From: Oscillospiraceae bacterium | Lineage (GTDB): Bacteria; Bacillota; Clostridia; Oscillospirales; Oscillospiraceae | Length of the DNA: 33,601 nt | Direction of reading: 5' to 3' | NCBI GenBank assembly: GCA_902783035.1 | Contig: CACZPK010000010.1 | Coordinates: 1 to 33,601 of the forward strand | Shown here: one piece after another, positions 1 through 33,601 of the stretch | How positions within the stretch are numbered: position 1 is the stretch's first letter | Layout of the letters: the number at the start of each line of letters is the position of its first letter | Made by a program: the position numbers and the translations under genes | Notes under the pieces: generated by a model | What the model was told of the DNA's origin: nothing | The model's database searches: none | Seen by the model: the letters and a program-made list of their open reading frames with translations, nothing else

Positions 1-1
1 C

Positions 2-388
2 GGAGAGGATATCTACGTTTTCTTTGATCCCATCCTCAACGAGTTCTACGGCCTCTGCGACGCATATGAGGAGAGAATAGGAGTATCGCGTGATCGGAAC
101 CCGCATCGCAAGGAGATCGAGCGGGCAATCGAAGTCGACCTCCATTTCAACGACTACTCCTACGGCTACTATGTTTATGATGGCAGCCAGCGCGACGGCT
201 CGTGCAAGATCATACTCAAGCTCTACCCGGAGTTTTGCTCCATGTATGAAGTGGCGGGCGGGCTTTTGGAGGTCTATGACGCCTATGCCAGTCATATCAA
301 GCGGTTAAAAAAGGAGCTTGGTATGGAAGAAGAAACAAAAATCATTGCTCTGCCCGCTGTTCGGGCGGAAGCAAAGGAGGCGGCATGA
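2..388 (+). CDS. C-terminal part of an unknown protein (5' end outside window)
   Basis: The frame is open from base 2 and ends in TGA at 386-388, giving the last 128 residues of a longer protein. I do not recognise the family. The visible part is rich in aromatic and acidic residues (a Tyr-rich stretch such as DYSYGYYVYDG), then has a helical, Lys-rich tail ending in an Ala/Glu-rich stretch. The stop overlaps the start of the next gene as ATGA (385-388), so the two are probably translationally coupled and belong to the same operon as the E2-like and Rad52-like genes. It could be another part of an E2/PRTRC-type set, but nothing seen in it proves that. Confidence 0.6.
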   Translation, partial: GEDIYVFFDPILNEFYGLCDAYEERIGVSRDRNPHRKEIERAIEVDLHFNDYSYGYYVYDGSQRDGSCKIILKLYPEFCSMYEVAGGLLEVYDAYASHIKRLKKELGMEEETKIIALPAVRAEAKEAA

Positions 389-1062
389 TGAACAGTGAGT
401 TGGAAACCGTCATACGCATATCCCCGGGACGACGGGAGCTTGTTGTGGAGCAGAAAAACGGCGTGGGCGTGACCACGCGCAAGTCGCTGACGCCGGAGAC
501 CTTTGCAAAATGCATTGTCGGCAGCCGCTTGGATACCGTGGTGCGCACTTCGGGATTGCTCCCGGAAAACTGCATCGGCGTGTCGCTCAGCAATGGCTTG
601 TCGCGGTATTTCATCCGCTATCCGGAGCTGTACGCCGACGTCACCTATTACGGAACACTGTATGAGCAGTTCCCGCTCCCGCGGCTCGTCTTCGCGTTTT
701 CCTATGACAACGAGAGCTGCAAGGTGGTTGAGAAAAAACTCTGTGTCGTGAAGGATGAACGGCTGACGCCGGAGACGCCGACCTATATCTACCCGTTTTC
801 CAACGTACATACGGACGGCGGCATCTGCACCGGCAACAACGCGCTCCCGGCCTACAGGGATCCGACGCGCATAGATACGCTGGCGGATTTCATCCTGCGT
901 ATGCCCAACAATGACGATATGTTCAGCATGAGTCATAACAAGCTGGGCCTCGGCTACCGGGACCTGCTGGAGCACCTGAAGGACAAGACGCCTGCGTATT
1001 ACTACACGGACATTCTGATTCCAGACGGGAAAACACTCAAGAACTTTATGGAAGGAAGGTAA
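385..1062 (+). CDS. Prokaryotic E2-like protein, family D (PRTRC protein B-like)
   Basis: A 225-residue protein. The central segment around residues 136-151 (PFSNVHTDGGICTGN) matches the hallmark of the Prok-E2 family D/PRTRC-B group, in which a Pro-Phe-x-Asn-Val run is followed a few residues later by a Gly-x-Ile-Cys motif. Cys148 is the candidate catalytic cysteine; Asn140 and His142 lie close by. Families of this type are known from plasmids and mobile elements, usually beside an E1 (ThiF), a JAB peptidase and a small ubiquitin-like protein. None of those partners is recognisable inside this window; they could lie left of base 1. The start overlaps the upstream stop (ATGA), and the stop TAA at 1060-1062 lies 6 bases before the next GTG start, so it is mid-operon. 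The family call is from motif recognition; the activity is inference. Confidence 0.7.
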   Translation: MMNSELETVIRISPGRRELVVEQKNGVGVTTRKSLTPETFAKCIVGSRLDTVVRTSGLLPENCIGVSLSNGLSRYFIRYPELYADVTYYGTLYEQFPLPRLVFAFSYDNESCKVVEKKLCVVKDERLTPETPTYIYPFSNVHTDGGICTGNNALPAYRDPTRIDTLADFILRMPNNDDMFSMSHNKLGLGYRDLLEHLKDKTPAYYYTDILIPDGKTLKNFMEGR

Positions 1063-1068
1063 GAAAGC

Positions 1069-2019
1069 GTGCAGAAGGACTATCGGCAGATACAGACGGA
1101 GCTTGCGAAGCCCTTTGCGCCGGAGGATCTGGAGTGGCGCATTCAGGTGACCACGCAGGACAAGGCAAAGGGGCTGGCGGTGCCGTATGTGACCAACCGT
1201 GCCATTCAGGACCGGCTGGACGACGTCGTTGGGCCGGAGAACTGGCGCAACGATTTTAAGCCCTGGCACAAGGGCGATAAGAAGGAAGCACAGCTGTGCG
1301 GTATTTCCATCTATCTGGAGGATCGCAAGGAGTGGCTGACCAAATGGGACGGCGCCGAAGACACCGACGTTGAGCCGGTCAAGGGTGGCCTGTCCGATTC
1401 CATGAAGCGCGCTGCGGTACAGTTCGGCATCGGCAGGGTGCTCTACAAGATGAATACCGTCTGGGTGCAGATCGAGCAAAAGGGAAAGAGCTTTATCATC
1501 AAGGATCAAGAACGCCCGAAGCTCGACAAGGCATACATGGATATGCTGGAGCGTCTCGGACTCGCGCCGGCACAGCCGGGCGGACTGCAATCCCAGCTTA
1601 CGCCGAAAACGGACAAAACCGCGCCGCAGGGTAATCCCGCGCCCGAGGTAAAACCGCAGCAAAAGCCGCAAAGGCAACAGCAACAGCCACAGCCCACGGC
1701 GCGGCAAACGCCGCCTCCCGCGCAGCAGACGCCTTCCGCAGAGAGCGGCAAGGTGACGAACTTCCCCGTGCGCCCACAGTGGCAGTACAAGATCGTATCC
1801 GCGACCATCCAGCCCGGCATGACGCAGGAGTGTATGTCGTTGGAAATCGTCAATACGGAGGGCAAGAAGATGCGTGCGTTCTACCCAACGGTGACGGAGG
1901 ATCTTGCACAGGGAACGGAGTTGAGCGAAGTGAAGCTGGAACTGAAAAAGCAGGGAACCGTCGCGTTCTATATGCTCAAGAGCTACAAGCTCATGCCCGC
2001 CGGCGAACAGGCGGCATAG
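1069..2019 (+). CDS. Rad52/Rad22-family single-strand annealing protein
   Basis: A 316-residue protein with a GTG start at 1069, preceded by GGAAGG. Residues about 10-150 resemble the Rad52/Rad22 annealase core used by phages and mobile elements: an N-terminal LAKPFAPEDLEWRIQ stretch, a GPENWRNDF segment, and a conserved late helix reading GGLSDSMKRAAVQFGIGR. Such proteins bind single-stranded DNA and anneal complementary strands during element recombination or replication. Residues about 165-235 are a low-complexity Gln/Pro-rich linker, probably disordered. Residues about 240-316 form a separate small domain of unknown role. It sits between the E2-like gene and the DpnD/PcfM-like gene in one operon, with the Rad50-like ATPase just downstream. 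The stop is TAG. Confidence 0.8.
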   Translation: MQKDYRQIQTELAKPFAPEDLEWRIQVTTQDKAKGLAVPYVTNRAIQDRLDDVVGPENWRNDFKPWHKGDKKEAQLCGISIYLEDRKEWLTKWDGAEDTDVEPVKGGLSDSMKRAAVQFGIGRVLYKMNTVWVQIEQKGKSFIIKDQERPKLDKAYMDMLERLGLAPAQPGGLQSQLTPKTDKTAPQGNPAPEVKPQQKPQRQQQQPQPTARQTPPPAQQTPSAESGKVTNFPVRPQWQYKIVSATIQPGMTQECMSLEIVNTEGKKMRAFYPTVTEDLAQGTELSEVKLELKKQGTVAFYMLKSYKLMPAGEQAA

Positions 2020-2032
2020 GCAGGAGGACAGC

Positions 2033-2245
2033 ATGGAATTTGTCATCGAAATCAGGGAAACGCTGCAAAAGCGGGTGACGGTCGAGGCGAACGCCCTTGA
2101 CGATGCGCTTGATCTTGTGAAGCGACGCTGGAAACAGGGGGAATACGTCCTTGACGCGGAGTGCTTTACCGGCGTTGCGTTCGGTAAGCCGGAAACGGAA
2201 ATAGCTGAGAGTGGGAGGAATTATGAACGCTATCAAGAAATTTGA
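2033..2245 (+). CDS. DpnD/PcfM-like small protein
   Basis: A 70-residue protein starting at ATG 2033, with AGGAGG at about 2021-2026. It matches the pattern of the DpnD/PcfM family found on conjugative elements and restriction loci: an N-terminal FVIEIRETLQKRV strand, then an acidic helix (NALDDALDLVKRRW), then a GEYVLDAE-x-F-x-GV segment. The molecular role of the family is not established to my knowledge. Its end overlaps the start of the next gene (2223) by 23 bases. Size and beta-grasp-like strand pattern invite comparison with small ubiquitin-like proteins of PRTRC loci, but the C-terminus has no Gly-Gly tail, so I do not claim that. Confidence 0.7.
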   Translation: MEFVIEIRETLQKRVTVEANALDDALDLVKRRWKQGEYVLDAECFTGVAFGKPETEIAESGRNYERYQEI

Positions 2246-4082
2246 GATCACGGGAATGAGCTTTTCGGGCTTTAAGTGCTATGGCGAGACTGTGACGGCG
2301 GAGTTCGGCAATCCGACCATCGTCACTGGCGGCAACGGCCGCGGCAAATCCAGCGTGGCGGACGCCATCGCGTTCGCCGTTACGGGTAAGCCGTTCTTCG
2401 GCGAGGCGGGAATCGACCGCCTCTACGCCGACGGCGGCAAGGATCTTTCCGTGTCAATGCGCTTTGTTGCCGACGATGGCGCGGAGCATCTTCTGACGCG
2501 GGAGCGCCACAACGACCGCGTAACGATCCTCTGCGACGGACGTGAGCTGCGTCAAACCGACCTCAATGAGATGTTCGGAGAAAAGGACGTATTCCTCTCC
2601 GTCTTCAACCCCTTGTACTTCATCGAGGAGCTGGGGGACGACGGACGGAAGCTGTTGGAGCGCTACCTGCCGGGCATCCCGCACGAAACGGTGCTGTCCA
2701 TGCTCAGTAAAAGCGTGCGGGAAACGCTGAAGGACGAGGAGATCCTTTCGCCCGAAACCTACCTCAAGAAGCGGCGCGAGGAAAAGCGCGAGCTGGAGGA
2801 GACAGTCATCTACCTCACCGGCAAGAAGGATCTCACGGAAACGCAGAAGCGCGAGGCACGGGAAACCGCCGACCGCCTGTTGAACGAAACCGCCGCGCTT
2901 GAGAGTGAGATCAAGGAGCTGGAAGAAAAACGCCTTGCGGGAGCCGGGATCGCGGAAGCGCAGGAGCGGCTGACAGAGATAAGTGCGCGGTATGAGGAGC
3001 TGGCAAGGGAAGCCCCTGAGGCTGCGAATACAACCGAGATCGACGAGGGCCTGAAGGCGCTTCACAAAAAGCTGGGCGAGCGCGGCGCGGAGCAGTACGC
3101 GCCCAAATATGCCTCCCCCATTGCGGAAGCGACGGCAAAGGTCAAGGACCTCGCCGTCCGTTATAAGCGAGAAGCGGCGCTGCTGCAAGGCTTCGAGGCG
3201 GGAACGGTCTGCCCGACCTGTCGCCGCGCGGTGACGGAAAAGGAACTGCCCGCGGTCCGAGAGGAGCTCAAAAAGTCTGTGGATGCGCTGCTTGCCGAGG
3301 GCAGGGAACGCAAGGCGCAGCTCGACGAGCTGAACGCGTTGGAGCAGAAGACCGAGACGACCTTCCGGCAGTTTCAAGCGGACGATCTCAAGACCATGCA
3401 GGACGGAATCGCGGAGCTGGAAAGGCGGCGCAAGGAGCTTCTGGACGCCGCCGCGCAGCAAGGCGAGCGGCGCAAGGCGGAGCTGGAGACGCTTTCGGAA
3501 CAGATCCGCGCTGTGTCTGCCGAAACGGAGTGCGGCGCGCTTTCCACGGAGGAGTATGAGCGCCTGAACGAGCGCAAAGCGGAGCTGGAGCAGAAAAACG
3601 CGGAGTATGCCGCGGCCATGCTGATCGTCAACGCCGAGCCGGAGGACTTCGACGAGAGGATCAGGGAGGTCGAAGCACAGATCGCGGCGAAGCAGAAGCT
3701 CATCTCCGACGCCGCGCAGTATATGGCGAAGCGTACGGAGCTGCTGCTCTCCAGCCTCAAGATGAACCGCGTGGAGATCTCGCTCTACGATGTGGTGAAG
3801 ACCACGGGCGAGGTCAAGGACACGTTCCGGTTCACCTACATCGGCCGACGCTACGACCGACTCTCGCTTTCCGAGAAGATCCGCGCAGGCATGGAGGTGT
3901 CGGAGCTGATCAAGAGGCTGACGGGGCGTAATTACCCGCAGTTCATCGACAACATGGAGTCCGTGGACGACCTCGCCAATGTTACCCCCACTGGGCAGGT
4001 CATCATGGCGAAGTGCGTACATGGCGCGCCGCTGTCGATCAGCCCGGTCAAACCGACGCAGCAGATGCCAAAAGCGGCATAA
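2223..4082 (+). CDS. Rad50/SbcC-like AAA ATPase with zinc-hook CXXC
   Basis: A 619-residue protein. I place the start at ATG 2223, 4 bases after the GGGAGGA ribosome binding site; an upstream in-frame GTG at 2211 lies on that site and is less likely. Walker A is at residues 36-44 (GGNGRGKSS). A long Glu/Lys/Arg-rich coiled coil covers about 170-520, with a central CPTC at residues 330-333 as in the Rad50 zinc hook. An ABC signature-like LSLSEKIRAG lies near 546. The Walker B-like strand is FIDNMESVDDL near 573, where Asp-Asn replaces the usual Asp-Glu. Known relatives act on DNA ends with a nuclease partner (SbcD/Mre11), but no such nuclease is visible here. It probably works with the Rad52-type annealase in element recombination. 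Confidence 0.8.
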   Translation: MNAIKKFEITGMSFSGFKCYGETVTAEFGNPTIVTGGNGRGKSSVADAIAFAVTGKPFFGEAGIDRLYADGGKDLSVSMRFVADDGAEHLLTRERHNDRVTILCDGRELRQTDLNEMFGEKDVFLSVFNPLYFIEELGDDGRKLLERYLPGIPHETVLSMLSKSVRETLKDEEILSPETYLKKRREEKRELEETVIYLTGKKDLTETQKREARETADRLLNETAALESEIKELEEKRLAGAGIAEAQERLTEISARYEELAREAPEAANTTEIDEGLKALHKKLGERGAEQYAPKYASPIAEATAKVKDLAVRYKREAALLQGFEAGTVCPTCRRAVTEKELPAVREELKKSVDALLAEGRERKAQLDELNALEQKTETTFRQFQADDLKTMQDGIAELERRRKELLDAAAQQGERRKAELETLSEQIRAVSAETECGALSTEEYERLNERKAELEQKNAEYAAAMLIVNAEPEDFDERIREVEAQIAAKQKLISDAAQYMAKRTELLLSSLKMNRVEISLYDVVKTTGEVKDTFRFTYIGRRYDRLSLSEKIRAGMEVSELIKRLTGRNYPQFIDNMESVDDLANVTPTGQVIMAKCVHGAPLSISPVKPTQQMPKAA

Positions 4083-4118
4083 TCCTATTTCCATTCTCGC
4101 GGAAGGGAGGAGCGCCGC

Positions 4119-5186
4119 TTGGCAAAGCAATTTCAAAAAATCCCCATTGTGGACGCCGCCAGACGGTGCGGGCTTGTCCTCAACGACCGGACGCTTGGGC
4201 GGACGGAAGTTGAGGCAAGCTGCCCCTTCTGCGGAGATCACGGGCGGGGAAAGTACCATTTGAGCCTCAACACGGATATGGACGTGTATCGGTGCAATCT
4301 TTGCGGTGCGCACGGCAACAGTGTTACGCTGTACGCGAACGTGAAGAAGATATCGACCAAAGAGGCCTATCATGATCTGGCGGGCGGCAGCAATACTTAT
4401 TTGATGCCTGTTCAGCCGGAATCGAAATACAACGAGCGCCAGCCTGCCGCTCTCGCGGAGCGCAGCGCGGTGTATGAGGAGATGCTGTCCTTCCTGACGC
4501 TCTCCGACCGTCACCGTGCCAATCTCCGCGAGCGGGGGCTGAGCGATGAACGCATCGCGGAAAACGGATACAAATCCATGCCGGAGCGCGAAGCGGACCG
4601 TCGCCTGCTGGCAAGGCTGGTGCGTATGGATCACGACCTGCTCGGCATTCCGGGCTTTTACATGCGATACGGCGAGTGGACGCTCGCGGGGCCGAGTGGC
4701 TTTTTGATCCCGGTTCGGGATAAGGACGGGCTGATCCAGGGCTTGAAGATCCGCTTGGACGGCGAGAATAATCCCAAACGCAAATACCGCTGGCTTTCCA
4801 GCCGCGACAAGCACCTTCCGAATGGCACACGGAGCTATTCCTGGGTTCACGTCACCGGCGACCGCACGCGGAGACGCGCTTTTATCACGGAAGGCCCGCT
4901 CAAGGGCGACGTGGCGAGCTTTCTTGCAAAGGACGCGCTGTTTGTCTGCACGGGCGGCGTCAACGCAACCCACGGACTGCGTGAGACGCTGGAAGAGCTT
5001 GGCGTTACGGAGGTCGTGGAGGCGATGGACATGGATCAGATGGTGAATCCGCAGGTGCGAAACGGCATCCTTGCCATGCGCAAAGAAGTGATGAAGATAC
5101 CGAACCTCAAATACTCAAAATACACGTGGAACCCGGCATACAAGGGAGTGGATGACTACTTCCTCAGCCGTGTTGCCGCGATGTAG
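4119..5186 (+). CDS. CHC2 zinc-finger / TOPRIM DNA primase-like protein
   Basis: A 355-residue protein starting at TTG 4119, preceded by GGAAGGGAGG. The N-terminus carries a DnaG-type zinc ribbon with Cys35, Cys38, Cys59 and Cys62 (CPFCGD and CNLCG). The C-terminal part looks like a TOPRIM fold: ITEGPLKGD with Glu258, and an MDMD pair at about residues 304-306. A basic middle region lies between them. Primases of this compact form synthesise RNA primers for plasmids, phages and conjugative elements. At 355 residues it is much shorter than chromosomal DnaG (about 600) and lacks the helicase-binding domain. It is part of the same + strand operon, 36 bases after the ATPase. The stop is TAG. Confidence 0.8.
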   Translation: MAKQFQKIPIVDAARRCGLVLNDRTLGRTEVEASCPFCGDHGRGKYHLSLNTDMDVYRCNLCGAHGNSVTLYANVKKISTKEAYHDLAGGSNTYLMPVQPESKYNERQPAALAERSAVYEEMLSFLTLSDRHRANLRERGLSDERIAENGYKSMPEREADRRLLARLVRMDHDLLGIPGFYMRYGEWTLAGPSGFLIPVRDKDGLIQGLKIRLDGENNPKRKYRWLSSRDKHLPNGTRSYSWVHVTGDRTRRRAFITEGPLKGDVASFLAKDALFVCTGGVNATHGLRETLEELGVTEVVEAMDMDQMVNPQVRNGILAMRKEVMKIPNLKYSKYTWNPAYKGVDDYFLSRVAAM

Positions 5187-5200
5187 GAAAGGAATTGTCC

Positions 5201-5401
5201 ATGAAACAGGTGGGAAATCTGGCAATCGTGTGCGCACAGCGCAATGACCTTAGTTTTACGATGTTGCGCGGACAAATCGACATTATCGTCCGAAACGGCG
5301 AAGGCAGCTATGATACGCTGACCGTGGCGTGGGACGACGATGAAACAATCAATGAGATCATCAATGCTCTGAACCACGGTAAGTATGCCGAAAAGGCGTG
5401 A
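5201..5401 (+). CDS. Small hypothetical protein
   Basis: A 66-residue protein from ATG 5201, with AGGAAAGGA at 5185-5193. An in-frame TTG at 5195 is closer to the binding site than is usual. The sequence is strand-rich with an acidic middle (a WDDDETINEIINAL segment). I do not recognise it. It follows the primase by 14 bases and precedes the next unknown gene by 10 bases, so it is probably a co-transcribed accessory protein of the element. Confidence 0.6.
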   Translation: MKQVGNLAIVCAQRNDLSFTMLRGQIDIIVRNGEGSYDTLTVAWDDDETINEIINALNHGKYAEKA

Positions 5402-5411
5402 GGGCGGCGGT

Positions 5412-6032
5412 ATGGACAACAGAGTGCTGATCAAAGCAAGAGCGATAGAAAACTGCGTATGCTTTCGGACGATCAACAAACGGAAAAAGTCTCCGCACGA
5501 GTTCTATATCCTGCGCGATAATCTTCTGAAGCTGAGAACGCAGGACTATGTAGTGGCTTGCGATATCAACAGCTTTGCGGAGATCTGCCGGGAAGCGGAG
5601 GATCGTGTGATGATCCGCTTTTTCTGGCTGAACTGCCATAGCTGCGACAATTCCGTTGCCGGCTGGCTGCAGATCGTCTGCCTTCCGTTTAAGCCGCTGA
5701 TGGAGTTCGCGGAGCACGGCGGCAGGGGGGATTCTCGCGAGGAATGGGCGGTGCTGTCGCTCAAGGACAGCTTTTCACCGAAATATGTGTTTGTTGACAC
5801 GCAGAACTTGAAGAAAGCCGTGGAAAACTTGGCTGTCCGGCGAAAGCTGGCGCGCTTCCTCAGCAGGAACTTCCATTACCGCAACGCGACCGAGATACGC
5901 TTTTTCAACGACTTCGTGCCGTACAGCTTTTCTTTTCGGGAGATGTTCGGCGAGCGCGAGGGCATCTGCGGAGGGTTGATCCTGCACGGTCAGAGCGACA
6001 TGGCGAACGCCTATTATGCCATCCACACATAG
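5412..6032 (+). CDS. Hypothetical protein of the mobile-element operon
   Basis: A 206-residue protein. An in-frame ATG at 5385 overlaps the previous gene, but ATG 5412 (MDNRVLIK) follows a GAGGGCGG site and is preferred. It has no transmembrane segment. There are four Cys, including a CHSC pair in the middle (near residue 76), and a C-terminal half rich in aromatics (FHYRNATEIRFFNDF). I do not recognise the family. Position and spacing put it in the same operon as the primase and the two Cys-rich small genes. The stop is TAG. Confidence 0.65.
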   Translation: MDNRVLIKARAIENCVCFRTINKRKKSPHEFYILRDNLLKLRTQDYVVACDINSFAEICREAEDRVMIRFFWLNCHSCDNSVAGWLQIVCLPFKPLMEFAEHGGRGDSREEWAVLSLKDSFSPKYVFVDTQNLKKAVENLAVRRKLARFLSRNFHYRNATEIRFFNDFVPYSFSFREMFGEREGICGGLILHGQSDMANAYYAIHT

Positions 6033-6042
6033 GAGAACAGAT

Positions 6043-6249
6043 GTGAGTAACGATGAACTGAAAAGATCGGGCGCGTGGAAAGGCGGCTCCAAGCTAAAGC
6101 AGATACCAGGACTTGCCGACCCCTGTATGAAATGCGCGGAGCGCTGGAAAGCTGCAATGGGGGAGTGTAACGGCGGAATTGGCGTTTGCGAAGAGGAAAT
6201 GGATTATCAGAGACTATTGTGGGAACGAAGAAATGCGGAAGGAGTCTGA
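6043..6249 (+). CDS. Small Cys-containing hypothetical protein
   Basis: A 68-residue protein with GTG start at 6043 (VSNDELKRSG), chosen because AGGAGA at 6031-6036 is correctly spaced for it; the upstream ATG at 6016 lies inside the previous gene. It has a CMKC pair and two further Cys in a segment around residues 29-49 (CMKCAERWKAAMGECNGG), which could bind a metal. It is followed after 3 bases by another, even more Cys-rich small gene. I do not recognise the family. Confidence 0.55.
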   Translation: MSNDELKRSGAWKGGSKLKQIPGLADPCMKCAERWKAAMGECNGGIGVCEEEMDYQRLLWERRNAEGV

Positions 6250-6252
6250 ATT

Positions 6253-6417
6253 ATGGCGCATGAGCTTTGGTGTGGGCAATTATGCTGCGACTGCACATCG
6301 CCCTGCAAACTGGACGAAAACATCCCGTGCAGTCCGGATTGTAAGGCATTGAAACCGGACGGTAGCAGAAAAGCCGAAAAATGCAAAGAATCTGGATGCG
6401 ACGCTTATAAGCGTTGA
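6253..6417 (+). CDS. Very small Cys-rich protein (54 residues)
   Basis: ATG 6253 to TGA 6415-6417 encodes 54 residues with nine Cys at positions 7, 11, 12, 14, 18, 26, 30, 44 and 49 (for example WCGQLCCDCTSPC). A GGAGT site lies at 6241-6245. The Cys spacing suggests a small zinc- or iron-sulfur-binding fold. It is directly downstream of a second small Cys-containing gene and upstream of the 328-residue unknown gene. It is short enough to be missed by common gene-finding cut-offs. Its reality rests on the binding site, operon position and the non-random Cys content; no family is recognised. Confidence 0.6.
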   Translation: MAHELWCGQLCCDCTSPCKLDENIPCSPDCKALKPDGSRKAEKCKESGCDAYKR

Positions 6418-6445
6418 CATGACGTAAAAGAGAGAAGGAGACTGA

Positions 6446-7432
6446 ATGAGCATGGAGAATAACTGGAAGGACATCATCGGCACCGCTTCGGGCGACGAGG
6501 CGCATGTGCTGGGGAAGTTCCTGTACTTTTCCCTTGCGAACATTCTGGTGGACAGGCAGGAGCTCACCGACCTCTGCGAGAACATCCTCGGCGTCGACTA
6601 CAAGGGAGGCAGCCGCCTTTCTGTATCGGACGCCTTCCGCAGCGCCACGGGCGATATCCGCGAACGGATCACCGTCCGGCACGGGGGCGAGCAGAACATC
6701 TGCGAGGTTTACTGCCGTGATAACAAGCGCGCGACCGATAAACTCTCCCGCGAGCTGGTGAAGGAGACGCTCAACCTGCATACCAACCAGTACCGCAAGC
6801 TGGCAAACCTGCACTACGATAAGGCGGATCAGAGTTTTGGCTACGATGACGTGACGCAGGATGATGACGTGGATACGCTGGATTTCTGCCACCGGGCGGA
6901 AGATTTGTTCGAGCTGTATCAGCAGTGCGCCAATCGCAAGCAGGTGGAAACCATCTGCCAGAACTATCTGCGCTATCTGGAGGCGACCAAGGTGAGCATC
7001 AACGGGCACCTCTATTTTGTGCCAAAGCACACCATGGAAAAGGTGGACACGTTTGAGAGCTTCATCGAGGAGCTGAGCAATCGGAACCGCAACGACAAGA
7101 CCCTGACGGCGAACAGCTTCTACATCGTCGACGATGCCAAGCAGCGCGGCAAGATGACGGAGGAGTTCTACCTCGCGGTCAAGAAGGAGATCGCGGAGTA
7201 TCAGGAACGCGCGGACTATCTCATCAAGAGCGGCAGCCGCAGCGCCTCGACGCTGGAGCGCTGGGTGTTGAAGATTGAGGCGCTGGAGGAAAAGAAACGC
7301 CACTATGAGGCGATTCTCCGGCGCGAGCTGGACGGGCTCGACGACGAGTTCGGCGATTTGAAGCTGCTCTCACAGGAGCTGACGATCCGCGCAAGAGGAC
7401 TTCGCGCGAACAAGGAAGCAAAGGCGGCATAA
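6446..7432 (+). CDS. Hypothetical protein, last gene of the element operon
   Basis: A 328-residue protein with ATG 6446 preceded by GAGAAGGAGA. It is mostly helical and highly charged, with a central acidic stretch (DDVTQDDDVDTLDF) and a Lys/Glu-rich coiled-coil-like C-terminus (residues about 255-325). There is no signal peptide, membrane segment or metal motif. I recognise the type as one seen in clostridial phages and conjugative elements, without a function. The strong hairpin at 7447-7485 directly follows its stop, making it the last gene of the transcript. Confidence 0.65.
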   Translation: MSMENNWKDIIGTASGDEAHVLGKFLYFSLANILVDRQELTDLCENILGVDYKGGSRLSVSDAFRSATGDIRERITVRHGGEQNICEVYCRDNKRATDKLSRELVKETLNLHTNQYRKLANLHYDKADQSFGYDDVTQDDDVDTLDFCHRAEDLFELYQQCANRKQVETICQNYLRYLEATKVSINGHLYFVPKHTMEKVDTFESFIEELSNRNRNDKTLTANSFYIVDDAKQRGKMTEEFYLAVKKEIAEYQERADYLIKSGSRSASTLERWVLKIEALEEKKRHYEAILRRELDGLDDEFGDLKLLSQELTIRARGLRANKEAKAA

Positions 7433-7446
7433 GGAACCATATTAAC

Positions 7447-7485
7447 GCGGCGGCGCTGGGTACAAGGTGTATCCCGCGTCGCCGC
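7447..7485. terminator. Bidirectional intrinsic terminator between convergent genes
   Basis: Two 18-base arms (7447-7464 and 7468-7485) pair with only one true mismatch and two G-U pairs around a 3-base loop. On the + side the stem is followed by TGCTTTCTTATATT. It lies between the convergent stops at 7432 (+) and 7499 (-), so it probably serves both. Confidence 0.8.
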
Positions 7486-7498
7486 TGCTTTCTTATAT

Positions 7499-8026
7499 TC
7501 AAAAATCGACCTTACCCATGAACTTGTCGTTCACGACGTAGTACATGGCGTTGTCCTCTGGCTTGACATACATCTTGATCTGCTCGACGTCGGTACGCTT
7601 ATGCTCCGCCTTGAACGCGGCCCTGGCGCGCTCAACCAGTTCATCGGTGGTAGCCTCTACACCGCGGAACTGAACAAAGATCGCGGGTTTCACCGCCACG
7701 GCTTTTTTCTTTTCCTCGGCGCGTGCGGCTTTCTCCTCGGCGGTCATCGGCTTGCGACCGGGCTTTGCCTTGGGCTTGTCAACAACAGGCGCGGGCTTTG
7801 CGGCCATTTTTGCAGGAGAAGCTTTTTTCTTCGCCTCGGTTTTTGCTGCAGTAGGCTTCTTCGCGGGAGCCGGAGCTTCTGCCTTGACCTCGGGTGCCTC
7901 AGCCACGACGAGCTTTTCCCCAACAGGCGCAGCGGGCGTGGATGCCTGCTCTGCGACAATCTTTGTTTCGGTCACTTTCACCTTATTCTCGGCGGCCATC
8001 TTCTTGCTCTTGCTTTTCTTTCCCAT
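7499..8026 (-). CDS. DUF6465-like protein with Ala/Lys/Pro-rich N-terminus
   Basis: A 175-residue protein. Residues 1-110 are low complexity, dominated by Lys, Ala, Pro and Glu, and look disordered, rather like a nucleic-acid-binding tail. Residues about 113-175 are an ordered domain (AIFVQFRGVEATTDELVERA, then KRTDVEQIKMYVKPEDN and YYVVNDKFMGKVDF) that matches the DUF6465 family common in clostridia. Function is unknown. It is convergent with the element operon and has AAAGGA upstream of the ATG at 8026. It may mark the host side of the mobile-element boundary. Confidence 0.7.
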   Translation of the reverse strand: MGKKSKSKKMAAENKVKVTETKIVAEQASTPAAPVGEKLVVAEAPEVKAEAPAPAKKPTAAKTEAKKKASPAKMAAKPAPVVDKPKAKPGRKPMTAEEKAARAEEKKKAVAVKPAIFVQFRGVEATTDELVERARAAFKAEHKRTDVEQIKMYVKPEDNAMYYVVNDKFMGKVDF

Positions 8027-8291
8027 GTGTGCGTGAAATCCTTTTCATTTGTATGATGCGCCCGCTTGGGGCAAGCACATTATGGCATAAGCGGTGTGCG
8101 GTGTCAATAAATTGCAAAGCAAAACGGCGAAGAACTTCTATGCGAAACCCAATCGCCGTACACGCGCCGCACCAGCAGTTTCGAATCGATGATGCGGTCA
8201 TTATTTTTGATTATATTTACGGTTTCAATTCTCTCCTTCAAAAGTTCGAAAATCCGGAAAGCCAGTAATCTTGTGGCTTCCCGGAACGATT
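8027..8291. other. Intergenic stretch with no supported gene
   Basis: Upstream of the DUF6465-like gene and downstream of the redox operon. I see no convincing coding frame. The 3' part has an imperfect hairpin at about 8255-8284 (CCGGAA-AGCCA pairing with TGGCTTCCCGG). A - strand reading frame crosses this stretch and ends near 8104, but it lies antisense/out of frame over the Fe-S/thioredoxin gene and is not supported. Confidence 0.5.
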
Positions 8292-8332
8292 TGCACCCCT
8301 TTTTCGAAAAGATAGTTCGAAAAAGGGGTGCA
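8292..8332 (-). terminator. Perfect 17-bp inverted repeat, probable terminator of the redox operon
   Basis: Arms at 8292-8308 and 8316-8332 are perfectly complementary (TGCACCCCTTTTTCGAA and its reverse complement) around a 7-base loop. It starts 10 bases beyond the stop of the Fe-S/thioredoxin fusion gene on the - strand. There is no clear U-run after the stem on the - strand, so a classical intrinsic terminator is likely but not certain; an mRNA-stabilising hairpin is the alternative. Confidence 0.55.
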
Positions 8333-8342
8333 TACCACGATA

Positions 8343-9821
8343 TTATCCCTCGCTCGCCTGCTCGTAGAGCTGCGCGAGCAGCTCGTCCGTCACCGAGCCG
8401 ACGCGGTTGAAGATCACCTCTCCCTTGCGGTTGAGCACGATTGTCTGCGGCAGCGCCAGCGAACCGTTGACGACGCCGAAGACCGTATCCTGCTCGTCGT
8501 CGATCGCGAAGAGGAGGTCCCAGCCGCCTGCGTCGACGAACGCCTTCACGTCCTCGGTCGTCAGACTCGCGTGCACCGCGAGAATCGCAAGGTCGTCCGG
8601 GTGCTCCTTTTGCAGCGCGTCGAAGTGCGGCAGTTCGCCGACGCAGGGGCCGCAGTAGGTCGCCCAGAGGTTGATAACCGTTACCTTGCCGCGCGTGTCG
8701 GCGAGATGGAACGTGCCGCCGTCGAGACATTCGACCGTGAAGTCCGCGAGCTGCTTGCCGGGCTCCCAGCCGACCGGCGCGTCGCTCTCCCAGCTCTCGG
8801 CAGGCTCTTCGGGCTGTTGCTGCCCGCTCTGTTCCGCCTGTTCGGTGACTTCAGCCGCCGCAGCCGCGCCGCCGCGGACGCTGGGGTCGAGGAAATTGAA
8901 CCAGGCCAGCGCGAGGACGAGCACGGCCGCCATCCCCGCTCGGACCGCACGCTTCGCGCCGATCCCCTGCATCGAGAGCGCGCCGGCATGGCACTTTTCG
9001 ACGCACGCCCCGCAGTGGATGCACTCGCGGTCGCCGACGTGCCGGACGTCCATTTTGCAGCCGCGCACGCAGGCGCCGCAGCTGTTGCAGCGCGCGGTAT
9101 CGACCTTGACGCCGAGCAGCGAGAGCTGGTTGAACATGCCGTAGATCGCGCCGAGCGGGCAGAGAAAGCGGCAGAACGCGCGGTAGCAGAAGATGCAGGC
9201 AAGCCCGATGAGGACCATGATGACGAACTTGCGCGTGAAGATCGGCCCCAGCATCGAGAGCCATTCGGAGTTCTTCGGCAGCATGCCCATCGCGCCCTCC
9301 AGCGTGCCCGCCGGGCAGATGTACTTGCAAAAGCCCGGCACCTGGACGCCCTTCGCAAGCCCGTAGTAGATTGGGACGCAGACGACGAAGACGGCGAGCA
9401 GCACATATTTGAGATATGTGAGCGCGCGGGTGAAGCGGCTCTTTTTGATTTTCGGCGTCGGCAGCTTGTCCAGCAGCTCCTGGATGAGCCCCAGGGGGCA
9501 CAGCCAGCCGCAGATTGTTCTGCCCAGCAGCATCCCGTAGAGCAGGAGGATGCCGAACACGTAGAAGCCGACGTGCTTGTCGAGCGAGCCGAGCGCGTTT
9601 TGCAGCGAGCCGAGCGGGCAGGCGCCCACCGCGCCGGGGCAGGAATAGCAGTTAAAGCCCGGCACGCAGACCGTCTTGGCCTTGCCTGTGAAGATTTTCC
9701 CCTCGGCGAAGCCGCGCAGATGCGCGTTGTACAACAGCGCGCAGTAGAGTTGGACGATGCGGCGCCTGCTCGGCCTGTGGGACGCCCACCAGTTCTCTTC
9801 TTTCACATTCGTCTGTTCCAA
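8343..9821 (-). CDS. NapH-like Fe-S membrane protein fused to TlpA-like thioredoxin domain
   Basis: A 492-residue protein with TTG start at 9821, preceded by GGAGGGG. Residues about 22-235 are a NapH/CcoG-like membrane domain with several spans and repeated Cys-Pro motifs (CPGAVGACP near 61-69, CGWLCP at 104-109, CKYICP at 165-170, CRFLCP at 217-222). Two 4Fe-4S clusters follow (Cys245/248/251/255 and 267/270/273/277). A further span at about 292-312, an acidic linker, and a thioredoxin-fold domain (about 355-490) with WATYCGPC, catalytic Cys390 and Cys393, complete it. The thioredoxin domain is expected outside the membrane. Inference: electrons pass through the Fe-S part to reduce extracytoplasmic disulfides, serving the lipoprotein encoded two genes upstream. 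Confidence 0.8.
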   Translation of the reverse strand: MEQTNVKEENWWASHRPSRRRIVQLYCALLYNAHLRGFAEGKIFTGKAKTVCVPGFNCYSCPGAVGACPLGSLQNALGSLDKHVGFYVFGILLLYGMLLGRTICGWLCPLGLIQELLDKLPTPKIKKSRFTRALTYLKYVLLAVFVVCVPIYYGLAKGVQVPGFCKYICPAGTLEGAMGMLPKNSEWLSMLGPIFTRKFVIMVLIGLACIFCYRAFCRFLCPLGAIYGMFNQLSLLGVKVDTARCNSCGACVRGCKMDVRHVGDRECIHCGACVEKCHAGALSMQGIGAKRAVRAGMAAVLVLALAWFNFLDPSVRGGAAAAAEVTEQAEQSGQQQPEEPAESWESDAPVGWEPGKQLADFTVECLDGGTFHLADTRGKVTVINLWATYCGPCVGELPHFDALQKEHPDDLAILAVHASLTTEDVKAFVDAGGWDLLFAIDDEQDTVFGVVNGSLALPQTIVLNRKGEVIFNRVGSVTDELLAQLYEQASEG

Positions 9822-9833
9822 GCCGGCCCCTCC

Positions 9834-10274
9834 TTACCCGAGGCCGATGCACTCGGTACAGATGCGCGACGCCTTGACGAAGACGTCGTGCGCGCTGCCG
9901 TTGAAGACGCCGAGCACGAGGAAGCCCAGCGCGAGGAGCAGCAGCGCGAGCCGCAGCGTCTTCGCGCGCTCAGGTTCCCCCGCCCTCTCGCGAAGGTCAC
10001 GGTCGACCGCCTGCCTTGCGATCCGGTTTTCGTCCTTAACGCCGAGCGCGGCGCAGGCAACCGCCGCGGCGAGCGCGAGCACGACCGCCGGCAGCGCGCG
10101 CTTTGCCGCGGCGGCGACGCCCTCCGCGGTGTAAATATCCGCCGCGGGGTCAAGCGTGCGCCGCGCCGCGCCGTCGCGGTAGATGCCCAGTGCCCCGGCG
10201 ATCAGCAGCGCCCCGGCGAGCACGCAGAGCGCGGCGTGCGCGAGCAGCAGGAGCTTCTTTGTGTTCATGCGCAT
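9834..10274 (-). CDS. CD1871A-type CXXC membrane protein
   Basis: A 146-residue protein. The start at 10274 overlaps the upstream stop (TAATG); an ATG six bases later (MNTKK) is an alternative. There are three hydrophobic segments (about 8-28, 60-78 and 105-125). The C-terminus reads CTECIGLG, the signature of the CD1871A family of CXXC proteins from clostridia. The gene lies between the TlpA-like lipoprotein and the Fe-S/thioredoxin fusion, 12 bases from the latter. The CXXC at the extreme end is probably extracytoplasmic and may take part in dithiol exchange with its neighbours. Most members I know of are shorter, so the long N-terminal membrane part is a variation. Confidence 0.7.
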   Translation of the reverse strand: MRMNTKKLLLLAHAALCVLAGALLIAGALGIYRDGAARRTLDPAADIYTAEGVAAAAKRALPAVVLALAAAVACAALGVKDENRIARQAVDRDLRERAGEPERAKTLRLALLLLALGFLVLGVFNGSAHDVFVKASRICTECIGLG

Positions 10275-11668
10275 TATGCCTTCTCAAGCACGATCGTCAG
10301 GTCGCCGTAGGTCTCGGACGTGTGATAGAGCGTCTCGTTGGGCTTGTAGCCGTCCGGCGCCTTGAGCACATGGACCTCGTAGACGCCCTCGGGATCGGCG
10401 AACGCGGCGCAGCCGCTCGCGTCGGTCGCGGCGACCTTGCAGGTGTCGGCAGTGCAGAACTGGACCATCGCGCCCTCGATCGCATTGCCCGCGGTGTCGA
10501 CGACGAAGATGCGGTAGGCGCTCTCGCTGCTCGCGGCCGCGTTCGCCGTCCCGGCGTCGCCGCCGGCGAGGAGGCTGTCGATCTTGTCCTCGTACTCGTC
10601 CACCGCCGCGCCGACGGTCGGCTCGGCGATCATCTTGCCGGTGCGGTCAAAGAAGAAGGACGTGGGCCAGCCCGCGGTCATCGGGAAGATGTCCTCCCAG
10701 CCGTCGAACGGCAGCAGGCACAGGTAGGTGCAGCCCGCCTCCGCAAGCTGGCTCTTGCCGAGGGCGATCGTCTCCTCGTCGGTGCCGTCGCCGAGGATGC
10801 CGATGATCGCGCAGTTCTTGTCCGCGAGGCGGTTGTTGATCTCTTGCAGCTCGGGCAGCTCGACCAGACACCAGTGGCACCAGGTCGCCCAGACGTTGAC
10901 CATCGTCACGTCGTATTGGGAGAAGAGCTCGTCGCTCGTGACCGTGTTGCCGTTGATGTCCTTGGCGACGAAGGAGACCTGCTGGCCGTCGATCCCGCTA
11001 AAGATGCTGGCCGGCTCGTAGAACTCGGCGGCGTCCAGGACCGCGTCGGTGTAGGCGGCGAGCGCCATGTATTCGTCCACGAACTCGCCCTCAAGGTTTT
11101 TGACGTTCTCCGCATCGTCCGCGACGCGGAAGTAGGTAATGTCGCCGGACTTTTTGAGCTCGGTGAGATCTTCCGCGGATACGAGTTCCTCGCCATACGC
11201 CTCGTTGTAGGCCTCCGCCGCCTCCGAAGCGCCGCGGCCGCCGTCGATACCGAGGAGCGTGAACAGATTGACCGTCGAATCATAGTACTTCTGGACATCC
11301 TCGTCGGAGTAGTCGTCGCCGCCGAAGGTCTCGTTGTACCAGTCCATCGTAAAGCCGTGGTAATCGCAGGAGGCAAAGTAGACGCCCTCACCGCAGCTTA
11401 TGCCGTCGGAGCTTAAGTCCACGACGCCCTTCGCCTCGTCATACGCCGCGGGCAGATAGAAGGTCACACCGATGTCCTCGCAGGCGTTTTCGGTCGCGGT
11501 CGCGCGGTCGAGCGTCACGGCAGTGGACTCCAGCTCCAGCGTGTTCTCGGGCGTCACGCTCTCGCTCGGCGCGGGGGCGGGGTTTGTCTCCGCAGTCTTC
11601 GAGCCACAGCCCGCAAGGCTCAACGCAAAGGCAACGGCAAGCAGGGCGGCAAGCAGTTTCTTTTTCAT
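10274..11668 (-). CDS. TlpA-like thioredoxin lipoprotein with C-terminal prealbumin-like domain
   Basis: A 464-residue lipoprotein: signal peptide with lipobox LAGC (Cys21) and a Thr/Pro/Glu-rich spacer. Residues about 45-225 form an acidic domain I do not recognise. A redoxin domain covers about 228-365 with WATWCHWC (Cys264 and Cys267) and a later GWPTSFFFD segment typical of TlpA/ResA proteins. Residues about 385-464 look like a CNA-B/prealbumin-like beta domain (YRIFVVDTAGNAIEGAMVQF, then GVYEVHVLKAPDGY). It contains two Cys spaced CTADTC that could form a disulfide. First gene of a three-gene redox operon; AGGAGGAG precedes ATG 11668. Likely anchored on the outer face of the cell membrane and kept reduced by the Fe-S/thioredoxin fusion. 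Confidence 0.8.
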   Translation of the reverse strand: MKKKLLAALLAVAFALSLAGCGSKTAETNPAPAPSESVTPENTLELESTAVTLDRATATENACEDIGVTFYLPAAYDEAKGVVDLSSDGISCGEGVYFASCDYHGFTMDWYNETFGGDDYSDEDVQKYYDSTVNLFTLLGIDGGRGASEAAEAYNEAYGEELVSAEDLTELKKSGDITYFRVADDAENVKNLEGEFVDEYMALAAYTDAVLDAAEFYEPASIFSGIDGQQVSFVAKDINGNTVTSDELFSQYDVTMVNVWATWCHWCLVELPELQEINNRLADKNCAIIGILGDGTDEETIALGKSQLAEAGCTYLCLLPFDGWEDIFPMTAGWPTSFFFDRTGKMIAEPTVGAAVDEYEDKIDSLLAGGDAGTANAAASSESAYRIFVVDTAGNAIEGAMVQFCTADTCKVAATDASGCAAFADPEGVYEVHVLKAPDGYKPNETLYHTSETYGDLTIVLEKA

Positions 11669-11984
11669 GACAGTTCTCCTCCTCTTCCATTGTAAAAAAT
11701 AATCCCGGAGACAAACCTCCGATCATGGCACTATATCAGACCTGCCACAAATGTGCGCGGGTTTAGCAAAATTACAGCTTGTTCACAATTCGTAGAACGG
11801 CAGGCAAAGCAAAAGAAACCTGCACTCCGCTTGAATGCAGGTGTCGGTGCGATTGCATCAGGGGGTAAAGCCAGTCGTAAAATGAGCGGGCGGAAGCGAT
11901 GGACAAATTATTACGTTTCTGAAACATATTTTTTGTGAAAGTGCACGAATTGGACGCATTATCACGAATACTCACAATTTTCGG
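11669..11984. other. Upstream region of the redox operon, no gene seen
   Basis: Contains the ribosome binding site for the lipoprotein gene and a short hairpin (CGGAG at 11706-11710 with CTCCG at 11717-11721). No convincing coding frame or clear -35/-10 pair is seen. The remainder is low in structure and appears to be decayed sequence leading into the surface-protein fragment. Confidence 0.4.
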
Positions 11985-12185
11985 TAGCTTTTGCCCGATG
12001 GTCACGGTGGCGCTGCCGGCGTAGGCGGTGTAGTTATCTGCCGTCACTTGGTAATAGACGGTCAAAGTTCCCGCCTCGGTCTGCGTCGGGCTGGCGTCGA
12101 TGGTATACGCTCCCGCCGTCGTGCCGTACTTCACGGTCGCGCCCGTTGCCGGGTCGGTGACAGTCACGGTGATGCCGTGGGGCTT
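11985..12185 (-). pseudogene. Fragment of a bacterial Ig-like/MBG repeat surface protein
   Basis: About 67 codons on the - strand read like one repeat of a large surface protein: PHGITVTVTDPATGATV, a TTAGAYTIDASPTQTEAG segment, then TLTVYYQVTADNYTAYAGSATVTI. Such repeats normally occur in tandem in long SLH- or sortase-linked proteins. Here the repeat stands alone, without signal peptide, without neighbours and with a different sequence on both sides, so I call it a deletion remnant. Confidence 0.55.
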
Positions 12186-12244
12186 CCTGTTTTCTGTTTC
12201 ATTCAAAATTCTCCATTCACGTCGCCTGTTCGGGCGGCAATTGC

Positions 12245-12316
12245 ATACGGTTTGCAGGTGACGAGAGGTCATCGGTTTACGGGTTCCTGTAAACCGTATT
12301 TGCGTACGCAAATACG
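12245..12316. repeat. Nested inverted repeats with a perfect 22-bp palindrome
   Basis: Three overlapping pairings are visible. ATACGGTTT (12245-12253) pairs with AAACCGTAT (12291-12299). CGGTTTAC (12273-12280) pairs with GTAAACCG (12289-12296). Bases 12295-12316 are a perfect palindrome centred on GCGTACGC. The pairings are mutually exclusive, as in attenuators, or could mark a recombination or protein-binding site. The site lies exactly between the surface-protein fragment and the small genes following the receiver protein. Confidence 0.7.
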
Positions 12317-12372
12317 ATGAGCCTTCTATACCTGTTCGGCGGCTTTGCCAGCGGGCTGATTTGTTTGCGCAT
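12277..12372 (-). CDS. Possible 31-residue peptide or truncated gene start
   Basis: ATG at 12372 follows a good GGAGGG site and runs 31 codons (MRKQISPLAKPPNRYRR and a short hydrophobic stretch) to TAA at 12277-12279. Its 3' half is the nested palindrome region. It may be the remaining 5' end of the surface-protein gene whose repeat fragment lies downstream, or a leader peptide. Weakly supported. Confidence 0.3.
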   Translation of the reverse strand: MRKQISPLAKPPNRYRRLIVFAYANTVYRNP

Positions 12373-12389
12373 ATCGTGTTTCCCTCCGT

Positions 12390-12539
12390 TCAGAGATTTG
12401 TAAGTGCCATGACGACTGCTATCGCCGTTACCGCGAGGGCGGTAAGCAAGCCCCACAGCTCCGGGTGCGCGTAGAAAAAGCGCCGCAGGCGTCTGCCGCG
12501 AAAGTGGCAGTCGTTCCATTTCTTTTCCCGTATCTTCAT
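12390..12539 (-). CDS. Small single-span membrane protein coupled to the receiver gene
   Basis: A 49-residue protein whose ATG at 12539 overlaps the receiver gene's stop as ATGA, indicating translational coupling. The N-terminus is strongly basic (MKIREKKWNDCHFRGRRLRR) and is followed by one hydrophobic helix (GLLTALAVTAIAVVMAL), so an N-in, single-pass topology is expected. No family is recognised. It is too short for many gene finders. Confidence 0.55.
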   Translation of the reverse strand: MKIREKKWNDCHFRGRRLRRFFYAHPELWGLLTALAVTAIAVVMALTNL

Positions 12540-12907
12540 GTCGCATACCGCAGATTGGCAAATTCCTCCGCAAGCTGCTGCGGTTTATAGGGCTTGCGGA
12601 CGTAGCCGCTGACCCGAAGCCGGAAGATCTCCTCCGCATGCTCCCACTCGCCGCAAACGGTGACGAAAATAATGTTGACGCGGGGATTGATCTCCTTGAT
12701 TTCTCGCGCCAGTCGGATGCCCTCGGTTTTGCCCGCGCCCATGTCGATGCCGGTGAGAAGCACGTCGCAGCCCTCCGTCTCGACAATCTCCTTCACCTTG
12801 TAGGGACTGCGGCAGGCGGTCACGCGGGCGTCGGGCACGATCCGCTTTACCTCGTGTTTCATGTGTCCGTGCTGGATAATGTCCCGCTCTACGCAGACTA
12901 CGTTCAT
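12536..12907 (-). CDS. Stand-alone response-regulator receiver protein
   Basis: A 123-residue protein taking ATG 12907 (MNVVCVERD); ATG 12922 is an in-frame alternative. It is a single receiver domain: acidic pair region VERD near the N-terminus, phospho-acceptor-like Asp in LLTGIDMG near residue 53, a Thr in IIFVTV, and the Lys of YVRKPYKP. There is no output domain. The first strand has Glu-Arg-Asp rather than the usual Asp-Asp, and the loop after the Asp is GAGKTEG rather than MP-x-M. It has no kinase neighbour in its own transcript; the LytS-like kinase operon 2 kb upstream is the nearest one. Confidence 0.7.
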   Translation of the reverse strand: MNVVCVERDIIQHGHMKHEVKRIVPDARVTACRSPYKVKEIVETEGCDVLLTGIDMGAGKTEGIRLAREIKEINPRVNIIFVTVCGEWEHAEEIFRLRVSGYVRKPYKPQQLAEEFANLRYAT

Positions 12908-12974
12908 GGCATACGCCCCCATTAAAAAAGAAATGAGCGAGTGAAAGGGGATATTTCTTAACACACTTAGCGCC

Positions 12975-13024
12975 CAATAAAAACAGGGAAACCGCAGCAA
13001 CTGTTTTCAGCAGCTGCGGTTTCC
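12975..13024 (-). terminator. Intrinsic terminator after the AIM24-region genes
   Basis: Perfect 12-bp stem (12987-12998 with 13013-13024, GGAAACCGCAGC and its complement) with an extra inner CTG/CAG pairing. On the - strand it is followed by CTGTTTTTATT, a good U-run. It lies 80 bases after the stop of the 141-residue membrane protein gene and separates that transcript from the receiver gene. Confidence 0.85.
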
Positions 13025-13103
13025 AGTTTCTGGTATGTATGTTCCGCCCGGGCCATAACACCAGCAAAGGAACAGATGCCTCCGGCACGCAGCCAGGGTG
13101 GGA

Positions 13104-13529
13104 TCATCGGCCGAGCTTTTTAATGTTGTTGGCCAGGTAGAAGGTGAAGCAACTGATAATAAGGGAAAAGATCTCGGTGAGGACGTCCTGTCCGCCGCTC
13201 GTAAAGCTGCTGATCACGCTGAACACGGCCAGCACCACGCCGATGATGGAGATGATCCACAGGGGCTGGGCTTTGGAGGCGTCCTTGGCGGCCCGCAGAG
13301 AGAAAATGCCCTGCATCAGGCTAATCACGCCCTCCACCAGCATAACGATGCCGAGGCCGAACACGATACCGGCGCCCTGGACCGCGTCGCTATTGGAGCT
13401 ATCCATGTTGGCAACCCCAACCCCGCCGAGGCCGAACATGCCGAGGGCGACGATGAAGCTCGCAACGGCTCCGATGATGCTGAGAATACCAAGCACCTTC
13501 ACGATTTTCTGACTTTTTTCGAGACTCAT
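13104..13529 (-). CDS. Four-span membrane protein, unknown function
   Basis: A 141-residue protein; ATG 13529 follows AGGAGG. Hydrophobic segments lie at about 11-38, 50-74, 88-108 and 115-132. The second half has a Lys/Ala-rich loop (RAAKDASKAQ). I recognise no family. It is 53 bases downstream of the AIM24-like gene and ends at a strong terminator, so it is the last gene of that transcript. It may act with AIM24-like and DUF3592-like proteins at the membrane, which is inference from position. Confidence 0.65.
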   Translation of the reverse strand: MSLEKSQKIVKVLGILSIIGAVASFIVALGMFGLGGVGVANMDSSNSDAVQGAGIVFGLGIVMLVEGVISLMQGIFSLRAAKDASKAQPLWIISIIGVVLAVFSVISSFTSGGQDVLTEIFSLIISCFTFYLANNIKKLGR

Positions 13530-13582
13530 TTTTTTTTCCTCCTATAATTGAATGTCTCTATATTGGAACAAATCCTTTCGGA

Positions 13583-14266
13583 TCAATTCCCGTTCTTGGT
13601 GGGCAGCATGCGGGCGATGTTGGACACAAAGCCGCTGAGAGGCATGGTCTGCAGGATGACCTTGCCCGGACCGGTGATGACCGTATTAAAGAGACCCTCA
13701 CCGCCAAAGAGGATATTCTTCACGCCCTTCACCTGCTGCACGTCGATGGAGCAGGTGGCGTCGATCATGGCAACATTGCCAGTGTTCACGATGAGCTGCT
13801 GTCCGGCGGACAGGTCATACTCCACCGTGCTGCCGTCAAATTCCAAGAAGGCTATGCCGTGGCCTGAAAGTTTTTGCATGATGAAGCCTTCGCCGCCGAA
13901 AAAGCCAGCCATGCCCTTTTTCTGGAAGAACACCGACAGCTCCACCCCAGTCTCAGAGGCAAGATAACCCTTTTTCTGAATGACCACAGGATGGCTCGGG
14001 TCGATCTCAACCGCCCGGATTGAGCCCGGAAAGCTGGAGGCGAAGGCGATCATACCGTCTCCTCCCTGAGCTGTGTACTTGTTCTGGAACATGCTCTCGC
14101 CCGAGAAGAGACGGCCGAACATCTTACCGGCTCCGCCACCGCTGGTCTCCATCTGCATGTTGGGCGTCATCCAGCTCATTGAACCGGCCTCGCAGTTCAG
14201 CGTTTCGCCGCTCTGGAGTTGGCAGACCACAACAGGCATGGGCTCGCCTTTGATCTCATACTTCAT
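13583..14266 (-). CDS. AIM24 / TIGR00266 family protein
   Basis: A 227-residue protein. ATG 14266 (MKYEIKGEPMPVV) is chosen because GGAGGA precedes it by 7 bases; the frame is open upstream without a site. It has the family pattern: an early CQLQSGETLNCEAGSMSWM segment, Gly-rich turns (GGGAGKMFGRLFSGES), FFGGEGFIMQKLSGHG in the middle, and VKNILFGGEGLFNTVITGPGKV towards the end. This all-beta fold is widespread in bacteria; the biological role is not established. It lies between the DUF3592-like gene and the four-span membrane protein. Confidence 0.85.
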   Translation of the reverse strand: MKYEIKGEPMPVVVCQLQSGETLNCEAGSMSWMTPNMQMETSGGGAGKMFGRLFSGESMFQNKYTAQGGDGMIAFASSFPGSIRAVEIDPSHPVVIQKKGYLASETGVELSVFFQKKGMAGFFGGEGFIMQKLSGHGIAFLEFDGSTVEYDLSAGQQLIVNTGNVAMIDATCSIDVQQVKGVKNILFGGEGLFNTVITGPGKVILQTMPLSGFVSNIARMLPTKNGN

Positions 14267-14326
14267 TGATTGTTCCTCCGAATATATTGGTTTTGATTGA
14301 TTGCGCGTCAGGGGACAGCTCCGCAA

Positions 14327-14647
14327 CTATGCCGGAATCACATACTTGGGCTTTTCAGGCAGATACTTGATGCGCAGTCGGTCTCCTACGGCGATGCGCA
14401 AGGGAGCTTTACCAAGCTTTGCTTCCACCGTCTGTCCGTCCTCTGTCTGATACTGGACATAGTAGGTGTAGTGCGTCTGCCGGCTGCCGTCGTCGTTCCG
14501 TGTCTCGTTTTCTTTAATGCGGGACACTACCGCATCCGTCTCAATGCCCCCCTGTAGGATGGCGTTGTTGCGCTTGACGGTGATAACGACTCCCACCAAA
14601 ACAGCGAGCAATGCAACCGCGATTAATACATAAGTAATCGTATTCAT
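14327..14647 (-). CDS. DUF3592-like membrane-anchored protein
   Basis: A 106-residue protein from ATG 14647, with GGAGGATTGTT upstream. One N-terminal span (YVLIAVALLAVLVGVVITV) is followed by a soluble domain with an alternating strand pattern (HYTYYVQYQTEDGQTVEAKL, then GDRLRIKYLPEKPKYVIP) like DUF3592 proteins. Role unknown. It is the first gene of the short transcript that also holds the AIM24-like gene. The stop is TAG, one of the few TAG terminators outside the mobile module. Confidence 0.65.
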   Translation of the reverse strand: MNTITYVLIAVALLAVLVGVVITVKRNNAILQGGIETDAVVSRIKENETRNDDGSRQTHYTYYVQYQTEDGQTVEAKLGKAPLRIAVGDRLRIKYLPEKPKYVIPA

Positions 14648-14703
14648 AACAATCCTCCTTTCTTTATTTTGATTTTTTTCTTGCGAAGCTTTTATCAATA
14701 ACC

Positions 14704-14746
14704 CTTTCCGGTGGCTGTTTCTGCTTGCTTCATATGCCACGGAAAG
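14704..14746 (-). terminator. Hairpin after the histidine kinase gene
   Basis: CTTTCCG-GTGGC (14704-14715) pairs with GCCACGGAAAG (14736-14746) with one bulged base around a 20-base loop. It lies 49 bases after the kinase stop on the - strand. The following sequence (GGTTATTGATAAAAGC on the - strand) is only weakly U-rich, so the terminator call is moderate. Confidence 0.45.
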
Positions 14747-14794
14747 AGGAATGACACATAAAGCGTCCGTATCTTTCTTCTCGGCGGCGCAAGG

Positions 14795-15988
14795 TCATTT
14801 TTTATGTCCGGGCACAAAAATCGTTACCCTTGTTCCGCCCGCCTCGCGCGGCTCAATCTCCAACGTACCGCCGCACATGGTTTTCAGCCGCTCGCGGATA
14901 TTATCGAGGGCAAAGTGGGGCGCGTCCTCATCGGACGGGGCATAGCCGGGGCCGGTGTCCTCCACGGTGAGCCGAACGCCGCCGTCTGTGTCCTCCGTGG
15001 TGACGGTGACGTACAGCGGTTCCAGATCCGGGTCCAGACCATGCTTGACGGCGTTTTCCACGATGGGCTGGAGCGTCAATGCAGGGATGCGGAAAAACGT
15101 GTTCGGCGTGTCAAACTCCACGAACAGTTGCCCTTGATAACGCGCCTGCTCCACCGCGAGATACGCCCTCGTGTGCTCCAGTTCCTCCGAAAAGGGGATC
15201 GTGCCCTCCTTGGCGATGGCGGTAAAGTTGCTTTGCAGATACCGGGAAAAATCCAGAATGACCCGCTGCGCTTTTTGCGGATCCTGGGCGCAGAGGTAAT
15301 AGATGCTCATGAGCGTGTTGTGGATGAAATGGGGCCGCATTTGCAGGACGGCCACCTGGGTCCGCTGCCGTGCCGCCTCCTCCTTTTGCTCCACATAGCG
15401 CCGGATCAGCCCGCCTATCAGATACATCTCCACAAGAATGATTTTGAACGTGGCGGAGGAAATGAAACAGATCAGGAACATGACCCGATGAAGCTTTGTC
15501 AGTTTTTTCCGCCTTCGGATCAGCGCGGCGAAGCAGACGACCGAGATCGCCACACTCAGCGAAATAGAAAGGACAAGCCAAGAACCACCCCGGATCTTGC
15601 CCTCTGGCGCGACGTCGAACTCTCCGCTCAGTTCTCCCACAATTCCGGCTGCCACCATCGCCACGCCCAGCGCCCACTGGACGCGCATAACCGGGCTCTT
15701 TCGGGAGTCCTCTCCGCAGCAGTCGAGGAAATAGGCAAACACCAGCAGCGATGGGATCGGGGTGATCAGCGTATCGACGAGAAAGAGCGCTTGAAGAAGC
15801 GGCGGAGGAAGCTGATCTGCGGTACTTACCAGCAGATCGAGCGCCGCGCTGGCCACCGCCGTGGAAAAGATGGCGATACAAAGCCGCCTTGGCCAGCGGT
15901 CCACGTCCCGGGCGATAAAGGTCAATACCAGTCCGAATATCCCGAACAGGACCGCCGCCGCCAGTACCAGATAATCCCACCACCCCAT
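14795..15988 (-). CDS. LytS/HPK10-like sensor histidine kinase
   Basis: A 397-residue protein. ATG 15988 shares one base with the stop of the response regulator (TGATG), and GGGAGGG lies before it. The N-terminal 200 residues hold about six membrane spans without a large outer domain. A His_kinase-type segment follows with RPHFIHNTLMSI (phospho-acceptor His220, plus the Asn of the HFxxN motif). The ATPase domain has an N-box LQPIVENAVKHGL (Asn312), a G1 box DTGPGY and a terminal GGTRVTI. This HPK10-like form is typical of peptide-sensing kinases, which usually pair with LytTR regulators; here the partner carries an XRE helix-turn-helix instead. The multi-span sensor suggests a membrane or small-molecule signal. 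Confidence 0.85.
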   Translation of the reverse strand: MGWWDYLVLAAAVLFGIFGLVLTFIARDVDRWPRRLCIAIFSTAVASAALDLLVSTADQLPPPLLQALFLVDTLITPIPSLLVFAYFLDCCGEDSRKSPVMRVQWALGVAMVAAGIVGELSGEFDVAPEGKIRGGSWLVLSISLSVAISVVCFAALIRRRKKLTKLHRVMFLICFISSATFKIILVEMYLIGGLIRRYVEQKEEAARQRTQVAVLQMRPHFIHNTLMSIYYLCAQDPQKAQRVILDFSRYLQSNFTAIAKEGTIPFSEELEHTRAYLAVEQARYQGQLFVEFDTPNTFFRIPALTLQPIVENAVKHGLDPDLEPLYVTVTTEDTDGGVRLTVEDTGPGYAPSDEDAPHFALDNIRERLKTMCGGTLEIEPREAGGTRVTIFVPGHKK

Positions 15989-16578
15989 CACAGCAGCCCT
16001 CCCACGGGATAGCGCAGATGAAGAAGCTGTTTGCGCACCGCCTCCGCTTCCAGCGGCTTGAGCAGAAAGCCGCAGGCACCGGTGTCCCAGGCGTCGAAGG
16101 AATACTCTCGATACGCGGTGAGATAGACCACGTTGACGCGCGGTCTTATGCGTATGAACTCCCGGCAAAGGTCAAAACCGCTGACCTTTCCTAATTCAAT
16201 GTCCAAAAAAGCAAGCGACACAGGATGATTGTGAACAAACTCCACGGCCTGCGACGGCTTTGTAAAGCCAAAAACCTTTGCACCTGGCAGAGCCTCCCGC
16301 AAAACGGGCAGGCCGCCGTCAAGGATGATGTTTTCGTCATCCAGCATCAGGACGTTTGGGGCTTCATCGGGACTCTCTGAGGCGGACACCAGAACGGCAG
16401 GGTCCACGCCCAGAGCTTTGGCGATTTTGGAAATCATTGCCGCATCCGGTATGCGCCGCCCGGCCTCCCAGTTGGAGTAGCTGGAGCGTTCCATATGAAG
16501 CCTGTCAGCCAGCTGCTGCTGCGACAGTCCTTTTTCCATCCTGAGACGGCGCAGCGTCTCTCCGAAGGGCTTCATCAT
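15988..16578 (-). CDS. XRE-type HTH / receiver-domain response regulator
   Basis: A 196-residue protein. ATG 16578 (MMKPFGETLRR) is preceded by AAAGGAG; the frame upstream has no site. Residues about 5-62 are an XRE/Cro helix-turn-helix (LRRLRMEKGLSQQQLADRL, SSYSNWEAGRRIPD). Residues about 74-190 are a receiver domain with acidic LDDE, phospho-acceptor Asp126 in FLDIELG, Thr154 in YLTAY and Lys174 in LLKP. This is the reverse of the usual receiver-then-HTH order. The kinase gene overlaps its stop, so the pair is certainly co-translated and is taken as a two-component system. Targets are unknown; the promoter at 16612-16640 may be autoregulated. Confidence 0.85.
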   Translation of the reverse strand: MMKPFGETLRRLRMEKGLSQQQLADRLHMERSSYSNWEAGRRIPDAAMISKIAKALGVDPAVLVSASESPDEAPNVLMLDDENIILDGGLPVLREALPGAKVFGFTKPSQAVEFVHNHPVSLAFLDIELGKVSGFDLCREFIRIRPRVNVVYLTAYREYSFDAWDTGACGFLLKPLEAEAVRKQLLHLRYPVGGLL

Positions 16579-16611
16579 GGCGTATCGCACTCCTTTCTGT
16601 AGTTTACTGAA

Positions 16612-16640
16612 AGTATAGCCGCTACAAGGCCAAAGCACAA
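16612..16640 (-). promoter_or_regulatory. Sigma-A-type promoter for the two-component operon
   Basis: On the - strand, TTGTGC (16640-16635) and TATACT (16617-16612) are separated by 17 bases, 34 bases before the response-regulator start. Only the first three -35 bases match the consensus fully. Confidence 0.55.
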
Positions 16641-17021
16641 GGGAAGGCGCGAAAAAAGGGGTTTCATTCTGAAACGTCCCCTTTTCCCGCCAGGCTCGGA
16701 TTGCTATAATGCAACCTAAATGAAAATAAAAATGGGATTGCTGATTGTAAACGACTGGCCAAATCCATACATCGGGAAGCAGATGCTCCATCCCAGTTAT
16801 ATCCGCACGATTCGGAGCTTGATGTTCACCGGCGATCTGTATGACGAGTCGGGAGAATACTTCTTCCTGAATCTTCTGAATGAATCCAATCTTTTTTTTA
16901 TAAATGTGGGGGGGAAAAATATGTCAAGTATAATTATTCTGTATTAACGGATTTAGGAAGAAACCGGCGAACTCGGTGGCCGTAAATATGGTGGTTTTGG
17001 AATGGAGGAAGCGAAGAAACG
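16641..17021. other. Intergenic stretch, one doubtful short frame
   Basis: A TATAAT at 16705-16710 on the + strand could be a -10 element. A 75-codon frame from ATG 16720 to TAA 16947 lacks a ribosome binding site, has a run of low-complexity T and G in its 3' half, and matches no family I recognise; I do not call it a gene. The end of the stretch has GGAGGA before an ATG at 17022 whose frame soon runs out of phase with the PAP2 remnant. Confidence 0.4.
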
Positions 17022-17074
17022 ATGAAGAAATACAAGAACATTACCTTTGATACAGCAGAAGATACGGCGGTGGT

Positions 17075-17686
17075 GCGATCCGCAAGGAGCTCTCCAAAGG
17101 GCTTCGTATTGCGTTGGGTGTTATTGTTGCGCTCATCGCATTCAGCCGCAACTATTTGGGTGTGCATACGCCTCAGGACATTTTGGTGGGCGTTGGGGCA
17201 GGACTGCTCGTTATGTGGCTGACTGTCCAGCTGATTGCATGGGTAGATAAGAATCCGGGAAAAGACATACTGGTGATGTGTGCCGGTATCGCTGTCGCTG
17301 TCGCTGTTGCGGTATTTGCCGCAGTTAAGTCCTATCCGGTGGATTATGACGCGGCGGGTAAGCTGCTGGTAGATGGAGCAAAAATGGCCAACGACACTTA
17401 CAAAGGCGTCGGTTGGTGTATTGGCTTTCTGACAGGCTGGATTTTGGAAAAGCGGTATATTGACTTTTCAACTGATGTCTCAATGATGACGAGGATAACA
17501 AGGCTCACGACCGGGCTTCTAAGCTATTATGCCGTCAGCCTGATCCTGATACCCTTGGTCAAAAGCTAGATTCCCAGCGCGGGCGGCACGATCACATCCT
17601 GCTTTATCCAGATGTTCTATGTGATGTTTATCTTTCCTTGGTGTATGAAACATTTGGAACGCGTCCCAGCAGCGCTGAAGCAATAA
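17075..17686 (+). pseudogene. PAP2-family phosphatase remnant with in-frame TAG
   Basis: The reading frame from about 17075 encodes the second half of a PAP2 membrane phosphatase: IRKELSKGLRIALGVIV, then the catalytic FSRNYLGVHTPQDILVG motif, followed by several membrane spans. A TAG at 17567-17569 interrupts it, but the same frame continues for 38 codons (AGGTITSCFIQMFYVMF and a PWCMKHLE end) to TAA at 17684-17686, which looks like the missing last span. Upstream, the first half with the KxxxxxxRP motif is absent; a well-placed ATG at 17022 starts 18 codons in another frame. Truncation, frame break and stop together point to a decaying gene. Confidence 0.75.
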
Positions 17687-17824
17687 ATTTCCAGCTTGTC
17701 AAGAGAGAATTATAGAACCAATCAACGGTGAACCAAAAACACCTTATTCGGGAAAACGGTAAATATTTGCGGCTTCCGTTTTTTATCCCGTTTGTGCCTG
17801 CTCCGCACAGGCATGGTGATTTAT

Positions 17825-18412
17825 ATGAAAAAAACAAACGCATTGACTGTTATTCATTTGACTTTGATGGCGGCGATGGTGATCGGCACGGTCGGCGGCA
17901 CCGTGCATTTCATCATCGAATTCAGCAAAGCTGCTGCCGGCACCGAAAGATTTTCAAGCCTGGCGAACGTTTTCCTGATGCTGGTGATCCTGGCTATGCT
18001 CATCGTGGGTACTTTGTACCTGATAAAGGGTTATACCAAGCGGGCGGCTGTATATAATAAACTGTTTTTGATCCTGAATGTTGCAGTATGTGTGCTGACG
18101 ATCTGTATTGACCTTCGTTTCTATCGCGTCAATACGTGGATGCTCATCATCAGTGTCCTCAATGCCTGCAAAATCATCCTTCTTCTCCTTCTGGCCTGCG
18201 GAAAAGATCTCGGAGAGAAAAAGACATGGATGCTCTTCTACATACTTCTGGCGGCGGATGGCTTAAAGCTGGTTTTGGCGATCTTAAATATGATAAGTAT
18301 TGGGTTTGACTTCAGTTTCGCGGGATATGTTACCGCTCTGATCTCTGACGGAACGATCGGCCTGGCGATCAGGGGAAAATATGAGAACAAAAAAAGCCGC
18401 GGAAGGACATAA
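17825..18412 (+). CDS. Multi-span membrane protein, unknown function
   Basis: A 195-residue protein from ATG 17825 (MKKTNALTVIHL); GTG and TTG-type alternatives lie just upstream and no start has a strong binding site. Five or six hydrophobic segments are visible (about 8-30, 45-67, 78-95, 103-122, 133-155 and 160-180) with short loops and a basic C-terminus (KYENKKSRGR). No family is recognised. Confidence 0.55.
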   Translation: MKKTNALTVIHLTLMAAMVIGTVGGTVHFIIEFSKAAAGTERFSSLANVFLMLVILAMLIVGTLYLIKGYTKRAAVYNKLFLILNVAVCVLTICIDLRFYRVNTWMLIISVLNACKIILLLLLACGKDLGEKKTWMLFYILLAADGLKLVLAILNMISIGFDFSFAGYVTALISDGTIGLAIRGKYENKKSRGRT

Positions 18413-18446
18413 ATCAGCTTGTCAATCTGATCAATCAATGTGCAAA

Positions 18447-18510
18447 GCAACCGTTCAGCCCGGCGAATGGCGGGATTGCGGACTTGCTGTTCCGGCGGCT
18501 GAACCGTTGC
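18447..18510. repeat. Long hairpin upstream of the VOC genes
   Basis: GCAACCGTTCAGCC (18447-18460) pairs with GGCTGAACCGTTGC (18497-18510) with a single mismatch, and the next bases can extend the stem (CGG with CCGG). The apex is about 36 bases. It lies directly upstream of the first VOC gene and 35 bases after the membrane protein gene. It could be an attenuator, a terminator without U-run, or a small repeat element. Confidence 0.6.
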
Positions 18511-18538
18511 GAATATATTATCAAAGGCGGAATATCCC

Positions 18539-18931
18539 ATGACCATCACAACCTTTAACCCCATGATCCTTTCCAAAAACGCGGATGAGATCATCAAGCT
18601 GTTTGAGGAGCTTGGCTTTGAGCGCCGCCACAAGGTGGACAACATCAATGATGAGGACATTTCCAGCGTTCGCATGAGATACACCGGCGAGGATGGAAAA
18701 ACCTTCCACGTGGACGTGGCGCGGGTGGAATCCATGCCCCAGGACATGACCACCATGCGGATGAACGTTCGTGACTTTGATGAAGCCTACGAGTTCCTTA
18801 AAAGCCACGGCTTCAAAAACGCCCGTGCCGACGAGCATACGGTGGAGTCCAAATTCGCCAAATCCTGCCTGATGATCTCGCCCTCCGGCTTCTCCATCCA
18901 GCTTACCCAGCACATCAAGGACCACGATTGA
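18539..18931 (+). CDS. VOC-fold (glyoxalase-like) protein, copy 1 of 3
   Basis: A 130-residue protein with the single-domain pattern of the vicinal-oxygen-chelate superfamily: an opening TTFNPMILSKNADEIIKLFEELGFE strand-helix unit broken into short matching parts, then a HVDVARVE strand, MRMNVRDFDEAYEFL, and a closing MISPSGFSIQLTQHI strand. Copies 2 and 3 follow at once in the same orientation with clear similarity in every block. No obvious metal-ligand set (His/Glu in strands 1, 4, 5 and 8) is complete, so it may bind rather than transform a ligand. Substrate unknown. Confidence 0.75.
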   Translation: MTITTFNPMILSKNADEIIKLFEELGFERRHKVDNINDEDISSVRMRYTGEDGKTFHVDVARVESMPQDMTTMRMNVRDFDEAYEFLKSHGFKNARADEHTVESKFAKSCLMISPSGFSIQLTQHIKDHD

Positions 18932-18946
18932 CAGTGAGGTGAAAAT

Positions 18947-19336
18947 ATGAAAATAACGACCTTTGATCCGCTTATCATATCGCCCAAAGCGGATGATGTG
19001 ATGCAGGTATTTACGGCTCTGGGTTTTGAAAAGACCCATGCCCCGGTTACGCAAACTGAGAACGGTGAAGTTGCTAGCGTCCGCATGAAGGATGCCAACG
19101 GATTCCATGTGGATGTGGCAAGCCTTGACCGCGTACCGCAGGATATGACCTATATCCGCATGAATGTGGATAACTTCGAGGAGGCGTATAATATTCTGAT
19201 TGCCCACGGCTTCAAAAACACCAGAGGAGACGGAACCCTCGACACCAAGAGCGCCAAGGCCGCCACGATGGTATCTCCCTCGGGTTTTAAGATCAGCCTG
19301 ATTGAGCACATCAAAAAAACGATTGACAGAGGATAA
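18947..19336 (+). CDS. VOC-fold (glyoxalase-like) protein, copy 2 of 3
   Basis: A 129-residue paralogue of its neighbours, starting at ATG 18947 with GTGAGGTG upstream, 15 bases after copy 1. The matching blocks are TTFDPLIISPKADDVM, GFHVDVASLDRVPQDM, YIRMNVDNFEEAYNIL and MVSPSGFKISLIEHIKK. It differs from copy 1 by a longer, more polar loop after the first helix (HAPVTQTENGE). Tandem duplication is the simplest explanation. Confidence 0.75.
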   Translation: MKITTFDPLIISPKADDVMQVFTALGFEKTHAPVTQTENGEVASVRMKDANGFHVDVASLDRVPQDMTYIRMNVDNFEEAYNILIAHGFKNTRGDGTLDTKSAKAATMVSPSGFKISLIEHIKKTIDRG

Positions 19337-19342
19337 AACATC

Positions 19343-19717
19343 ATGAAGCTCACGACCTTTAACCCTCAAATCATCACGAAGGACGCGGAGGGTGTCGTTC
19401 AACTGTTTGAAGCGTTGGGCTTTGAGCGCCGCCACACCAAGGAGGAGATCGGTGAACTCGGTGTCACGGGCATCCGTATGAAGGACGCCAATGGCTTCTA
19501 TCTGGACATTTCCCAGAGTGATCGTCTGCCTGTGGACTGCATCCAGGCCATCCGTATGAACGTGGACGATTTCGACGAAGCCTATCGGCTGTTCACTGAC
19601 CGCGGCTTCAAAAACTTCTACGGGGATCGAGTGGTGGAAAACCCCACTTCCAGATCCGCCGTGATGATCGCGCCCTCCGGGTTTGTCATCAACCTAGTCC
19701 AGCATATCCGGAAATGA
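19343..19717 (+). CDS. VOC-fold (glyoxalase-like) protein, copy 3 of 3
   Basis: A 124-residue third paralogue, starting at ATG 19343 only 6 bases after copy 2, with AGAGGA as binding site. Blocks: TTFNPQIITKDAEGVV, LFEALGFERRHTKEEIG, FYLDISQSDRLP, IRMNVDDFDEAYRLF and MIAPSGFVINLVQHIRK. Its second strand has FYLDI in place of the FHVDV of the other two, so the His shared by copies 1 and 2 is lost. A hairpin follows at 19735-19779. Confidence 0.75.
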   Translation: MKLTTFNPQIITKDAEGVVQLFEALGFERRHTKEEIGELGVTGIRMKDANGFYLDISQSDRLPVDCIQAIRMNVDDFDEAYRLFTDRGFKNFYGDRVVENPTSRSAVMIAPSGFVINLVQHIRK

Positions 19718-19734
19718 GAGCTTGAAAAACTGTT

Positions 19735-19779
19735 CAGCCCGCGGCGGTGAAGGCAGGGCCTTGCATCGCCGCGGGGCTG
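19735..19779 (+). terminator. GC-rich hairpin after the VOC genes
   Basis: CAGCCCGCGGCG (19735-19746) pairs with CGCCGCGGGGCTG (19767-19779) with one bulge; the apex can fold further (AAGGC with GCCTT). It begins 18 bases after the stop of VOC copy 3. There is little U-run behind it, so it is a probable but not textbook terminator. Confidence 0.55.
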
Positions 19780-19834
19780 ATGTTGCGCATTTTGAGACAA
19801 TAAGTCTACTGCTCTCTGCCCAGAAGACCACGAA

Positions 19835-20350
19835 CAAGTAGTCACCTATGTTCAGGTGTTCATTATCATGGTGTTCATGGGCTTTACCTCGGCGGTGGAG
19901 TCGGTGTTCTCCTACCACTATGGCAGCGGCAACATTGAGATGCGAAAAAAGGTCTACCGGCTCAGCATGATCTGGAATCTCGTGCTTGGCGCGGCAGTGA
20001 TGATTCTGTTCTTTTTCCTCCGAAAACCGGCGGTGGGTATTTTCTTCACGCCGGGTACAGAGTTCTATGACATCGCACAGTATGGCTATCTGCTCTCCAT
20101 GCCCGCCTGCCTGTTTGTGGGCGTCAACATCTTTGGCTCCGGGCTGTTCACCGCCTTTTCCAACGGCCTGGTGTCCGGCCTGCTATCCTTCATCCGAACA
20201 TTCGTGGTGCTGACCGCCTGCCTCTACGGTCTGACTGCCCTGTGGAGCGGCACCGGCCTCTGGCTGGCCTGGCCCGCGGCAGAGGCGCTGAGCCTGGTGG
20301 TCACGCTTCTGACCCTGCATCACTATCGGGGCTGCTACGAATATGCCTGA
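19835..20350 (+). pseudogene. C-terminal half of a MATE efflux transporter
   Basis: About 170 codons read like the second half of a MATE drug/sodium antiporter: VTYVQVFIIMVFMGF, then SYHYGSGNIEMRKKVYRLS (the conserved SYxYGAGN motif of the C-terminal lobe), and four further spans ending in HHYRGCYEYA. A full MATE protein has about 450 residues and twelve spans; the first lobe is missing and no binding site precedes the frame. It is therefore a 5'-deleted remnant. It is not the same sequence as the two intact MATE genes further on. Confidence 0.75.
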
Positions 20351-20471
20351 GTCAGAGGATGCCGCCTACCATGGCCGTTTCCACGGAGGGCAAGGCATTG
20401 CTTACGACGTTTGCCAAGCTGCGCGGCAAGATGCAAAAAATGCTGGACTATAGAAAGGAATGGTCATAAAT

Positions 20472-21983
20472 ATGAAAAAGCTGAACAGTTTGCTCCTGGC
20501 GCTGGCTCTTTGCGTGAGCCTCGACATAGCGCCCGCACAGGCGATGGGGCTGGACGCGGCCTCTGCCGCGCCCGCAACGCGCGAAATGCTCTGCACCGCG
20601 CTCTGGGAGCGTGAGGGCAAGTCGGTCGTCAACTTTGCTCTGCCGTTCTCGGACGTCGCGCAAAACGCCGACTATGCCGAAGCTGTTCGCTGGGCGACGG
20701 CAGAGAAGATCGTGGGGGGCAACGGCGACGGAACGTTCCTGCCGGACGGTGCGCTTGACCGCGAGCAGCTGGCGACGGTCCTCTATCGTTACGCGCAGTA
20801 CCTCGGCGTGGACGTCTCGGTGGGCGAGAACACCAACATTCTGAGCTACATCGATTTTATGAATCGTTCCGACTGGGCGGTGAGCGCGCTCCAATGGGCG
20901 CTTGGCTCGGGCGTACTGGAGGAAAAGGGTGAGTTGCTGGACGCCTATGGCGCCGTCACGCAGGCAGAGGCTACCGCGGCTCTGGAACGATTCGACGCCT
21001 GGGCGATCCGCGCGGATCTGCTGGTCTCGTGGACGGAGAACGCACCGACAAAAGCAGCGCTTGTTGAGTATATGGCCGCTATCACGGACGAGGGCAGCGA
21101 GAGATACATTCCCGTAGAGGACCGTATCGCGGTGTTTGATCTGGACGGTACGCTGATGTGCGAGACATATCCGCGCTGCTTTGAGTACATGGTGTTCGTC
21201 GACTTTGTGCTCAACAACCCCAACTATACGCCGACGGACGAGGTCAAAGCGGTGGCGCAGGAGATTTTGGACACCAGATGGCAGGAGAAGCCCTCCGGCA
21301 TCAGCACACGGCAGGCCGCAGCGGCAGCGATCGCCTATCAGGGCATGACGCCCGCAGAGCTGGAGGCATATGTGAAGGGCTTTATGAACTCCGAAGCGGA
21401 GGGCTTCACCGGCCTCAAGCGCGGCGAGGCGTTTTACCTTCCGATGGTGGAGTTGGTGCGGTTTTTGGAAGCGAACGACTTCACCGTATACATTGTGACC
21501 GCGACGGAGCGCAACATCGTCCGTGCGCTGGTGAAGGATACGCTTGGCATCCCGCCCGCGCGGGTCATCGGGACGGAGTACGGCTGCACGGCCACAGGGC
21601 AGGGGGACGTCGAGGACGGCGACTACACCTTCCAGTCCACGGACGAGGTCGTGTTCGACGGGAGCTACTACGGCGAGAACGCCAAAATGTCCAAGGTGGA
21701 CGCAATCGTCCGTGAGATCGGACAACAGCCGGTGCTTGCCTTTGGCAACAGCTCGGGCGACGTGGCAATGTGCGAGTATGTGGTGACGAACAATCCCTAC
21801 GCCTCGCTCTCCTACATTGTGCTCGCGGACGACGAGGCGCGGGAGTGGGGCGATACTGAAGGCGCGCGCTCAAAGATTGCGGGCTATACCGCTCTCGGCA
21901 TCGGGACGATCTCCATGCGGGATGATTTCGCCACGATCTACGGCGACGGTGTGGAAAAGGACGTCGACGCGCCAAAAAAGTAA
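20472..21983 (+). CDS. Secreted SLH-domain / HAD-family phosphatase
   Basis: A 503-residue protein from ATG 20472 (MKKLNSLLLALAL); an ATG at 20460 abuts the AAAGGA site too closely. A signal peptide ends near PAQA. Residues about 55-190 contain two S-layer-homology repeats (LPFSDVAQNADYAEAVRWA, GNGDGTFLPDGALDREQL, YRYAQYLG; second: YIDFMNRSDWAVSALQWA). The C-terminal part is a HAD hydrolase with FDLDGTL (Asp223 and Asp225), TATERN as motif II and a late FGNSSGDVAM as motif IV. The SLH repeats should hold it on the cell-wall polymer, so the substrate is probably an external phosphomonoester. Between it and the MATE remnant a 36-codon frame (ending KEWS) is too weak to call. Confidence 0.8.
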   Translation: MKKLNSLLLALALCVSLDIAPAQAMGLDAASAAPATREMLCTALWEREGKSVVNFALPFSDVAQNADYAEAVRWATAEKIVGGNGDGTFLPDGALDREQLATVLYRYAQYLGVDVSVGENTNILSYIDFMNRSDWAVSALQWALGSGVLEEKGELLDAYGAVTQAEATAALERFDAWAIRADLLVSWTENAPTKAALVEYMAAITDEGSERYIPVEDRIAVFDLDGTLMCETYPRCFEYMVFVDFVLNNPNYTPTDEVKAVAQEILDTRWQEKPSGISTRQAAAAAIAYQGMTPAELEAYVKGFMNSEAEGFTGLKRGEAFYLPMVELVRFLEANDFTVYIVTATERNIVRALVKDTLGIPPARVIGTEYGCTATGQGDVEDGDYTFQSTDEVVFDGSYYGENAKMSKVDAIVREIGQQPVLAFGNSSGDVAMCEYVVTNNPYASLSYIVLADDEAREWGDTEGARSKIAGYTALGIGTISMRDDFATIYGDGVEKDVDAPKK

Positions 21984-22156
21984 AAAACCGGATGGATTTA
22001 CCGTTTTCGTGAGAGTGAGCCATTTGTCGGACTGCCGCGAATGAAACGGAAACGGTTACGCGAAGAGAATGCCCACTTCGCAGTCTCGCGCGTTGTGGAG
22101 CAAGAAGGGTCGAACTTTTTATGAACCGGAAAATCATTTTAAGGTGAGGCGTTAAG

Positions 22157-23425
22157 ATGGCAAGGTATGATTTTGATTCCTATACGCTTTATGAAATTAA
22201 AAAACAGAATGTGTATTCGGTAAAAATAAGAGTCATTCTGAAAGAGCGGGTGAATGGCGCGGTCCTTCAAACATCCGCCCAAAATGCGTTCAGACGTTTT
22301 CCGTATTATTGCAGAACGGTTGCTGTAAATCATGAGGGCGCGTTCATTCTCGAACCCTGTGATCAGCCGATTTCTGTCACGGAGGGGGATCGCGTGGTCA
22401 GGCTGGGAACGGAAGAAACAAACGGTCTTCTGTTTGCTGTTACTTATGAGGATAACAATATCTATTTCAGCTTTGCTCATAATTTTTGCGGCGGATGCGG
22501 CGCGATGCGATGGATCCAAGGCACCTTGTGGCAGTATTTGACGGATTTGGGGCATGACGTTGAGAAAACCGGCATTCTGACGGTTGATACGCCCCTCACA
22601 GCCGAAGAGCAGGCGGAGCCGGATGTTGCCTCCCTGCCTGACGGGGAACCGGTTGGCAATTTGAATTTTACAACGGATTCCTTCATGCCAAAAAATGATT
22701 ATATCGAACAAATGAAGGATCCGAATGGGATGAATGGCTACTATCCCATTATGATTCCAAAGGCGCAACTGATGAAATATGCGCACAACAACGACGGCAG
22801 TCCGAATTCAATCTTGGCCGCGATGCTGTTCAGAATGTATGTAAAAGTTTTACCCAACGAGAGCAAGTTTACAGCCGGAATCACGAACAACTACCGGGCG
22901 GACGTCGGTTGCCCCGATACATACCGGGACATGGTCCGGCAAATGTATGTGCAATATGACATCGGGATGAAGGACTGGTCTGTGGAAAAGCTGTCCACAG
23001 TTACGAGAAGCCGCATGTATATCCAAATGCAGCCGGAAATCAGCTGGGACAAATGCAGAAAGGTAGAGGAAATCCGCAGGCAGATAGACGCTCAGCCGAA
23101 TCTTGAAGCCAAAGCAAATTACGCATTTATCAACAGCCCTACCACCCACGGGATACCTTCGGCTTTTCATATCAGCTATGTGGGAAAGATCGAATGGGGC
23201 GGACTGGGTCCGTTCCTTGACGGGGTTTATTCGCTGACGTTCGGTCATCTTTTGATTGAGGTGAACGCGACGGAAGAGGATTTCTGCCTCAGCTTCCAGA
23301 CGGTTCGCAAAGACGGCAGATATTTGAAGGAATTCCTGCAGGCGCTTGACGAAGAAGAAATCGCGTATACTGTCGGGGACTTCGAGGACAGAAAGCTCCC
23401 TGAGATTGTATTGCCCGACGCATGA
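22157..23425 (+). CDS. Condensation/acyltransferase-like protein, first paralogue (HxxxD altered)
   Basis: A 422-residue protein from ATG 22157 with AAGGTGAGG upstream. Layout is that of the BAHD/PapA/condensation-domain superfamily: early substrate-pocket region, then the catalytic-motif position at residues 108-113, then a second lobe with TAGITNNYRADVG and a closing YVGKIEWGG strand. At the catalytic site it reads HNFCGG, so the Asp of HxxxDG is Gly112. The general-base His108 is kept. The next gene is a paralogue, with the same motif at the same residue number but intact (HGMTDG). It might be a divergent or non-catalytic partner. Known relatives transfer acyl groups from CoA or carrier proteins to alcohols or amines; the substrate is unknown. 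Confidence 0.7.
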   Translation: MARYDFDSYTLYEIKKQNVYSVKIRVILKERVNGAVLQTSAQNAFRRFPYYCRTVAVNHEGAFILEPCDQPISVTEGDRVVRLGTEETNGLLFAVTYEDNNIYFSFAHNFCGGCGAMRWIQGTLWQYLTDLGHDVEKTGILTVDTPLTAEEQAEPDVASLPDGEPVGNLNFTTDSFMPKNDYIEQMKDPNGMNGYYPIMIPKAQLMKYAHNNDGSPNSILAAMLFRMYVKVLPNESKFTAGITNNYRADVGCPDTYRDMVRQMYVQYDIGMKDWSVEKLSTVTRSRMYIQMQPEISWDKCRKVEEIRRQIDAQPNLEAKANYAFINSPTTHGIPSAFHISYVGKIEWGGLGPFLDGVYSLTFGHLLIEVNATEEDFCLSFQTVRKDGRYLKEFLQALDEEEIAYTVGDFEDRKLPEIVLPDA

Positions 23426-23442
23426 TTGGAAGGAGATACACC

Positions 23443-24715
23443 ATGGAACAGAGACTGTTTACGGAGCTGCGTCCGTTATATGTGACGAGCAAGGAAAGCC
23501 CCCATGACATTCGGCTCAGGATTCGTATGCGCGACCTGATCGACCCGGACATTCTTCGTCACGCAGTGGATACGACGATGCAGCGATACCCGTATTTCTG
23601 CGTTGAATTACAAAAAAAGGACGGGCAGTACATTTTTGCGGAAAACCCTCGTCCCGTGGTGGTTACCCATTCGCTTCACGGCGTGGCGCTGAATTCAGAG
23701 GATTCCAACTATCACATGATCGCGTTTTGCTGGCAGGACAACTGGATCATTCTGGATGTATTTCACGGCATGACGGACGGGACCGGCGCGTATGAAGTGG
23801 TGAGAACGCTGCTCTATTACTATTGTTCTGAACGGTATGACATTCATCTGACAGAAGAGGGCATTCGTCTGGCCGGGGACGAAATCTCCGCGGAAGAGTG
23901 GACCGACCCTGTGGCGGACAGAGCCGATCTTCCAGTCCCCAGACAGAATGAACAAATGTCCGACGCGCTGAATCTCATCGCTTCAGCGGGCCTTGAGGAG
24001 GATCACCGGCATACCGTATACAGCATCGCCATCTCTGAAACCGAGTTTATGAGATTTAATCTGGATAACGACGGCAGCCCGGGTACCATGGTATCTCTGC
24101 TGCTCAGCCGGTCCATTGCGAAGCTGTATCCGGAGGCAAGGGACATCCATCCGCATTACCCTGTGTGTGAACCAGAGAACGGCGCTTCATACGCCGCTGG
24201 CGCATCAGAGCCTGGTTGGCGGGGCTTTTCTGGAGTATAAGGACAAGATGCGCGATTGGCCCTTGGAAAAGCAGGCAACCGCTTACCGGGGAATGGTTTT
24301 TGCCCAGACCCAGGAGGAGAATGTGCTGATGGGCGTAGCCTCCATCAAGGGAATCGACGGCATGATCCTCTCAAAAGAGAGTGATCAGGAGCGGCTGGGG
24401 GTGGCAGCCTATATCAATGCCCTGGCGGCCAGAGTCGTCACGGCTACAGTGAGCTATGTGGGCAAGGCAAACTATCGGGAAGCCGAGCGGTATATCCGTG
24501 ATTTTCGGACGTGGACATCCTCCTCGGCCGATGGTCTGACCGTTGAAATATCGGCGGTAAACGGACGGTTTACCCTTGATTTTTTGCAGACGTTTTCAAG
24601 TCCAATCTTTGTAAATGCTTTCCTGAAGGAGCTGGAGGAGAACGGAATCGTGTATGACCTACAGGATGTCAATAAATTGGAGCTGGCGAATATCAAGCTC
24701 CCTTGGGCGGAGTAA
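23443..24715 (+). pseudogene. Condensation/acyltransferase-like paralogue with a frameshift
   Basis: ATG 23443 follows GGAAGGAG. The first frame runs to TAA at 24238-24240 and carries the intact HGMTDG motif at residues 108-113. From about 24140-24165 the homology moves to the next frame (ITLCVNQRTALHTPLAHQS, matching the TAGITNNYRADVG region of the paralogue) and continues to TAA at 24713-24715, ending ELANIKLPWAE against PEIVLPDA in the first paralogue. A net shift of one base would restore a protein of about 424 residues, the same length as its neighbour. Recent inactivation or a base error in the assembly are both possible; programmed shifting is unlikely because no slippery run is obvious. 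Confidence 0.75.
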
Positions 24716-24755
24716 CAAGGTATGATTACAAAACCATTATATGAGGAGCAGCAAA

Positions 24756-25871
24756 ATGAACAAGAAAGCGATCGGTATAATTGTCGCCGTCCTGCTCATT
24801 ATCGCCGGCGCAGTCGGCGGATACTTTGCGGGAAAAAGTACAGAAACCGCAAAGTATAAAGAAGCACAGGAGCTGAATATTGCACTGAGCAAAAGTGAGT
24901 TGGACGCTCTGGGAGAAATCGAGGGGCCAATCTATGTTACTGGGCACAAGAGCCCGGATGCGGATACGGTTGGAAGCTCAATTGCCTATGCGGAACTCCT
25001 TACAAAACTGGGATATGACGCCCGTCCGGTCGTGCTGGGAGAGATTAACAACGAGACGAAGTACATCCTTGAAGCGGCCGGTGTTGAGGCGCCTAAACTT
25101 CTGGAAGATGCATCCGGCTGTAAGATGGTTTTGGTTGACCACAGCGATTATGAGCAATCGGCGGAAGGCCTTCAAGACGCCCACATTATCAGCATCATAG
25201 ACCACCACGGAGATGGTTCCGTCCGAACTGGCAATCAGCTGATCTATGACGCAAGACCGCTTGGCGCAACGGCGACTATCATCTGGATGCGGTTCCGGAA
25301 CTATGGTTTGGAACCGGACAGGCAGACAGCCCATATCATGATCGGCTCGATCTTTTCTGATACCCATAACCTGGAGTATGATAGTGCGACCTTTGCGGAT
25401 AAGGAGGCGGTAAAGTCCTTGGCAAAACTGGCAGGTCTTACGGATCTTAGCTCCTTCTGGCAAGGCATGCACGCCGCCTCGCTTTCTTATGAAGGCATGA
25501 CGGATGAAGATGTTTTTTTCAACGATTATAAGGAATATGAATGCGCCGGCAAGAACTATGGGATCGGCTGCATGAAAGCTGTAAATGAGGAAGGCGCGCG
25601 GGATCTGGCGGAGCGCATGACGCAGGTGATGTCGGATGCGGTCGAGAGTACGGGAATGGATTTTGTTATTTCCCAGATCAGCATCGATGAAGGCGATGTT
25701 TCCATTACTTATTTTGTTCCGTCGAATGACATGGCAAAAGCCGTACTGGAGGATGCCTTTGGAGACGCAACGGAGTATGACGGGACATCTTTCATAATGA
25801 CACCGAGTGTTTCCAGAAAAGCGGTAGTCGTTCCGGCTATCACAGACGTGCTGAATGCATATCCGAGGTGA
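24756..25871 (+). CDS. Membrane-anchored family II inorganic pyrophosphatase-like DHH protein
   Basis: A 371-residue protein. ATG 24756 (MNKKAIGI) has GAGGAG 8 bases before it. A signal-anchor span (about 5-27) precedes a complete DHH/DHHA2 pyrophosphatase pattern: GHKSPDADTVGSS (His64, Asp68, Asp70), LVDHS (Asp128), IIDHHGDG (His150, His151), GSIFSDTHNL (Asp202) and a late SRKAVVVP. These match the metal and phosphate ligands of PpaC, which splits PPi to two phosphates. Soluble PpaC has about 310 residues and no anchor. Basic residues before the span predict an outside catalytic domain, which is unusual for this family. It lies 40 bases after the acyltransferase pair and before two MATE genes. 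Confidence 0.8.
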   Translation: MNKKAIGIIVAVLLIIAGAVGGYFAGKSTETAKYKEAQELNIALSKSELDALGEIEGPIYVTGHKSPDADTVGSSIAYAELLTKLGYDARPVVLGEINNETKYILEAAGVEAPKLLEDASGCKMVLVDHSDYEQSAEGLQDAHIISIIDHHGDGSVRTGNQLIYDARPLGATATIIWMRFRNYGLEPDRQTAHIMIGSIFSDTHNLEYDSATFADKEAVKSLAKLAGLTDLSSFWQGMHAASLSYEGMTDEDVFFNDYKEYECAGKNYGIGCMKAVNEEGARDLAERMTQVMSDAVESTGMDFVISQISIDEGDVSITYFVPSNDMAKAVLEDAFGDATEYDGTSFIMTPSVSRKAVVVPAITDVLNAYPR

Positions 25872-25923
25872 TTTGGCACTCATTTTCTTATCGGGGTGAA
25901 CTGCGGCTTTAGAAGCGACGAGG

Positions 25924-27387
25924 ATGAAGAATAAAATGAACAAATCAAAGGAAGCATCAAAAGGCACATGGCGCAGCAAAGCAAAAACGGTTTTCCTGGC
26001 CATGATCGCCGAGATCGATATGACGGTCTTGAACGTCATAAACATATTCGTTGTCAGCCGGTTTCTCGGTACGGACGGCGCGGCCGCCTATGAGGTCGTG
26101 ATGCCCTGCATCATGGTGGTTTGCGCGCTGATCGCAATGGGCTATAACGGCGTGCAGGCAGTCTGTGCCAAGGACTACGGCGCGAGGGATCTCGCTGCCT
26201 TTGAGCGCCACAAAAACGCCGGTTATACCTGGATGACCGTTGCTGTGGCGGCATTGACGCTCCTGTATGCCCTGTTCAAAGCCCCCCTGCTCGATCTGCT
26301 TGGCGCGAACGACGGGAGCGCGGCTCTGGCACGGTTCAGCGGGGAATGCTACTCAGCCTTCTTGTTTTTCTATCTCCCTCAGAGCCTGTTCAGCCTGGCA
26401 GTCTGCTTTCTGTTTCTGGAGGACCGCCGGCAGCTGTTGGTCACAAACCTGATTCTTTATGGGTGCATTCTGGCGGGCAATATCTTTGTCGCACTGACCC
26501 GACCGTCCATGACGGGGTTTATGGCGGTGAATGGGATCGGTACAGCCCTTGCGGACATATACGTGGTTCTGTACTGCCTGTTTGGTGGATCCGGCGGCTC
26601 AAGAGTGGCCGTTACCGCGATCAACCTGCGCTTCAAGGACATTCGGGAGGCGTTCTTTACGGGGCTGCCGGATTTTATGGAATACACTTTTGTGGCGATA
26701 TTGTACCTGGGTGAAAACCTTTATGTGCTTTCCCGGTTTTCGGAGTCTTTGATAGCGGGGATCGGCATCTTTGAAGCCATCGACAACCTGCCGGAGATCA
26801 TCTGCGTGGGCTTCTGTTTCCTCGTGACCGGCACGTTGGGAACAAAGGTTGGGAGACTGGTCGGCGCATCCTCCGGCGGAGAAACCGATGAAGCTGAAAA
26901 ATCGCTCGTCATTGCTGCGAAACAGCTCACAAAAGGCGGAACACTCGGTTCCCTGGCAGTGTCCGTAGTTCTGATCCTGACAGCCCGTCCGTTGGTTGGG
27001 CTCTTTATGGAAGGAGAGGACGCCGCCGCCATGAACAGCGCCGTCTTGCTCACGATATCCTGCGCCATCGGCTTCGTATTTTATATGCTCAATTCCGAAT
27101 TGGTTTGCTACTACAAGGTCGTGGGCGCATATATCCCGGCGCACATATTCTTCTTTGCGGAGGCGCTGCTGTTTCCGCTGGGCTTCAAGCTGCTGCTGGG
27201 TGAGTTGTTTGGCGTAATCGGCTTTTGCATGGGCGGCGCAGCCGGGGAGATCGCGGCTTTCCTTTTGAATCTGTGCATCGTCTGGCGGACGGCGGGACAT
27301 TTTCCCCGGAGACTATCGGATTTCCGCATGGAGCAATACCTTCAAAGGGCAGTTCAAAAGCACAGGATCAGTGAGGTGAGCAGATGA
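25924..27387 (+). CDS. MATE-family efflux transporter
   Basis: A 487-residue protein; ATG 25924 or the in-frame ATG 25936 may be the start, both after GACGAGG. About twelve hydrophobic segments in two lobes: opening IDMTVLNVINIFVVSRFLGTDGAAA, a first-lobe MGYNGVQAVCAKDYGARD (the usual G-x-x-x-x-[SC]-x-x-YGA motif of MATE), and a second lobe with VTGTLGTKVGRLVGASS. MATE proteins export drugs or metabolites against sodium or protons. The stop overlaps the start of the next MATE gene (ATGA, 27384-27387), so the two are co-translated and could work as a pair. Confidence 0.85.
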   Translation: MKNKMNKSKEASKGTWRSKAKTVFLAMIAEIDMTVLNVINIFVVSRFLGTDGAAAYEVVMPCIMVVCALIAMGYNGVQAVCAKDYGARDLAAFERHKNAGYTWMTVAVAALTLLYALFKAPLLDLLGANDGSAALARFSGECYSAFLFFYLPQSLFSLAVCFLFLEDRRQLLVTNLILYGCILAGNIFVALTRPSMTGFMAVNGIGTALADIYVVLYCLFGGSGGSRVAVTAINLRFKDIREAFFTGLPDFMEYTFVAILYLGENLYVLSRFSESLIAGIGIFEAIDNLPEIICVGFCFLVTGTLGTKVGRLVGASSGGETDEAEKSLVIAAKQLTKGGTLGSLAVSVVLILTARPLVGLFMEGEDAAAMNSAVLLTISCAIGFVFYMLNSELVCYYKVVGAYIPAHIFFFAEALLFPLGFKLLLGELFGVIGFCMGGAAGEIAAFLLNLCIVWRTAGHFPRRLSDFRMEQYLQRAVQKHRISEVSR

Positions 27388-29102
27388 AAAAATCAGGCTT
27401 TTGTGAGAGCAAATTTCGTTCCATGCTCCTTGCGGGCACGCTGACGTTGGCGGTCCTCTATATCATGCTCCTCTGCGATACCATCATCGCGGGTTATTAT
27501 ATCGGTGAGATGGGCGTTGCGGCAATCAACGCCGTCACGCCGGTAACGGGTATCGTGACCTTCTTCTCAACCGTCGTCGCCATTGGCTCCGGCATTCTCT
27601 ACAGCCGGGAGATCGGCGCGATGAACAAGCGCCGCGCGGATGAAATTTTCGGGCAGGGGCTGATCCTGAGCATCGCCATTGCCACGTTCAGCGCGTCGGC
27701 GCTGGCGCTTGGCAGGGAGGTTTATTTCCGGGCAAACGGCGTCACGGGCGAAATCTACGAGCTTGCCAGCGCTTACTATCGGTGGACGCCGCTGAACGCG
27801 GTGCTGAGCGTCACGGTCAACTACTTGACGCAGATGGTGTACACGGATGGGGATGAAACCTGCAATAACATCTCCTATGGCTGTCAGATCGGCGGAAACA
27901 TTGTTCTCTCGGTGCTTTTGGCGCGTTCCCTTGGCATGACCGGCATCATCCTCGGCACGATCATCGGAAATGTCCTCGGCCTTCTGGCAATCTGCTGGCA
28001 TTTTTTCAAGAAAAGCAACACGCTTCATTTTGCCTGGCATCTTTCCTGGAAGGATCTGCTGGATAGCGTGCGGTTCAGCATCGTGGATGCGGCGATTTAT
28101 CTCTGCTGGGCTGTGATGGATTACGTGATGATTGGCCATATTTCCGTTCGGTACGGCGAGACAGGTCTGGTCACGCTTGCCGTGGTCATCAGCGTCATAG
28201 AGTTCAGCGTTGTGATGGATGGTGTTGGAATGGCCGTCAAACCGCTTTTGGGAACCTATCTCGGAGAGAAAAATCATGTGCTGATCCGGCGGCTCATGCG
28301 CGCGGCTGCGAAAGCAGCGCTGATTGAGGGCTTGATCGCGAATGCGCTGGTGTTTGTCTTCGCAAAACAGTTTTGCGCTTTGTTCGGCATCGCCGAAGGC
28401 GCGGCCCTGTTGCCGTCTATCCATGCGGTTCGCATCGTTTCGCTTGGCATGACGTTTTGCAGTGCGTTTTCACTGACCACCTCTTACTATATGCTGGTGA
28501 ATCATGTGGGGCTGTCTGTCGCCATTACGGTGCTCAAGGATGGATTGCTGTATTCCACTCTGCCGCTGCTCACCTCGGTGCTTTTCGGAGAAACCGGTAT
28601 GTGGGCGGCCTTTGCCGTCACGCCGGCTCTGGCTTTGGCGCTGTCGTTACTGTTTGTCCGGCTTCATTACGGGGCGGCGCAATTTCCCTATTTGCTGGAG
28701 AATACAGATACGAAAATCATTGTTTTGGACGATACGCTGACAAAGAATAGCTGCGTGCGTCTTTCGGAACAGGTGCAGGCGGTTATGGAGGAGCAAGGCT
28801 ATTCAGCTCGCGTGGCAAATCGTGCCGCGCTGTTCACGGAAGAGATCGGCTTGACGATTCTCGAGAAAAATGCGGCAGAGAAAAAAGCAATTCTGACAGA
28901 AATATCACTGCTTTTTGAGGATAACTCTGTGCTGTTGATCGAACGTGATTCCGGTAAAATATTCGATCTTACCGACCCGGATCAAGCAATCGCCGGCCTC
29001 AGCAGCTTTATTCTCAGCGGTCTGATGGAAGCCCACAAGGAAAAGGCATACCTCACGACAACAGGTTATAATCGAAATATGATGAGGTTTTTACAGCAAT
29101 AA
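27384..29102 (+). CDS. MATE transporter fused to a C-terminal RsbW-like ATPase domain
   Basis: A 572-residue protein. Residues about 1-430 are a MATE transporter (LLCDTIIAGYYIGEMGVAAIN, SGILYSREIGAMNK, second-lobe PLLGTYLGEKN). Residues about 440-572 form a soluble cytoplasmic domain resembling anti-sigma kinases of the RsbW/SpoIIAB (HATPase) type: ALFTEEIGLTILEKNA in place of the N-box, LLIERDSGKIFDL in place of the D-x-G-x-G box, and a closing TGYNRNMMRFL. The N-box Asn and the second Gly are missing, so nucleotide binding may be weak or lost. A STAS protein is encoded 2 kb downstream in the same direction. Inference: the STAS protein docks on this domain and controls transport. Confidence 0.8.
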   Translation: MKKSGFCESKFRSMLLAGTLTLAVLYIMLLCDTIIAGYYIGEMGVAAINAVTPVTGIVTFFSTVVAIGSGILYSREIGAMNKRRADEIFGQGLILSIAIATFSASALALGREVYFRANGVTGEIYELASAYYRWTPLNAVLSVTVNYLTQMVYTDGDETCNNISYGCQIGGNIVLSVLLARSLGMTGIILGTIIGNVLGLLAICWHFFKKSNTLHFAWHLSWKDLLDSVRFSIVDAAIYLCWAVMDYVMIGHISVRYGETGLVTLAVVISVIEFSVVMDGVGMAVKPLLGTYLGEKNHVLIRRLMRAAAKAALIEGLIANALVFVFAKQFCALFGIAEGAALLPSIHAVRIVSLGMTFCSAFSLTTSYYMLVNHVGLSVAITVLKDGLLYSTLPLLTSVLFGETGMWAAFAVTPALALALSLLFVRLHYGAAQFPYLLENTDTKIIVLDDTLTKNSCVRLSEQVQAVMEEQGYSARVANRAALFTEEIGLTILEKNAAEKKAILTEISLLFEDNSVLLIERDSGKIFDLTDPDQAIAGLSSFILSGLMEAHKEKAYLTTTGYNRNMMRFLQQ

Positions 29103-29232
29103 GCGAGTGAAAGGCAAAACAAGCGGCAAATCAGGCAGACGGAGCCTGCAATCCCACAGCATCTGTCATTTATAGCGGAAAATGATCCAGGAGCGTTATG
29201 CATCCGCGGAATATCAGGAGGAGGCTATTACT

Positions 29233-30543
29233 TTGAGGAAGATTATAGGTATTGTCTTGCTTATAAGCGTTGTCCTGGGATTATGTTCTTGCGGAAAGAG
29301 CATAAAGAAGGATGAAGGCTCAGAAACAAAATCCGTTGAAAATCAGGAAATAACATTGAATTTGGCCACCTTTGGAGAAAGAAACGGTAAATATTCGGGG
29401 GAGATGCTAAATGATCTCCCTCAGGGATTTGGAAAGTTTGAATCTCAAAACTCCGAGGGCACCGGCTGGGTTTATGAGGGGGAATGGGTTAGCGGCCAGT
29501 TTCACGGAGAAGGCTATTTGTATTGGCCTTCAAACGGACAGAAATATGAAGGTACATATCGCGACTCTGATTTGATAAAAGGAAAATGCTATATCAGAGA
29601 CACCCTTACCTATAAAGGTGATTTTACTTCGTATACTTTCGATGGCACAGGCACTTTTTATAATCACAAGGGTGAAGCGGTTTATACAGGTCCGTTCACA
29701 GCTGGGGCCCCGAGTGATCTGGATACCTTTATCGCTGCGACAAGGGATATTCATTACGATGACTATGCAAAGGACATCACAACGTATCGTGCCGATCCCA
29801 TTAGATTTACAGGGAGTATTATTCAGCTTTGGGAGGACGATGGTTCCGGCGTCCGTAACTATGTAGTGAGCTTGGATGATTCAAATGAACAATTACTCTT
29901 CGTTTACGACTATCGAATGAGACTGGGACTGGATGTAGAACTTCAGGAATCAGATATCATAACAGGGTATGGACTCACGACGGCTGCTTTTACATATGAA
30001 TCAAAATCAGGTACAAGCGTTACATCCCCTGCAGTTTTAACTTTTTTCGTAGAATCTCAAAACACCTGGGGAACCGATTCGCTTTATGAGGGAGAATTGG
30101 CTAAAGGTCTGGCCTGCTACTACGGCACAGAAACAGGAATCGCTGACTTTGATAAGGCGGAAGCTGCCTTCCAGACTGCGGCGGACGCCGGTGTTGCGGA
30201 CGCTTGGTACTATCTTGGGCGGATCGCCTATCAGCGCAGCGACTATCAGAATGCCGCCGCTTTCTTTGAAACAGGCGCGGAGCAGGGCAGCGAGCTTGCA
30301 CGCTTCAATCTTGGAATGTTGTATGAAAACGGGGAGGGTCTGCGTCTGGATCTGGACGTGGATTATGAAAAAGCAAGGGAGCTCTTTCAGGAGGCCGTGG
30401 ATCACGGCTGCATCGAGGCCAACTGCGGTCTTGGGGATATATACCAGAACGGCTACGGCGTCGAGGCGGACAACGCCCGTGCGCTTGAATACTTCCTCCT
30501 CGCCGCGGAGTCGAACGACCCGGAGTGGGCTCCCTATGCCTAG
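29233..30543 (+). CDS. Lipoprotein with MORN and Sel1-like repeats, ends at an in-frame TAG
   Basis: TTG 29233 is preferred as start (LRKIIGIVLLI) because AGGAGGAGG precedes it; upstream codons have no site. The lipobox is LCSC, so the protein is lipid-anchored outside. Residues about 45-160 hold MORN repeats (YSGEMLNDLPQGFGKF, YEGEWVSGQFHGEGYLYWP, YKGDFTSYTFDGTGTFY). A beta-rich middle (about 165-290) is not recognised. Sel1-like alpha repeats follow (AAFQTAADAGVADAWYYLG, ARFNLGMLYENGEG, ANCGLGDIYQNGYGVEADN). TAG at 30541-30543 stops it in the middle of a repeat, and the same frame continues with more Sel1 repeats. Likely a scaffold for assembling envelope partners. Intact length would be 597 codons. 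Confidence 0.75.
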   Translation: MRKIIGIVLLISVVLGLCSCGKSIKKDEGSETKSVENQEITLNLATFGERNGKYSGEMLNDLPQGFGKFESQNSEGTGWVYEGEWVSGQFHGEGYLYWPSNGQKYEGTYRDSDLIKGKCYIRDTLTYKGDFTSYTFDGTGTFYNHKGEAVYTGPFTAGAPSDLDTFIAATRDIHYDDYAKDITTYRADPIRFTGSIIQLWEDDGSGVRNYVVSLDDSNEQLLFVYDYRMRLGLDVELQESDIITGYGLTTAAFTYESKSGTSVTSPAVLTFFVESQNTWGTDSLYEGELAKGLACYYGTETGIADFDKAEAAFQTAADAGVADAWYYLGRIAYQRSDYQNAAAFFETGAEQGSELARFNLGMLYENGEGLRLDLDVDYEKARELFQEAVDHGCIEANCGLGDIYQNGYGVEADNARALEYFLLAAESNDPEWAPYA

Positions 30544-30569
30544 CTGAGCGTCTGTGAGGCGTCGCTCAG
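30541..30569 (+). promoter_or_regulatory. In-frame TAG followed directly by a short stem-loop
   Basis: TAG (30541-30543) is followed immediately by CTGAGCG (30544-30550), which pairs perfectly with CGCTCAG (30563-30569) around a 12-base loop. The reading frame is open on both sides of TAG with continuous Sel1-repeat content. A structure next to a stop could favour read-through or be chance; a simple nonsense mutation explains the TAG equally well. Confidence 0.4.
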
Positions 30570-31026
30570 TGCAGAGGCCGTTGAACCGGACGGCGGGCAG
30601 CCCGACGACTGGAAAGAGAAGTTCCTGGAAGGCGAAACGGCGCTTGCCGAGGCCGGGCTTCCCAAGGCCAGTTTCTTTTTAGCATTCTATTATTATAACG
30701 GCAGCGTCGACGAGCCGGATTATGCCACGGCGATGACCTGGTTCCGGAAAGCGGCTGAGGCCGGGGACGCGAGATCGATGTATTTTATCGCATACATGTA
30801 CAGCAAGGGGCTCGGCGTCGAGGAAAATCAGGAAGAGAGTATGAATTGGTATCTGAAATCCGCGGAAGCCGGATACCTGTCCTCAATGTACAATGTCGGC
30901 AGGCGCTATGAACTTGGCAATGGTGTCGAGCGGAATACCGAAAAGGCAATCGAATGGTACCAAAAAGCAGCCAAAGCCGGCAACAAGAAAGCCGCAGAAC
31001 GTCTGGCCGAGCTGACTGGGACCTGA
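30544..31026 (+). pseudogene. C-terminal Sel1 repeats of the lipoprotein, after the in-frame TAG
   Basis: 160 codons in the same frame as the upstream lipoprotein, to TGA at 31024-31026. It contains at least three Sel1 repeats: ASFFLAFYYYNGSVDEPDYATA, MTWFRKAAEAGDARSMYFIA broken at the usual helix turns, SMNWYLKSAEAGYLSSMYNVG, and AIEWYQKAAKAGNKKAAERL. Codon quality is as good as upstream, so it has not been drifting for long. Without read-through it would need its own start, and none with a binding site is seen near its beginning (the first ATG is at 30733). Confidence 0.65.
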
Positions 31027-31097
31027 TTCTTATCCCCAATAATCGAAGAATGCATAATTGTTGAAAAAAAGACGGTATTGAAAGAGAAAGGAGACGC

Positions 31098-31397
31098 ATG
31101 ATGAACATTGTGAAAAAACAAGACGGGAGCAGGCTGACATTGGCGTTGGAGGACAGACTCGACATGACGACCGCGCCGGAGCTGGAAAAGGAGGTCTCCA
31201 CCTCCTTGCCCGGCGTAACGGAGCTTGTATTTGACCTCAAGACGCTGGAGTACATCTCCTCCGCCGGATTGCGCGTGTTGCCCTCCGCGCAGAAGATGAT
31301 GAACAAGCAGGGCAGCATGGTCATCCGCAACGTGAACGAGAACATCATGGAGGTTTTCGACTTCACCGGTGTCATCGACATCCTGACTATCGAGTGA
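31098..31397 (+). CDS. STAS-domain anti-sigma factor antagonist-like protein
   Basis: A 99-residue protein from ATG 31098 (or 31101), after AAAGGAGACG. It is a complete single STAS domain like SpoIIAA/RsbV: MNIVKKQDGSRLTLALEDRLD, then LVFDLKTLEYISSAGLRVL with the phospho-acceptor Ser of the ISSAGLR motif, and a closing DFTGVIDILTIE. In classical partner switches the unphosphorylated form binds an RsbW-type kinase. No sigma factor or separate RsbW gene is seen here, but the upstream MATE fusion carries an RsbW-like domain. The stop overlaps the amidohydrolase start (TGATG), so the two are translationally coupled. Confidence 0.85.
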   Translation: MMNIVKKQDGSRLTLALEDRLDMTTAPELEKEVSTSLPGVTELVFDLKTLEYISSAGLRVLPSAQKMMNKQGSMVIRNVNENIMEVFDFTGVIDILTIE

Positions 31398-33016
31398 TGA
31401 GACCTGATACTTGTCGACAGACGGAAACCGCATTCTATAACGGTAGGATATACACCGCGGATGAGGCGTTTCCCTTTGCGCGCTCGTTTGTCGTACGCGA
31501 CGGAAGGTTTGCTTCGGTCGGGGACGACACGGCTGCGCAGGTCTGCGCGCACCGGGTTGATCTCGGCGGGCGTTGTGTAATCCCGGGGCTGGTGGATTCG
31601 CACTGCCACATTCTCAGCGGCTTGCAGCGCGCGGCGATGAACCTGATCAAGCTGGACGAGGGGACAAAGCCAGAGACGCTGGCCGCAGCGCTCCTCGCGC
31701 GCGCGAAATCGGAGGGCGACGGCGTGCTCAGCGCAATGGGCATCAATCTGACGCAGGGTGCGTTTTCCGCCCGCGACCTTGACGGCGCGTTCCCGGCGCG
31801 CCCGGTGCTGGTGTTCAGCTTTGACGGCCACGCGCTGCTGCTCAACCACCGGGCGATGGAGCTGCTGCATATTGACAGGGACACCGAAGACCCGGACGAG
31901 AACAGTTACTTTGTCCGGGACGGGAATGGCGAGCCGACGGGGCTGGTGATTGAAATTCCCGCAATGATGCGCTGCCGCGCATTAGTGGATGCCGAGGGCG
32001 CGGCATCGGAGGAGACGCTGAGCGGGCTGTTGGACGCATACGCAGCGCTGGGCTATACCACGGTTTTCGACGCTATGTCAGCGGACGGCGAGACGGCGGA
32101 TGTCTTCCCACTGCTGCGGGACTTTGCCCAAGCCGGACGGATGTCGTTGCGACTGTCCGCCAGCTTTTGCTACCACGGCGAAGCGTACATCGAGCCGGGC
32201 GAGGCGCTGGAGCAGCTGCGCGCGCTGCGGCGCTCCTGCGGCTTTGCCGATTTACGCGCGGACACGCTCAAGCTCATCACCGACGGCACGGTGGAGGAGC
32301 GCTCCGCGCTGCTCTCCGCGCCTTACGCAGATCAGCCAGGGTACCGGGGCAGTGCGCTCATTGACCCGGCGGACATGATGCGCATGGCGCGCCTCGCCAC
32401 GGAGGACGGTTTCCATATCCACATCCACGCCATCGGCGACCTCGCAGTCAGCCGCGCGCTGGACACGCTCTGCGCGTTGGGGAAGACGTCGGGGACGAAG
32501 ACCATCGCCCACAACCAGCTCTATCGCCCGGAGGACGTTGCGCGCATCGCCCGAGCCGGGGATATTTTCTTCCAGACCACGCCGCATTGGGTGACGGCGG
32601 ACGACTACACGCTCGCGCGGCTTGGGGAGGAGCGCTATGCCCGCCAGTTCCCGGTCGGCACGATGCGGAGACACGGCGTGACCGTCAGCTTTGGCAGCGA
32701 CACCTATCTGGACGAGCCGCTCGCAAACGCCTTTGCGGGGATGTATTGCGCCGTCGCCCGCGGGGATGCCGGACTGTACCCGCCTAAGGACGAAGGCATC
32801 TCCCGCGCTTCGGCGCTCGCCGCCTACACGATTGCGGGGGCGCGGCAGCTCGGCTGGGGGGACGAGACCGGAAGCATCACTGCGGGGAAGTCCGCAGACT
32901 TCGCGGTGCTGGATCGGGACGTGATGACCTGCCCGCTTGACGAACTGGCGCGGACGCAGGTTCGGGAAACATGGTTCCACGGAAACGTGGTCTACAGGAA
33001 GTCAGACAAATTATAA
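31397..33016 (+). CDS. YtcJ-like metal-dependent amidohydrolase
   Basis: A 539-residue protein; ATG 31397 shares a base with the STAS stop (a GTG three bases earlier is possible). It shows the amidohydrolase superfamily layout: an N-terminal beta domain (YNGRIYTADEAFPFARSF), VDSHCHILSG with metal ligands His69 and His71, LKLITDGTVEERSA for the bridging Lys, a HIHAIGD ligand pair, a later AHNQL, and SFGSDTYLDEP with the catalytic Asp. The C-terminal AGKSADFAVLDRD strand is typical of YtcJ/Amidohydro_3 proteins. It has no signal peptide, so it is cytoplasmic. Relatives cleave N-acyl or N-formyl amides. The neighbouring GH3 gene forms amides, suggesting synthesis and hydrolysis of the same bond. 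Confidence 0.85.
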   Translation: MRPDTCRQTETAFYNGRIYTADEAFPFARSFVVRDGRFASVGDDTAAQVCAHRVDLGGRCVIPGLVDSHCHILSGLQRAAMNLIKLDEGTKPETLAAALLARAKSEGDGVLSAMGINLTQGAFSARDLDGAFPARPVLVFSFDGHALLLNHRAMELLHIDRDTEDPDENSYFVRDGNGEPTGLVIEIPAMMRCRALVDAEGAASEETLSGLLDAYAALGYTTVFDAMSADGETADVFPLLRDFAQAGRMSLRLSASFCYHGEAYIEPGEALEQLRALRRSCGFADLRADTLKLITDGTVEERSALLSAPYADQPGYRGSALIDPADMMRMARLATEDGFHIHIHAIGDLAVSRALDTLCALGKTSGTKTIAHNQLYRPEDVARIARAGDIFFQTTPHWVTADDYTLARLGEERYARQFPVGTMRRHGVTVSFGSDTYLDEPLANAFAGMYCAVARGDAGLYPPKDEGISRASALAAYTIAGARQLGWGDETGSITAGKSADFAVLDRDVMTCPLDELARTQVRETWFHGNVVYRKSDKL

Positions 33017-33034
33017 CATAGGAGGAAACGTAAC

Positions 33035-33601
33035 ATGAACCAAACTTATCTTGCTTATGAACAGAACTCAGGGCTTGGGCTGGAAGCGTGGCATGACTTT
33101 CTGGAGCGGGAGACCGTCGAGCCGATGACCTGCACGACGGCGTTGCTGATGAAGCTGCTGGACGACAACAAAGACACAGTGTACGGGCGCAAGTACGGCT
33201 TCGCGGAAATCCACAGTGTCGAGGACTATCAAAAGCGCGTGCCCGTCGTCACCTACGACGAACTCGCACCGTACATCGAGCGCATGGCAAATGGCGAGCG
33301 GAACATCCTCACGGCCTATCCATACAGCCACTTCAACGAGACCTCCGGCACCGTGGGCGCGCCGAAACTGATTCCCATGTCTGATCCGCAGTCGGACGTA
33401 TTCGGAAAGTACAACAACCTCATCATGTATGGCATTATGCGCGAGCAGCTCGATCCCGACTGGATGGAAGGGCGCGGCTTCTGCACCTCCAGCGGCAACT
33501 GCCGCACGCTGGAAAGCGGCCTGACCGTGGGCGAAGCATCTGCAAAGATGGCGGACTACATCAAGGGCGGCAAGGACGCGCTGGACAAGATGGTGCGCAC
33601 G
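33035..33601 (+). CDS. GH3-family acyl-adenylating / amide-forming enzyme, N-terminal part
   Basis: The first 189 codons of a gene running off the window, with ATG 33035 after GGAGGA. The sequence matches GH3 proteins, bacterial relatives of plant enzymes that join acids to amino acids: YGRKYGFAEIHSVEDYQKRVP, then PYIERMANGERNILTAYP, and HFNETSGTVGAPKLIPMS, where TSGT is the phosphate-binding motif 1 for ATP. Plant GH3 enzymes activate a carboxylate as acyl-AMP, releasing PPi, then form an amide. It lies 18 bases downstream of the amidohydrolase and is in the same transcript. The substrate of bacterial members is not known to me. Confidence 0.8.
   Translation, partial: MNQTYLAYEQNSGLGLEAWHDFLERETVEPMTCTTALLMKLLDDNKDTVYGRKYGFAEIHSVEDYQKRVPVVTYDELAPYIERMANGERNILTAYPYSHFNETSGTVGAPKLIPMSDPQSDVFGKYNNLIMYGIMREQLDPDWMEGRGFCTSSGNCRTLESGLTVGEASAKMADYIKGGKDALDKMVRT

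Follow-up and report, generated by a model that had tools for sequence, protein, structure and literature searches.

In plants, conjugation by GH3 enzymes is opposed by amide hydrolases, and we know of no plant GH3 enzyme that carries a fused HATPase or STAS domain or shares an operon with MATE or STAS genes. A prokaryotic GH3 enzyme, OlsH from Singulisphaera acidiphila, is a lyso-ornithine lipid synthetase that makes an N-acyl amino acid with ATP; it is encoded together with OlsG and OlsI, and the available part of the report makes no mention of partner switching (PMC12493201). According to the same part, N-acyl amino acids occur in gut Clostridia, and the functions of other bacterial GH3 enzymes are open (PMC12493201).

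Partner switching is exemplified by the RsbU-RsbV-RsbW and SpoIIE-SpoIIAA-SpoIIAB systems, which share with the loci described here a STAS protein with a conserved serine, a kinase of the HATPase fold, and a PP2C-type phosphatase. Here, however, a mostly degenerate HATPase domain sits on a transporter, and in archaea a kinase or STAS domain sits on GH3. STAS domains also act at membrane transporters, as in the SulP/SLC26 sulfate transporters and MlaB. In those cases STAS is part of the transporter itself, whereas here the transporter bears the domain with which STAS normally partners, an RsbW-like one. In the SypA/SypE system of Vibrio fischeri, the STAS protein is a downstream effector under kinase/phosphatase control, with biofilm formation as the output; the accessible text of that study notes that sulfate transporters contain STAS and mentions no fusion to a transporter or enzyme (PMC10120452).

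The locus analyzed here lies in a window of 33,601 nucleotides (the whole stretch of DNA under study), which is the entire contig C10 of a rumen Oscillospiraceae MAG with 85% completeness. The 3' part of the window, comprising MATE1, MATE2 with its RsbW-like domain, STAS, YtcJ, and GH3, is read as a version of a recurring switch-controlled system of acyl-amide metabolism and transport, with a probability of about 0.6. This recurring gene combination points to an undescribed control of small-molecule making and transport; among the matches listed in open-access literature (titles and abstract openings), none dealt with partner switching alongside GH3 in Clostridia or archaea, and none with a MATE-RsbW fusion.

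Gene Content of the Locus

The original prediction described a run of co-directional genes, several with overlapping ends, and the ORF list agrees: all the named genes lie on the plus strand from 22157 to the contig end, with 4-nt overlaps at ACT1/ACT2, MATE1/MATE2, and STAS/YtcJ (Table 1). The families named from the sequence were recovered with Pfam, namely DHH/DHHA2, MatE twice, Sel1 with MORN, STAS, Amidohydro_3, and GH3. The two MATE genes score 40.5 and 69.9 bits against the MatE cut-off of 24.9.

Table 1. Genes in the 3' part of the window, with coordinates and the basis of each assignment.
Feature	Position	Strand	Basis and membership
ACT1, condensation/PapA-like acyltransferase	22157..23425	+	Foldseek on weak model; membership doubtful
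ACT2, acyltransferase, frameshifted	23422..24715	+	Pieces match common homologs; membership doubtful
DHH/DHHA2 Mn-pyrophosphatase-like, hydrophobic N-terminal stretch	24741..25871	+	PF01368, PF02833 over cut-off; membership not supported
MATE1, second MATE transporter	25924..27387	+	MatE E 3e-10; probable member
MATE2, MATE with C-terminal RsbW/SpoIIAB-like domain	27384..29102	+	MatE E 2.6e-19 and tail fold
MORN/Sel1 lipoprotein, in-frame TAG	29182..31026	+	Pfam Sel1, MORN over cut-off; membership not supported
STAS anti-anti-sigma-type protein	31098..31397	+	PF01740 E 2.4e-12; TIGR00377 over cut-off
YtcJ-type amidohydrolase (Amidohydro_3)	31394..33016	+	PF07969 E 1.3e-74
GH3 acyl-acid amido synthetase, N-terminal fragment	33035..33601	+	PF03321 E 6.6e-39; contig end cuts gene

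The GH3 fragment of 189 codons scores 134.4 bits against the PF03321 cut-off of 23.6 and contains the motif TSGTVGAPK. Two more contigs from this genome, C103 and C96, both start with the last 87 bases of the window. The motifs ASEG and YRMSD, which together with TSGTVGAPK we take to be the three ATP-binding motifs of GH3, are found on C103, one of the two contigs with the 87-base end, and the GH3 halves pair ambiguously. The GH3 profile matches plant amido synthetases (JAR1, GH3-1, and GH3.12) among PDB sequences over their full length, with E down to 2.4e-90. Identity with OlsH was rejected, as the window fragment scores 41.8 bits and five relatives 44.1-72.6 bits with NF052613, far under its equivalog cut-off of 620.

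The YtcJ protein scores 252.8 bits over positions 3-472 of the 472 in the Amidohydro_3 profile, and DSHCH and HIHIHAIGD, presumably the metal-ligand motifs of Amidohydro_3/YtcJ, are legible in its sequence. The serine motif of the window STAS protein reads ISSAGL, and a serine motif of this kind is present in 73 of the 77 STAS domains at the scanned loci. No family match to an intact HATPase kinase or PP2C was found with Pfam among the scanned proteins of 20460-33601; a STAS-PP2C-HATPase set on contig C27 (locus L201) offers the window's genome a kinase and phosphatase in trans.

As a whole, the original interpretation is partly supported: its core holds and its boundaries are looser. It had also placed an acyltransferase pair, a pyrophosphatase, and a lipoprotein in the locus. 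ACT1 and ACT2 are doubtful members. Pfam gave no match to ACT1 or to the first ACT2 piece, and neither protein has a PDB sequence match. All 50 Foldseek matches listed for the weak ACT1 model (pLDDT 52, TM about 0.27) are condensation/PapA5-type by title. At the HxxxDG motif, ACT1 reads HNFCGG, keeping the His and departing from the motif, and the frameshifted ACT2, both pieces of which match the same homologs, has HGMTDG. Acyltransferase homologs lie beside GH3 at 3 of 80 loci (the best 80 of 176; L110, L111, and L141), none of the 19 acyltransferase neighborhoods fetched from other genomes contains GH3, and a search of 300 genomes from the family matched ACT1-like proteins in 74. The pyrophosphatase-like protein (NCBIfam PRK05427 240.6 bits, cut-off 283) has no homolog at E ≤ 1e-6 across the best 80 of 176 GH3 loci, and the lipoprotein has one at a single locus of these 80 (L121); on present evidence, both were rejected as members.

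The RsbW-Like Domain of MATE2

The predicted fusion of a MATE protein to an RsbW-like domain was borne out by the fold of the MATE2 tail, at about residues 430-572. The tail matches no Pfam family at E ≤ 1, and hence not HATPase_c_2. The best Foldseek match of its model (pLDDT 70.5) is B. subtilis RsbW (6m37_C, E 7.2e-6, probability 1.00), and SpoIIAB (1tid_A) matches with E 8.7e-6. Likewise, hhalign relates the tail subfamily to HATPases outside MATE at E 2.2e-6, with controls at E 0.17 for STAS and 0.4 for PP2C.

In MATE2, the N-box Asn is changed to Thr and the second G2 Gly to Ser; the G1 Asp, the G1 Gly, and the first G2 Gly are kept. The N-box Thr is common to orthologs at 61-63% identity (L030, L204, and L205). 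Of 34 HATPase domains that are not part of a MATE protein, 33 retain the full trio of N-box Asn, G1 Asp, and G1 Gly; among the 37 complete domains fused to MATE, 9 do. These counts derive from 75 HATPase domains, of which 72 were kept once those under 95 aa and identical copies had been dropped. The MATE-fused domains comprise 10 archaeal and 28 bacterial ones, with L218 and L219 (G586, the Lachnospiraceae genome of L129) counted as bacterial, and 37 were scored because the L169 tail, which is cut by the contig end and cannot be scored for G1/G2, was left out. The window tail was added to the comparison by hand, and the G021 ortholog (L029) is not represented in it, as the HMM did not call its tail. 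Because the ATP site is lost in most MATE-fused domains and kept in 33 of the 34 others, the RsbW-like tail of MATE looks, from its sequence, like a receptor and not a kinase. This loss of motifs and the fusions themselves support the predicted partner-switch control at the transporter.

Recurrence of the Gene Set

The neighborhoods of GH3 were surveyed at 80 loci, the best 80 of 176 relatives. Genes were counted from stop-to-stop ORFs, as codon-based calls missed genes in AT-rich genomes, including GH3 itself at 4 of the 80 loci. YtcJ is represented among these best 80 of 176 by 22 ORFs at 20 loci, every one within 2.5 kb of GH3. At the same best 80 of 176, 52 STAS, PP2C, and HATPase genes lie no more than 5 kb from GH3 (in 583 kb), versus 10 at 5-10 kb (in 396 kb), a binomial p of 3e-5 for loci that are not independent. 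With the same dependence among the best 80 of 176, separate p values are 0.007 for STAS, 0.011 for HATPase, and 0.026 for MATE::HATPase, which occurs at 7 of the 80, each time within 5 kb; neither PP2C on its own (p 0.12) nor MATE on its own (p 0.05) shows clear enrichment near GH3. Fifteen HATPase genes lie within 5 kb of GH3 at these 80 of 176 loci versus about 1.6 expected from the density in the window's own genome and 59 relatives, an expectation for which organisms and thresholds differ.

At half of the best 80 of 176 loci (40), no YtcJ and no partner-switching gene lies within 5 kb. Flanks of at least 3 kb on both sides are available at 40 of the best 80 of 176, and among those a switch gene lies within 3 kb at 15, MATE::HATPase at 4, and YtcJ at 8. 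In the first 8 GH3 loci found in relatives, switch genes were present in 4 and neither kind of gene in 3. A quick GH3 tree, from which GH3 pieces matching fewer than 1200 bases were left out, has 19 weak forks and long branches, and its YtcJ group omits rows that also carry partner-switching genes.

As to the predicted gene order, GH3 with YtcJ, STAS, and MATE::HATPase recurs in varied combinations, whereas the whole window order appears in no other locus found. The exact STAS-YtcJ-GH3 order of the window is repeated in L182, GH3 adjoins a 63% relative of MATE2 in L129, and L119 reads MATE-MATE::HATPase-PP2C-STAS-HATPase-GH3. In L119, too, a MATE gene directly precedes MATE::HATPase, although it is no close relative of MATE1. 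The set thus extends beyond the window, and GH3 and MATE also share loci elsewhere, against the two outcomes that would have refuted the original prediction. Because the pairs all recur elsewhere, the association of GH3 with YtcJ, with STAS, and with MATE::HATPase is more than chance. Genome searches showed no GH3 in the stretches fetched around five further MATE2 orthologs, and other MATE::HATPase modules were also seen without GH3, which makes GH3 one of several partners.

The set extends to methanogenic archaea. GH3 was found in 18 of 138 genomes of Methanobacteriaceae, the family of the L169 genome, and in 16 of these 18 STAS lies beside it; the stretches fetched from the 18 contain MATE::HATPase in 10 and PP2C in 11. 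Genome-wide presence or absence of HATPase_c_2 was rejected as a test in this family, since 92 of the 138 genomes are positive. Four GH3::HATPase_c_2 fusions of 712-720 aa (one of them L224) and one STAS::GH3 ORF, in L169, have both domains over the Pfam cut-offs. The four are 79-95% identical and so probably reflect one event.

A Possible Mechanism

Recurrence, fusions, fold, and motif loss were computed, and on them rests a model whose substrate, transport direction, phosphorylation, and docking we infer. GH3 would activate a carboxylic acid with ATP and couple the acid to an amine that is probably an amino acid, and YtcJ would hydrolyze this amide or a related one, giving a make-and-break pair. 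The product, putatively an exported acyl-amide, would cross the membrane through the MATE protein. The conserved serine of STAS would be phosphorylated by an intact HATPase kinase and freed of its phosphate by a SpoIIE-type PP2C, and STAS would dock on the RsbW-like tail of MATE as its receptor. At other loci, kinase and PP2C genes are present, or a kinase or STAS domain is fused to GH3; the window's genome would have to draw kinase and PP2C from elsewhere, such as the set on C27.

A more tentative proposal is that partner switching acts as a phosphorylation-controlled clamp between biosynthetic enzyme and transporter. STAS, either as a separate protein or as part of GH3 (the L169 case), might sit on the mostly dead MATE tail, and synthesis and export might be coupled and uncoupled by a sensor PP2C together with a kinase that is likewise separate or joined to GH3 (the L224 case). 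Such a clamp would operate in archaea as well as in bacteria, independently of sigma factors.

Alternative Explanations

Switch genes and MATE fusions are frequent in gut Clostridia, and the window could be a patchwork of unrelated genes brought together by chance. HATPase_c_2 matches in 60 of the 60 genomes surveyed are in keeping with this, as are the MATE::HATPase modules without GH3, the unrepeated order of the window, and the rarity or absence of the acyltransferase, pyrophosphatase, and lipoprotein genes beside GH3 elsewhere. A patchwork is nevertheless improbable given the distance gradient (YtcJ 22/0/0/0 over distance bins at the best 80 of 176 loci), the fusion of GH3 with both HATPase and STAS, the presence of the set in archaea, and the order repeated in L182; for GH3-YtcJ and GH3-STAS, chance proximity is unlikely. 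The switch might also be an ordinary one, aimed at a sigma factor or another transcription target, with MATE and GH3 merely nearby. A sigma factor is the textbook output, according to the portion of the source available (PMC11619594). In L193, MATE::HATPase adjoins genes that by eye resemble spoIIAB and a sigma factor; L193 is the only module beside which a sigma-like gene was noticed. Yet archaea, which are without bacterial sigma factors, have the set, the MATE and GH3 proteins themselves carry fused RsbW-like domains, and the ATP site is mostly lost in the MATE-fused ones, so that an ordinary switch is improbable.

The same enzymes might instead serve detoxification, with GH3 conjugating harmful rumen aromatic or branched acids to amino acids, MATE exporting the conjugates, and YtcJ recycling them. 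MATE proteins are often multidrug exporters, a role that also appears in the NCBIfam names of the window's matches, and many of the records with GH3 relatives are titled rumen or gut. Plant GH3 enzymes join acids to amino acids, according to PDB match names and the available part of one report (PMC10747189). Detoxification is still somewhat unlikely, as ATP-grasp, RimK-like, and AMP-binding/Condensation genes and an ABC exporter at some other GH3 loci look like product synthesis, and OlsH, an assayed bacterial GH3, yields N-acyl ornithine in the accessible part of its description (PMC12493201). It is rather unlikely, too, that the window copy is a decaying remnant that no longer works. The frameshift in ACT2 leaves two ORFs (23422-24240 and 24116-24715), the lipoprotein gene is interrupted by the TAG at 30541-30543 with its frame open beyond that to 31026, a second, shortened YtcJ-GH3 pair on C78 has a short YtcJ and a cut GH3, and the GH3 remainder on C96 has an internal deletion. 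However, these breaks could be MAG assembly errors, the reading frames of STAS, MATE2, YtcJ, and the visible GH3 part are open with key motifs present, and the N-box Thr of MATE2 is shared with its orthologs.

If the switch-controlled acyl-amide system is real, partner switching would extend from sigma control to the direct control of transporters and enzymes, and a role would be suggested for RsbW-like genes of archaea. GH3 enzymes from gut anaerobes have been little studied, and the system would also give them a context; they may be a source from which N-acyl amino acids, or amides related to these, reach the host. The system is testable because cultured organisms carry such loci, among them Methanobrevibacter cuticularis DSM 11139, [Clostridium] aminophilum DSM 10710, and Acetobacterium tundrae DSM 9173.

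GH3 Neighborhoods

The original prediction placed every gene from position 22157 to the end of the window in one locus that makes, edits and exports an acyl amide or related conjugate under partner-switching control. Its core, a GH3 enzyme (acyl-acid amido synthetase type) accompanied by partner-switching genes (STAS, HATPase, PP2C) and MATE transporters, is right and wider than claimed, with recurring GH3 neighborhoods and fusions in bacteria and archaea; that every one of these genes belongs to the locus is not supported.

An alignment of eight relatives' GH3 proteins served as the query for one scan of a named genome collection. The best 80 of 176 matching relatives were kept; these include some of the eight seeds. 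By title, these loci come mostly from rumen and gut Bacillota, and also from Actinomycetota, Treponema, Bacteroidales-labelled MAGs and methanogens. Neighbors were called by HMMs on stop-to-stop ORFs, the HMM sequences being seeded by Pfam-checked matches. The YtcJ-type amidohydrolase (Amidohydro_3) and the partner-switching genes concentrate within 5 kb of GH3, while 40 of these best 80 loci have neither YtcJ nor STAS, PP2C or HATPase within that distance. In the 40 loci whose sequence extends 3 kb to either side of GH3, a partner-switching gene lies within 3 kb in 15, MATE::HATPase (a MATE fused to an RsbW-like HATPase domain) in 4 and YtcJ in 8. On the GH3 tree, YtcJ neighbors fall nearly all in one clade, with L159 outside; partner-switching neighbors are spread over several main parts of the tree and missing from the rest.

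Genes near GH3 in the best 80 of 176 matching loci, by 2.5-kb distance bin (sequence covered 334, 249, 216 and 180 kb), with binomial p for 0-5 versus 5-10 kb
Family	Counts per bin, 0-10 kb	Loci of 80 within 5 kb	p
YtcJ	22/0/0/0	20	1e-5
STAS	21/3/1/4	22	0.007
PP2C	9/4/3/1	13	0.12
HATPase	10/5/2/0	13	0.011
Any of STAS/PP2C/HATPase		27	3e-5
MATE	6/5/2/0	10	0.054
MATE::HATPase	5/2/0/0	7	0.026
Acyltransferase	2/1/0/0	3	

Paired GH3 genes were seen in L146, L147, L163, L173, L168, L180 and L185, each with one canonical and one divergent copy, and also in L223, L226, L228, L229 and L236. On a quick tree the divergent copies group together, although its long branches could be misleading. Three other GH3 neighborhoods (L163, L174, L148) are possible peptide-like product clusters; one ABC protein, three ligases and the AMP-binding protein have family assignments, and the other ABC genes were assigned by eye.

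The Window Locus and Its Closest Relatives

The window spans all of contig C10 of a MAG. Its annotated genes from 22157 to the contig end run in one direction, with 4-base overlaps in three gene pairs; families were assigned by Pfam and NCBIfam. A frameshift breaks the second acyltransferase-like gene (ACT2), a stop interrupts the lipoprotein, and GH3 runs off the contig end. Two other contigs, C103 and C96, start with the final 87 bases of C10, and either may follow it. The GH3 remainder on C103 is long and contains ASEG and YRMSD; that on C96 has an internal deletion. This common stretch probably explains the assembly break. The genome has a second, related YtcJ-GH3 pair at the end of contig C78, which matches that of the window at 76% over 279 and 85% over 115 residues.

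Within the family of the window, GH3 has a patchy distribution. Matches occur in 4 of 60 relatives, strong ones in its own genome, G003 and G007, the last a member of the same genus whose GH3 is 71% identical over 167 residues. A 300-genome draw gave 14 genomes over the cut-off, six of them besides its own with E under 1e-40. Eight GH3 loci were read in relatives: partner-switching genes accompany GH3 in G140, G187, G178 and G097 and YtcJ does so in G007, while the loci of G003, G088 and G257 have neither.

The original expectation that the gene order would recur elsewhere held in part: STAS-YtcJ-GH3 is found in L182, but the stretches fetched around orthologs of MATE2, the window's MATE with an RsbW/SpoIIAB-like tail, contain no GH3 (G021 at 75% identity; G039, G352, G356 and G564 at 61-63%). 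The search behind the last four gave matches at E <= 1e-60 in 5 of 295 genomes, the window's own included. STAS adjoins the ortholog in G021, many partner-switching genes surround it in G564, and PP2C lies within about 3.5 kb in G352 and G039; the stretch fetched from G356 has no partner-switching genes.

Gene layouts and coordinates of features
Locus	Positions	Features	Remarks
L182		STAS-YtcJ-GH3	Window's order
L112		STAS-GH3-YtcJ	
L110, L111		GH3-YtcJ-acyltransferase	HxxxDG in acyltransferase
L114		MATE::HATPase, Mur-ligase-like, YtcJ, GH3, later PP2C	[C.] aminophilum DSM 10710
L119		MATE, MATE::HATPase, PP2C, STAS, HATPase, GH3	
L141		STAS, GH3, MATE::HATPase, acyltransferase, then HATPase and PP2C	
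L129		GH3, then MATE 63% identical to MATE2	Cut by contig end
L219		STAS, MATE::HATPase, GH3, PP2C, HATPase, STAS, MATE::HATPase, STAS	Other GH3 locus of L129's genome
Window	18539-19717	Three tandem paralogs, ~125 aa each	VOC/glyoxalase-like by eye
Window	20460-21983	S-layer homology domain, then HAD hydrolase domain	Secreted-looking
C97 (L094), own genome	1651-5521	662-aa gene, then two ACT1/ACT2-related acyltransferase-like genes	AMP-binding by eye
L163	11657-15171	GH3 locus; among L163, L174 and L148: ABC exporter-like genes, ATP-grasp and RimK-like ligases, AMP-binding/PP-binding/Condensation protein	
L174	2273-8098	GH3 locus, grouped with L163	
L148	8653-15880	GH3 locus, grouped with L163	
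L100	12319-13965	SDF-type dicarboxylate transporter	Adjoins STAS/HATPase genes
L197	6623-8218	SDF-type dicarboxylate transporter	Adjoins STAS/HATPase genes
L100	10709-12268	STAS-APH-HATPase_c_2	Pfam
L104	12499-13674	STAS-APH	Pfam
L190 (G013)	4347-9935	STAS-STAS-MATE::HATPase-PP2C-HATPase	Window's genus
L085	2-6961	Six tandem paralogs	N-termini near-identical, C-termini different

By eye, L114 and L109 have relatives of the window's ~125-aa paralogs on the downstream side of GH3, together with a 492-508 aa gene that has a relative on C103. The genes on C97 are a possible second acyl-transfer locus of the same genome.

Among the prokaryotic GH3 enzymes found, the nearest tested one is OlsH, a lyso-ornithine lipid synthetase (PMC12493201). 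The window's GH3 family differs in scoring under the OlsH equivalog cut-off, which rules out its being OlsH.

Archaeal Loci and Fusions

A single ORF in L169, a record titled Methanobacteriaceae archaeon, contains STAS, GH3, GH3_M and GH3_C. This fusion rests on one MAG contig, and a stop may possibly have been lost by error; in G582 and others the STAS and GH3 genes share a frame with stops between. With the L169 protein as query, GH3 was found at E <= 1e-20 in 18 of the 138 genomes in that family, and STAS adjoins it in 16 of the 18, the exceptions being G608 and G619. The stretches fetched from these 18, some on short contigs, contain MATE::HATPase in 10 and PP2C in 11. GH3 itself ends in a HATPase_c_2 domain in L224, L225, L227 and L230 (Pfam 53-57 bits, cut-off 27.4), where MATE::HATPase, STAS and GH3::HATPase follow one another with two PP2C genes beside. 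Because these four proteins are 79-95% identical, they probably derive from one fusion event. Methanobrevibacter cuticularis DSM 11139 (L147), a titled strain and not a MAG, has STAS, GH3, GH3 and MATE::HATPase. Archaea are not known to have bacterial sigma factors.

The MATE Tail as a Proposed Receptor

The MATE2 tail is alignable with canonical HATPase tails and has an RsbW-like predicted structure. Its hhalign E values are 1.7e-10 against canonical MATE-fused HATPases and 2.2e-6 against HATPases not fused to MATE, with controls at 0.17 and 0.4. Motifs were counted in the window's tail and in 72 distinct HATPase domains from the scanned loci. The N-box Asn is present in 34 of 34 HATPases that stand alone or are fused to PP2C, STAS or GH3, and Asn with G1 Asp and G1 Gly in 33 of 34, whereas 17 of 38 MATE-fused domains retain Asn and 9 of the 37 complete ones retain all three (p = 4e-11, which overstates independence, the sequences being related). 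This contrast supports a division of labor, in which the kinase would lie elsewhere and the transporter would carry a docking site. Since nine MATE-fused domains keep all three residues, some could still be kinases. A MATE-fused domain and another HATPase occur together in 20 loci.

GH3 enzymes form an acyl-AMP and then an amide; STAS proteins are phosphorylated by RsbW-type HATPases and dephosphorylated by SpoIIE-type PP2C; MATE proteins are exporters. Neighborhoods, fusions, fold, motif loss and a conserved STAS serine are shown by computation. In the proposed model these proteins would act together, STAS would bind the MATE tail, and the GH3 product, putatively an acyl amide, would be exported.

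Switch-Linked Modules

Seventeen regions were fetched in all, 14 of them (L187-L200) surrounding additional MATE::HATPase genes in related genomes. STAS, PP2C or a separate HATPase lies beside the fusion in eight of the 14 (L187-L190, L192, L196-L198), genes resembling spoIIAB and a sigma factor by eye adjoin it in one (L193), and five have none of these neighbors. In a frequent form without GH3, STAS is followed by MATE::HATPase and then by PP2C and HATPase, which are either separate genes or joined (L188, L189, L190, L192). The switch-controlled transporter module is therefore more general, and GH3 is one among its several partners.

In the SDF-type transporters of L100 and L197, the first ~130 residues may form a degenerate RsbW-like domain (hhalign probability 83%, E 9e-6), so a second class of transporter possibly carries this kind of fusion. 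The L190 module adjoins a 463-aa gene and four small genes with a common leader-like stretch, KEGVELPDE; by eye, the whole may represent a RiPP cluster controlled by a switch of this kind. STAS+HATPase ORFs were called by HMM in L198, L203 and L205. Near the L085 paralogs lie an acyltransferase, a STAS gene and an 847-aa gene ending in a HATPase motif by eye.
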